Assembly (NCBI GenBank): GCA_028015205.1 | Contig: CM051514.1 | Coordinates: forward strand, 43,788,150 to 43,852,149 | DNA length: 64,000 nt | Origin: Mytilisepta virgata | Taxonomy: Eukaryota > Mollusca > Bivalvia > Mytilida > Mytilidae | Direction of reading: 5' to 3' | In this document: piece by piece, positions 1 through 64,000 of the stretch | Layout: every line of letters starts with the position of its first letter | Numbering within the stretch: the first letter of the stretch is position 1 | Made by a program: the position numbers and the translations under genes | Notes under the pieces: model-generated | What the model was told of the DNA's origin: nothing | Databases searched by the model: none | What the model saw: the letters and a program-made list of their open reading frames with translations, nothing else

Positions 1-365
1 ACAATTCTTTGGCATCATATTGGATATATAAAATCATCATTTTAGGAAAAATAATCATTGTTTGCAAAACAAAAGTACATTTCTATTTCAGACATATGAA
101 CATAACAAATTCTGAGCATGAGAAAATCTTTCAAATATAAAGTTCTATATTTTCATACACCCAACTTTATTACATGAACTTTAAACAAGAAATTCAGAAC
201 TTCCCTCTTACTTTATGGAGCATTAGTTTCATCATAGATATAAAATCCCCTTCAGTCATACCTTGATTATGTGTGTTACCTTGTCCACTACACACATATA
301 TAGGTTCTTATTAAACCCTGGAAACTGATGCTGCCTATTTACATGATTTCTATTACCATTATACG

Positions 366-711
366 CTGAGTTTTGCTGACCTGTTTTCATAATACTCAGA
401 GCTTTGCTGACCTCTATTATTATTATACACTGAGCTTTCTTGACCTCTATTGTTATTATACCCTGAGCTTTCTTGACCTCTATTGTTATTGTACCCTGGG
501 TTATGCTAACCTCTATTTTCATTATACCATGAGCTTTCTTGACCTCTACTGTTATTGTACCCTGGGTTATGCTGACTTCTATTTGCATTATACCCTGAGC
601 TTTCTTGACCTCTATTGTTATTGTACCCTGGGTTATGCTGACCTCTATTTTCATTATACAATGAGCTTTGTTGATCTCTAATATCATTATATCCTGATTT
701 TTGTTGACCAA
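366..711 (-). repeat. 30-bp coding minisatellite (YN-N-RGQ repeats)
   Basis: About ten imperfect 30-bp units, visible on the plus strand as alternating TTGACCTCTATTGTTATT and TATGCTGACCTCTATTT words. In the minus-strand pseudogene frame each unit gives ten residues (Y-N-x-N-R-G/S-Q-x-S-x). The period is a multiple of three and most changes respect the frame, so the array expanded while coding. Long open frames in other phases are by-products of this periodicity. Confidence 0.85.
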
Positions 712-1690
712 ATTTTCTTGAATACCCTGGTTTATTTTTTCGAATGCTTGTATCTGTTTTACCTATATGTACAATACCCAAAATTGGGTTTATAACCTCT
801 TTCATACACTAAATAAGGGTTTTATACCTGATTCATTCAGATGAGTCCCATCATACATATCTGAAAAATGCATGTCATATCTAGTAATATATACACCCTT
901 TTCTTTACAATAATCATTCAATAATATATTATAGAGTTGTCTTTCTTCTTCGAAATATTGTGATTTTTCACTATTATGATAGAAGCGAGGAAGAAGTTCT
1001 CCTATTATAATGTTTGGTTGTTTTAACACATTGATAGTAGCATCTATCAAGCACTCGATTTCTTCTAGTACTTCATCAGGGCTTTTCTCATCAAATTGGT
1101 GTGAGCCAATTTGGTAAAAAATATTTTTTCCTTGGAGTTTTCCACTTTTTGCAAAGTTTATAGCTCCTTCAATAGTTTTGTGATCTTTTATTTCTATATA
1201 TTCTGTTTGCTATCAGTCCTTTCACTGTCGATGAACCTACGATATGTACTTCATATTTTATTTCACCTTGCTGGTTTTCATTTTTGTTCGTTTCATTTTC
1301 ATTGTCTTTAGGTTGACTAACAAATTCACCAGCGTTGTTCATCCTTTGTTGTTTATCAGATCTTACACTGCGTTCTGTTTGGTTCGGCGTGTCAGGTGTA
1401 TCATTCACTACATTTTGTGTGTCATTTTGTTTTTGTTTAGATTCTGTCTCCTTATCTCTTTCTTCTCCTTTTATGTTTCCAATAACTTCATCTAGCTTAT
1501 CTTATCTGGTGCTCCGGATAAGAATTTCATTATTTTGTTGTAGATTTTCTATAATGTTTTTGCTTATATCCTTGGATTTTTCTCGTTAGATACTTTGATG
1601 TACTACTTTAACATCATTGTTCAGTTTCAGTTGTATCTCACTCATCTTTGTGTCAACTGCTAATACTTTTTCGAACATCATTGTATATAA
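366..1690 (-). pseudogene. SGNH/GDSL-esterase-like pseudogene with coiled-coil start and repeat tail
   Basis: Read on the minus strand from about 1690 down. A lysine/glutamate-rich, probably coiled-coil start comes first, then a Q/N-rich linker. An SGNH-hydrolase-like domain follows: block I VGSSTVKGL near 1230, a GSHQF block near 1110, and the catalytic-type D-G-T-H motif (DMYDGTHLNESG) near 840. The C-terminus is about ten 10-residue repeats of the form GYNNNRGQES. SGNH folds are usually serine esterases using Ser, Asp and His; the middle block here has SHQ where many families have a G-x-N. The frame is broken: in-frame TAA near 1589 and 1503, frameshifts near 1205 and 800, and a CAG-to-TAG stop in the repeat tail near 504. 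Between breaks it still reads as protein, so decay is moderate. SGNH domains occur in some LINE ORF1 proteins, so a mobile-element origin is possible. The substrate is unknown. Confidence 0.7.
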
Positions 1691-1730
1691 AGATACACAA
1701 GTTTACAAGAAATAGTATATAAATTGAAAT

Positions 1731-2270
1731 GTCAACTTAACTATTAAAATATATGTGTCCGATCCTTTTGACTTTTCTTTATCTGGAATTCTTCTCGTCA
1801 CTGTTGGGGGAATCCAAACAGAATATTATGTCCAATAAGTCACAATCTATTATGGTGTAGTTAACGTAAATAAAAGTGTCAATCCAGCATCTGAGAAAAC
1901 AAGAATGTTAATGTCTGATCTGAAAGTCTAACTTTAGTGTCTGTATAAATATAATTGTCACGGAAATCTTTAGAACACTGTAGAAGGGAAACTCGTAGAA
2001 ACTGTAGAACGGAAACTTCTAGAATACGGTAGAAGTTTGAATCACACATCGTAGATTATGATCATTCCAGAATTATTATGTAAGTCAAATATAAAGTTCT
2101 TATCATTCCATCAGTATCTATGACTGTTCTAGTGATTTCTAAACTGCACAGTTATAATATTATTTGGTAAACAACTACAAGTATTATCTAAGCATATTAT
2201 ACATGTTATAAGGCCACACAAAACAAATTAGGCCAAGACAAATAAATATAATAATTACAATATCATAACA
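1731..2270 (-). mobile_element. Putative 3' LTR of a Ty3/Gypsy element
   Basis: On the minus strand a purine-rich tract (AAGGCGGGAGC, 2271-2281) is followed at once by TGTTATGATATTG. This is the usual order of polypurine tract then LTR start in Gypsy elements. The far boundary is a guess: TGTCAACTT on the plus strand at 1731 would give TG...CA ends. No matching second LTR lies in the window, so neither the length nor the outer end can be verified. Confidence 0.45.
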
Positions 2271-3000
2271 GCTCCCGCCTTAAAAGAATTTTGAGTGTAA
2301 CGAGAACTTTTCCTGAACAATATATACAAAAATATACAGTATGTATACAGTGTTTAAATAAGAACTAGATAAAGCATATATCCAATTTATTGTGTCATAA
2401 AATCAAGTTTAAGTGGATTGCGGCGGTAAGGATGTTGCTTAATTGGAGAAGCATCGCCTACATCAACATCATGACAAACAGCAGTGGTTTTGTTTGGCGC
2501 ATCTGGAAAAAGATTTTTAAATAAAATACCAAAGTTTTCAATTTTTCTCTGCGATCGAAAGTCAGATGTGCAAGTTTAGGACGAACACCCACAACAAATG
2601 GTCCAGTAATTAAATCTGACTTCAAATAAATACGATGGACGGGAACATCTATACAACCTAACTCCACACCTTGTAACAAAACGGAGGCACCAACGGACGT
2701 CTCCTCGGACAAAGGCAACACACCTTCTTACAAGAAAGTCTGAGAAGATCCAGTGTCCCGTAAAATCTTAATATGCTGAGGAGTAGTATTATCAACAATA
2801 GAAACAAACCCATCAGACATAAAGAGTTTATAATCCTCCATTTAATCACCAAAACTGGACATTACAACTTATTGGTAACAAGGGGTGTCGTACAAGCACT
2901 AGACTTGGGCTTATTATCTCTTTCATTCTTCTTCTGGAGTCTAAAACAATCAGCCATCAGGTGACCATTTTTCTTACAATAAGATAGTGATTTCAGAGTC
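2271..3000 (-). pseudogene. Ty3/Gypsy polyprotein remnant (zinc knuckle, protease, start of RT linker)
   Basis: Minus-strand order: a CCHC zinc-knuckle remnant near 2985-2945 (YCKKNGHLMADC, first Cys lost); an aspartic-protease region near 2770-2590 with RDTGSSQ, then VHRIYLKSDLITGPFVVGVR; and the linker before reverse transcriptase near 2520-2405 (HDVDVGDASPIKQHPYRRNP). Breaks include an in-frame stop just after the RDTGSSQTFL block near 2730 and a frameshift near 2535. Reverse transcriptase, RNase H and integrase are absent: after the linker only about 120 bp separate the frame from the polypurine tract and LTR. It is therefore an internally deleted copy. The family call rests on the protease flank and linker phrases, which I know from Gypsy elements of animals. 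The upstream end is replaced by the telomere-like array. Confidence 0.75.
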
Positions 3001-3035
3001 TTTACGGACGGGAACGAACGTTTACGGATTTCAGT

Positions 3036-3212
3036 CCTTACCATAACCGTAACTCGAGTCTTAACCCGAACCCTAACTCGAGTCCTAACCACAACCCTAA
3101 CTCTAACCCTAACCCTAGTTCTAACCATAACCCTAACCTTAACTCTAACCCTAACCCTAGTCCTGCCTCTAACCCTTATCGTAGGTCTGTATCGTACTCT
3201 TACTCTAAACAA
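3036..3212. repeat. Degenerate interstitial telomere-like (CCCTAA)n array
   Basis: Dozens of 6-bp words of the CCCTAA/CTCTAA/CCATAA/CTCGAG type run in phase, with exact CTAACCCTAACCCTAG stretches around 3103-3117 and 3145-3159. The plus strand is the C-rich strand, so TTAGGG reads on minus. On the minus strand it gives an Arg-Val repeat that is open into the Gypsy zinc-knuckle frame, a chance fusion. Confidence 0.8.
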
Positions 3213-3285
3213 TCAGTACCCCAAGCTGGTGGTTCACTGGTGCAAGCGTGACAAACATGAGGCAAATAGTCACGCTTGCTTAGGT

Positions 3286-3432
3286 GATGTGCATCGTACC
3301 ATCAACGAGACCGAGAACATTCGTTCCCTTCGGAAAGACTCTTCAATATCTGTTTCATAAGGGTGCTCTCTTTCAGGTCCGTGTTACATGACCGCAGCCA
3401 TCTTTGATGTCCATCGTAACATCAACGAGACC
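3286..3432 (+). repeat. 27-bp direct repeat at 120-bp spacing
   Basis: GATGTGCATCGTACCATCAA... at 3286-3312 recurs at 3406-3432 with two differences. The sequence between shows no coding signal. Confidence 0.6.
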
Positions 3433-3477
3433 AAGGGGTGATTTATAACGAAACAGTAAGAATCCCATCTTCTCATC

Positions 3478-3680
3478 GGCACACCACGAGCAGCAACGAA
3501 CAGCAACAAGAAGCAGCAGCAGCAAAAAAAACCCGAAATGAGCACGAGAGGATGGGGCTAAGCAGCGATGAGCAGGAAAGAACACTACAGAGCAATAGAA
3601 GAGCAGCGATGAGCAGCAAACAACAATCACGAGCATGGTTGAGCAGCAAACAACAATCACGAGCAGCGACCCGTGTGGTA
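3478..3680 (+). repeat. AGC-rich low-complexity repeat, left of zinc-finger pseudogene
   Basis: Built from AGCAGC, GCGATGAGCAG and a 31-bp unit containing GAGCAGCAAACAACAATCAC (about 3611 and 3642). It shares the words GAAATGAGCACG and AGAGCAATAGAA with the array at 5071-5460, so the two are related and lie either side of the pseudogene at 3758-4813. The Gln/Ser-rich reading frames here look like repeat artefacts. Confidence 0.6.
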
Positions 3681-3757
3681 TGAATGAATAGACAAAAAAC
3701 AATCTTCGTCACTATGACGCCAATTGAAAGCTTTTAACGAAAATATAATCAGAGGTT

Positions 3758-4813
3758 TTGTTTAATTTCGTCAGATCGTCAAACAACACACACGTATCAA
3801 TGGAATCGAAAACGCCTCTCGTTGATTTATTTGTTCCTGTTAGATATTTAATACCTGTGGCTCTTCCTAACACCAAAGCAAAACCAGAAATGAAAAGGAA
3901 AATACTTCCAACCAAAGTGAAGAGAACCAAACGGCTGGACAAAACAAGTGGAGGGCCCAGCAAAGTTGATCCAAACAAGCAATGCACAAAGTCTCAAATG
4001 AACAAGAGCTTTGCGGAATTCTACAAAAACATGAATATCTGCAAGGGGTGCAGAAGTATTGACAGCGAGTTGACAAGACTTTATAGAGACCTCATCAGAA
4101 AAGTGAAATCTGAACTGCAACAATCTCTAAATGAATACTTTTGTTTGTGTATGAATCAACAAGCCCTTGAGGAACCTGTATCTAATATAAGCACTTGCAG
4201 GACGACCGGAACTCATTCTACTATCAAATCCCAGGAAAGAAAGACGTCTTAAATGTATACCTGTGACATGTGGATACCAGTCCAAGCGAAACTTCAACCT
4301 AGTGCGACACAAAAAGAATGCACACGGTATGGAAGAGGATTCAACAGACTATAGTGATTCAGTCTCAGACACCACCACATAAGCCGATAACGAGGAATCG
4401 GAACCATGACCATGAGTCCAACGAAGACTCCGAAGAGCAATTATACAGTCTCCATGGGATGTCATTTTGAACAGAACATTTCAAGTACATCAATCGGAAT
4501 ACTCACAGACAGTAAACGAACTAGTCGAAGCCGGAATGGAAGAAGACAAGGCACGTTTGGCAGCATATAGAGACATGTTTGACTCATACAGAGACGAAAG
4601 CATTACATCGGACTGACGTCCTGGCATCAAGACATGAATAAAGACCCCGTACATAGAAAGATCAAGAAAACTGCTAAATGCTTGAGAGAAGAGGAAGACT
4701 ACGAATCAAAAGAATCATGGGAATATGCCGTAGAAAAACGAAAATATCTGCTTAACCGTGTATTGAACGTCTACGACCCACCACCAGCTGAAGACAGCAA
4801 TGACTCTATGTGA
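3758..4813 (+). pseudogene. Broken zinc-finger-like ORF of unknown function
   Basis: An open frame runs from the ATG at 3758 (or 3800) to 4252. It encodes a basic N-terminal half with a Lys/Arg cluster (EMKRKILPTKVKRTKR) and a paired-Cys segment (NICKGCRS). After a frameshift near 4230 the next frame carries a C2H2-like finger, C-x4-C-x12-H-x4-H, at about 4258-4330. An acidic stretch broken by stops follows (about 4379-4415), then an amphipathic block (VEAGMEEDKARLAAYRDMF, about 4528-4590). A further shift near 4615 leads to an acidic helix ending YLLNRVLNVYDPPP and a stop at 4813. The pieces are collinear and coding-like, so this was one protein of about 350 residues. I do not recognise the family. 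AGC-rich repeats on both sides suggest it travels with a multicopy element. Confidence 0.6.
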
Positions 4814-4912
4814 CGGAGAAATTGGAACATATTACAAAGAAAAACAGAAAAAAATATAACAAAAATGGGAAGGAGGGTAATGTAGCCTATATATGTTTAT
4901 ACATATATATCA

Positions 4913-5017
4913 CCAGTCACAAGCCTGGACAAATTCAGAGTGGCCTTAAAAAATTGAGGAGGATTAATGCAGCTTATGATAGCCAGTCACAAGCCTGGAT
5001 AAATGAAGAGTGGCTCT
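4913..5017 (+). repeat. Two 35-bp direct repeats 70 bp apart
   Basis: CCAGTCACAAGCCTGGA begins at 4913 and again at 4983, each followed by AAAT..AGAGTGGC. The repeat contains no gene. Confidence 0.65.
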
Positions 5018-5070
5018 CGCACAGATCCAATCTTTGACTAACGACAATCGACCACCACTAGCAGCAGCAG

Positions 5071-5460
5071 CCCCAAAACCGAAATGAGCACGCGAGTAAG
5101 GTCATGATTAGCGATGAACAGCAAAGAGCAATAGAAAAACAGCGAGGGGCAAGAGAAGAGCAGCGATGACGAACAGCAACAAGCAGCAGGAGCAACAACA
5201 GCAGCGAAAACAGGGACAAGTAGCCCCAAAAAAACGAAATAAGCACGCGAGTAAGGTCATGAGTAGCGATGAACAGCAAAGACCAAGAGAAAAACAGCGA
5301 TGAGCAAGAGAAGAGCAGCGATGACGAACAGCAACAAGCAGAAGCAGTAGAAGCAGCGAAAACAGTGACAAGTAGCCCCATATCTGAAATGAGCACGCGA
5401 GTAAGGTCATGAGAAGCGATGAACAGCGACGAGCAGCGAGATCGACATGGAGCAAGAGAA
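5071..5460 (+). repeat. 152/153-bp tandem repeat, about 2.5 copies, AGC-rich
   Basis: Units start at CCCCAAAACC 5071, CCCCAAAAAA 5224 and CCCCATATCT 5376. Each carries GCACGCGAGTAAGGTCATGA and GCGATGAACAGC. The third copy is cut short. Long minus-strand open frames (Leu/Ser/Cys-rich) are periodicity artefacts, not proteins. Confidence 0.85.
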
Positions 5461-5827
5461 GAGAAACGAAGTGCATCATAGAGCAATGAAATGCACCTCC
5501 GTTGCTAAGACGGCTGCTAAGGACACCCCTCCATTGATCTAATGATGACAGCATCACTTGGAGGTAAGGGGGCATAATCCAATCCTACCGTTGGTCCCCA
5601 CAGAAAACATCACCCGTGGGAAAAAGTGCGGGATAAGGGGAGATAATCCAATCACCTCTCTGTACTTCGATTACTCTCTGACTTCGACATAACAGTGAGA
5701 GTATCAATCCCTAGAGACTCGATGCGAAACCCTTACCTTAAAAAGACCGATGAAAGACCCGGAAACGACCGAGAAGTACGGCAAAAGGGAGATAATCAGT
5801 CAAGCATGGCACTTCAGGGTCCCAGCT

Positions 5828-6200
5828 AGTGACTTACGTCAGTTCCGTAAACAAATTACTTCCGGTTGCACATGCGCCTGACTTCCAGTTCTGCCGGAAC
5901 ATGCGCCGTCGACACATCCGGGCACGTGACTAACGTCACTTCCGTAAATGAATGGCCGGAAAATCCATCACTTGCGGTTGCGCATGCGAGCAAACCACTT
6001 CCGGGTCTTCCGGTTCCGGTCACGCATGTGCAGACCATTAAACCAAGGCCCTGGCACGTGACTTACGTCACTTCCGTGAACAAATGGCGGGGAAACCCAC
6101 TACTTCCGGCTGTGCATGAGCGCAAACCATTTCCGGGTACTTCCTGTTCCGGTAACACCACTTCCTGTGACGTCATTTCAGCTTCCGGTGATGTCACTTC
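5828..6200 (+). promoter_or_regulatory. CpG-rich array of E-box, CRE-like and ETS-like motifs
   Basis: Three irregular units (GTGACTTACGTCA at 5829, GTGACTAACGTCA at 5926, GTGACTTACGTCA at 6059; spacing 97 and 133 bp). Two units carry GGCACGTGAC (E-box CACGTG). All carry a CRE-like ACGTCA and CTTCCG/TTCCGG words (ETS-type CCGGAA on the other strand). A further TGACGTCA lies near 6170. The block is GC-rich in AT-rich surroundings. It could be a promoter or enhancer block, or the subterminal array of an old transposon. The open frame across it is not convincing. Confidence 0.5.
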
Positions 6201-6252
6201 TGGCACCTCCTCAAATAATAATTTGCCTGTGCCCATATACTACTGGTGTTAA

Positions 6253-7549
6253 AGGAACAGCTTAAAATAAAATCAACGAACAAATGCAAACATCGATCGA
6301 ATAACCGAATTAACGCCAGGTGCCGGTGTGATTCTCAAATCTTGCTGTAGATAAAAATAGTCATCTAGGAATCCAGAAAGTAAAAATATACACTCGTAAT
6401 TTTTTTTTATAGCGGTATATTGATTATACCATGAAAGATGCAAAATAATGAAATAATAAGTAAATAATTCATTTATTATAGTGACATGTGTATCATGAAC
6501 AGGTAAGTATATATATTAAAGAACATGGTAATATTTACACCCGACCCATTGCACCTATATGTCACTTTAAATCATTGAACAAATCATATATATGGGTCAT
6601 TTTCAAAAAAAGTCCATTTTCCTGTCCACGTACATGTATGTTAAAAAAATATTTGGACACAATGGCATTATTTTTTTGTGCTTAACCAAAAGTTCGCAAG
6701 TTTTTCAAATCGGCACATTTAGAATGAGAACGATTTTCTCCTTGCAAATCCAAAATAAATTGATTTTGAAGCTCAATATTGAGCAATTTGCCAGTGTCCG
6801 GACTGAGAGAACCATGTTTGCACATTATTTTTCAATGATTTTTTGTATGTTTTCAAATCGGCAAAATTATTTTTTTAAATAGCATACAATTGAATTTTAA
6901 CAAGAAAGTAAAGTCTTGAAGATACTTATATATATACTCATAAAAAGTAAATTATGCTGGCGTCCAAATGACCCCCCCTCCCCCAGAATATCAAATGGTC
7001 GTCCCCTTAGTGTACCATTTCAAGTCCTGAATAAATTTGTTTAGTTAGGCTGGTTTTTGTAGTTATATGTAGATAATAATATCTGTTTGTATGTTACTTG
7101 CCCCTTGTGGATCCTTGGGTGAGGAATTTTAATGATTTTCGCTGACCGACGGATAATCTGTCATCGCCGGTCGGTCCCCAGCATCTCATGTAGACTGAAG
7201 TGCTTCCTCGCATATGTTCTCTTGATTCTTGATCATGTTAACTTTTGATCTTAATTATTTATCAAAGAAAAAAAATCATAACTTTTAAAATATATCCGAT
7301 ATTCTTGAATGATTTGAAGTGAGTTGTATATACAATTCAACCTTTTGCACTTTAGAATTCCCTTGATAATTGAACGTCAAATACAACAGATAAAAAAAAA
7401 TCTAAATGAATTGTTCGAGATTGCCTTTTCCATGTTTAATAGGATGAATGTTTTAAGAGATAAACTAACTATTAATATCCACCTTTAAGGTATATCGATC
7501 AAACCTATCAAATTATATGTATATTTTTATATTAAAAAAATCAACTCAA
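6253..7549. other. Unassigned AT-rich stretch
   Basis: No gene or known repeat recognised. One imperfect stem-loop at 7144-7176 (GACCGACGG / CCGGTCGGTC). Confidence 0.4.
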
Positions 7550-7580
7550 TCAAGGACGTATAACTAACATACGTCCTTGA
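7550..7580. repeat. Perfect 12-bp inverted repeat, 7-nt loop
   Basis: TCAAGGACGTAT (7550-7561) is the exact reverse complement of ATACGTCCTTGA (7569-7580). It could be a transposon excision scar or a cruciform. There is no U-run typical of a terminator. Confidence 0.7.
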
Positions 7581-8241
7581 CTCAATGTACTTATTTTTTG
7601 TATATTTAACCCGCTGGCGGTTGACCTCAGTGAGTAGATTTCGAGTGAACCCAACCTTCCCGCTTCGCAGATTATTTTTGGTAAGCGTTGTGGATGGTCG
7701 TATTTTTCTTCTTCTCCGATAATATTTATGAAAATCGCGTAAATCGAGCCCACAAGACCCTGAGAATCAACAAGAACTTCAACAATAACACAAAGCTACA
7801 GCCTAGGATGTTGTTGATGATTTGATGTTTCAGTGGGTGGCAGATGAGCGAGCAGGCAGACATGTCCCATATGTCTTGGTTTGTTGTTGTCTTGATTTCA
7901 GATGCTTATGAATTGTTATTTGTGCATTTGTAATCGTGGCAATGTAAATTTAGGCTGCCCAATAGTTTATGAGAAACATAAGATTTGTAGAAAAGTTATT
8001 TTTTCTCTGCCCAGGAATTATAAACTGTTAGTCACTACAAAAACAAATGCTTTGCCAGGAGAATTATTGACAGGTCATAAATAGTTAAATACATTCTAGA
8101 AGTAGCAGTATAGTTTTAATCAAATTGAAGGAATTTAAATACAGTAACTATTAATTTGTAGATTTATTATTTAATGTGTTTGTCGATTCATAGTCAGATT
8201 TACAGGCTGGCTGCTTGGAGATGACTTTCAGACTACCAACA
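7581..8241. other. Unassigned; possible upstream part of a host gene
   Basis: Slightly more GC-balanced than its surroundings near 7600-7830, but no exon can be defined. Confidence 0.3.
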
Positions 8242-8365
8242 GGTTGTCATGGTAGCATTACTCCCAAGATGGTTTTATGGTAATTATCCTTGCAAGATCT
8301 CAGGGTAACAAACATCAGCCTACCAGGATTTCATGGTAACAAGCCTCTGAAGATTTCATGGTAAT
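8242..8365 (+). repeat. Degenerate 27-30 bp tandem repeat
   Basis: About five units with the core ATTTCATGGTAACAAG, separated by CCTCTGAAG-like or CCTTGCAAG-like words. The flanks (8366-8991) show no gene. Confidence 0.55.
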
Positions 8366-9033
8366 GTTAGAAAATACTTAAAACTTGCTATTAAACAAAA
8401 ATATAAAGAAAAACAGGGATAATGTCATTAAATGCTGGATACCGGTAGACAACATCTGCAGTGTCAAATCCTTGCAGAAAACTGAAAAAAACCTTAAAAT
8501 TGTAATTTATGAAAAAGGATTTCATATGCGACTTTCAATAAAAATTTCACTATTACACATGGAAAATAAGTAAATACAACAAGACAAGTGTACATCATGG
8601 ACTTGAAATAAGGCAACAAATTCAAGTAAGCATGTCGGCTCACAGCTGAAGACGTAAAGCAAATTAAATACTTAAAAAGAGAGATAGGAAACAGCTTAAA
8701 AATCGTTATTGACCTTCAGAGTAGATGTAAGAAAATGGATTATGTTGATTTTTAGCACACATATATAAAAAAGATCAATTTTGAAAATTGTATCTTTTGT
8801 GAAAGAAAGTGTATATATGTGAATAATGTGTCAATAAAAAAACATCATATCAGTAAGTCACAAGGTCATAGTGTTATTTTCAGTAACATCGAAGCTCATC
8901 ATAATTAAAACCGGTTTCATGTAAAATAAAATCTAATTTATATAATTTTCTTTTTGCAACAAGGTGTTTTTGTAACTGTTTTGTTTTTTAGCTCCCCAAA
9001 GTGTTACAAAGTGATTTCGAAGTGTACTGAAAG

Positions 9034-9047
9034 ATGGCTGTTATCCA
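9034..9047 (+). CDS. Candidate first coding exon (MAVI-) of a split host gene
   Basis: A pyrimidine tract and acceptor TTTTTTAG end at 8991. A 42-nt leader follows, then AAGATGG (good start context), four codons M-A-V-I, two bases CA, and a strong donor GTAAGT at 9048. The leftover phase (two bases) fits the acceptor at 28397, whose exon starts G-AAG-AAA, giving Gln then Lys-Lys. The exon is too short for homology, so this is an inference from signals and phase only. The 19-kb intron it implies is full of repeats, which is common in bivalves. Additional exons in between cannot be ruled out. Confidence 0.4.
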
Positions 9048-9053
9048 GTAAGT

Positions 9054-9922
9054 TTTTTTTTTTTTTTTTTGTATGTTATCATTACTTAAATGATTATCAG
9101 TGTTGAATTGCATGGCCAGAGTATGTATTTTCAGTCTGAAAATGCTTTTTATGTTCCCTGCTGAGGCAGAAAAGTAAAAATAGATTTTCGCCTTTGAGAT
9201 CAGGAAATGATATTTTTATCCTTTATATATGGCCATGTTATCAATTTTTACCATCACCTCCCAAGTCAAATTGAACTGCTATTATTTGTTTTTTAGCTGT
9301 TATTTACCAGTTCTTCATATTTTTAGTAGTTTGTTAGCTGTTCTTAGCAGTCCATTTAATTAAGCACTTTGAAAAACTGCCTTGTTTCATCATTTCTTAG
9401 CATTCACCCTTAGCAGTTTGGATACCTTGAAACTGTTATCAATTGACATCAGTTTGATGGAAGTTTTGGTTTTAATCTTTGTTATAAAAATGCTTGGACC
9501 TGGCTTTGTTTTCAGCTTGAAAGTAAACCTTTATTTGAAGATGATTTGATCATTTTCAAATGTGCATTTTGGCTCCAAGATGTGTATAAATATTTGCTGG
9601 TGAAAAACTGTATTCATGTCAATTTTACAGTTTGATTTAGGCTAAATGGAATACTTTCACACACCTGCAGTACAGTAAGTTGCAGTTACAGTTGATGCAT
9701 GTGTATTTTCTGACATAATTTTGGAGGGGAAAACAGAAATCATACCAGACAGCCATAAAAAAGGGGGATAGTTGTTTATTCACCTAGAATATGTTTACAG
9801 AATTATAATGAAATTCTAGCATAGACTTACAGTGCAAGAAGTTATTTAAAAATAAAAAGATGAATATTTTGATATAATTTTGTAAAAAAAACAAAAACAA
9901 ATCATATTCAAGAGTTGAAAAA
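9054..9922. other. Unassigned AT-rich stretch with AGCTGTT/AGCAGT words
   Basis: No gene seen. CCCAAGTCAAA at 9260-9270 and the AGCTGTTCTTAGCAG words after it mirror sequence at 11040-11201, so this may be the left arm of a larger inverted-repeat element. Confidence 0.35.
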
Positions 9923-9951
9923 GGGGGGGGGGGGGGGGGGGGGGGGGGGGG
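9923..9951 (+). repeat. 29-nt uninterrupted G run
   Basis: A homopolymer of G from 9923 to 9951, followed by AGGGAATATT. It can form G-quadruplexes, and its assembled length is unreliable. Confidence 0.9.
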
Positions 9952-10049
9952 AGGGAATATTAGGGAAACCTAGGCTGCAAATAGCAGATTGTATTATGTT
10001 GACTTGGCTAGAGGTATAGGGGGAGGGTTGAGATCTCACAAAACATGTT

Positions 10050-10335
10050 TAACCCCGCCGCATTTTAGTGCCTGTCCCAAGTCAGGAGCCTCTGGCCTTT
10101 GTTAGTCTTGTATGTTTGTTTTAATTTTAGTTCATTTTTATGTTTCGGAGTTTAGTGTGACGTCCATTTTTACTGAACTAGTACACATTTTTGTTTAGGG
10201 GCCAGCTGAAGCCCGCCTCCGGGTGCGGGATTTTCTCGCTGTGTTGAAGACCCATTGGTGGCCTTGGGCTGTTTTCTGCTCTTTGGTCGGGTTGTTGTCT
10301 CTTTGACACATTCCCCATTTCCATTCCCAATTTTA
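10050..10335 (+). mobile_element. High-copy mussel dispersed repeat
   Basis: Runs from AACCCCGCCGCATTTTAGTG to TTGACACATTCCCCATTTCC, with CCTCCGGGTGCGGGATTTTC and GTCGGGTTGTTGTCTC inside. I recognise this phrase set as a very abundant repeat of mytilid genomes, probably the 3' part of a retroelement or a non-autonomous element. No frame is open. Confidence 0.6.
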
Positions 10336-10833
10336 TTAACAATTGTTTAATATTGACCTAACAATCCATTTAAGGAAGTTTAAATCTATGTAACCTTATT
10401 TTGTATCAGAAAGTCAAAACATAAGAAAATTTTTTTTTTTTAATCCAAAAGCGAAAGAGAAGATAACTGTTGTCTTTTGGTCCACATAAGAAATATATAT
10501 ATCTTGAGAAACTAGTAGTACACTTAATAATTGAATAATAATTAAAAAGGAATAACTTTTAATCTGAAAATCACTTTGTCAAGATAATTAATACAGTCTC
10601 CAGTAACCCCTCTTATTGAATTAGTTGCTTTTTATAAGCACTGATTTTTAAAGTGCATTCTTTATTGTTCCTATTTTAGGCCACAAACATAATTAATAAG
10701 GGTTCTAAGGCCAGGTTGAGTACTCACAAAACATGTTTACAACCCCCTACATACAGTAAATTATTTCTACATGCATAACTTGTACTGATCTGCATGTATA
10801 TTCATATACGTTTGCATTCAAACTTTTGACAGA

Positions 10834-11069
10834 TCCAATAGCATTCCATAGCAGTTATTAGCAGTTTTGAAAACCATATTAGGATGTACAGCTTAGCAGT
10901 TTGTATGAATATTCATTATTGACAGCTGTTATTATAGCTGTTCTCATGAATATTCAGAGAAGATAGCAGTTTTGGGGTATCTCATTTAAATTTTTCGTTA
11001 AAAATAACAGCTAAATAACTGTGAAGGCTAAATAAACTGCTGAGAAACTGCTAAGGAATGCTATTGGAA
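10834..11069. mobile_element. Foldback/MITE-like inverted repeat
   Basis: TCCAATAGCATTCC...TAGCAGTTT at 10834 is the reverse complement of AAACTGCTAAGGAATGC...TTGGA ending at 11068, with one mismatch over about 24 bp. The interior repeats AGCTGTT/AACAGCT palindromes. No target duplication was identified. A wider pair, CCCAAGTCAAA (9260) and TTTGACTTGGG (about 11191-11201), may mark an older or larger element. Confidence 0.45.
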
Positions 11070-11370
11070 TGCCTATATGCAAATTAACCATTGCCTTGAA
11101 TTAGGCAACTGTGAATGCTAATGAACTGCTAAAGAACAGCTGTCAAGTAAGAACTGTGAATGCTAATAAACTGCTTAAGAACTGCTGTCCTCTTTGACTT
11201 GGGCTGGGGCAGATTATTTCCAGAAACTTGAGCCCCCCTCAGAATCAAGTGGTTGACGCCAAAAAAACTTGAGAGTTATTCATATAATTTAGATCTAGCT
11301 GGTATAGGCCAAATAAAAAAGTTTGAGTTGTCTTTCTTTGGTCAGACTTTTTGGGTCCAAAAAACAACAT

Positions 11371-11735
11371 TTTAGCTCACCTGACCTATAGGGCTATGTG
11401 AGCTATTGCCATCTCTTTGCATCCTACATAAACTTTCGATTAAAGATCTTCACTGAAACCACTGGGACAGTTGGGACCAAACTTTGGTGGAATGGTCCTT
11501 TGGAGGCCCCCTTCAAAATTTACTTCTGAAACAGTTGTTGTTACTTAAAAAGTAGAAAAATGGGGAATGAAAAAATCTATGAAACTGTAACACGGCCAGA
11601 TGAAACCAAACTAGGCACCATCCTTAGGTCCTTTTTCAGAATTGCGTGAAATGACCCTGACTGTTAACCAAGATGGCTGCCACACTCGAACCTAGTTTCG
11701 AAGAAAGTTTGGGGATATAGCGATTGTCTCTGTCC
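11371..11735 (+). mobile_element. Hairpin-ended repeat family E, copy with intact 5' hairpin
   Basis: Starts TTTTAGCTCACCTG and folds back at once (GCTCAC at 11375, GTGAGC at 11398-11403). Family phrases follow: GAAACCACTGGGACAG and AACCAAGATGGCTGCC. No 3' hairpin end was found. It runs into the tandem array at 11741. Confidence 0.65.
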
Positions 11736-11740
11736 ATCTC

Positions 11741-12545
11741 GCCATTCTGAACCTCTTATTTGGTTTTTGGTCCAAATTATTTTTCGGGTTTCTTTTTCCA
11801 AAATGTGTGACTTTTCCATTGCCTTATAATGGGGGGGGGGGGGGGGGGGAGGTATTTTGTATCTGCAACTCCCCCTAAACCACTTATTTTAATTTAATGA
11901 AACTTTCTCATGTTCTTAATCGTATAGCCATTCTGCACCTCCTACTTGCTTTTTGGTCAAAATTATTTTTCGAGTGTCTTTTTCCAAAACAGACTTTGCC
12001 ATTGCCTTATAATGGGGATAGGGGCAATTTTGTGTCCACAACTCCTCATAAACCACTTATTATAGTTAAATGAAACTTTCTCAGAATCTTTATCGTGTAA
12101 TGCCATTGTACACATACTTTTTTTGGTAAAAATCATTATTGGGGTTTCTTTTTCCAAAACATGGACTTTGCCGTTGCCTTATAATAGGAGAGGGGGTACC
12201 TATTTTGTATCCGCAGCTCATCCTAGCTAAACCACTTATTATAATTTAATGAAATTTTCTCCAAATCTTTATCATATATTGCCATTCTGCACTTCCTATT
12301 TTTTGTGGGGTAAAAACATTTTTGGGGTTTCTTTTTCCAAAACCTGGAGTTTGCCATTGCCTTATATGGGGGTACCCAATTTTTGTATCCACAACTCCTC
12401 CTTAACCACTTACTATAATTTAATGAAACTTTCTCAGATATTTTATCATATAATGCCATTGTGCACCTCTTATTTTTTATTTGGTAAAAATCATTTTTTG
12501 GATTTATTTTCCTTCCCAAAACATGGAGTTTGCCATTCCCTTGGG
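11741..12545 (+). repeat. Tandem array A, five units of 174-186 bp
   Basis: Units begin GCCATTCTG/GCCATTGTG at 11741, 11927, 12102, 12281 and 12455. Each carries AATTTAATGAAACTTTCTC and TTTCTTTTTCCAAAA. The first full unit holds a 19-G run (11831-11849). Open frames here come from the periodicity. Related single units lie near 20120-20260 and 21124-21320. Confidence 0.85.
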
Positions 12546-13149
12546 CAAAAGAAATGTTTCCGGTTTCCCGACTGACCGTGTTTTTTGGTGGGTAAAAAAA
12601 TTAATTTTGTAATTGACCCTGTTTTTTTCCTGGAATAAAAATTTTATTGACCAAAAACTTGAATTGTCGAACATTGTATTTAAAATCACAAAAATGCAAT
12701 ATTGTGAAGATATAAACACCGATTTTGATATGCTAATTAAACTTAGACCACACGGATGCATTCCAATTTAGGGTCGCTGAAGCATATGGTGCACTGTGTT
12801 GACTCAATTTTTTTTATTGACAGAAAAATATACAGACTCTTTCATGGAAAGAATAATGAAAAGGCATCCAATCAGTGAAAAAAAAATATTGACTTTATTT
12901 TTAGATCACAGAATCGAGCTAATTAGATACGCAAGCAGCATGCGTGATAGTTACTTTCACCCAGGACAGTGTGGTTAATTTGTACATTTTGCCGAAAAGA
13001 TCATATTTTTTGAAACCCGGATAAGGATTAAACAATGGTGGATCTTTTGCAAACAACATGTGAAAAGACCAGAATTTGAGGATTTTATGGGATTTTAAAG
13101 TTAGGAAAATGAATTTTAGAATTTTTTTGGCAATATTAGATGCCAGGAA
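12546..13149. other. Unassigned AT-rich stretch
   Basis: No gene or repeat boundary recognised. Confidence 0.35.
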
Positions 13150-13935
13150 CAGGGTTCTCACTAAGGCGCGTACATGCGTCCTGGACGCGCTAAATTGGAC
13201 TGGACGCGTCATTCTTCAAACTCATGCATCCCTGGGACGCATGTAGATCTAATCAGTTGCGTCTGAAGACCGTTATTTTCATTAAAAATCTCGAGCCGCC
13301 ATATTTTTGTTTTCTTGGAGATCAAAGGGGAAGGGGAAAGAAACGACAAAAAGTAAGCTAGAAAATGATGGCAATCGGAATTCTCGTGAGTTTTCATTGG
13401 TCACGGTGTTTTTTACCGACCGGTAACAATATGTAGACCTTATTTAAAAATAAATTTAGCGGATCTTGACATATCTATGCACAAATGGAAATTTTGTCAA
13501 TACATCTATTGATTATTAAGGTGTTCAAGCAAGGTCAATGGGAGGATTTTAAGAGTATGTTTGAGAAAAAATAATAGTAAAGATTATAGATAAATAAATA
13601 TTAAAAAATAAAATGGCAATAATAAATAAGTTGTGTCAAAAGGTACAAATATTTTTGCTCATATCTGTAACAGAAAATTTCTTCCAAGTTCGGAGCACCA
13701 CTGCATAATTTCATTTTTTTTTTTTATTTCAAATTATATTCGTCAGTATTTTAAGGCAGCACATGATTTTAATTAAACTTTAAAAATAGTACAATAGGCC
13801 TACCATGTTCAAAATATGCAGCAGTGTACGTTAAAAAAGTGGTGATGAGTCCTTGGACTGGGACTTATCAAAATCAGCTGGGACTCACCATTCTGACAAA
13901 TGACTCATCATGAAAAATTCTTAGTGAGAACCCTG
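13150..13935. mobile_element. 786-bp non-autonomous DNA transposon, 16-bp TIRs, 6-bp TSD
   Basis: CAGGGTTCTCACTAAG (13150-13165) is the exact reverse complement of the last 16 bp (13920-13935). The 6-mer CAGGAA flanks both ends (13144-13149 and 13936-13941). The subterminal regions hold short repeated words (GGACGCGT/GACGCATG at left, GGACTCA/GACTCATC at right). No transposase frame exists. 5'-CAGGG termini recall hAT elements, which make 8-bp duplications; the 6 bp seen here does not fit well, so the superfamily is open. Confidence 0.8.
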
Positions 13936-14806
13936 CAGGAAAGTAACTATTTCGTATCAAACGTGCCGAATTTGTACAAAATTGATGGGAGTGGACATCG
14001 ATATTGGAAGTTTATTTCTTGAAATAATTTTTATAATTTTTAATGACAAAATTGAAAATTTTGAGCGATTTTAACGATATTTGAAGAATTTCAACATATC
14101 CATCCGCGGAAGCCCCTGTTTGCTACCGAATCTTCGCATTTTCATTCAAAAACTAAAAATATCGCGAACAGAACATATTTTATTAACATTTTTATTCAAA
14201 TAAAAAAATAAATGACCCAAAATTAATGCTTTAAAGGATTAACAAAGAAGTAGCCAATCTAGTCTGCCATCGTGCAAGGGTTATTTCCTGTGGGGACTCA
14301 ATCCGTGAATGGCTTAATACACTAGCAGTCATAAATTTCTTTAATTTTCTTTAAGAACATTTTTTTTGTTGTCAAGAATTAATGGCCTAATTAGGGTTCA
14401 GAGCTCAGGTATCAAACAAACGGGGCCATTTGGTGTTGCACAAAAATAAAGAGTTGCTCCCCTTTTATAATTTTTTTCAATTCAATTTTTTTTAACAAAT
14501 GAATTATTAAATTCATTATTTATTGTTGAATAACATTTAAAAATAAATATCAAGAAGAAAATGTACAAGTCTATTGTAAAAAATATAAATTACAAACTTT
14601 TTTTGTACAATTATAATTTTGTGTAAGTTACCTTTGTAAAATTTTATGTCAACAACTCTGACACATGGTATTGAAATTTATTATGACCCTGTAAGGGGCA
14701 GCCGTGGATGTAACATTAGCTTTCCTTATCCATTATAACCAAGGAAAAAAAATGTAGAATGTAAATGGAAAGCTACATATTTTTTATAATTAAATATAAC
14801 ATTTTT
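13936..14806. other. Unassigned AT-rich stretch
   Basis: No gene seen. Several homopolymer and A/T-rich runs. Confidence 0.35.
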
Positions 14807-14807
14807 A

Positions 14808-16720
14808 GTTCGCCTCAACAAAGTTGAGGGGGACTATTGGGGTACCCCCAGCGTCCACATCGGTGTACACGTGTCCAAAGCCAGTTCTTACTTACTAGTT
14901 GACATAGGGTCATCTATTTTTGTGTGCAGGTGCATGATGAAGAGACTGACCATGTGACATAGGATGAAGATTACATGACCCATATTACACGGTTGACTGG
15001 TTTTTAGTTTTATATCAAAAATCAGTTTTTAACATACAAAGTGACCTATAATCATATTACTTGTCTTAAGGAGTAACATAGCCTCCCACCAAAATTAGGT
15101 CACTGACCTTATCGCGCTTCATTGACTTAGATTCAGTTTTTCGTCCGAGTTCAGTTCTCCAATACCAAGCTTGGATCTACAGTCATATTACTTGGTGTGA
15201 GGGTGCATCTTAGGAAGTTTCACAGCCTCCCACCAAAATTAGGTCACTGATACACTTATCACACTTCATTTACTAAGGTTAAGTTTTACGTCCGAGCAGT
15301 TCTCAGATACTAAGGGACCTTCAATCATAGTACTTGATGTAAGGCTTCATCTCAGGGAGTAACACAGCCTCCCACCAAAATTAGGTCTCTCTGACCTACT
15401 TAAAGCACTTCATTGACTTAGGTTAAGTTTTACATCCGAGTTCCACAGGGCTTTCCAAAGTAGCCGGTAGACGGCGGAAATCCGCCGTTCACGGTGGATA
15501 CAAGTGCCAGCTACTTCACTGATAAAAAAAATAAATTCAAAAAGAAAAAAAATCTCTTTAAAATATGTAGAAAAGCGTCAAGAATTGTATTGTCGCGATA
15601 AACAAGTATGTAAAACCTGTGTTTACCTTTAGCTAAATATAGTTCATGTGAATTCCGGTCACTGATTGGTCGTCTATAAAAAAAAGTGTAAATTTACGTC
15701 ATCTCTAATCGGAAAGCATCGTATTTTTGCAAGGATAATCAAAGAGAAGTTCCGATGGTCAACAAAAAAAAATTAAGTAGTAGGCTAAAAATTTAAATTT
15801 TATAACAATAATATTTGTTATTATTAAAAAAAAAACATATGAATTATCAGCATAAGGGAAAGAAAATAATGAAGAATTGAAGGTTACACAATCCTGCACA
15901 AAAAAAAATTGAAAGCGGCCCCCAGACTGTTCAGGTGACAAGCTTGTAGTATGGCGCGGCGGCCAGCTTTGCCGGCCGCATGTCACAGCCACCTACTTTT
16001 AGATTTCAGCCTACTACTTCAAATTGTATGGAAAGCCCTGGTTCCACTCTCTGATACCATTAAGGACCTACAATCATATAACTTGGTGTGAGTGTGCAGC
16101 CTACCACCAAAATTACCACTCTGACCTACTTATAGTGCTTCAGTTTTACGTCCGAGTTCAGTTCTCCAATACCAAGGGGCCTACAATCATATTACTTGTT
16201 GTGAGGGTGCATCTCGGGGAGTAACATAGCCTCCCATTAAAAATAAGGTGTGAGTGTGCATCTTAATATATAGGGAGTAACACACATTATCACACTTCAT
16301 TGACTTAGGTTAAGTTTTACGTCTGAATTCAGTTCTCAAATACCAAGGGACCTACAATCATATTATACTTGGTGTGAAGGTTGCATCTCAGGGAGTAACA
16401 CAGCCTCCCACCAAAGTTAATTCACTCTGACCTACTTATCACACTTCATTGACTAAGGTTAAGTTTTATATCTGAGTTCAGTTCTCAAATACCAAGGGAC
16501 CTACAATCATATTACTTTCTGTGAGGGTGCATCTTGGGGAGTAACACAGCCTCCCACTAAAAAAAGGTCACTCTGACCTACTTACTGCACTTCATTGACT
16601 TAGGTTAAGTTTAACGTCCTAGTTCAGTTCTCCGATACCAAGCAACCTACAATCATATTATTTGCTGTGAGTGTGCATCTTGGGGAGCTACATAGCCCCA
16701 CACCAAAATTAGTTGGAGAA
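14808..16720 (+). mobile_element. Hairpin-started repeat family I with 120-150 bp tandem array
   Basis: Begins GTTCGCCTCAAC-AAA-GTTGAGGGGGAC (14808-14834), a near-perfect hairpin. The array that follows has units marked by ACCTACAATCATATTACTTG near 15043, 15171, 15315, 16064, 16179, 16349, 16499 and 16644. Each unit carries GGGAGTAACACAGCCTCCCA and TCATTGACTTAGGTTAAG. A separate TIR element interrupts it at 15446-16040. The 3' end is unclear. Confidence 0.7.
15446..16040. mobile_element. 595-bp non-autonomous DNA transposon inserted in family I array
   Basis: 11-bp perfect TIRs (CAGGGCTTTCC at 15446 and its reverse complement ending 16040) are flanked by the direct repeat GTTCCA (15440-15445 and 16041-16046). 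GC-rich subterminal palindromes include CGGCGGA-AA-TCCGCCG near 15473 and a GCGGCGGCC/GGCCGC cluster near 15955-15980. It splits the family I array cleanly, so the insertion boundaries are firm. Terminus (CAGGG) and target duplication length match the element at 13150-13935. Confidence 0.8.
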
Positions 16721-17071
16721 CGAGAAGAACTAGGTAATCGTAGATTTCTCGTAAATTTCACAATCAATGACAAAAGAGTAATGAAAAAAATATTCAGAAA
16801 TCAGTGGCTTGTAGGCAGGTATAAAACATCAGCCAGCTACTGTAGCTGTTTGTAGGATTTCTGTCGTTTAAACAGCAAGAAAATTAAAACAAAAATACAA
16901 GGTTTAATTTATTTATTTGTACCGAATAAAACGTTATGACAATTTCTAGTAAATACATGGCATACATGTTTAGTTGGAAATCCCTGAAAGAAAACCAAAC
17001 ACATGGTGATGATATACAATACACAATGTGCGTAATCTGAATTTATGATGCACACATTAACATCAGTATTA
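16721..17071. other. Unassigned stretch
   Basis: No gene recognised. Confidence 0.35.
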
Positions 17072-17548
17072 TTAGCTCACCTGGCCAAAGGCCATGTGAT
17101 CTTTTGTCCTCACTTGGCGTCCGCACATTAACTTTTCACATTTTAATCTTCTCCTCTGAAACCACTGGGCCAAATGAAATTCATCTTGGCAGCAATCATC
17201 TATGTAAAGTCCTTTATAAAGTTTCATGTTCATTTCGTCTTGATCGGGGAACAGACATGGCCGCCATGGGCAAGAGTTTTCAAAAATCTTCTCCTCTGAA
17301 ATCGCTTGGCCAAATGGAACTAAACTTGAGAGGAAGCATATATGGGAGGTTGTTTACAAAGTTTCCTCATGTCGTCCAGATCGGGCAACAAACATGGCCG
17401 TCATGGGCAATTCTTGTTTCTCATTGGTTGATTGGAAAAAAAATTCTCTGGAACTGCTTGGCCAATTGGAATGAAACCTGACAGGAAGCATCTATGGGAT
17501 GTTCTGTACAAAGTGTCCTCATTTTGTCCTGATTGGACTACAAATACG

Positions 17549-17792
17549 GAACGCATGGTCGACACATAGGGATCACTATCTGTCGTCTTGCGTTGTCTTG
17601 CGTCGTCACACTTTTCTTCTATCCTCAACTACTCGTAAACCGCCCAAAGGAATTTGATGAAACTTTCTCTTCACATTAACCTTAATGCAAAGGTGTGAAT
17701 ATATATTTCATTTTTAGAAAATTTTAATATCTTTTGTAAAAATTGACGTCCGCAGGCGACACATGTCTTCCTTGGAAGACTCGCACATTTTA
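17549..17792 (+). mobile_element. Repeat family J, 5'-trimmed copy
   Basis: Shares GTCGACACATAGGGATCACT with the copy at 18573 and ends with the hairpin GTCTTCCTTGGAAGAC (17765-17780) followed by TCGCACATTTTAG. Confidence 0.65.
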
Positions 17793-17800
17793 GAAAATTA

Positions 17801-18089
17801 CAATCCAAAGATACTAATATTAGATATAGTAAATTTATACTATGCTGTATACGACGCATTTCAAGGAGTTACCTCTCATCAGCAGCATTAAAACCGAAAC
17901 ATTTTGAAGACCAAAAACCAAACTTATATTAAACAAGAAGTACTCAACCAAAAATACCGAAATAGGAAGCCAAATTTCAGCTAAGAAGATCTACCATGTG
18001 CAATACAAGGAATGAACCCTTAGTATTTCTATTATTTTTGAATTTTGCTAAATACTGGTAATTTCTGTAACAAATCAATGAATAATACT
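17801..18089 (-). mobile_element. Retrozyme-like element fragment with hammerhead ribozyme
   Basis: Minus-strand homologue of 25040-25325 over about 290 bp. It is truncated at its 5' end: similarity stops after AATGAATAAT near 18089. It carries the hammerhead motif at 17842-17888 and the end phrase CTATATCTAATATTAG-TATCTTTGGATTGT. Confidence 0.75.
17842..17888 (-). ncRNA. Hammerhead ribozyme motif (copy 1)
   Basis: Minus-strand 47 nt, in order: stem I strand ATGCTG; core CTGATGA; stem II GAGG/CCTT with loop TAACT; core GAA; stem III ATGC/GTAT (one G-U) with loop GTC; cleavage-site A; stem I strand CAGCAT. All three stems and both conserved core boxes are present, and the predicted cut follows A in UA|CAG (NUH rule). 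It is identical to the copy at 25226-25272. Self-cleavage is inferred, not shown. Confidence 0.75.
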
Positions 18090-18572
18090 TGGATCCAGAA
18101 TGATTTTACAGTGTAAAGAAAAAACAGATTAATGCTGTTAACCTCAGTAAATCATAATAATTAAAACAATTCATTTATAGATCTACATGTATATGTTTTA
18201 AGGTTTTTTCTTTTTCAGCCTAAGTTCAAAATTTACTATAAATAGAATGATCTTTTTGATCAGAGCCACACATGGAATAAACATCTAAAATGATTTTAAT
18301 TATGTTTGCAATTTCTTATGACAAAGAATATCAGGAATTTTCTAAGGCTTTTTCACATATTTCCACCATTCCTTATTGCTGGTAGCTTACCGGTATATAT
18401 ATAATTTTGACCACATGTCTGAACCATGCAAGTCCGTTGCCATTCCTGATCAGAGGAAGTAAATATCACTTAGACATTTAAACATTCTGTCACTGACTGG
18501 TAAAGTACGTTTTATTTAAATTTCACTATGCACTGTGTAAAAAAGTAAAAAAAATATTTTAATGGTTTATTG
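18090..18572. other. Unassigned filler between nested repeats
   Basis: No gene or known repeat seen. Confidence 0.35.
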
Positions 18573-19132
18573 TGTCGCCTGCGGAACGCATTGGTCGACA
18601 GATAGGGATCACTATCCGTCGTCTTCCGTCATCACACTTTTCCTCTATCCTCAACTACTCGTAAACTGCTCAAAGGAATTTGATGAAACTTTCTCTGTGC
18701 ATTAAGCTTAATGCACAGGTGTGCATATATATTTCATTTTTAGAAAATTTTACATTTTTTTTGTAAAAATTTACATTTTTGAAAAAAAAGGGGGGGGTCA
18801 AAAAGTCTAACCTCAACTACTCCATAACCGCTCAAAGGAATTTGATGAAACTATCTCTGTGCATTAACCTTAATGCATAGGTGTGCATATATATTTCATT
18901 TTTAGAAAATTTTTGTAAAAATTTACATTTTGGAAAAAAAAGGGGGTGGGTCAAAACTTCTATCCTCAACTACTCCATAACCACTCAAAGAAATTTAATG
19001 AAACTTTCTCTGTCCATTAACCTTAATGCAAAGGTGTGCAAATATATTTCCTTTTCAGAAAATTTAAATATCTTTCTTAAAAATTGACGTCCGCAGGCGA
19101 CAAAGGTCTTCCTTGGAAGACTCCCACATTTT
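18573..19132 (+). mobile_element. Repeat family J, copy with both ends
   Basis: Starts TGTCGCCTGCGGAACGCA...TCGACA (imperfect hairpin). It has three internal units marked TCCTCAACTACTC and GAATTTGATGAAACT, then ends CCGCAGGCGACAAAG plus the perfect hairpin GTCTTCCTTGGAAGAC (19106-19121). The 3' CAGGCGACA mirrors the 5' TGTCGCCTG. Confidence 0.65.
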
Positions 19133-19469
19133 TATTTGATTGGCTGATATAAAACAATCTTTTCCTCTGAAGTTGCTTGGCCAAATGGAACGAAACTTGA
19201 CAGTAAACATCTATGGGAGGTTCTTTACAAAGTTTCCTCATTTCGTCCTAATCGGGCAACAAACATGGCCATCATGGGCAATTCTTGTTTCTCATTAGTT
19301 GATTTAAATCAAGTTTAGAACTTGGCTAAGTTCTATGGAAAGTCTTTTATGAAATTATTTTTTTCATCCTGATTGGACGATAAGCATGGCTGCCATGGAC
19401 AATTCTTATTTCTACCAAGTGAGCGATACAGGCCCAGCACTCTGAGCCTCTAGTTACCCTTAAGAATGG

Positions 19470-19823
19470 ACCGCCTCGGTGGTCTCGTGGTAGCGTGCTC
19501 GCCCCGAGTGCGGAAGGTTGCGGGTTCGATCCCCGGCCGGGTCAAACCAAAGACATTAAAATTGGTATTTGCTGCTTCTCCGCCAAGCACACGACATCTA
19601 GGAGTAAGAGCAAAGACTGGTCGGCTCGGAGTCATTATAATGTCCGAGTGAGGTTATATGTCTTCCTGAGGACAGTTACCTCATGAGCTAGCACATTAAA
19701 AATCCGACTTAGCGTGTCGGTCTAGTACAAAGCAGGGATCATATTCATTATCATATCAACATGTTCTCGTCCTGATATGCACCTGGTTGCCACTGGACGT
19801 TAAACAATAATTCATCCATCCAT
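19470..19823 (+). mobile_element. tRNA-derived SINE, 12-bp target duplication
   Basis: The head has pol III box-like blocks: A-box region GGTCTCGTGGTAGCGTGCTC, and B-box GGGTTCGATCCCC near 19532. A body (GACATTAAAATTGGTATTTG) follows, then GCCACTGGACGTTAAACAA and an ATCC-repeat tail. CCTTAAGAATGG flanks both sides (19458-19469 and 19824-19835). The layout and tail fit mollusc V-type SINEs (RUDI-like), but the family name is not verified. Confidence 0.8.
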
Positions 19824-19982
19824 CCTTAAGAATGGTTATTGCGATGAAGTGCAATTAAAACTGGATATCTTGTTAAGTGCCCTTTACCAGCACCCTTCCA
19901 TTTTCATTTTCAAGCTGGAGTACTGTTACAATACAGTATTGGTCAGCCATCAGACAACATAATACATGGATAATTAATGATA

Positions 19983-20091
19983 CTACAATACAATACAAAA
20001 TAAATTTTCTGATATTTTACAACAGCACAATACGAAATAAATTTTCTGATATTTTACTACAACACAATACGAAATAAATTTTCTGATATTC
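19983..20091 (+). repeat. 37-bp tandem repeat, three copies
   Basis: AATAAATTTTCTGATATT recurs at 37-bp steps (20001, 20038, 20075), each preceded by CACAATACGA-like sequence. Confidence 0.8.
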
Positions 20092-20119
20092 CGGGAAAAA
20101 AACTACCTACCGGCCGTAA

Positions 20120-21420
20120 CCGAAAACACATTTTTTTCCTCATATTGTATCCGTCCTAAACCGCACGCTATAATTTAACGAAACTTTCTTAGAATATCAT
20201 ATAATGCCATTTTGCACCTCCTGTATTGTTTGTGGCCAAAATCATTTTTGTCTTGCCTGCGACAAAAAATCGTGGAGGCGAGATATAGGTATTACTTTCA
20301 GGCCATGGCAGCGGCGTGTACTTTTTAAAAAACTTTAATAACTTTGAACATGTAATACCTACAATTAAGATTCATGGTCCACAAGGTAGCTTATTGTATA
20401 AGGATTGCCACAGTATACTTATTTTGTGACCCTGACCTCATTTTCATGGTTCACTGACTTCACAAACATGAATTTAAAATCTGTGTCCAAGTTTCGTGGT
20501 TAAAAATGGATATCTTATTTGGTCTATATATAGTCCCAAGCAAGTCTGACACTTGCTTGGGACCTTGACCGCAATTTTATGCTTGAGTGACTTTGTCACT
20601 TTTTCGTGGTTAAGGCCATTTCTCAGAAACGAATGCCTAGACCCACTGTATTTGGTATATTGATAGTTCTTGATGGGGACATGCCAGTCTGACACTTGTC
20701 TCTGGACCTTGACCTCAATTTCATGATGGGTGACTTTCATCCAAATTTCTTGATTAAGTTATTTTTTAAGCAACTGTAATACCTAGACTCATTCGTGTTT
20801 GATCTAGAGATAGTTCTTAGTGGGTACATGCAAGTCTGACACCTGTCTCTGGACTTTGACCTCAATTGCATGCTTGAGTGACTTTGTCACATTTTCGAGA
20901 TTAGGTCCATTTCTCAGCAACTTTAATACCTAGACCCACCATATTTTGTCAATAGATAGTTCTTAGTGGATACATGTCGGTATGACACCTGCCTTTTGAC
21001 CTTGACCTCAATTTCTTTTAACACATTTTCCTTTGACTTGCAAAACTCAGTATTAGATAATCATTATTCTGTGTCCATGTGCATACTCAGGCGAGACATG
21101 TAGTGTGTCCACTCTTGTTGGGAACTGTTTTACTTTTGGAAAAAGGTGGGATGCGGGGTATCCATTTTGTATCTGCAACTTGTCCTTAAACAGTCTTATC
21201 TATAATTTAATGAAACTTTCTCAGATTCTTAATCATATAATGCCATTGTGCACCTATTGTGTTTGTGGCCAAAATCATCAAATTCCTTTTGGGGAACTGA
21301 TTTTCTTTTTGAAAGGGGGGATGGGGGTTACGCAACATTTAAAGTATCATGTTCTTAACTATTATACAGTATTATGTTATCTTTTCATCAATCATATATA
21401 CTTTAAATATTTAATGTAAT
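20120..21420 (+). repeat. Array A units split by family D copy
   Basis: The left unit (20120-20247) ends CCAAAATCATTTTT. The right part resumes at GGAACTGTTTTACTTTT (21124) and continues with another unit (AATTTAATGAAACTTTCTC near 21195). The parts join across the D insertion, so D landed in a pre-existing A unit. Confidence 0.6.
20248..21123 (+). mobile_element. Hairpin-ended repeat family D, copy 1
   Basis: Starts TTGTCTTGCCTGCGAC-AAAA and ends CTCAGGCGAGACATGTAGTG...CTCTTG. Internal units of about 145 bp carry TCTGACACTTG, TTGACCTCAATTTCATG and AATACCTAGACCCAC. No protein is encoded. Confidence 0.7.
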
Positions 21421-21423
21421 GAT

Positions 21424-22497
21424 TATTTTCTTCAACTTTATAAAGACTTAATTATTGAAAAAACATGTATCAATTTTTGCAAATACCAAGAAGGCAACAA
21501 TGATAGCGGTGATGGGAGAAGTTAGGCGTTACCCATTGTTTCATGAAGTTCTAAACATGATCAAATTTTGGAAAAGATTATCAGAAAAAAATTGACTCAC
21601 TCATTATGTATACCGTGTTTTCCTGCCTTATAGGTCGAGACTTTTTTACTTTAAAATGACCATTTTACCATTATATGTCTATGGAGAAAGTATCAATTAA
21701 ACCTTTAGGCCACATAGTCTTAATTAGTCCAGAAAATACAAGTACTGTACTTTGGGTTTTTTTTTGCTTAACCTTATGGGAACATATATGCATTTAAATA
21801 AAAGTATTTAAATTAAAACAATCAAAAAATGCTTAGATATATTGAATTTATCCAACCTTCTAAAAATTTTGCATAACAGAATATAATTATTAATAATTTT
21901 GTGAAATTTTGTCTTAAAAAAGGGTGATAACCCAACATTGTTTACAAAAATACAAACAAGTTATAACTTGTCATCATTGTTGACAGCCACAAGTTAACCG
22001 TGAAATGATAGGTTCAGTATAAAAAAAGAATGAATTAACAAACAGTTCTGTACTTTTCATGTTAAGGACGATGTTAAAAAGAAAAAATATTCATTTACAA
22101 TTAGAGTTGGATGGCTTTTGCAAACAATTTATTTTTCCACGGAAGTTCAGGTTGCCTGCATGTGGGGTCATTGGATTGGTCCGAAATGTGTGAGTCTCGA
22201 TCGTGCCTAATGGGTGGGATATCACACGTATGATTCTTTAAGAAGGGTACCTATTTTGTATAATCAACTCCTCCTACAGTTTTCAATGCAGTCTTCAAAC
22301 TTGGTAGAATGTTTGTATATATATTGGAAATATGCACCTCCTATGATGGATTCATTACAAACACAGAAATCCCAGTTGCTGTAACATTACATATTCTTAT
22401 AGTCTTCATTTCATCAATAACAATAACATTAACAAATTTCCACTCCTTAGTCATTGTTAAGTAATGTAACTCGGCCATTTGATTTTTTGACCAATTT
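21424..22497. other. Unassigned AT-rich stretch
   Basis: No gene. One weak array A fragment near 22240-22345. Confidence 0.35.
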
Positions 22498-22718
22498 TTT
22501 TACTCACCTGACCCAAAGATGATATACTCATCAGCGTCTGGCACCGTCCGTTAACTTTTACAAAATTCTTCTCTTCTAAAACTACTGGGCCAAATGGAGC
22601 CAAACTTGGCCAAAAAGCATCATTAGGGTATCTAGTTTAAAAACATGTCCGATGACCCCGCCTTCTAACCGAAATGGGCAACATGGCTAAAAACGGAACA
22701 TAGGGGGAAAATTGCAGT

Positions 22719-23916
22719 TTTTGTCTCACCTGCGACAAAAAGTCGAGATATAGGTATTACTTTCCGTCTACGGCGGCGTAAACTCTTTTTTAAACTTTAA
22801 AAACTTTTCACGTGTAGTCCCTACAATTAACATTTATGGTCCACAAGGTAGCTTATTGTATAAGATTGGCCGCAGTATACTTGCCTTGTGACCCTGACCT
22901 CATTTTCATGGTTCACTGACTAAATCATAAATGTGAATTTAAAATCTGCATCACATTTTCGTGGTTAAGTCCATTACTCACAAACTAGAATACCTAGACC
23001 CACCATATTTGGTCAATAGATAGTTCTTGCTGGGTACATGTCAGTCTGACACCTGGCTTGGGACCTTGACCTCAATTTCATGTTTGAGTGACTTTGTCAC
23101 TTTTTCGTGATTAAGTCCATTTGTCAGAAACTGTAATACCTAGGCCAACCATATTTGGTCTATAGATAGTTCTTGGTGGGTTCATGCCAGTCTGACACAT
23201 GGCTTGGGATCTTGACCTCAATTTCATCTTTGAGTGCCTAGACCCATTGACTCTTTTTCATGGTTAAGTTCATTTCTCAGCAACTAGAATACATCGACCC
23301 CCCATATTTGGTCAATAGATAGTTCTTGCTGGGTACAAGTCTGGCAACTGGTTTGAGACCTTGACCTCAATTTCATGCTTGAGTGACTTTGTCGCTTTTT
23401 CGTGGTTAAGTCCATTTCTCAGCAACTAGAATACCTAGACCCACTGTATTTGGTCTCTTGATAGTTCTTGGTGGGTACATGCCAATCTGACACTTGTCTC
23501 TCGACCTTGACCTCAATTTAATGGTTGAGTGACTTTCATCCAAATTTCTTGATTAAGTCCTTTTTCAGCAACTAATATCTAGACCCATCCGTGTTTGGTC
23601 TATAGATAGTTCTTAATGGGTACATGCAAGTCTGACCCCAGTCTCTGGACTTTGACCTCAATTGCATGCTTGAGTGACCTTTGTCACATTTTCGAGATTA
23701 GTTCCATTTCTCAGCAACTTTAATACCTAGACCCACCATATTTTGTCAATAGATAGTTCTTAGTGGATACATGTCGGTATGACACCTGCCTTTTGACCAT
23801 GGCCTCAATTTCTTTTAATGCATTTTCCTTTGACATGCAAAAGTCGGGTATTAGATAATTATTCTGTGTTCATGTGCACACTCAGGCGAGAAATGTAGTG
23901 TGTCCACTCTTGTTGT
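22719..23916 (+). mobile_element. Hairpin-ended repeat family D, copy 2 (nested)
   Basis: TTTGTCTCACCTGCGAC-AAAA start, with about seven internal units of roughly 146 bp (GTCCATTTCTCAGCAACTA, AGATAGTTCTTGCTGGGTA). The end CTCAGGCGAGAAATGTAGTG...CTCTTG matches copy 1. Confidence 0.75.
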
Positions 23917-24898
23917 CTTATATTTCAAAAACTAAAGCATTTAGAGCAAAACTGACAGTGGTAAAAAGTTTCATCAGGTCAAGATCTACCAGCCATGAAA
24001 TTTTAAGACAAATCAGTCAACCCTTTGTTGGTTTTTTTGCCCCTGAATTGTACATTTAAAGGAAATTTTGCAGTTTTAGGTTATTCACTTGAAAATTATT
24101 AGATAAAGACAAACTGTTAACAGCAAACAAGTCAACATGACCAAAACTGTCAATTGACCCCTTAAAGGAGATTTTGCCCTTGAAAGATTAGTAATTATCA
24201 GTAAAAATAATGGTCTGACATTGTCATAGATGTTAAGACCATAACTTGAAATAAATTATATGGTAGCTGTACAAGTAAAATGGAGGGTCAAGAGTCAAGG
24301 TCATTCAAAAAGTCCCTGGCACAATTTAGATTCAGAACCCTATAATTTACCTGTACAAGTCAAAAAGAAAGGTCAAGAGTCAATGCCATTGAAACTATCC
24401 ATAGCAACAGATGAAAAAGCTCAAGCAACCATATATATTTGGGTTCAGGATTCAATATTAAACTCTTGGGAGCTTGTTAAATTACAAATCTTTCCCAAGT
24501 GGAGCGCAGCGGAGCGAGGGTAGACAACAAACTATAAAAATGAGTTGAAGATTTTCCAGTTCTCCACTTTTGAAATAGTATAAGGCCATACCAAATTTAT
24601 CTTTAGTTTTTTGGACAATATGAATTTTAGACTTCGCAGCAATGGTACTTAGGAGGTTCCCTTTCAGAAATGCGTCCAATGACCTGGACTGTAAACCAAG
24701 ATGGCCGGCACAGCCGAACTTGGTTTAACGTAGGTCACTATGGGAAAATTCATTGAAAAATCTTTTTGTATGTAACCACTTGACCAATTGGAACCAGACT
24801 TGGCAGCAATTGTCCTTAGATGGCCCTATTTCAGAATTTTGTGCAATGAGCCGGATAGTGAACTGATTAAGATGGTGGCCACATCTGAACTAAGTTAA

Positions 24899-25325
24899 TT
24901 TACTATATCTAATACTATAGTATCTTTGGATTGTTATTTTGAAACTCCTGGGATGATGCCTCTGCTGGTGGACCCTAGGTCCCCGAGGGTATTCGCCAAC
25001 CCAGTCGTCAGACTTGTCTGACATGATTATTCATTTTGATTTGTTACAGAAATTACCAGTATTTAGCAAAATTCACAAATAATAGAAATACTAAGGGTTC
25101 ATTCCTTGTATTGCACATGGTAGATCTCCTTAGCTGAAATTTGGCTTCCTATTTCAGTATTTTTGGTTGAGTACTTCTTGTTTAATATAAGTTTGGTTTT
25201 TGGTCTTCCAAATGTTTTGGTTTTAATGCTGCTGATGAGAGGTAACTCCTTGAAATGCGTCGTATACAGCATAGTATAAATTAGCTATATCTAATATTAG
25301 CTTAAGTATCTTTGGATTGTTATTT
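24899..25325 (+). mobile_element. Retrozyme-like element with terminal direct repeats and hammerhead
   Basis: A 427-bp insertion in an E copy, flanked by TTAA on both sides (24895-24898 and 25326-25329). About 42 bp at its 5' end (ACTATATCTAATACTATAG ... TTGGATTGTTATTTT) recurs at its 3' end, giving a monomer period near 381 bp. The hammerhead at 25226-25272 lies just before the 3' repeat. The 5' repeat starts about 14 nt downstream of where the ribozyme would cut, as expected if a cleaved multimeric RNA was copied back. There is no open frame. The phrase GATGATGCCTCTGCTGG...CCCCGAGGGTAT is shared, from memory, with an abundant mussel repeat that also has a hammerhead-like end. Confidence 0.75.
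25226..25272 (+). ncRNA. Hammerhead ribozyme motif (copy 2)
   Basis: ATGCTG - CTGATGA - GAGG/CCTT (loop TAACT) - GAA - ATGC/GTAT (loop GTC) - A - CAGCAT. The predicted cleavage is between 25266 and 25267. Stem I is 6 bp and perfect. The closing pair of stem II is G-U, which may weaken activity. Confidence 0.78.
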
Positions 25326-25616
25326 TTAACATAGAACCCAATGGAAAAATTCATTATAAAGTATTCTTATATGAAAACACTTGACCAGTCTGAACATGAC
25401 TTGTCAGTAATAGTACTTAGATTGTTTTCTTTCAGAATTATGTCTGATGACCATGACCGTCAAGTCAAGACGGCAAACACAGTCATACTTAGTTTAACAT
25501 AGGACCCTATGGGAAAACCAGTAAAATTGAATGCTATACTTAACTTTTAGTCCTGCTCAAGGTGGACAAGTCAAATCCAGGAGAGTGATACAGGCTCTTG
25601 AGAGCCTCTAGTTAAA

Positions 25617-26200
25617 TTCCCCCCCCCCAATAGTTTGGGGGATATATAGAAATCAGCCTGTCCGTCTGTCTAGAAATTTTGTACCCACATTCTCTCAAAC
25701 ATCATAGCCTTATCAGAGGTTAATCAAATTTTGCATACTGTTAGATCCTAGTACGTAGACGTGCGCATGCGAAGTATGTCCTGGTCCAATACTATTTCCC
25801 ATAATTTTATACCCTTTTGGACTTAGAAATTCTGTCTATCCCACAATTTTTTTTGGTAATATACCAACATTATGTCTCTTTTTAAGAATTATTCCATTCA
25901 GTTATACCCAGTTGAACAGCGTTATAATGTACATGTACTTGTACCCATTTAATTATACCCCCGGCAAACATAGTTTTGGATATATAGGAATCAGCATGTC
26001 CATCTGTCCATCTGTCTGTCTGCCTGCGTGCCCATATTTTTTTTGTACCCGCAGTTTCTCAAACATGCCTTATCAGAGGTTAATGAAACTTTAGTGTTAG
26101 ATCCTAGTACGTAGATGTGCACATGCAAAGTATGTCCTGGTCCAATACTTTTTCCCATAATTTTATACCCTTTTGGATTTAGAAATTCTGTCTATCCCCC
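25617..26200 (+). repeat. Repeat family F, two units
   Basis: Unit heads CCCCCAATAGTTTGGGGGAT (25622) and ATACCCCCGGCAAACATAGT (25954) form hairpins before ATATATAG. Both are followed by GATCCTAGTACGTAGA and GTATGTCCTGGTCCAATAC. A third unit follows the E insertion at 27522. Confidence 0.65.
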
Positions 26201-26206
26201 ATTTTT

Positions 26207-27521
26207 AGCTCACCTGGCCCAAAGGGCCATGTGAAATTATGCCATCACTTGGCGTCCGTCGTCATCGGCGTCGTTATAAACTGTTTCAAGAATCTTCACC
26301 TCTGAAACTACTAGGCAAAATACCTTTAAACTTTTACAGGATGTTCCTTATGGTATCTTGTTTATAAATTTTATCTGAAGTTTTGATCTGTCAACAAACA
26401 TGGCCGCTGTTTCTAAAATTAAAACATAGGGGTCAAATGCAGTTTTTGGCTTATATCTCAAAAACCAAAGCATTTAGAGCAAAACTCACGAGGTAAAAAT
26501 GTTCAACAAGTCAAGATCTACCAGCCATGAAATTTTCAGATGAATAAGACAGCTTTTTGTTGGGTTATTGCCCCTGAATTTTTTATTTTAAGGAAATTTT
26601 GCAGTTTTAGGTTGTTATTTTGAATATAATAATAGATAAAGACAAACTGTAAACAACAAAAATGTTCATCAAAATAAGATCTACAAATAAGTCAACATGA
26701 CCAAAATCATCAATTGACCCCTTATAGGAGTTTTTGCCCTTGAAAGATTATTTACATGTAAACAGAAAATAATGGTCTGACATTGTCACAGATGTGTAGG
26801 GGGTTACTTGAAATAAATTAAATGGTAACAGTACAAGTAAAATGGAAAGTCAAGGGTCAAGGTCATTGAAAAATTCCATAGCAACCAATGAAAAAGTCCC
26901 TAGCAACCATATATATTTGGATTAAGGACCTTATAATTTACCTGTACAAGTCAAAAAGAAAGGTCAGGGGTCAAGGTCATTGAAAAAGTCCATAGCAACC
27001 GATGAAAAAGTCCCTAGCAACCATATTTATTTGGATTCAGGACCCTACAATTTACCTGTTCAAGTTAAAATGGAAGGTCAAGAGTCAATGCCATTGAAAA
27101 AGTCCATAGCAACCGATGAAAAAGTCCGTAGCAACCATATAAATTTAGGTTAAGGACTTTATAATTTACCTATACAAGTTAAGAAGAAAGATCAAGAGTC
27201 AATGCCATTGAAAAAGTCCATAGCAACAGATGAAAAAGTCCCTAGCAACCATATATATTTCGGTTCAGGACCATACAATTTGCCTGTTCAAGTCAAAATT
27301 GAAGGTCAAGAGTTAATGCCATTGAAAAAGTCCATAGCAACTGATGAAAAAGTTCCTAGCAACCATATCTATTAGGTTCAGGATTCTATATTTTAGCTGT
27401 ACAGGTCAATACTAAGGAGAAAATTGTGACGGTATACATTAAATAGCAAAATAATCATTGATGCAAGATCTACTGGTACACAAAAGATAGGTGAGCGATT
27501 CAGGCTCTTGGGAGCCTCTTG
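26207..27521 (+). mobile_element. Hairpin-ended repeat family E, near-complete copy
   Basis: 5' hairpin GCTCACCTGGCCC-AAA-GGGCCATGTGA (26208-26234). The 3' hairpin AGGCTC-TTGG-GAGCCT (27502-27517) is followed by CTTG and T-rich target. The interior holds five units of about 114 bp (26845, 26961, 27074, 27188, 27302) with AAAAAGTCCATAGCAACCG. Inserted into a T-run between family F units. This is the best type copy of the family. Confidence 0.8.
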
Positions 27522-27665
27522 TTTTTTGTACCCACAGTTTCTCAAACATGCCTTATCAGAGGTTAATAATACTGTAAGATCCTAGTACGTAGATGTGCGC
27601 ATGAGAAGTATGTCCTGGTCCAATACTTTTTCCCATATTTATACTCTTTCAGACTTAGAAATTCT
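27522..27665 (+). repeat. Repeat family F, third unit
   Basis: TTGTACCCACAGTTTCTCAA through GTATGTCCTGGTCCAATACT, matching the units at 25617-26200. Confidence 0.65.
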
Positions 27666-28397
27666 GTTCTAGTCCATTACTTTAGTCTTTTATTAGATAT
27701 GCACATAATAAGAATTTTATTGATCAATTACCTCCTCATAGCTTTGTTAAATAGGGCCTCAAAATTTTATAACACAGATTTGATATCAGGTGTGTTTTTG
27801 AAAATTAACAGCAGCATGGGGTATAGTTAGTGAAAGTTCTAGTTGTTTTTGTTTTTCAAAATTTTAGACCCTGAGCACAAGTGATGAGTCGTAACTCGTC
27901 AAAATCTGCACATCTTGTGCATCAAGTTTTATATCTAATAATACTGCCATGATTTTAAGGGTAAAGTTGTGCGAGAAATTATGACTATGTTCTAGACAGC
28001 AACTTCGTTAAAACTCCACCCTTTACTGCTACACTATAATACTGTTGGAATGTTTGGGAGTAGCCCCCACCCCCTTTCCCAAGGTGTTGATATTTTATAT
28101 TTGTCCAATAATACCAAATTTTAACTTACAATGATAAATAAAGTCCAGGTGAGCAAGACAGGCTCCTGGGAGCCTCCATTTATTATGATTAAATGATAAA
28201 TTCATTTCAGCAATTGAGGCCCTAAGGAGTCTCTACTTACATTTTGTAATGTAATTAGATAATGCATTAAAACTACGGTTGTAATATATTGAGATATTTT
28301 GGTGTAGGGATTATTTAGCTTTAATTTTGGTACATTTGCAACATGCCAAAATATCCCATTTTGAGTTGAAATTAAAGATAATTTTTTTTGTTTTCAG
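27666..28397. other. Intron-like stretch with family E tail fragment
   Basis: CCAGGTGAGCAAGACAGG and AGGCTCCTGGGAGCCT (28145-28176) are a solo 3' end of family E. The rest is unassigned, ending in the splice acceptor TTTTGTTTTCAG (28397). Confidence 0.5.
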
Positions 28398-29229
28398 GAA
28401 GAAACCACGAGTTTATGTTAACAATGAGAAGAACAGAATGCTGAACAGGGTTGGTAAGCCCTATGGTTATGTTGCTGCAAGACCTATGTCTGAACCTGTG
28501 CGGTGGTCCAGACGAGTCCGAGGTCTGGAACCTGTTCCTGACATTCCCGCACCCCCTCCTTCTCCAGAAGTGGCTAGAGAGGCTCCTGAAGTCTCAATAG
28601 AAACTTCTGGTGAGTTAACTTTTTCAGTAGTCTTCTCTCCTGCATCAGAAGTTTCTGATATGGAAGAAAAGTCTAAAGAGAATTTTACACTGGAGGTGAC
28701 CATTGGGCGTCTGCCAGAGGATTTGATGGCCAGTTTTTCAGTTTCTGAGGATTTGCCATCTTATCCTTTGGCAGAATCCACGCCTGTAGCTTCTGAAGCA
28801 CCATCACCACAGGAAGTGTTATTTAGGGATGCCACACTTGTTTTGTCCGACTCAGATGAGATGATAGAGACGAGTGTTGACTTATTTAACACAACTGTGG
28901 AGGTGATTGTTTCAGGGGAACAGGCCTGCACTTCTGTGACACCATCACCACGGATGGCGTTATTTAGGGATATCACACTTGTTTTGTCCGACTCAGATGA
29001 GATGATAGAGACAAGTGTTGACTTATTTAACACAACTGTGGAGGTGATTGTTTCAGGGGAACAGGCCTGCACTTCTGTGACACCATCACCACGGATGGCG
29101 TTATTTAGGGATATCACACTTGTTTTGTCCGACTCAGATGAGATGATAGAAACGAGTGTTGACTTATTTAACACAACTGTGGAGGTGATTGTTTCAGGGG
29201 AACAGGACTATGGAGCAACATCTCCATGA
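28398..29229 (+). CDS. Coding exon of an unrecognised acidic protein with 47-residue repeats
   Basis: Preceded by a good acceptor (TTTTGTTTTCAG) and open for 277 codons to a TGA at 29227, far beyond chance in AT-rich DNA. The start is basic (KKPRVYVNNEKNRMLNRV), then WSRRVRGLEPVPDIPAPPP, then an S/T/E/D-rich region. Three copies of a 47-residue unit follow, each with LVLSDSDEMIETSVDLFN, starting at 28813, 28954 and 29095. I see no signal peptide, membrane segment or known domain. The ATG-led frame from 28327 would read through the intron end, so exon use from 28398 joined to 9034-9047 is preferred. An internal donor (TTG|GTAAGC, 28454) could instead end the exon at 28453 and join 54119 in phase. 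The frame stays coding-like for about 30 codons past the TGA, hinting at a recent nonsense change. Function unknown. Confidence 0.65.
28813..29208 (+). repeat. 141-bp in-frame tandem repeat, 2.8 copies
   Basis: The 141-bp period (47 codons) is exact: GTTATTTAGGGAT recurs at 28818, 28959 and 29100. Copies 2 and 3 are nearly identical and copy 1 differs at a few sites. The mutual similarity indicates a recent expansion or gene conversion. Confidence 0.95.
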
Positions 29230-29502
29230 GAAATTGTAGGGTATGGGGCTGTCATTGAAGATGAGGTGGCAACCCCTGTGGCGGAAAGAATTGTTCCTTT
29301 TCCAGATTGGCTCCCATGCCTTTTTTTGCAGTGGTGCAAGCATTTAATATTTTTGTTTTTGTTTTGTTCGTTAAAAGATTTTTATATTTATCATTTTCAA
29401 AATTAATTTGCTTCAAAAACTTTTAAGGATTTTTTTTTGTTTCCAAAACTTTAGTAGGGATTTAGTAGTAACTATTTTTTTTAGTGAATACATTTATTTT
29501 TC
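29230..29502 (+). other. Region after the TGA: readable frame, then AT-rich
   Basis: In the same frame as the exon, 58 codons stay open to TAA at 29404. The first 30 (EIVGYGAVIEDEVATP...) look coding; the remainder is Phe/Leu-rich AT sequence. Confidence 0.4.
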
Positions 29503-30173
29503 GCTCACCTGGGATATAGGCTGTCGTCTGTTAATTTTTCACATTTTGATCTTCTCCTCTGAAACTACTTGGCAGATTGTAACCAAACTTGGTAGGAATG
29601 ATGTATTGAAGGACATCTACAAATGATCCACCATTGGTTCCGATTGGATAAACAACATGGCCAACAAAGGCCATCTTCTATTTTTATTGGCCGATTTCCA
29701 AAAATCTTCTCTGAAACTACATATTGAAATGTTTTGAAACTTTGGAGGCTTGATGACAACAATATCCTCTACAAACGATCCAGCATTGAGTGAACAGTAT
29801 GGCTGCAAGAGGCCATCTTTGATTTTTAATTTTCAAAAATCTTCTCCTCTGAAACTACAATATGAAATGTTTTGAAACCTACCCTCTACAAACAGTCCAC
29901 TTGATGACAGCTGAGGCTGTTCAAAGTTTCCATTGAATCTATATATGGGAAAATACTTTTTTGTCGTTTGCCCAGGAACTAATAGGCAGACTTTAACCAA
30001 GTTGGCAAGTATCTCATATTGAAAGATAGATGCAAATGATCCACCTATTTTTAGGTCAAATGTCAAATATCAAGATTACTTTTGACATTTAATGTGTTTC
30101 TTTAAAAGCCTTGTGGATACAAAAGAGCTTACGTTTTATAATGGCCAAATAGATGCCAGGTGAGCCTCTAGTT
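29503..30173 (+). mobile_element. Hairpin-ended repeat family E, diverged copy
   Basis: Starts CGCTCACCTGGGATATAGG and ends GCCAGGTGAGCCTCTAG. Inside: CTTCTCCTCTGAAACTAC, AACCAAACTTGGTAGGAATG and AACAACATGGCC units. Short frames here are artefacts. Confidence 0.65.
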
Positions 30174-30478
30174 TTTATTTTTATTTTTATAAAGGATTTT
30201 GGTGTAATATTGCCTTTAAAGTTAACGTGCATTAGTTCAAAATACTTGAAATGTTTTAAATAATATTGATACTCAATTAAATATTAAATAAAGAATTTTC
30301 TGATTGCACAACAGATTTACAAAGAACAAAATTTTTGTATCTCAAGTTGGTTTTGATACATCATGAGTTATCTCCCTTCTATTGAAGCCTCAGTATTATG
30401 AGATGTTAGTAATCTGGTCGTACTAATAATGTCCTTTTGATCATTTGGTCATGATTTTGTCAAAGGCAAGAGATTACC
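30174..30478. other. Unassigned AT-rich stretch before the duplication
   Basis: No gene seen. Confidence 0.35.
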
Positions 30479-31214
30479 CAGCTTATGGCCAGTATTTGCA
30501 AAACTGATAGAAAATTTTCTCAGTTCAATCAGAATGGGCAGTTCTTTAAGAATGTATATTTCTGAAACTTTATAAAATGCAGTATATGATATTTGTAAAA
30601 TTGGTTCCTTACCTGTAATTTAAATTATGTGACGGTTGCAAGGCACCATGTGAAAAGATGTGTATGCATATTTCTTTCTGAGGATTTGAACAATTGTCAT
30701 TCCATAGTTGTGGGAGGATTAATTGCAAATTATATGCAGTTGTTCAGATATGAACATAGCTTAACATACAACCCTATAGGAGCTTCATGTTTGAAACCAC
30801 AAAGCTAATTGGAACAAAACTTGACAACAATGGTCTTTAGGTAGATCCTCTTTCAGAATTATATCTGATTACCCTTAAGTGCCTGCTGTCCAAGATTGCT
30901 AGAAGAGCCAAATAACATTGGATCCTATTGGAAATTATTTTTCTTGTCTGAATTTACGAAGTCAATTTGAACAAAACTTGGCAGAAAGTCCTCTGTAAGA
31001 ATTGTATGCGATGACCCCACCATCCAAAATAGTGCCAGACCCAAACATAGTTTAACATAGGATCTTGAGGCAAAATTCATTGAAAGATCTTATTTGAAAC
31101 CAGTGAAGAATTTGGCAAAACCAGTGAGCCATGTCCAATGTAATCTCTGTTGATTACAGAAGGTCCATCCTCTTTCAATATCCATTGTAATCTTTACTGA
31201 TTTTAGGAGGTAAG

Positions 31215-31702
31215 TCCATCGTTCGTAAACTGTATCTGAAACCATATGGGGAAAGACATTTTTGTCAATTGCTCAGGAACTAATTAGCAGATTGTAACCA
31301 AACTTGGTATGAATGATGAATGGAAGGACCTCTACAAACGATGTACCATTGGTTCTGGTTGGATGAACAACATGGCCGCCACAGGCCGTCTTTGATTTTT
31401 ATTGGCCAATTTAAAAAAATCGGGGTTCTCCTCTGAAACTACATTATGAAATGTTTTGAAACTTTGCAGGATTGATGATAACAAATGATCCACTTTTGAT
31501 ATTCATATGATCAACCAACAGCTGGAAAAGGACTTTTTTGTCTTTTTATCAGGAACTAATGTACCAAAGTTAGCAAGGCATATTCAAATAATCTCTCCTT
31601 TTTTTTGGGGTCAAAAGTAAAATATCAAGGTTTCTTTAGCAGCAAATGGCCTAATAAAAGCCACATGACTGGTATAGGCTCACCTCCTGAAGAACCTCTT
31701 GT
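31215..31702 (+). mobile_element. Family E remnant in duplication unit 1
   Basis: AACCAAACTTGGTATGAATG, CAACATGGCCGCCAC and GGCTCACCTCCTGAAGAACC mark a diverged copy. The counterpart is at about 39130-39655. Confidence 0.55.
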
Positions 31703-32251
31703 TTGATATTATTTTTATTTTATTTTATTTTTTTAATAAGAAATAAGAATGGTTTCATCAAATTAACCATTTAGAATATTAACTTAGTATTTTAGCTTTT
31801 TCAACAAAAAACAAAAAATCAAAAAGGAAATAAAAATGAAAAACTGTGTGTAATAATTGGGCTTATAATCATTATTTCGCATTTGTTTTGATATTTAATT
31901 AAATATTTAAAGAAAAATCATTAAATATGTACAGAAGTAAACAAAAAATTAATTTTAAATTTGATAAACATCTTTTGATGTCAGATGATAAGCAGAAAAA
32001 AGCTTAATTTATTCAACTTTTTAAAATTTCTTTTTTCTTCGTGCATACTTGAGATTTGTGTTTTGATTAAGAGATGCTCAGAATTAAATTAATAATAATT
32101 TTGTTAACCCAACACTCAAACACTTGAAAATAATAATTCAGTAACTAATTGGTAAAATTATTAAAATCTTAAAATTTATTTGGCTGATATGTAAAGTATT
32201 ATTTTAAAAATAAAATTGGACATGATTGACCTATAGACTTTTCCCTCCTTG

Positions 32252-32338
32252 TTGTTATGGATACAGTTTGGTTTGATTGGTTGTTATGGAGACAGTTTGG
32301 TTTGATTGGTTGTTATGAAGACAGTTTGGTTTAGTGAT
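32252..32338 (+). repeat. 29-bp tandem repeat, three copies (unit 1)
   Basis: TTGTTATGGAGACAGTTTGG recurs at 29-bp steps. The same array lies in unit 2 at about 40196-40282. Confidence 0.8.
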
Positions 32339-33344
32339 TGATAGTTTTTGTTGTGTTGTTTTTGTTACCAGAGTTGTTCAGGTATTTGTGTTTCTTGGTT
32401 GTCATTCATCCCCTCCCATTCAAAGACAAACTGCAGACATAAAAAGTGACAGATTTTTAAATAAAATTTTTTTTTAAACTTAAAATTGTTTTTCAGAAAT
32501 CAGTTTTTTAATTAAAAGTGGTAGTGTTGGTAATTAACAATTGTAATTTGATTTTGGCATCTCTCAATGATAACACTTTGTTCTGGGAAAAATTGATGAA
32601 ATTATTTTTGAAAATATAATTGTTTGGAAAATTTGATTGTCTTTATTTCAATTGGTCTTATATATTTTACAATTTTTTTTAGGTATCTGATGAAACCATT
32701 TTTTTCCAATCAATTTTGCAAGTAAAAATATTTTTTGGTTAAATTTTATTTTATTTTTTTTAAAATTGAAATTACATTTTAAGGAACGGAGCATAACATT
32801 TTTTTTAAAAACCCCTGAAACTACTGAGGGGATTGTAACCAAACTTGGTAGGAATGATGTATGGAAGGAGGTCCTCTACAAACAATCCACTAATTGGACA
32901 ATTTTCAAAAATCTCTGGAACTACATTATGAAATGTTTAGAAACATTAAGGTTATTTTCACAGTTTGCATTTCTTTACCAGCCTTGTGGAGGATAAAGGG
33001 AAGGGGCTTACCTTCTGTAATTGGTACAGTTTACATTGGATGTGTGGAAGGGGCTAACTTTCTCCAATCAATAGAGAGTGCATTCATCGTATGTGGGGAA
33101 AAAGCTTACCATCTGTAATCATTGCTCTAGCTTTACTGGACTCATCCTCTGTGCTGCATGATATCATTCAGCTGAAACTGCATGAGGCATAGACTTTCTT
33201 TGATAGGGAATAAAACTCACAAAAATCAATTCTGATTTGTTAATCGTGTTTCTAAATACAAATGCTCTACCATTCATTTTTGGCATACAGTAAAAGTTTT
33301 TTTTATTTTACTACTAGGGCTTTCACTGCTGCTGCAGAACTTCA

Positions 33345-33760
33345 GGTACATTTGTATAGATAGATATACATTGTTTTATGGACTCACATCATACATAGAT
33401 ATTCTTTTTTTTTTATGTCGCATCTATATATAGAAACCTACATGGAGATACATATACTATGTAAATATAGATATATAATCAAAGACATCTAGATAGATGC
33501 ATTGTTAAATGATGTCACATCTATATATAGGAATATAGATAGATAAGAATAGAAAAAGAAAGAGATAGGTGAAGATGCACATTGTTTTGTGACAGTTACA
33601 TAGATAGAAAAATACATGTAGAGAGATACAAATTTATTGTTTTATGATGTCACATCTATAGATAGAAAAATAGGTATAGATATAGATAAATACGTCACAT
33701 CAAAATATATAGATAAATTTATTATGACGTCCATCTATTTATAGAAATAGATAGATATAT
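33345..33760 (+). repeat. ATAGAT-rich simple-sequence tract (unit 1)
   Basis: Irregular runs of ATAGATAGATA and ATCTATATATAG separated by GATGTCACATC. The counterpart is at about 41300-41710. Confidence 0.7.
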
Positions 33761-34574
33761 AAGAAATAATATTTGATGGTTGTTTTTATGTTTTTTTACC
33801 ATAGTATTTTCCAGATTTCCATTGGAGTATCATAGAAGATTATTGACTGTTACACGGTGCAGTGAGTTGTTGATTTGATTGATTGATTGTGATTTATCTC
33901 CAAGCAGGCAAAAGATTAAAAAAAATGTTAAATGTTGAAATGCATATATAACTGCCACTCATTTCAGTAAGGGACAAGACATATTAAAATTTTAGATTCA
34001 TCTTGAAGAACAATTTGAGATATTCCAGAAAAAAATCGAAATTCTGCGTTAAAAATGACACACAGAAGATTATTTGAATAGCAATCACTTGTGCAGAAGA
34101 TTTAAAAGACGGAGATCATTCATACATGCAAACAAAGTAAGGTAACCTTGAGAAGAAAAAAAAGTGGTTTCTGCAGAAGTTAAAGTAAGACCAAATTATT
34201 ATGACTTTGCAAGTCACAAGTAGATGATGCATGTAACTTTTCACTTAGTTTTGCAGGTTTCAGAGAAAGAAAGAAGCCAAAGTTTGGTATATCTTTAGGA
34301 GCCTTGCTGATTGAAGAATGGTGAAGTATTTCAACCAAGTAATGTATGTGGCAGATTTTTTAAGAGTCCAGGTTTTCATCTTTCATCAATATCTAGTTTC
34401 ATAGATGACACATCTTTACCCCGGATTCTTTTACATCCATGAATTTATCTCTATCAGCTTATTTTTGCAGAGATGGGCAATGAATTTTTCATTTTTGGGA
34501 GAAATTGTGAATATTCATATTTAGATTTTTGGCTCATCTGGCCTATATAAAAAAGAAGTACTGAAAGCTCCTCT

Positions 34575-35055
34575 TGTGTTGTTAAGTTTAGGTTGGACAT
34601 GTCCTGATGTGCTGAAACTTTTTGTTCCTCTTGTGCTGAAAAGTTTAGGTTTGACATGTCCTGATGTGCTGAACCTATTTGTTACCCTTGTGCTGAAAAG
34701 TTTAGGTTGGTCATTTCCTGAAACTTTTTAGATAGGACATATATTGAGACTATTTGGTCCAACAAGTGCTGCACTCTACATTTTACATGTCCTGATGTGC
34801 TGAACCGTTTTGTTCCTCTTGTGCTGAAAAGTTTAGGTTGGACATGTCCTGAAACTTTTTAGATACGACATATATTGAGACTATTTGGTCCAACAAGTGC
34901 TGAAACTTTTACATTTTACATGTCCTGATGTGCTGAACCGTTTCGTTCCTCTTGTGCTGAAAAGTTTAGGTTGGACATGTCCTGAAACTTTTTAGTTAGG
35001 ACATATATTGAAACTATTTGGTCCAACAAGTGCTGAAACTTTTACATTTTACATG
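34575..35055 (+). repeat. 60/132-bp VNTR (unit 1, three long units)
   Basis: Sub-repeats of about 60 bp (AGGTTGGACATGTCCTGATG, TTGTGCTGAAAAGTTTAGG), then 132-bp units with GACTATTTGGTCCAACAAGT (about 34731, 34862, 34995). Most of it is copied in unit 2 with two long units. Confidence 0.8.
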
Positions 35056-36638
35056 TCCTGAAGTATTGAAACTTTGTTATGAGATCATTTTATTGCAATT
35101 ATCCTCTTGTGCAGAATTTCTTTAGTTTTGACATTTATAAAGGCTTTCAAAAAATCATTTTCAGCTGACAGTTAATTTTCATCATGAAAATTTCTGAAAC
35201 TTTATAGAAATAGACAATTAGTGAACCTACGTTAATAGCTAGGCTTAAATTATTAAATTATTGGTCTGAAACTGTAAAAATGTTGGTTCAAACATGAAAA
35301 TCTCTGAAACTTCATGGAAATAGACAGTGAACCTAAGTTCATAAGTTTACATTATTAAATTATTGGTCTCACTAATGTAAAAATGTTGGTTTGAACATGA
35401 ATTTATGAACCACTGTTTTATCTTTTGACAAAAATATAACTATTATGTTTCATAAAATGCAGTCCAGTAGATTTTTTAACTAATTTCCTTTGTGCATATG
35501 TCAGTGTAAAGTCTAAAATATTTTGCAAAATTATCAGTTTTTAACTTCAGGGTCATATATTGGCAATGGACTATTTTTTTTTTTATCTCTTTCTATTTTG
35601 CATTTTACAAAATTGGTTGAATATTTTTTTTTAATGATTTGAAGTCTCAGGAAATTTCCAGTTTCATCAGATTCTAAAGGTTTAAGCAAATGTTTCTTTT
35701 AGTATACAATAATTTAAATTAAAAAAATTTACAATTACTTTCCATTGAAGGATACTAAGATCTGTACTACACTAATACCTGCACTTTCCCTCCAAACAAT
35801 CCTACACATTTAACAGTTTAAATATAAAAAATATAAATACAAAAATAAAACCCTTTTATAATGTAGGAATATGCAACACAAATGAAATCTAAAATTTTGT
35901 TTAAAAAAAAGAAAAAAGAAAACTACAAAAAAACAACAAAAAATCTTAACAATAAAAACCAAAACAAAGCAATAAATAAAAATAATCAAAATACTCAGCC
36001 CAAAAATATTACTAACATTTATGGAAAGTATTTGTAAAATGCTAAAATGGGAGAAAGACTATAAAACATGGTTTCAAATTTCAATTTTTGTTTCATAATG
36101 ACATTTTACACTGATCTCATAGGTTTGAATATTTAGTTAAGTGTAGTCCATTGTTTAATAAATGACATTTTTTTAACAAAACTCCTCTGAAACTGATTTT
36201 AGACAGAAATATTTTAAAATGAATATTTTTGTCCTCTAATTTTGTCCTTGAAATATTTGATTTTTTTCAAAAGCTTCAAGAAAATCCTTATTTTTATTTA
36301 TTTTCTGGATGAATTTTAATTAAAAAAAAGAAATTAACATTTCATTTTTCCAATTATAATACATTATAGCCTTTGAAACTTTCATGTACAGAAACATGCT
36401 TTGGTCATGTCAGTTGGGCATGTATGACTTGCAGAAAATGATCACATATCTTCTGATGAAGTTCACTGTATTGTAGGTCACTAATTTGTCTAAGGACAAG
36501 GTCACTGTAACTAATTATGACAAATGATTATTTTGTGTAGTTATAAATTTACACCTTATGTTCAATCAGTTTTGGTTATGAGTACTTCTAGTTTCAAAAT
36601 AAGTTTGTTTTTTTGGTCTTCCAAATGTTTCTGTTTTA

Positions 36639-36687
36639 ATACTGCTGATGACAGGTAACTCCTTGAAATGCGTCGTATTTACAGTAT
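36639..36687 (+). ncRNA. Hammerhead ribozyme motif, degenerate (copy 3)
   Basis: Within a 5'-truncated retrozyme fragment (about 36575-36736). ATACTG - CTGATGA - CAGG/CCTT - GAA - ATGC/GTAT - TTA - CAGTAT. Stem I keeps 6 bp with an A-U pair where copies 1 and 2 have G-C. The stem II closing pair is C-U, and two extra bases sit before the cleavage position, so it is probably inactive. Confidence 0.6.
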
Positions 36688-37516
36688 AGTATAAATTAAC
36701 TATATCGAATATTAGTATCTTTGGATTGTTATTTTGCAAAGTTGAATATGGTTCAGTCAAAAAAAAGACGGACAATAGTATAGGAAAATTGTATCAGCAC
36801 CAGTACATTTCTCCAGTGTTCATTTCTATAGCATTTTACATCTAAATCCTTATATATTTATATATTTTTTTTTTATATAAAATTGGTGATTTCTGTTCTG
36901 GGTAAAAAGCACATTCAGTTCAGTTAAATCCTGAAGTGAGGATACATAGTTAAACACAATGACAGGAAAAAGGCAAATTCATGAAGTAGTGGTTTAGGGA
37001 AGTAGAGTCAACATTGGTTCTCAATGTCCCATTTAATCTGGGAAAAAAATTCCATGTGTTCGATTGTCTCAATGATGTTTTAAACCCCATATCTTTATAT
37101 TTTGATAAGATTTGTTGATAATATATGTCATTCGTTGTAATAGAGCACATTACCTCATGTTAAGGGCCTTAGGCATATTGACAGCACACTACATAAGGGA
37201 AAAGACAATTTCATGGGAAAAAGTGGTTTAGGGAAGTTATGTCTACATTTGTATGTGACAAAATTTAATAAACGTTGTTACTATCAATTGTTCTGGGTAA
37301 TTGGGCAGTTCAAGCATACTTTATCCTCTATACAGTCTCTATTATAAGAAATATCATGAAAAATAGTGGTTACGAGAAATTAAGTCAGCATTGATACATG
37401 TACAATTTTGCTTGAAATTTTGTAGAATTATTGAACTCAGGTCAATTTCTAAATCAGTCCTTTATGAAATATTGTAAAGAAACTTAGATTTTATTCATTA
37501 AATCAATTTTAAAAGT

Positions 37517-37756
37517 GGGATCTTGGTGGGTGAGTGCTAGGTAGTTCGTTGTGACTACTGATGATCACTAACCTGTCAGCACTGAGGTCAGTTTGAATCT
37601 CACCTGTGGCAAGTGTGTTCTCAAGGATTGGCAATTTTCCTGCAGAAGGTCAGTGGTTCTGTCCTGAGGTACACTAGCTTCCTCCACCAATAAAACTGGC
37701 TGCCACAAAATAGCCAAATGTGCTGAAAACGGCATAAAACCCCAACTAAACCAAAC
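37517..37756 (+). mobile_element. 240-bp tRNA-derived SINE (unit 1)
   Basis: The head is tRNA-like (GGATCTTGGTGGGTGAGTGC; B-box-like GTTTGAATCTCACC). The 3' part GGCTGCCACAAAATAGCC...GGCATAAAACCCCAAC resembles conserved domains of mollusc SINEs, and the tail is ACCAA-rich. The 13-bp target duplication CAATTTTAAAAGT is at 37504-37516 and 37757-37769. Confidence 0.75.
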
Positions 37757-38277
37757 CAATTTTAAAAGTAGGATTTTTGGTTAATTGTTACGTATTTATT
37801 TGTTGGTGACTATTAGCTTTTTAAAATGACAGGAAATGTTAATTTTTTTTTTCTTTTATTGTTAACTGAATTTATAAAATATTTTACTTGCAAGGTTTTG
37901 CCCAGTATTTCTTAAGATCAGTTAAAATTGTGAAGCCGAACTTTTTTTGATAATTAAGAATGTTGATTTTGGTAACAGTTTTAACATATTTTTAATGCTG
38001 CATATAAAATTGATAATTTAAAAGCACAAGTAACTTACCAGAAATTTGCCCATCTGTTTTTTTCCCTTCTTTTTGAGTACATCAGTTGAATATTTGTTTG
38101 GCTTTTTACAGATATTTACAATTAAAAAAACTGTGTAATGATTGAATTTTATCAATTGGTCATCTGACTTTCATTTGGAAAATTATTTTGCAATTTCATT
38201 TCTGTTTTTTTTGTGATTTTTTTTATTATTATTTTTATTTTTTTATTTTTTCTTTTAGATTTTATTATTTTTTTCTA

Positions 38278-38504
38278 GGTACCTGTGATGTTTCACAGGG
38301 GCTCAACACCCAGAGCTGCCTAGCGCGTCCCCAGGTGGCGGATAGGGGATGCCCTCATTAGAGGGTTGTCAGGTCATAATAAGAAAAGCCTGACCGCGGA
38401 CCATAGTCGGTGACGTGTTTGGAGAAAACCACATGTCCACTCCATGCACACTAAAGATCCCATCAGTAGATTTCAGGCTAAAGCCACTAGAGAGGTTTAA
38501 TTAT
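38278..38504 (+). repeat. GC-richer dispersed-repeat-like block (unit 1 end)
   Basis: GGTACCTGTGATGTTTCACA through GCACACTAAAGATCCCATCA stands out in base composition. The copy in unit 2 continues past the duplication end to about 46560. It resembles a retroelement fragment but shows no frame. Confidence 0.4.
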
Positions 38505-39129
38505 CAGCTTATGGCCAGTATTTTCAAAACTGATAGATAATTTTCTCAGTTCAATCAGAATGGTCAGTTCATAAGAATGTATATTTCTGAAACTTTATAA
38601 AATGCAGTATATGATATTCCATAGTTGTGGGAGGATTAATTGCAAATTATATGCAGTTGTTCAGAGATGAACATAGCTTAACATACAACCATATAGGAGC
38701 TTCATGTTTGAAACCACAAAGCTAATTGGAACAAAACTTGACAATGGTCTTTAGGTAGATCCTCTTTCAGAATTATATCTGATTACCCTATAGCTAGTGC
38801 CTGCTGTCCAAGATTGCTAGAAGAGCCAAATAACATTGGATCCTATCGGAAATTATTTTTAAGATCTTTTTCTTGTCTGAATTTACGAAGTCAATTTGAA
38901 CAAAACTTGGCAGAAAGTCCTCTGTAAGAATTGTATGCGATGACCCCACCATCCAAAATAGTGCCAGATCCAAACATAGTTTAACATAGGATCTTGAGGC
39001 AAAATTCATTGAAAGATCTTATTTGAAACCAGTGAAGAATTTGGCAAAACCAGTGAGCCATGTCCAATGTAATCTCTGTTGATTACAGAAGGTCCATCCT
39101 CTTTCAATATCCATTGTAATCTTTACTGA

Positions 39130-39655
39130 TTTTAGGAGGTAAGTCCATCGTTCGTAAACTGTAGTTTGTTCAAATTTTCCATTGAAACCATATGGGGAAA
39201 GACATTTTTGTCAATTGCTCAGGAACTAATGGGCAGATTGTAACCAAACTTGGTATGAATGATGAATGGAAGGACCTCTACAAACGATGTACCATTGGTT
39301 CTGGTTGGATGAACAACATGGCCGCCACATGCCGTCTTTGATTTTTATTGGCCAATTTAAAAATTCGGGGTTCTCCTCTGAAACTACATTATGAAATGTT
39401 TTGAAACTTTGCAGGATTGATGACAACAAATGGTCCACTTTTGATATTCATATGATCAACCAACAGCTGGAAAAGGACTTTTTTGTCTTTTTATCAGGAA
39501 CTAATGTACCAAAGTTAGCAAGGCATATTCAAATAATCTCTCCTTTTTTTTTGGGTCAAAAGTAAAATATCAAGGTTTCTTTAGCAGCAAATGGCCTAAT
39601 AAAAGCCACATGACTGGTATAGGCTCACCTCCTGAAGAACCTCTTGTTTGATATT
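39130..39655 (+). mobile_element. Family E remnant in duplication unit 2
   Basis: Same content as 31215-31702, with an extra GTTTGTTCAAATTTTCC segment near 39165. Confidence 0.55.
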
Positions 39656-42600
39656 ATTTTTATTTTATTTTATTTTTTTAATAAGAAATAAGAATGGTTT
39701 CATCAAATTAACCATTTAGAATATTAACTTAGTATTTTTGCTTTTTCAACAAAAAACAAAAAATCAAAAAGGAAATAAAAATGAAAAACTGTGTGACTGT
39801 AATAATTTGGCTTATAATCATTATTTCGCATTTGTTTTGATATTTAATTAAATATTTAAAGAAAAATCGTTAAATATGTACAGCAGTAAACAAAAAATTA
39901 ATTTTAAATTTGATAAACATCTTTTGATGTCAGATGATAAGCAGAAAAAAGCTTAATTTATTCAACTTTTTTTAAATTTCTTTTTTCTTCGTGCATACTT
40001 GAGATTTGTGTTTTGATTAAGAGATGCTCAGAATTAAATTAATAATAATTTTGTTAACCCAACACAACACTTGAAAATAATCAGTAACTAATTGGTAAAG
40101 TTATTAAAATCTTAAAATTTATTTGGCTGATATGTAAAGTATTATTTTAAAAATAAAATTGGACATGATTGACCTATAGACTTTTCCCTCCTTGTTGTTA
40201 TGGATACAGTTTGGTTTGATTGGTTGTTATGGAGACACTTTGGTTTGATTGGTTGTTATGAAGACAGTTTGGTTTAGTGATTGATAGTTTTTGTTGTGTT
40301 GGTTTTGTTACCAGAGTTGTTCAGGTATTTGTGTTTCTTGGTTGTCATTCATCCCCTCCCATTCAAAGACAAACTGCAGACATAAAAAGTGACAGATTTT
40401 TAAATAAATTTTTTTTTTAAACTTAAAATTGTTTTTCAGAAATCAGTTTTTTAATTAAAAGTGGTAGTGTTGGTAATTAACAATTATTGTAATTTGATTT
40501 TGGCATCTCTCAATGATAACACTTTGTTCTGGGAAAAATTGATGAAATTATTTTTGAAAATATAATTGTTTGGAAAATTTGATTGTCTTTATTTCAATTG
40601 GTCTTATATATTTTACAATTTTTTTTAGGTATCTGATGAAACCATTTTTTTCCAATCAGTTTTGCAAGTAAAAATATTTTTTGTTTAAATTTTATTTTTT
40701 TTTTTTAAAAATTGAAATTACATTTTAAGGAACGGAGCATAACATTTTTTTTAAAAACCCCTGAAACTACTGAGGGGATTGTAACCAAACTTGGTAGGAA
40801 TGATGTGTGGAAGGAGGTCCTCTACAAACAATCCACTAATTGGACAATTTTCAAAAATCTCTGGAACTACATTATGAAATGTTTAGAAACATTAAGGTTA
40901 TTTTCACAGTTTGCATTTCTTTACCAGCCTTGTGGAGGATAAAGGGAAGGGGCTTACCTTCTGTAATTGGTACAGTTTACATTGGATGTGTGGAAGGGGC
41001 TAACTTTCTCCAATCAATAGAGAGTGCATTCATCGTATGTGGGGAAAAAGCTTACCATCTGTAATCATTGCTCTAGCTTTACTGGACTCATCCTCTGTGC
41101 TGCATGATATCATTCAACTGAAACTGCATGAGGCATAGACTTTCTTTGATAGGGAATAAAACTCACAAAAACCAATTCTGATTTGTTAATCGTGTTTCTA
41201 AATACAAATGCTCTACCATTCATTTTTGGCATACAATAAAAGTTTTTTTTATTTTACTACTAGGGCTTCCACTGCTACTGCAGAACTTCAGGTACATTTG
41301 TATAGATAGATATACATTGTTTTATGGACTCGCATCATACATAGATATTCTTTTTTTTTTTATGTCGCATCTATATATAGAAACATACATGGAGTTACAT
41401 ATACTATGTAAATATAGATATATAATCAAAGACATCTAGATAGATGCATTGTTAAATGATTTCACATCTATATATAGAAATATAGATAGATAAGAATAGA
41501 AAAAGAAAGAGATAGGTGAAGATGCACATCGTTTTGTGACAGTTACATAGATAGAAAAATACATGTAGAGAGATACAAATTTACATTGTTTTATGATGTC
41601 ACATCTATAGATAGAAAAATAGGTATAGATATAGATATATACGTCACATCAAAATATATAAATAAATTTATTATGACGTCAATCTATTTATAGAAATAGA
41701 TAGATATATAAGAAATAATATTTGATGGTTGTTTTTATGTTATTTTACCATAGTATTTTCCAGATTTCCATTGGAGTATCATAGAAGATTATTGACTGTT
41801 ACACGGTGCAGTGAGTTGTTGATTTGATTGATTGATTGTGATTTATCTCCAAGCAGGCAAAAGATTAAAAAAAATGTTAAATGTTGAAATGCATATATAA
41901 CTGCCACTCATTTCAGTAAGGGACAAGACATATTAAAATTTTAGATTCATCTTAAAGAACAATTTGAGATATTCCAGAAAAAAATCGAAATTCTGAGTTA
42001 AAAATGACACACAGAAGATTATTTGAATAGCAATCACTTGTGCAGAAGATTTAAAAGACGGAGATCATTCATACATGCAAACAAAGTAAGGTAACCTTGA
42101 GAAGAAAAAAAAGTGGTTTCTGCAGAAGTTAAAGTAAGACCAAATTATTATGACTTTGCAAGTCACAAGTAGATGATGCATGTAACTTTTCACTTAGTTT
42201 TGCAGGTTTCAGAGAAAGAAAGAAGCCAAAGTTTGGTATATCTTTAGGAGCCTTGCTGATTGAAGAATGGTGAAGTATTTCAACCAAGTAATGTATGTGG
42301 CAGATTTTTTAAGAGTCCAGGTTTTCAACTTTCATCAATATCTAGTTTCATAGATGACACATCTTTACCCCGCATTCTTTTACATCCATGAATTTATCTC
42401 TATCAGCTTATTTTTGCAGAGATGGGCAATGAATTTTTCATTTTTGGGAGAAATTGTGAATATTCATATTTAGATTTTTGGCTCATCTGGCCTATATAAA
42501 ATTATTGTTGTTTCTGAAACTTTTATATTACACATGAGGTGAACCCTTTAGTACCCACACATGCTGATTGTACATGAACTCAGAGCCCTTGATCTCACAT

Positions 42601-42669
42601 GTGCAGAAAGTTTTATGTTGCATAAGAGTTCTGAAACTTCTTAGGCTGGGTACCACATGTGCACAGTAC

Positions 42670-43050
42670 ATACCCAGAAGTACTGAAAGCTGCTCTTGTG
42701 TTGTTAAGTTTAGGTTGGACATGTCCTGATGTGCTGAAACTTTTTGTTTCTCTTGTGCTGAAAAGTTTAGGTTTGACATGTCCTGATGTGCTGAACCTAT
42801 TTGTTCCCCTTGTGCTGAAAAGTTTAGGTTGGACATGTCCTGAAACTTTTTAGATAGGACATATATTGAGACTATTTGGTCCAACAAGTGCTGAAATTTT
42901 ACATTTTACATGTCCTGATCTGCTGAACCGTTTTGTTCCTCTTGTGCTGAAAAGTTTAGGTTGGACATGTCCTGAAACTTTTTAGATAGGACATATATTG
43001 AGACTATTTGGTCCAACAAGTGCTGAAACTTTTACATTTTACATGTCCTG
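42670..43050 (+). repeat. 60/132-bp VNTR (unit 2, two long units)
   Basis: Same words as 34575-35055. Long units begin near 42853 and 42985. Confidence 0.8.
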
Positions 43051-44613
43051 AAGTATTGAAACTTTGCTATGAGATCGTTTTATTGCAATTATCCTCGTGT
43101 GCAGAATTTCTTTAGTTTTGACATTGATAAAGGCTTTCAAAAAATCATTTTCAGCTGACAGTTAATTTTCATCATGAAAATTTCTGAAACTTTATAGAAA
43201 TAGACAATTAGTGAACCTACGTTAATAGCTAGGCTTAAATTATTAAATTATTGGTTTGAAACTAAAAATGTTGGTTCAAACATGAAAATATCTGAAACTT
43301 TATGGAAATAGACAGTGAACCTAAGTTCATAAGTTTACATTATTAAATTATTGGTCTCACTAATGTAAAAATGTTGGTTTGAACATGAATTTATGAACCA
43401 CTGTTTTATCTTTTGACAAAAATATAACTATTATGTTTCATAAAATGCAGTCCAGTAGATTTTTTAACTATAATTTCCTTTGTGCATATGTCAGTGTAAA
43501 GTCTAAAATATTTTGCAAAATTATCAGTTTTTAACTTCAGGGTCATATATTGGCAATGGACTATTTTTTTTATCTCTTTCTATTTTGCATTTTACAAAAT
43601 TGGTTGAATATTTTTTTTAATGATTTGAAGTCTCAGGAAATTTCCAGTTTCATCAGATTCTAAAGGTTTAAGCAAATGTTTCTTTTAGTATACAATAATT
43701 TAAATTAAAAAAATTTACAATTACTTTCCATTGAAGGATACTAAGATCTGTACTACACTAATACCTGCACTTTCCCTCCAAACAATCCTACACATATAAC
43801 AGTTTAAATATAAAAAATATAAATACAAAAATAAAACCCTTTTATAATGTAGGAATATGCAAAACAAATGAAATCTAAAATTTTGTTTAAAAAAAAGAAA
43901 AAAAGAAAACTACAAAAAAACAACAAAAAATCTTAACAATAAAAACCAAAACAAAGCAATAAATAAAAATAATCAAAATACTCAGCCCAAAAATATTACT
44001 AACATTTATGGAAAGTATTTGTAAAATGCTAAAATGGGAGAAAGACTATAAAACATGGTTTCAAATTTCAATTTTTGTTTCATAATGACATTTTACACTG
44101 ATCTCATAGGTTTGAATATTTAGTTAAGTGTTGTCCATTGTTTAATAAATGACATTTTTTTAACAAAACTCCTCTGAAACTGATTTTAGACAGAAATATT
44201 TTAAAATGATTATTTTTGTCCTCTAAAGAAATATTTTATTTTTTTCAAAAGCTTCAAGAAAATCCTTATTTTTATTTATTTTCTGGATGAATTTTAATTA
44301 AAAAAAAAGAAATTAACATTTCATTTTTCCAATTATAATACATTATAGCCTTTGAAACTTTCATGTACAGAAACATGCTTTGGTCATGTCAGTTGGGCAT
44401 GTATGACTTGCAGAAAATGATCACATATCTTCTGATGAAGTTCACTGTATTGTAGGTCACTAATTTGTCTAAGGACAAGGTCACTGTAACTAATTATGAC
44501 AAATGATTATTTTGTGTAGTTATAAACACCTTATGTTCAATCAGTTTTGGTTATGAGTACTTCTAGTTTCAAAATAAGTTTGTTTTTTTGGTCTTCCAAT
44601 TGTTTCTGTTTTA

Positions 44614-44662
44614 ATGCTGCTGATGACAGGTAACTCCTTGAAATGCGTCGTATTTACAGTAT
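44614..44662 (+). ncRNA. Hammerhead ribozyme motif, degenerate (copy 4)
   Basis: Unit 2 counterpart of copy 3. Stem I is ATGCTG against CAGTAT (one G-U). It has the same stem II mismatch and the same two extra bases near the cut site. Confidence 0.6.
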
Positions 44663-45490
44663 AGTATAAATTAACTATATCGAATATTAGTATCTTTGGA
44701 TTGTTATTTTGCAAAGTTGAATATGGTTCAGTCAAAAAAAAGACGGACAATAGTATAGGAAAATTGTATCAGCACCAGTACATTTCTCCAGTGTTCATTT
44801 CTATAGCATTTTACATCTAAATCCTTATATATTTATATTTTTTTTTTTTTTATAAAATTGGTGATTTCTGTTCTGGGTAAAAAGCACATTCAGTTCAGTT
44901 AAATCCTGAAGTGAAGATACATAGTTAAACACAATGACAGGAAAAAGGCAAATTGATGAAATAGTGGTTTAGGGAAGTAGAGTCAACATTGGTTCTCCAT
45001 GTCCCATTTAATCTGGGAAAAAAATTCCACGTGTTCGATTCTCTCAATGATGTTTTAAACCCCATATCTTTATATTTTGATAAGATTTGTTGATAATACA
45101 TGTCATTCGTGGTAATAGAGCACATTACCTCATGTTAAGGGCCTTAGGCATATTGACAGCACACTACATAAGGGAAAAGACAATTTCATGGGAAAAAGTG
45201 GTTTAGGGAAGTTACGTCTACATTTGTATGTGACAAAATTTAATAAACGTTGTTACTATCAATTGTTCTGGGTAATTGGGCAGTTCAAGCATACTTTATC
45301 CTCTATACAGTCTCTATTATAAGAAATATCATGAAAAATAGTGGTTACGAGAAGTTAATCAGCATTAATACATGTACAATTTTGCTTGAAATTTTGTAGA
45401 ATTATTGAACTCAGGTCAATTTCTAAATCAGTCCTTTATGAAATATTGTAAAGAAACTTAGATTTTATTAATTAAATCAATTTTAAAAGT

Positions 45491-45730
45491 GGGATCTTGG
45501 TGGGCGAGTGCTAGGTAGTTCGTTGTGACTACTGATGATCACTAACCTGTCAGCACTGAGGTCAGTTTGAATCTCACCTGTGGCAAGTGTGTTCTCAAGG
45601 ATTGGCAATTTTCCTGCAGAAGGTCAGTGGTTCTGTCCTGAGGTACACTAGCTTCCTCCACCAATAAAACTGGCTGCCACAAAATAGCCAAATGTGCTGA
45701 AAACAGCATAAAACCCCAACTAAACCAAAC
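45491..45730 (+). mobile_element. 240-bp tRNA-derived SINE (unit 2)
   Basis: Duplicate of 37517-37756 with the same 13-bp target duplication (45478-45490 and 45731-45743), so the insertion predates the 8-kb duplication or the allele split. Confidence 0.75.
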
Positions 45731-46244
45731 CAATTTTAAAAGTAGGATTTTTGGTTAATTGTTACGTATTTATTTGTTGGTGACTATTAGCTTTTTAAAA
45801 TGACAGGAAATGTAAATTTTTTTTTCTTTTATTGTTAACTGAATTTATAAAATATATTTTACTTGCAACGTTTTGCCCAGTATTTCTTTAGATCAGTTAA
45901 AATTGTGAAGCCGAACTTTTTTTGATAATTAAGAATGTTGATTATGGGAACAGTTTTAACATATTTTTAATGCTGCATATAAAATTGATAATTTAAAAGC
46001 ACAAGTTACCAGAAATTTGCCCATCTGTTTTTTCCCTTCTTTTTGAGTACATCAGTTGAATATTTGTTTGGCTTTTTACAGATATTTACAATTAAAAAAA
46101 CTGTGTAATGATTGAATTTTAACAATTGGTCATCTGACTTTCATTTAGAAAATTATTTTGCAATTTCATTTCTGTTTTTTTTGTGATTTTTTTTATTATT
46201 TTTATTTTTTTCTTTTTTCTTTTAGATTTTATTATTTTTTTCTA

Positions 46245-46560
46245 GGTACCTGTGATGTTTCACAGGGGCTCAACACCCAGAGCTGCCTAGCGCATCCCCA
46301 GGTGGCGGATAGGGGATGCCCTCTCATTAGAGGGTTGTCAGGTCATAATAAGAAAAGCCTGACCGCGGACCATAGTCGGTGACGTGTTTGGAGAAAACCA
46401 CGTCCACTCCATGCACACTAAAGATCCCATCAGTAGATTTCAGGCTTAAGCCACTACAGAGGTTTAATTATCTGTCTCTACCCAACTACCCTCACATTTC
46501 TGGTCGGAGTCAAAAGATTTTGCTTTTATTTTTGTCCCACCGCAGTTTTTTCATTCCCTA
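46245..46560 (+). repeat. GC-richer dispersed-repeat-like block (unit 2 end)
   Basis: Same block as 38278-38504. It extends through CCACTACAGAGGTTTAATTA to about 46560, crossing the duplication boundary at 46471. Confidence 0.4.
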
Positions 46561-47149
46561 GATAAACATTGCTAAAAGAAGAAAAATCAGCAAATATTTT
46601 TTATAAATCTGCTTTTAAACTACTGAGTGTGAGTTAAGATAAAACTCTGGGTCTGAACCATCAACAGATACGGCCATATGTTACTAAAAGTAGATAATTC
46701 TGTAAAAAAAAAATCTTTAATAATCTACTGTAGAACTTTAATATTGCTAACATTACTCAAAATATAAAAAATCTCGTATGAAACGAAAAAGACAATTGAA
46801 ACCAAAGATGGACAAAATGGTTTGACTAACTGTGTAAGGTAGTCCACTTTAAAAATTGTCTGTTGGTCCAGATACTATCACTGAAAATAGAAAAATATGC
46901 AAATATATATTAATTTTATAAAATTTATAGGGGTAGTTGAGAGCAACCTTTGATGGTGTGGTATTTTTTTTTAAGGTTACAAACTTTTTTTATTTTAATC
47001 CACCTTTTACAATCAGGCTCACATGTACAGGTGATGTATGTGAGTGATAACAATCATAATAATGTCACAATAGTTTAACAATTACAATCTCCAAATTAAA
47101 TATCAACCGTATCAAAATTCTTGTGAAAGTCAATAAATATGAAGCATAA
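46561..47149. other. Unassigned AT-rich stretch
   Basis: No gene or repeat recognised. Confidence 0.35.
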
Positions 47150-48222
47150 ATTTTTTAAAAACTTTAACAACTTTACACATGTAATGCCTACAATTAAGAT
47201 TTATAGTCCACAAGGTAGCTTATCATATAAGGTTTGCCGCAGTATACTTTTCTTGTGATCCTGTCCTCATTTTTATGGTTCACTGACTTCATAAACATGA
47301 ATTTAAAATCTGCGTCCCAAGTTTCGTGGTTTAATCCATTTGGTCATTAGATAGTTCTTGGTAGGTACATGTCGGTCTGACACCTGCCTTTTGACCTTGT
47401 CCTCAATTTCATGCTTGAGTGACCTGAATCACATTTTCGGGTTAAGTCCATTACTCAGAAACTAGAATACTTAGAACCACCATATTTGGTCAATAGATAG
47501 TTCTTGGTGGATACATGTCAGTCTGGCTTGGTTTCTTGACCTCAATTTCATCTTTGCATTACTGGTACTTTTTCATGGTTAAGTCCATTTCTCTGCAACT
47601 AGAATACCTAGACCCACCGTATTTGGTCAATAGATACTTCTTGGTGAGTACATGTCAGTCTGAAACCTGGTTTGGGACCTTGACCTCAATTTCATGCTTC
47701 AGTGACTTTGTCACTTTTCGAAGTTGTCCTTTTCTCAGAAACTGTAATATTTAGACCCACTATATTTGGTCTATCGACTGTTCTTGGTGGGTACGTGCCA
47801 GTCTGACACTTGTCTCTGGACCTTGACCTCAATTTCATGCTTCAGTGACTTTGTCACTTTTCAAAGTTGTCCATTTTTCAACAACTAATACCTAGACCTA
47901 CTGTATTTGGTCTATTGACAGTTCTTGCTGGGTACATGCAAGACTGATAACTGTCTCTTGACTTTGACCTCAATTGCATGCTTGACTAACTTTGTAACAT
48001 TTTCGAGATTAGGTCAATTTCTCAGCAACTTTAATACCTAGACCCACAATATTTGGTCAATAGATAGTTCTTAGTGGATGCATGTCGGTCTGGCACCTGT
48101 CTTTTGACCTTGACCCTTAATTTCTTTTAACACATTTTCCTTTGACTTTTAAAATGTCGGGTATCAGATAATCATTATTCTGTGTCCATGTGCTTATTCA
48201 GGCGAAACATGTAGTGTGTCCA
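47150..48222 (+). mobile_element. Hairpin-ended repeat family D, 5'-truncated copy 3
   Basis: It lacks the head hairpin. It has six to seven diverged units (TTGACCTCAATTTCATGCTT, AGATAGTTCTTGGTGG) and the end TTCAGGCGAAACATGTAGTG. Confidence 0.7.
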
Positions 48223-48795
48223 ATCTATCAATCAGGTCTAATCTCGTACATTATCTTTTCTCAAAACTGTTTTATATCAAAAGGAATTTTGATGCAATGG
48301 CCGTTAATACAATGTTCCCATTTTACATAATAAGATCTTGAGAAATCACACTGTACAAATGTTCCAGATATATCACTCAAAAAGAGCTACAGTTTTTAGC
48401 TAAGATATCAATCTAAACATTCCAGTACGTACCCTATTAATGATTGTCTGCAAATCTTCATCGTAACATTTTGTTTTCTTTAGAAAATTTAACTCTGTTT
48501 TAAGACTAAATTTTAAAAGGTTAAGGAATTTGACAGTTGATTGTGATATTTAATCTTATTTTGAATTTTCCATATTGACCATTTCGACAAGTAAATAATT
48601 AGGTTTATAACTCTAAAATTATCTCCTGGTTCATTTATTCCAAATAAAAGATGTTGCAAACAAAACTACATACATTGCCATTACATATTTTAATGTCATG
48701 TTCTATCTTTAGTACATCAAGCACTTGTACAATGTGGGGAACATCTCAGAATATTTAAATGTCTATATGTATATATTGTGACATCTCTTCTTTTT
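48223..48795. other. Unassigned AT-rich stretch
   Basis: No gene seen. Confidence 0.35.
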
Positions 48796-49122
48796 TAGCT
48801 TACCTGGCAAGGCTATGTGAGCTATTGCCATCACTTTGCGTCCGTTGTCCGTCTGTCGTCCTCGTTAACATTTCATATTTTGATCATCTCCTCTGAAACT
48901 ACTGGGCCAATTGGAACCAAACTTTGCAGGAATGATGTACTAAAGGTCCTCTGTGAAATTCCTCATTTCATTTTGATTGGACGAAAATCATGGCCGCCAT
49001 GGGCAATTCTTGTTTCTGATTGGCTGAAATTTGAAATGTCATCTCCTCTGAAACTACAAGTGCAAATGATTTGTAAGTTGATACAAATGATGTTTCTGAG
49101 GTCCTGTACAAAAATTCCTCAT

Positions 49123-50394
49123 TATGTCTCCCCTTCTCGAAGGGAGACATATTGTTTTAGTGATTATTATGTCGCCCCGAACGTAGTCACGGGACGACAT
49201 ATTGTTATTCTTCCGTTTCTTTGTTATTATTATTCTTTCTTTCTTTCTTTCTTTCTTTCTTTCCAATGATTTTTGTCCGGCTTAGTTCTCGGAGATGCCT
49301 GGATAGAATTGAATGAAACTTGGCACAAAGTAAGATCACTATGTGAAGATGTGCAATCAATACTTTTTTTTTCGAAATGGCCGCCATTTTCAAGATGGCC
49401 GCCATTCAAAGATCGGTACCCTCCGAAAATTTAAAACGTTTATATCTCAAAAACTGTACCATAGAATTTCATTAAACTTCGTAGGTTTGTAAAGTACAAT
49501 TAGAAGAACAAACTGATGAAAAAAAATGGCGATCGGTTGGAGACGTTTGACGGCCATTTTGAAAAATGATGTTAAAATGGCGAAAAACTTAACATGGATA
49601 GAATTGAATGAAACTTGGCAGAAAGTAAGATCACTATGTGAAGGTGTGCAATCAATACTTTTTTTTTCGAAATGGCCGCCATTTTCAAGATGGCTGCCAG
49701 GGGCGACATCTGCTATTGCTCGCAATTGCAATTCTAGTTATTCTTCCTCTTCTAATCAAATTTTTTGTCCGGAACATAACTTTTTTGTTTCTTGAGCTAG
49801 CCTCATGATATTTGGAAGGTATATGCATCAGGTCAAGGCGGAGTGCAGAGTACCACATTTGGGTCCCTGGGGGTCAGTCCCCACCCCCTAGCCTACATTA
49901 TCTTGGAAAGGGTTGAAATCCCCACCCTTAAACCATATATTTTATTATTCATGATAACAAGACAAGTTGAATGCAGTATACATCTGAGCCCCGGGGGTCA
50001 TCCCCTACCCCTCAAGACCAGAAACCTTTATCTTAAAAATGGTTGAGATCCCCTCCACAAAAGTATATATTTCCTTATTCACAATGAAAAGACAAGTTGA
50101 ATGCAATATGTCTTGGCCCCAGGGGGTCATCCCACCCCCTCAAGACCAGAAACCTTAATTTATCTTAAAAATGGTTCAGATCCCTTCCCCAAAACTATAT
50201 ATTACCTTATTCATTCCTTGTTGAAGCACATATCTGTAGGTAACTACATGTATTATGTACCATAGCTCTTAATTTGCCACCTTGATGATCCCTAAAAAAT
50301 GTTAAAAAAACTATGGGTATGGAAGGGGAGACATCAGTTTTAGCGTGCTAAAACACTCCAGCATGCTGGACTCCTGTGACAACAGTACCTCTAG
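49123..50394 (+). mobile_element. Hairpin-ended repeat family H
   Basis: 5' hairpin TATGTCTCCC...GGGAGACATA (49123-49151). The interior has units with GGGGGTCATCCCCTACCCCT. The 3' end is GGGGAGACATCAG, the palindromes TTTTAGCGTGCTAAAA and CCAGCATGCTGG (50358-50369), and terminal CTAG. Family G is nested just after its 5' hairpin. Confidence 0.7.
49169..49737 (+). mobile_element. Hairpin-ended repeat family G, copy 1 (nested in H)
   Basis: 5' hairpin ATGTCGCCCCG...CGGGACGACAT (49169-49200). Interior with AAATGGCCGCCATTTTCAAG. The 3' end is CAGGGGCGACATCTG, ATTGC-TC-GCAAT and CTAG. A CTTT microsatellite lies at about 49231-49262. Confidence 0.75.
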
Positions 50395-50640
50395 TTTTGT
50401 CTTGATCGGCAATAAACATGGCTGCCATGGGCAATTCTTGTTTCTGATTGGCTGAAATTTGAAAAATCATCTCCTCTGAAACTACATTAATGCAAATGAT
50501 TTGTAAGTTGATATAAATGATGTAAGGTCTTCTATAAAGATTCGTCATTTCGACTTGATCCGGCAAAAAACAAGGCCACAATGGGCAACTTTTTCACTGT
50601 TGCTATGGAAACACAAAAAAGGGAATTTTTGTTAAAACTA

Positions 50641-50867
50641 GATGTGTCTCCCCAACTTTAGGGTTTCAAAATTTCCAAAATGGCTGCCGTTGTCATGGAA
50701 ACGAAAAAAGGTAAAATTTTCAAAAGTTCAAAATTTTACTCCAAAATTATTTAAACTTTACAGTAAGGACCTTTAACGTGTGCACAAGTTTCTCTACAAG
50801 TTTTAGGGCAAACATCGAAATAGCTGCCAGGGGCGACATCTGCTATTTCTCGCAATGGCAAGTCTAG
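50641..50867 (+). mobile_element. Family G 3' fragment
   Basis: AAAATGGCTGCCGTTGTCATG through CAGGGGCGACATCTGCTATT and CTAG. No 5' hairpin. Confidence 0.6.
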
Positions 50868-50869
50868 TT

Positions 50870-51806
50870 ATGTTGCCCATAGATGTAGTCGGGACGACAT
50901 ATTGTTATTGTTTAGTTTCTTTGCTTTTTTTTCTTCCACCTAATATTGTTTGGATGAGTTCTCAGAGATGGCTGGAACTATCTTTATGAAACTTCACAGT
51001 AATGATGATCACCAAGTCTAGTTGTGCATGTAACATTAAAAATTTTCAAAATGGCCACCGTTGCCATGGGAATGGAAAAAGTATGAAAATATTTGGAAAA
51101 CTTAAATTTTATTTTTTTCAGTACCTGCCCAAACAATCTTTTTGAAACTTTGAAGGATAATTCCTTGCATCAAGTCAAACTGATTTCTGTAAAAAATTGG
51201 TTGGACAAACTTTCACTGTTGCCATGGAAACAAAAAAGGGATTTTTGTTTAAATTTGATTTTTTGCTCCAAAGGTATTTCAAACTGCATAAAATGGATAT
51301 GTAAGTGTCTCCCCAACTTTTGGGGTTTCAAAATTTCCAAAATGGCTGCAGTTGTCTTGGAAACCAAAAAATTTCAAAATTTTACACCAAAATATTTAAA
51401 ACTTCACAGTAAGGACCTCTACCAGTTTAAGGGGTTCAAAATTCCATAAATGGAAAATTTGAATAATTTTTATTGTTTAAGAAGCAATGATTATTGTTTA
51501 TGCATTAATTCCAAAACACTGCAAATAAATTATTTTTGTTCCATATAACAATACAATTTCAGTATTTTCCATTTAAGTCAATACTTTGAATTACTATAAA
51601 CTTTAGAAGTATTTATTGAACAAAACCATTGCCTTAGGTCCACAAATGTTTTTAACAGCAATCCAATCCTTTCATTTTAAAACTCAACATTGTCCGATTT
51701 CTATGAAAATTTATATCTAGGCTAATTTTGGTATGGCGAACAAGATGCAACCATCGAAATAGCTGCCAGGGGCGACATCTGCTATTGCTCCCAATGGCAA
51801 TTCTAA
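50870..51806 (+). mobile_element. Hairpin-ended repeat family G, copy 3
   Basis: Starts ATGTTGCCCATAGATGTAGT...GGGACGACAT (decayed hairpin). Units with TTGCCATGGAAACAAAAAAG. Ends CAGGGGCGACATCTGCTATT...CTAA. Butted against the preceding G fragment. Confidence 0.7.
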
Positions 51807-51989
51807 TTATTATTATTCTTTCTTTCATTCTTTCTTAGATATTGTAAGTCCAATATCAATGAAACTTAGGGATATGTTAGATATGCATCTCTCGATGTGC
51901 AGTCAATAATATTTTTTTTCTGGGAGTCTAGTAAGGTTATATTTGTGGGGTCCAAATAGGGTTTACTATAGAAATCTATGGGGAAAACA

Positions 51990-52900
51990 CTTTCCAGCAA
52001 CATGTTCATTACATATCAAACTTTAGGATATATTCAATATGTATCTCTAGTCGAACCCCTGCCTAATATTTTTTAAAACGGGTCCAAAAATGGGTGCAGA
52101 ATTAATTTTGGGGCCCAAGAGGGGATACAATTCACTTCAAAATTAAACAAATGCTTTTCTTTTCAGCAATTTAGAATTGACCCGGCCGGGATAGGCTGGG
52201 CATGGGGAAACCCCTGCCCAAATGTTTTTAAAACGGGGTCCAAAAAAAATGTGCAGAAGATATTTTGGGGTTCAATTGGGGATATAATTCACTTGAAATT
52301 TAATAAAGAGTATAAAAAGGTTTTTTTGTTTTGTTCAAACAAATGTTTTAATGGGATATGTTGCATATGCTTTTTCTGTAAGGGGTCTTTAAGGTTTTTT
52401 GGGGGTTTTGGGGCCAAAAGAGGGGATACAATTCACTTCAAAATGAAACAAATGCTTTGTTTTCAGCAATTTAGAAATTGGTGTATACCCCCAGTCCAAG
52501 CCAGAATAGGCTGGGCACAGAAGACCCCTGCCCAAATTGTTTTTAAAGGGGGCTCAAACAAAGGTGCAGAAGATATTTTGGGGGTCAATTGGGGATATAA
52601 TTCACTTGAAATTAAAAAATAAATGCATTTAAGAGTATAATATTTTTTTTTTAATTTTTCTGTTCAAACAAATGTTTTGATGGGATATGTTATATATGCT
52701 TTTTCTGTGGGGGTCTTTAAGATTGGTTTTGGGGGTCTTAGTAGAGGTGGTGTTACTATAGAATCATTTTGAAAAATTTTGTTTTCAGCAATGTAGAATT
52801 GGGCGAATACCCCCAGACCCAGCTGGGATAGGCTGGGCATGGGGAACCTTGAATTTATTTAAAGGAGGTCCAAAAGGGGTGCAGTTATCAATTTTTTTTA
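51990..52900 (+). repeat. 315-bp tandem repeat, about three units
   Basis: ATAGGCTGGGCA recurs at 52191, 52506 and 52828. Other markers are ACCCCTGCCCAAAT and GGGGATATAATTCACTTGAA. The open frame across 52251-52622 is repeat-derived. Confidence 0.75.
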
Positions 52901-54118
52901 TGAAGACTGTTTGAAAAGGTATTTATCATCCCACAAAATCCCCATTACAGAGTTTTTTTTCAAACTTGAATGAAATAACAGAACACTGCTCATGTTTGAT
53001 TTACCCAGTTACGTTGTTGAATGTCATGTTATTATGATTAAAATTGGTTATATTTTTGTTCTAGTAAATTATTCTCTCAGAATATGAGTACCTTTTTGAA
53101 CAATTTCGAAGAGAAATGTATTTTTAACCACCAAATGTGCCTGTTGTGGAAGTATTAAAAAATTGGGGGGGGGGGGCTTTTCTGAAAATACAGATTACAG
53201 TTCACCACCTTATGTATCTACATTGCAAAATAATGATAATACATATATGTACCTCTTAAAAATAAGATTAGATACCAGAGACTTGAGTCGCTGATGAATG
53301 GGTACGATCTTGATCCTATTGGGGAGACTTTTGAGAAGGGATCCTTGCTACATGTATGTCATTAGAACTTAGCTAAAACAATCCTGAAACACCGTTAGTT
53401 AAAAATTATATACTTCTAGTTAAAAGACAATTGAGTCTTTACAACTCTATAAAACGGTGTCAAGTCTTGAGGTTTTAGTATGTTTGTTGGTGATCGGAAT
53501 CCATGCATTTGTGGAAAGTTTTACCCAAATGTTTGTAAATTGCCATCTCCCCACATCTTCAAAATAGCGAGAGTCAACTATTACAATTCTTGTATTATAT
53601 TATATTTTATACTTCTTCAGAATTTCAGGACAAAATAAAGCTACATGTGATTGAGTCATGTGACTTAATGGTTGATGCAACTCAACAGTATCAGGAAAAC
53701 AGGAAAGAGAAGTTGACTATGTTATAGTTAGAGAAGAACTACATGTAGCAAACTCCAGAGACCAGGGATTCTACGCTTCCAAAGAGGGGGGTTCAGGCCG
53801 ACCCTTGACAAATCCAAGGTCACAGTGAAAGGTTTGTATATATACACATTAACGAAGTCTTCACAACTGATTTTTTTTTCATGAATCTGGTATTAATAAA
53901 ATTATGTTTGAATTGAACCAACCCATAAACAGTAGTGAGAATAGCTCACACATGTAACAATACAGCCAAATTTTAATTGTTTAAATTTTAATGAGCAAAT
54001 CTTTGTAGTTGGTCTTTATAAGGAATTTCATCTAGCATCAACATATTATTTTTCATAGAATGAATATCACAATCATATTTATGCCATTGTATTTAGATTA
54101 GAAATCCTTTTTTTTCAG
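52901..54118. other. Unassigned; probable intron
   Basis: No exon seen before the acceptor at 54116-54118. One G run near 53164-53174. Confidence 0.4.
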
Positions 54119-54234
54119 ACTATACAAGAGGCTGGAGTAAACTGAATAAAAAAAAAAAAAAACCAGACGAAGATCAACTGAATAAAGGTGTCCCAGAAGC
54201 AGTCGGATATGCCAGGAAGAAAGTGAACAAATAA
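54119..54234 (+). CDS. Candidate terminal coding exon (Lys-rich C-terminus)
   Basis: The acceptor CCTTTTTTTTTCAG-like tract ends at 54118. Only one frame is open across the exon: it reads (D)YTRGWSKLNKKKKK, then PDEDQLNKGVPEAVGYARKK, and stops at TAA 54232-54234. Its entry phase (two bases completing a codon) matches the internal donor at 28453, which would give ...NRV-D-YTRGW. AATAAA overlaps the stop and AT-rich sequence follows. Joined to 9034-9047 and 28398-28453 it would make a basic protein of about 61 residues, or a larger one if exons in between were missed. I do not recognise the family. A 15-A run encodes the lysines and is prone to length error. Confidence 0.4.
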
Positions 54235-54359
54235 ACGTTAAATATAAAAACAGATAATTTCATTATGGACATGTGATAGATTTTGTAAATGGAAAAAATT
54301 AAGATGAAATAATACTGATTTATTGTGTGGCTTTATTTCTACTGCCTAAGTAATATCTA

Positions 54360-54720
54360 CAGTGAAAACATGATGATTCCAGGAAAGGCTGTAATTTTCA
54401 AGGGGAGGGGATATTTGCAAAAAATCTCACCAGTCTAAAAAAAGTATGGTTGAAATTTTCAGGCAAAGAACCCTTTAAATGTGAAAATGCCAACCTGACT
54501 TCTTTAACAGGAGACAGTAATAGGGCCAGAGGTAAAATCTATGCAATAACTTTCATAAAATTTGACTATTTCTCCTCATTTGGACGGCTAACTGGTTCAA
54601 TGAACAGTTCCTTAATTTTGCTCAAGTTAAAAAAAAATCACAAACTAAATAGATAAATGAACAAAAATGTTGAAAAGGATGGCAGGTGAGGGATACAGGC
54701 TCACCACTTGAGTCTCTAGT
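54360..54720 (+). mobile_element. Family E 3' fragment
   Basis: Ends GGCAGGTGAGGGATACAGGC...GAGTCTCTAG near 54718, the family E terminus in decayed form. Confidence 0.5.
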
Positions 54721-54796
54721 TCTTAGTATTTTTTCAAAAATTATTTCAAAGAAAAAAGAAATACAACTTGCAAGAAAACTTATTAGCACATGAATG

Positions 54797-55700
54797 TATA
54801 GTCCAGTCAAACTAGCAAAAATGGACCCTTAATTGCATCAGAAGAAATTAATTTTTTTTGAGTCGGGAAATGTAAAAGGATTATTAACCAAGAAAAAATC
54901 ACCATGAAATGAATGCAAGCAGATAAAATTACAGCTGAAATAAATTTCCTATGGGAATTTTTATTGAATAAGGGGGATAACTCTGTAAAAACTAATTGAA
55001 ATTTGGCCAAAATCTCAACAAAATAATAATAACTGATTTTCCTGTATAAAATACTTTGCCAAAAAACATGTTTAGCATTAAAAAAGGTTAAAACCAATTA
55101 TTCTAACAGAGTTTTGATATTTTAATTCAAGTTTTGAATTAGATTTTTCTCTTTCTAGGATCCCTCATTTCCTAAAAATATAGGATATCAAGTTTATGAA
55201 TTGTTAAATCTTTATGAAAATATATGTAGCACTTACACTTGTTTGTGGATTTAAAAATTCTTTTAACCAAGTTTAAATTATTGATGTATAATAAAAAGGG
55301 AGAACCATTAACAATTATTTTAATTATTTTTTTCAAAATCGAAATATGGTTCAAAGTAAGCATTTTCTTTGATTTTAAACAGTCATTAAAATCAAACTAC
55401 AAATAAAATTATGAATATTCTTGTATCATAAATAGAAGAATATATAACAAGTTAAATTAAGCCAGTTTAGTCTATGAAAGTATCTTTCTTAACAAGCAGA
55501 AGAAGAAATTTGTTGAAAAAAAACGTTTTTGCAAGAGTTACTTCCCCTGTTCTATTGGAAATCCAACAGTATATTTGAAAGTAGTTTTGAAGTTTCCCAT
55601 GGTCAGATTTTCATGGAATTTTATCTGTGTACATTTAAGATATAATTTTTTTTTAAGACTAATATGGGTTATGTTGTAACACAAGTTAAAATGAATAAGG
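54797..55700. mobile_element. Long-TIR foldback element, copy 1 (decayed)
   Basis: Begins TATAGTCCAGTCAAACTAGC, matching the termini of 58802-59749. The left arm has GGGGGATAACTCTG. The right part (about 55530-55690) is a diverged inverted match, with GTGTACATTTAAG and AGAGTTACTTCCCC. The right terminus is no longer clear. Confidence 0.5.
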
Positions 55701-55825
55701 GGAAAACAGTATCTTTGGTTGCTAAGTGGATCATCCTTCTGTCCATCCATGCAGAAAAAAATATATTTTAATATTTTCTGATATTATACTGAGGTGATTG
55801 TTATAAGCTTTCTTTCGGGGAAAAA

Positions 55826-56160
55826 TGCCTTGGTGGTCTCGTGTTAGCATGCTCGCCTTGAATGCAGAAGTTCACCTGTTCTATGCCTGGCCGCTTCCTA
55901 CCAAAGACATTAAAATTGGTATTTGCTGCTTCTCTGCCAAGCACATGGCATCTAGAAACAAGAGCAAAGGACTGGTTGGCTCGGAGTCGATATAATGTGT
56001 CCAGGTGGGGTGAATATGACTTCCTGCACGTTAAAAATCTGGTTCAGCATGTCAGTCTAGCACAAGCAGGATTCATATGAATATCATATCAACATGGTCT
56101 CGTCCTAATATATACACTTCATGGTTTCCACTGGATGTTAAACAATAATTCATCCATTTA
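55826..56160 (+). mobile_element. tRNA-derived SINE, older copy
   Basis: Diverged copy of the SINE at 19470-19823: TGGTGGTCTCGTGTTAGCAT head, GACATTAAAATTGGTATTTG body, CCACTGGATGTTAAACAATA tail. The B-box is mutated and no clear target duplication remains. Confidence 0.7.
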
Positions 56161-56568
56161 TGAAAAAACTTTATGGCTGTAAAATATTATAACCCAACTA
56201 AACTGTGAAAAAATTATGTACTAACAATAAGTAGTTTTTGAGTAATAAAACTTCTTTATGTTGTCATAACATTAAAATGTATACTTAAATGAGAAGACCT
56301 CATTTTGTGTGTCGCTTCTCTTCCTTCCACAATAAATTAATCATCTTGCCTCTGTGTTCTATAGGTACCATGCATAGTCGTATTTGTCATCCTCGCTTAT
56401 GATTATTCCGTTTGGGTTATTCTGGGAGGAAAACGAAAATAAAGGCGTCCGGATATTGTTTCCGACATCGGACGGAAATTTTAAGTCCTAGACAAGACTT
56501 CCGTTTAAAATTACACAGAATTTTATAACTCGAATAATTACAGCGCCCCCTTACGGTCATTGTCCTCC
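56161..56568. other. Unassigned, CpG-bearing stretch
   Basis: Contains CGTCCGGATATTG...CATCGGACGG near 56446-56476. No gene seen. Confidence 0.35.
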
Positions 56569-56578
56569 AGTGATCGTA

Positions 56579-58177
56579 GTGGACTCACAGCGTGCCTTCG
56601 ATGTGGTCAACCATGCTTCACTGAAACGTAAATTATTTCTGAATGGGATAAATATCAACCTTTGGAAACTGATAAATACATGGTATCAGAACTTGACTTC
56701 AAAAGTTAAATGGAAAGGTGTCATCAGTAACAACTTCTCAGTACTTCAAGGGGTTCGTCAGGGAGGAATACTGTCCACTGGACTATATAAAACATATATT
56801 AATGATCTTCTGTTAACACTGGAACAACAACAACTTGGAAGTTTTATAGGCACAACTTATATCGGATGTCCAACGGTTGCTGATGATGTTGCACTTCTGT
56901 CCGAATCTAAAGAAGAGCTTCAAATGATGTTAGATGCTACATATAACTATTCAACAAGAGAAAGATATATAATACATCCACAGAAAAGCATGGTAATACC
57001 AAAAATAATTTCGAAACAGTCTGAAAAATCTACAAATTGGCAACTTGGTTCAAATGACATACTTGTCAATGAAAAAGGAATCCATCTTGGAATAGTCCGT
57101 TCAGTGAAAAATGAATTGTCTATAAACCTAGACGAACGCATTTCCTGTGCTAGAAAATCTCTGTACAGTTTAACAGGTACAGGTCTTCATGGGACTAATG
57201 GTCTCCCACCAACCCAGAGCTTGTCAATGTACACAACATATGTGTTACCACGCTTACTTTATGGTTTGGAGGTCTTTGTCCCTCGTCAATGTGATATTAG
57301 ACTCCTGGAAAACTTTCATCTCAAAATGCTTAGATCAATTCAGGCCCTACCAGTTCGTACAGCTAAATGCATTACTCACCTGTTACTGGGAAGTAGACCA
57401 ATTGTTGCAGAACTTCATTTACGACAATTTTCACTCCTTGGAAGTATCTTGAGAAGCCATAACACTGTTTTGAAAAACATTATGGCAAGGCAAATTTGCA
57501 TAAAATCTGAATCGTCTAAAAGTTGGTTTATTTACATTAAAAACCTATTGATCCAATATCAATTTCCCGACATTAACCTACTTATGGACACACCTATGAC
57601 AAAAACCAGATGGAAAATTATGGCAAAGCAAAAAATCGATACTCATTGGAATAAAATATTGATAGATGAATGCTCAACCAAGAGCTCACTGTCCCATTGT
57701 TGTTACCATACATTACGAATTGGCCAGGCCCATCCAATTTGGTCAAATATAAATATGAACCACAAAGATATCAGGAGAGCCTCAGTCAAATGTAGAATGG
57801 TCACTGGAACTTATATCCTACAGACCACTCAGGCAAAATTTAATAATACCGATGTAGACCCAACCTGCCCCCTTTGTCGCATGGAAAATGAAGACATTAT
57901 GCACTTTTTACTTAAATGTAATGCTCTTTTGAAACATAGAAGACAAGCTTTTGCAGAATTTGATGGGTTGTTTAGTGACAATTATCAATCACAGTGGAAA
58001 AATATAAAAGAAAACCCTGAACTTTTAATATATCTAATACTTGATGCTAAAACTCTCGTTCTACGGAACTTTTTACCTGATAAACCTACTCTGTTAGATG
58101 ATATAGAAAATGTCACTAGAAGGTTCTGTTTTAATTTGCATTGTTCTAGAACATTTTTAATTAACTCTAATAAATAG
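56579..58177 (+). CDS. LINE reverse transcriptase, C-terminal fragment
   Basis: About 532 codons without a stop. Residues (counting from the GTG at 56570): 4-11 motif A VDSQRAFD; 61-72 motif B GVRQGGILSTGL; 104-106 motif C as V-A-D-D; then GIHLGI (motif E-like); C-terminal C-x2-C-x8-H-x4-C at 433-450 (CPLCRMENEDIMHFLLKC), the zinc-binding knuckle of many LINE proteins. The fragment lacks the endonuclease and the RT fingers and has no own start codon; the first codons come from the target site. It cannot act alone. Members of this RT group copy their own RNA at a nick in the target. I did not place it in a clade; the knuckle pattern suggests the Jockey/I-like groups. Confidence 0.85.
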   Translation: MDSQRAFDVVNHASLKRKLFLNGININLWKLINTWYQNLTSKVKWKGVISNNFSVLQGVRQGGILSTGLYKTYINDLLLTLEQQQLGSFIGTTYIGCPTVADDVALLSESKEELQMMLDATYNYSTRERYIIHPQKSMVIPKIISKQSEKSTNWQLGSNDILVNEKGIHLGIVRSVKNELSINLDERISCARKSLYSLTGTGLHGTNGLPPTQSLSMYTTYVLPRLLYGLEVFVPRQCDIRLLENFHLKMLRSIQALPVRTAKCITHLLLGSRPIVAELHLRQFSLLGSILRSHNTVLKNIMARQICIKSESSKSWFIYIKNLLIQYQFPDINLLMDTPMTKTRWKIMAKQKIDTHWNKILIDECSTKSSLSHCCYHTLRIGQAHPIWSNINMNHKDIRRASVKCRMVTGTYILQTTQAKFNNTDVDPTCPLCRMENEDIMHFLLKCNALLKHRRQAFAEFDGLFSDNYQSQWKNIKENPELLIYLILDAKTLVLRNFLPDKPTLLDDIENVTRRFCFNLHCSRTFLINSNK

Positions 58178-58298
58178 GAGGTGCGCCGGAGACCGTTACT
58201 TTTAGATTTAAAAAAAAAAAAATTTAACATTAAAAATTTTAACTAAATGTTAAAATTGTGCTCCAACATACTGGAGGATCATACAGACGAGAAGAAGA
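56579..58298 (+). mobile_element. 5'-truncated non-LTR retrotransposon (LINE) with 10-bp TSD
   Basis: AGTGATCGTA occurs at 56569-56578 and 58299-58308. Between them is a 3' LINE fragment: the reverse transcriptase from motif A onward, a 3' UTR starting AGGAGGTGCGCCGGAGACCG, and a GAAGAAGAAG tail. The insertion is young, since the frame is uninterrupted and the duplication intact. Confidence 0.85.
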
Positions 58299-58389
58299 AG
58301 TGATCGTAATATAACAACTGGATTATTCGGGTTAAGAATTTTAATAAATTTATGAACAACCCTTAATTCCTTACTTGATTACATACAAT

Positions 58390-58700
58390 GTTTTGGGTAC
58401 CTGAGCTACAGGAACCGGTATCAAATATACCTTCGGTCACTGGAAAGCGATACAATTTACAAATACGATTTCTTGGGATCCCTGGAACCGGTACATAATC
58501 ATGTTTTATTAAGAAATTATTCATGCAAGCCATAGATTTTGAAAATTTTCACATGGCCTGAGTCGTTATATTGGAATTTTAATGTTTTGGGTACCTGTAC
58601 AGGAACCGGTATCAAACATTCATTCTATCCTGGAAGCGATAAAAATACAATTTCTTAGGACCCCTGGAACCGGTACATAATCATGTTTTATTGCAAGCCA
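58390..58700 (+). repeat. 194-bp tandem repeat, 1.6 units (left part)
   Basis: GTTTTGGGTACCTG at 58390 and 58584, with CCCTGGAACCGGTACATAAT in each. The same array continues at 59755. Confidence 0.8.
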
Positions 58701-58801
58701 ATTTTAAGAGTGCCCCGTGAGTAAGGGTTAGGGTGCAAATGAGTACGTTTTAGAAGCGAAGCTCCTGCTAGAGGAGGAAGATAAAGACTAAGTTACAGGT
58801 A

Positions 58802-59749
58802 ATAGTCCAGTCAATCTAGCATAAATTTGACCCTAACCTTAACGTAATTGCAACAGAAGATTTTTAAGTTCTAATCTTTAGCATTATACCCCAAATATAC
58901 ACAGAAAAAAGTCTAACAAAATCTAACTTGAGGAAGACTAAAAAATCACGATTTTAAAATTCCTATGGAGATTTGCATTGAAAATGGGAGATAACTCTGC
59001 AAAAAAGGCAGAAATATCAATAAAAATTGATACAAAATTATAACTTTACCGCTTCTTTTCAGCAGAATGTATTGATTCTTGATATTTTAGCCGTCTTTAG
59101 AGTATAACAAACAACTCTAAAGGTGTTTTCATATCTTTTATCAAGCTACAACCTAGATTTCGTAATTCATTAGTGGACCATTTATTAAATTTTTCAACAT
59201 GTCAAGGTAAAGAATCTCAAATTTAATAAAAATAATTATGCATACATTATTCTTTTTGTGGTTTAAAGTTTCTTTAAACAAGGTAGATGCTGAACAAATA
59301 TAATTTACAGATATAAACAATACCAAAATTTCACATTTTTTTTTTCAAAATGGTCACAAAGCCACAAATTTGCAATTTCTTTAATGAAAAATGCACACAA
59401 AAAAAAAAATAAAAATACCCATAACGCTTCGGTTTTGTACATTTCATGAGCAGAAGATTATATAATATAGTCAAATACGAACTTATAACCCCATCAAAGT
59501 ATCATACTTTACACGAATTTTAAGAAAATCAACCAAAACCTGACAAAAAAGACTCATTTTTGTGGAGTTATCTCCCCTCTCCAATGTTAATTTCCATAGG
59601 AAATTAAAAATGCTGATTTTGAGTTTTCCTCTAGTTAGATTTTATGGGACTTTTTTCTGTGTATATTTGGGGCTTAATGCTATAGATGAGAACTAAAACA
59701 TTTTCTTTTGCAATTAGTTTGAGGTTAAAACTTTGTTTGACTGGACTAT
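58802..59749. mobile_element. Long-TIR foldback element, copy 2 (948 bp)
   Basis: ATAGTCCAGTCAA (58802-58814) matches the reverse complement of 59737-59749. The arms stay alignable for about 200 bp, including CCCCAAATATACACAGAAAA and GGGAGATAACTC. The interior has no frame. It separates the 194-bp repeat units. Confidence 0.75.
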
Positions 59750-59754
59750 AACAG

Positions 59755-60009
59755 CAAGCCATAGATTTTGAAAATTTTCACATGGCCAGCCGCCTGGGTC
59801 GTTATATTGGAATTTTAATGTTTTGGGTACCTGAGCTAAAGGAACCAGTATCAAACATTCCTTTGGTCCCTGGAAGCGATAAAAATCTGATTTCTTGTGA
59901 CCCCTGGAACCAGTATATAATCATGTTTTATTTAGGAAATAATTCATGCAAACCATAGGTTTGTTGAAAATTTTCGCATGGCCTGGGTTGTTATATTGGA
60001 ATTATCCTT
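59755..60009 (+). repeat. 194-bp tandem repeat (right part)
   Basis: GCAAGCCATAGATTTTGAAA, then GTTTTGGGTACCTGAGCTAA (59822) and GACCCCTGGAACCAGTATAT. Continues the array of 58390-58700 and ends at the TTAA target of the next element. Confidence 0.75.
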
Positions 60010-60381
60010 TTAAAGTGGAACTAAAACGCTTATAGAAAGTTATTTTCATTTTATAGTACTAAAAAAACGTATAAAAACGCAAAAAACCCGATGAAATTCG
60101 GTAACTTAGTTTTCGAGATATTAGCAAAATACTGGCCGATCGTCATTTGCACACCTGAACGATTTGTTAAAAAACTCGAATATTACTAGTCGCCGGAAGT
60201 GACGTACTGTGCGGTTCAGATCTTGTACATAAATAGGTACAGGTCATTTGCAAAGTGAAAGCAGATTCAGTTGATTGTTTATACGTTATTGGTGACAACT
60301 ATCGATTGACAGTGCTTCTTATATATTCACCGACACTTGTTTGATGAAACATTGTACTTAATTTAAATCTACAATTCAACA

Positions 60382-60680
60382 ATGGGAAGGAATTGTGCAG
60401 TTGCGGGATGCAGCAACTCTGCAAAAACGGGACATACTCAACACGCTTTTCCAAAAGATGACCGACAACGTAGCTTGTGGGTTCGTTTTGTAAAACTAAC
60501 CTGTGTAGATTTTACTGTGTCAACTAAACACTCAGCCATATGTTCATAACACTTCTCAGAAGAATGCCATGAGGTTGACAGGTTGAGATTCAAGGAGTTA
60601 TTTGGTTTATCTGCTCATAACGGCAAGAGACTATTGCCAGGTTCAGTGCCAAGCATTTATCCCAACCAACATGACCAGTA
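60382..60680 (+). pseudogene. THAP zinc-finger exon interrupted by a stop
   Basis: From ATG 60382: GRNCAVAGCSNSAKTGHTQH, then AFPKDDRQRSLWVRFVK, C-S-stop-H-F, and finally LPGSVPSIYPNQ. This is the THAP order: C-x4-C, the FPK and W signatures, C-x2-H, and the AVPTIF-like box. The zinc ligands Cys, Cys, Cys, His are all kept, but the residue inside the C-x2-H pair is TAA (60547-60549), a one-base change from Glu, Lys or Gln. THAP domains bind DNA and are found in P-element and Kolobok transposases. A weak donor (CCA|GTATAC) near 60675 may end the exon. The promoter-like CCGGAAGTGACGT in the left TIR lies about 190 bp upstream. Confidence 0.75.
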
Positions 60681-60799
60681 TACATGGTATAGTGACGGTC
60701 TGCACCAAAATACTTTTGAAAAAATAATTCTAACATGTCTGATCTTATTTGTTTTTATATACCATGCATATGTCTTTATATATACATCAAATTTATGAG

Positions 60800-62500
60800 T
60801 ATATATGCACATGTTTGAAAATGAATGCATTATCATAATGTCATTGTGAGAATAAGCCTACATTAAGCCTATGCAGCCTCTCCTGTTGAATCAAAATTTT
60901 TTACGTATAACTATATTGTACCTTTACATCATACATAGGGTATATTTAAGGGTATTTTTAGAGTTATTTTGTTTGATTTACACCCCTTCTTTTCAAACCA
61001 CCACAGTTACCAACATCCTGAACATAGGGCTATTTAAAAATATTATTTATGGAGTAAGTAGAAGGTACATGTAAGGCCGCTTATATCAAATGCAGAGCCT
61101 TGACAGGCATGACTTTGAAAAGATGTAGCCAACAAGCTAACATAAGTTGTAGTACAATAAGAGGCTATTATAGCGAAATGTGTAGCTCCATAAAAAGTTA
61201 TTCTGGTCCCATGTCCCTCTGAATTTTTTTCTCTTTCTATGAGCATAAAAGTTATACATTTGTAACCATAATAATTTCAAATATTAAGAGTCTGCTGACT
61301 ATGGTAAAATAATACAATATAGAACAATACATGTACTTCCATGATATAACTACCTCTCTATTTATATAACATGTCCATGATCATAATCCTGATAATGCAG
61401 AAAATAATTTGGGTAAAAATGTAGCTTTTTTTAAAAGACATTCTATTTCATTAGCAATGTAAAGCTAAAGCAAAGTTAATGTCTAATTATTTATTAAAAG
61501 AATATGTATTTATTTATTCATTATTTATAAAAAAATATATATATATGACACTTCCAATCGTGCAAGAAATTTTAATTTCCCCCTAAATAGTATTAAACAC
61601 CTGTGAAAATTAAAACTAGTTCATGATATAAAACAAATTAGTAAACATGTGGATGGATATTTATCACCTTTAATCCTGGTAATTAAAACAGTTAAAGTTT
61701 TAGCACCTATTAATTAACATCCTGTTATCTAGTAATAAAGATCAAACAAACGTTTTAATCCCTCCAATCAGGTAAATAACAACTTGGCCATGCACCTACC
61801 ACCTGTGGAGTAAATCAATATACCGGTAACAAAGTCATTAGAAAGGTGTTATGAAAACCAGTTTTGACTGGTATTATAATTCAAATTACACAAAGAGCAT
61901 AAAGTCCCATAATCAATATTAACCAAATTATAACTCTACAAATGTGGTAATTATTTTGTAAGTTGAATAATTTTTTTATATTAAAATCCGTCAAAATCTT
62001 TTATTAAAGTTTTAGGTGTACAGTGCAGTTTCTCCAATGATTCTCTACATATTTTTATTATTACAACAAGGATTGTAAGAAATTACTTATCCCTCTCTAC
62101 ATATATGTCTCTGATTAAACTAAGAAATCTATTATATTTTTATAAGAAAATTCTGAAATTTTATGAATCTGTCAATTCAATAAAAAAACACATTACAATT
62201 CTACATCAAAATCTATATTACTATTCAGTAACTTATATCACTATTTGTAAAACATCTGTTTTAAAACTATCAATTAATATTGTGTCTTATATTTGCTTGT
62301 TTAAAAAAATAGTGTTTGTTTTTTATTCCTATAAGTTGGTCTTCCATTTGTATTTATGTTATACACACCTTTCAAAATATCTTTCACTTTCATTCTTTTT
62401 ATATATATGTATATGGGGGCATTTATTGAAATTTATTGGCTATACTATTATAAATCACTAGCATTGCTGTCTTCATCCATAATATATTCCTTCTGGTCAA
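60800..62500 (+). other. Interior of the Kolobok-like element, no identifiable transposase
   Basis: AT-rich. The longest frames (60871-61074, 62105-62461) are low-complexity and do not look like protein. Confidence 0.5.
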
Positions 62501-63010
62501 TGTAAACAAGTTCAAGAGTAGCCCGCACTGTACGTCATTTCCGGTCAATCGGGGTCACTCAGCGAGGAAACCCTGTTTCCGGAAATAGCGCTGATTGGAT
62601 TTCCCACAGGTAAAAATAATCCAACTTCACACGCTATTTTCTCCGTTATTACTTGACCAAATTTCATCGTTTTTTTTGCGTTTTTATACGTTTATTTAGT
62701 ACTATAAAATGAAAATAACTTGCTATAAGCGTTTTAGTTCCACTTTAACGAATATAAGGCCCAGATCGCATTTCTCCAGTCATAAAATCTTTTACAAAAA
62801 TTCATCCTACAACAGTTTACATACTTTCAACCACGCTCTAAATGCCTGTGATTTCGCGGGTGTGTTCTAGTACTACTTAAATAACGAGGTCCAATTTGTT
62901 AGCCGGCATGATTAAAAACGACGAATCAAAGAATTCAACTTTATATATAACTAACATAGGACAATGGTGTTGATTAAAAATTACACCATTCCAGGCCCTT
63001 TTGGTTTCCT

Positions 63011-63238
63011 CATAATTAATATTACCAATAATGAACAAGTTCCAGGTCGAATCCGATACCGATACCAATAGTATATGTCACATGTAGTTTCCAGTTGCAA
63101 CACATGACAACTAAGTTGAAGTTTTAAATTAAACTTGAGACTATTCTTTGTTTTTAATACACATAATTAATATTACCAATAATTAACAAGTTCCGTGTCG
63201 AATCCAATACTGATACCAATAGTATATGTCACATGTAG
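63011..63238 (+). repeat. 77-bp direct repeat, 151 bp apart
   Basis: CATAATTAATATTACCAATA...GTATATGTCACATGTAG at 63011-63087 and 63162-63238, with a few differences. The flanks 62749-63797 show no gene. Confidence 0.8.
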
Positions 63239-63797
63239 ACTGGGAGAGTATTGCAAAAATAAAAACTCGCATTCTTATATCTGAAACATATTTCCGTATG
63301 CAGATTTTCCTGAAATCACAGTACTTATTCTAGCATTTTTGTACCTTCTTCAAAGATCGCAATAATACACATGTAAATGAATGCAATAATTTCTGAATTT
63401 ACAGTATACACTGTACTGTTTGTGCACCAGGGTTTCAGTTTTTTCACTGGGGTCTGTATATTATGGTGGAAGGGGCGGGTCCATAAGATTTATTGGATCT
63501 GCAACTCCTCTCTAACCATTCTATCTTATACAACAGACTTTCTATATATTGAAACTATTTGTGCACTATGACATTAGGTCTGTAGGGGTGGTTGCAGGGG
63601 TATTGGATCAAAAGTTTTGTCATCTCCTACTACACAGTATGGAACCATCTCATTAAACAAAAATAGTAATAGTTTAGAGCAAGTTACTGATAGACTTTCC
63701 TATTTAGAGATTTGATATTCAGGGATTGACAAGACATTTCAAACTGCACATTGTATAACCATTAAAACACCCTGGAGAATACACTTAATTTGTATGC

Positions 63798-63960
63798 TGT
63801 GTTAGCGGTAAAGGTCGGCACACTCGCCTTGGGCGAATGATTTTATTATGTGGCTAATTAATATTCAGTTGCAATCCCCACATTGGTGAACGAAATCTTT
63901 GTCAAATTTCAAGCCAGAAGTGTGGATTCGAACAAATGTGTAGCTGACAAAAGTAATTTG
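63798..63960 (+). mobile_element. Possible tRNA-derived SINE head
   Basis: TGTTAGCGGTAAAGGTCGGC ACACTCGCC resembles an A-box region, and GTTGCAATCCCC near 63869 a B-box. The element runs to the window end, so its tail is unseen. Confidence 0.35.
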
Positions 63961-64000
63961 CAAAACCAAACACAAAAACAGGTCTTTTTAGTCATAGAAA

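Follow-up and report, generated by a model that had tools for sequence, protein, structure and literature searches.

What kind of element is inserted at positions 24899–25325 of this DNA, and what do the ends of its insertions suggest about how it was copied? Animal retrozymes yield abundant circular RNA, and one question about them is which agent copies these RNAs back into DNA. Here, we analysed a 64,000-nucleotide stretch from the bivalve Mytilisepta virgata (the window), in which a preliminary description had placed a retrozyme-like element with a hammerhead ribozyme between terminal direct repeats. The best explanation, which we consider highly probable, is that the insert is one genomic copy from a family of animal retrozymes that are non-autonomous and non-coding, with units of ~382–386 bp, related to the family known from mussels and spread by the cycle proposed below. 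Much of that description was upheld, namely a non-coding hammerhead element of which slightly more than one unit was inserted; the distinctiveness that it attached to stem III was not.

Structure of the insertion and its target site

The complete insertion (copy A; Table 1) lies within a degenerate host repeat (24500–25620), and related pieces of this host repeat occur near 11.5 kb, 17.3 kb, 30.8–31.1 kb, 38.7–39.0 kb and 48.9 kb. Two neighbouring host-repeat units carry an uninterrupted GTTTAAC at the site where copy A has TTAA on both sides, which delimits the insert and its target-site duplication. Taken alone, a 4-bp TTAA match in A+T-rich DNA would be weak evidence for such a duplication.

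The terminal direct repeats, previously put at ~42 bp, were recovered as imperfect repeats of about 41–44 bp: segment 24897–24917 is 86% identical to 25279–25299 at a spacing of 382, and segment 24919–24943 is 96% identical to 25305–25329 at a spacing of 386. The unit therefore measures 382–386 bp (G+C 35.9%), and the monomer period of 381 bp given earlier holds roughly and not as an exact value. The start of copy A corresponds to 25281, which is 14 nt beyond the predicted cut, as had been noted for the start of its 5' repeat; its end lies 59 nt beyond the cut one unit later. At 1.1 units it is no dimer, and none of the four copies in the 64-kb window forms a dimer or longer array. No stop-to-stop open reading frame of at least 130 aa (the size cut-off used) overlaps or adjoins copy A.

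Several unrelated features were seen elsewhere in the window. These were a 33/66-bp tandem array (349–709) with a 168-residue open frame on the minus strand; an open frame on the minus strand (802–1206) whose GDSL lipase-like match falls below threshold (E 0.0055); an imperfect TAACCC-like array (3033–3176), perhaps an interstitial telomere-like repeat; and a 314-residue open frame on the plus strand (28285–29226), in which a 141-bp unit (47 codons) is repeated 2.9 times in frame at 96% identity and a Pfam match lies inside the repeat, with no stretch passing alone.

Table 1. Positions of the retrozyme-like element, its parts and its copies in the window
Feature	Positions	Strand	Basis or remark
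Copy A, ~1.1 retrozyme units	24899..25325	+	TTAA flanks; terminal direct repeats; single GTTTAAC in neighbouring host-repeat units
Target-site duplication TTAA, left	24895..24898	.	Flank comparison
5' terminal direct repeat ("tail" at unit head)	24899..24939	+	Matches 3' repeat
Unit start (stretch after tail in relatives)	24949..24993	+	tblastn; 5 of 5 tail-crossing peptides, from 24949/24934
Type I hammerhead, stems I/II/III of 6/4/4 bp	25226..25272	+	Descriptor match; alignment of copies
Predicted self-cleavage point after A25266	25266..25267	+	Position H17, inferred from structure
3' terminal direct repeat (tail)	25282..25325	+	Ends 59 nt past predicted cut
Target-site duplication TTAA, right	25326..25329	.	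Flank comparison
Copy B, 5'-truncated, start = equivalent of 25026	17794..18086	-	94.7% over 301 aligned positions
Copy B hammerhead, same 6/4/4 helices	17842-17888	-	Descriptor match
Copy C, 5'-truncated, start = equivalent of 25161	36570..36739	+	87.2% identity
Copy D, same insertion as C	44545..44714	+	87.2%; carried by ~8 kb tandem duplication

A type I hammerhead motif and its predicted folding

In copy A, stem I (ATGCTG/CAGCAT, 6 bp) is followed by the core CTGATGA, stem II (GAGG/CCTT, with a 5-nt loop and a closing G.U pair) by GAA, and stem III (ATGC/GTAT, with a 3-nt loop and one G.U pair) by A25266 and C25267, between which the cut is predicted. A three-helix descriptor, which was written with the motif already known and is the sole model-type support for the hammerhead, matched twice on the two strands of the window (at 25226–25272 and at 17882 on the minus strand) and in none of 300 dinucleotide shuffles of the window searched on both strands, bearing out the three-stem hammerhead described earlier. 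Minimum helices of 4/3/3 and 5/3/3 were applied to the window and to the shuffles; a 6/4/4 setting, applied to the window only, gave the same two matches. The preliminary description had named covariance models and other copies with paired stems as checks. The first gave a negative answer, as the Rfam hammerhead models had no match at gathering scores in the whole window and none at E values up to 10 within 24500–25700. The second gave a positive one: the 24-base core, at up to three mismatches, occurs four times in the window (0.00 expected), and the copies could be aligned.

Energy calculations did not favour the hammerhead fold, which was computed at −7.1 kcal/mol for the 47-nt motif versus −12.6 kcal/mol for the best alternative; the hammerhead pairs had a probability of 0.21 or less in the 47-nt motif and lower in the circle. 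The circular unit folded hardly better than its shuffles (z −1.0, 60 shuffles), and circular folding was dismissed on this ground as proof. Across the four copies, 97.2% of 72 hammerhead cells were paired, the two unpaired cells falling in stem II of copies C and D, and sliding the helix partners by 1–3 columns reduced pairing to 28.6–65.7%, with the structure read from these same sequences. The stem I pair 14–58 is G-C, G-U or A-U among the four copies and is the sole pair changed on both sides; covariation was likewise dismissed as proof, since it concerns one pair that 276 of 500 shuffles matched.

Apart from a single central U.U, stem III and its loop are self-complementary; a two-strand hammerhead was computed at −26.3 kcal/mol versus −29.9 kcal/mol for the best dimer fold. 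Action as a dimer is thus possible in these models, as in the amphibian satellite and retrozyme hammerheads that are described in parts of PMC7229834 as working as dimers and that share the near-self-complementary stem III; helix III has four pairs here versus one or two in axolotl (PMC7229834).

Further copies and the ends of three insertion events

The four copies in the window stem from three insertion events, as copies C and D lie within a tandem duplication of ~8 kb (30699–34552 with 38616–42501, and 34781–38505 with 42772–46472, each ~97.5% identical). The duplicated blocks that carry these two copies span 30699–38505 and 38616–46472 (~97.5%). The hammerhead core bases are retained in all four copies of the alignment; copies C and D share a broken stem II pair and two extra bases in stem III. 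The 3' flank of copy B matches a neighbouring array, and nothing else in the window resembles its 5' flank, so the exact empty site of this copy could not be placed.

All three events share one 3' point, within a T run, and have three differing 5' starts. Beyond the common ...GGATTG-T/A-ATTTT, each enters unrelated DNA; the element's 3' end sequence, for comparison with the 3' ends of other elements, is TATCTTTGGATTGTTATTT. Inside copy A, the 5' repeat continues from that same T run into GAAACTCCTGGGATGATGCC, and thus the copied RNA seems to extend past the point at which insertions end, a pattern that would be expected if reverse transcription started internally. Together, a fixed 3' end and varied 5' starts fit target-primed reverse transcription that begins at one set site.

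The same 3' end in a T run and the same variation at the 5' end could also be produced if a LINE mobilised a SINE or similar short element that carries a hammerhead; the fixed point would then mark where a linear transcript ends, for instance by stopping at the T run. The window does hold a zf-RVT-type LINE reverse transcriptase (56492–58174). We consider this origin very unlikely. It leaves unexplained why the insert both begins and ends with the tail, and ARAGORN (bacterial settings) reported no tRNA-like sequence in the window, which argues against a tRNA-derived SINE. A BLAST search with the insert found the tail nowhere in the window outside the copies, so the LINE seen there does not carry it. 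This LINE-type frame, on the plus strand, is long and matches RVT_1, with zf-RVT below its cut-off; among the best 120 of 337 protein matches, named ones reached 49% identity (Pinctada imbricata) and up to 56% over part of the frame (Mytilus), and the best unnamed one reached 64%. Such identities indicate a bivalve-like host, probably one other than Mytilus.

Relatives among predicted peptides

The unit start presumably resembles a common mussel repeat, and a 41-residue translation of that repeat served as the first peptide query. It retrieved 21 predicted proteins, one of which retrieved 64, giving 72 in total. TDESYVDE, part of a hammerhead-compatible TDESYVDET stretch, occurs in 46 of the 72, and a codon check showed that its codons can encode the hammerhead core CTGATGAGTC...GACGAAAC. 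The contigs, known from their peptides alone, are in this respect compatible with a hammerhead core, which is not proof of one. The spacing between this hammerhead-compatible stretch and the tail equals that in copy A.

Twelve of the 72 peptides reach the tail pattern, after which five continue as LHHWVDATAGGR..., six diverge at once and one stops. In the five that continue, hammerhead, tail and unit start are joined head to tail, as they would be in copy A if it were circular or tandem. The peptides also share the 3' end found for the copies in the window. All five match the window in the same frame at 24934–25038 (tblastn, E 0.003 to 0.31). These E values are non-significant alone, as 15 of 1440 shuffled queries reached 0.003 and three other peptides reached 0.002–0.003 elsewhere in the window; the weight of the matches therefore lies in their position beside the tail in five of five cases.

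Two other candidates were set aside. The stretch 51552–51746 (+) drew weak peptide matches (best E 0.002) and its DNA has no hammerhead core, and seven bacterial records with a 19-base piece of the unit start were attributed to chance, the match to the element being 19–21 bases long. Viral contigs scanned with four patterns gave no match to any of them.

If the insert were an ordinary dead repeat whose hammerhead pattern arose by chance or survives as a functionless relic, the lack of an Rfam match, the poor folding energy and the decay of copies C and D would be accounted for. This explanation is nevertheless highly improbable, given that none of the 300 shuffles produced the pattern, that the core bases persist in four copies and that the relatives keep a hammerhead-compatible stretch at an equal distance from the tail.

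Comparison with known hammerhead elements

A copy of an animal retrozyme accords with what is described for this class in PMC7229834, where animal type I hammerheads reside in non-LTR retrozymes of 170–400 nt with G+C below 45–50%; the unit length and G+C content found here fall within both ranges. The retrozymes of Mytilus galloprovincialis (Cervera and de la Pena 2020, PMC7229834) have units of 350–390 bp with ~5000 type I hammerheads and occur as circular RNA, up to high levels, with slow cleavage; their circular RNAs were deposited as MN642551–MN642576. The present element resembles them in its type I hammerhead, unit length, low G+C, lack of an open reading frame and many copies. It further resembles mussel hammerheads in that most of the standard loop 1–loop 2 bases are absent, and some mussel circles in that the hammerhead fold is not predicted to be freed (PMC7229834). 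The likeness is one of description, the sequence link running through the predicted peptides only.

Animal non-LTR retrozymes occur as tandem dimers to multimers (PMC7229834); none of the four copies in the window does, and 5 of the 12 peptides that reach the tail have the head-to-tail junction. The target duplications of animal non-LTR retrozymes, "when present", are stated in the same source to exceed 4 bp, whereas copy A has the 4-bp TTAA. Plant LTR retrozymes are likewise non-coding and hammerhead-bearing, with circular RNA, but differ in having type III hammerheads, LTRs and units of 600–800 nt, as outlined in PMC7229834.

The preliminary description had taken a 4-bp stem III as the possible mark of a distinct subfamily. 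The relevant parts of the literature contradict this: a minimal helix III is a feature of the hammerheads of Penelope-like elements and Terminons, and invertebrate retrozymes have a stable helix III (PMC7229834, PMC7761336). Stem III was accordingly discarded as a mark of novelty. Copies A and B combine a canonical core with helix III, as animal retrozyme hammerheads do, and copies C and D are altered. The element is new as a member of a sequence family, already known as a kind and ordinary for a bivalve.

The end of the insert has a counterpart in Penelope-like elements. As described in parts of PMC11167929, reverse transcription by a Penelope-like protein begins at an internal point of its RNA, which explains a tail of 30–40 bp, and in Poseidon of Anolis a hammerhead lies beside a tail that recurs where the insert ends. 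The terminal repeat of 41–44 bp and the fixed 3' end in three of three events are as expected of such a tail, and both systems share an A+T-rich target and a fixed internal start on an RNA that continues beyond it (PMC11167929). In contrast to Poseidon, the present element has no coding body and its hammerhead has a helix III, of four pairs in copies A and B versus the minimal Penelope-like form; its tail ends 59 nt past the cut, compared with 85–92 nt in Poseidon by our own arithmetic from PMC11167929.

Copy A could instead be a remnant of an autonomous Penelope-like element, that is, a solo pseudo-LTR (pLTR) with its tail and not an independent retrozyme. As described in PMC11167929, pLTRs of Penelope-like elements bear hammerheads, and these elements have an optional 30–40 bp tail, which the present repeat closely resembles. 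The chance of this appears slim to us. Penelope-like hammerheads are minimal and without helix III in the account of PMC7761336, as opposed to the four pairs found here. Among open reading frames of at least 130 aa, none overlaps copy A, and no reverse transcriptase and GIY-YIG frame lies between pLTRs at copy A. In the five relatives the unit start follows directly after the tail, leaving no space for a coding body in those contigs.

Proposed cycle and its implications

For a non-autonomous retrozyme, we infer a cycle in which multimeric or read-through transcripts would cut themselves at the hammerhead, giving unit-length RNA that would probably be circularised by a host RNA ligase, as published for mussel and axolotl units. 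A reverse transcriptase acting in trans, most likely of the Penelope-like kind or else from a LINE, would initiate at the tail end, an invariant internal position ~59 nt beyond the cut, on DNA nicked at an A+T-rich site. Synthesis would then move left across the hammerhead and make one full round of the unit, stopping at or before a point just past the upstream cut; the product would be either a whole unit with the tail repeated or a copy truncated at its 5' end.

A plausible reading, about which we are somewhat doubtful, is that the terminal repeat is a signature tail left by a Penelope-like reverse transcriptase and not a plain by-product of a circle. Synthesis would start internally, 59 nt past the cut, and full-length copies would end just past the upstream cut since the template would be hammerhead-cut RNA with an intact second hammerhead. 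The Penelope-like hammerhead was dispensable for insertion in vitro in the experiments described in PMC11167929, which counts against cutting being required there. A limited literature search met no report linking the Penelope tail to retrozyme ends. PMC7229834 proposes Penelope-like elements as mobilisers of retrozymes, as a strong candidate only, and names them without evidence from insertion ends in the sections considered.

What this element may offer lies at its insertion ends. As the family combines a constant 3' end and a repeated tail with a predicted cut site, the identity of the mobiliser can be tested through genome-wide counts of insertion ends and through reverse transcription in vitro. 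If the reading of the tail is true, insertion anatomy alone would identify the enzyme that mobilises animal retrozymes.
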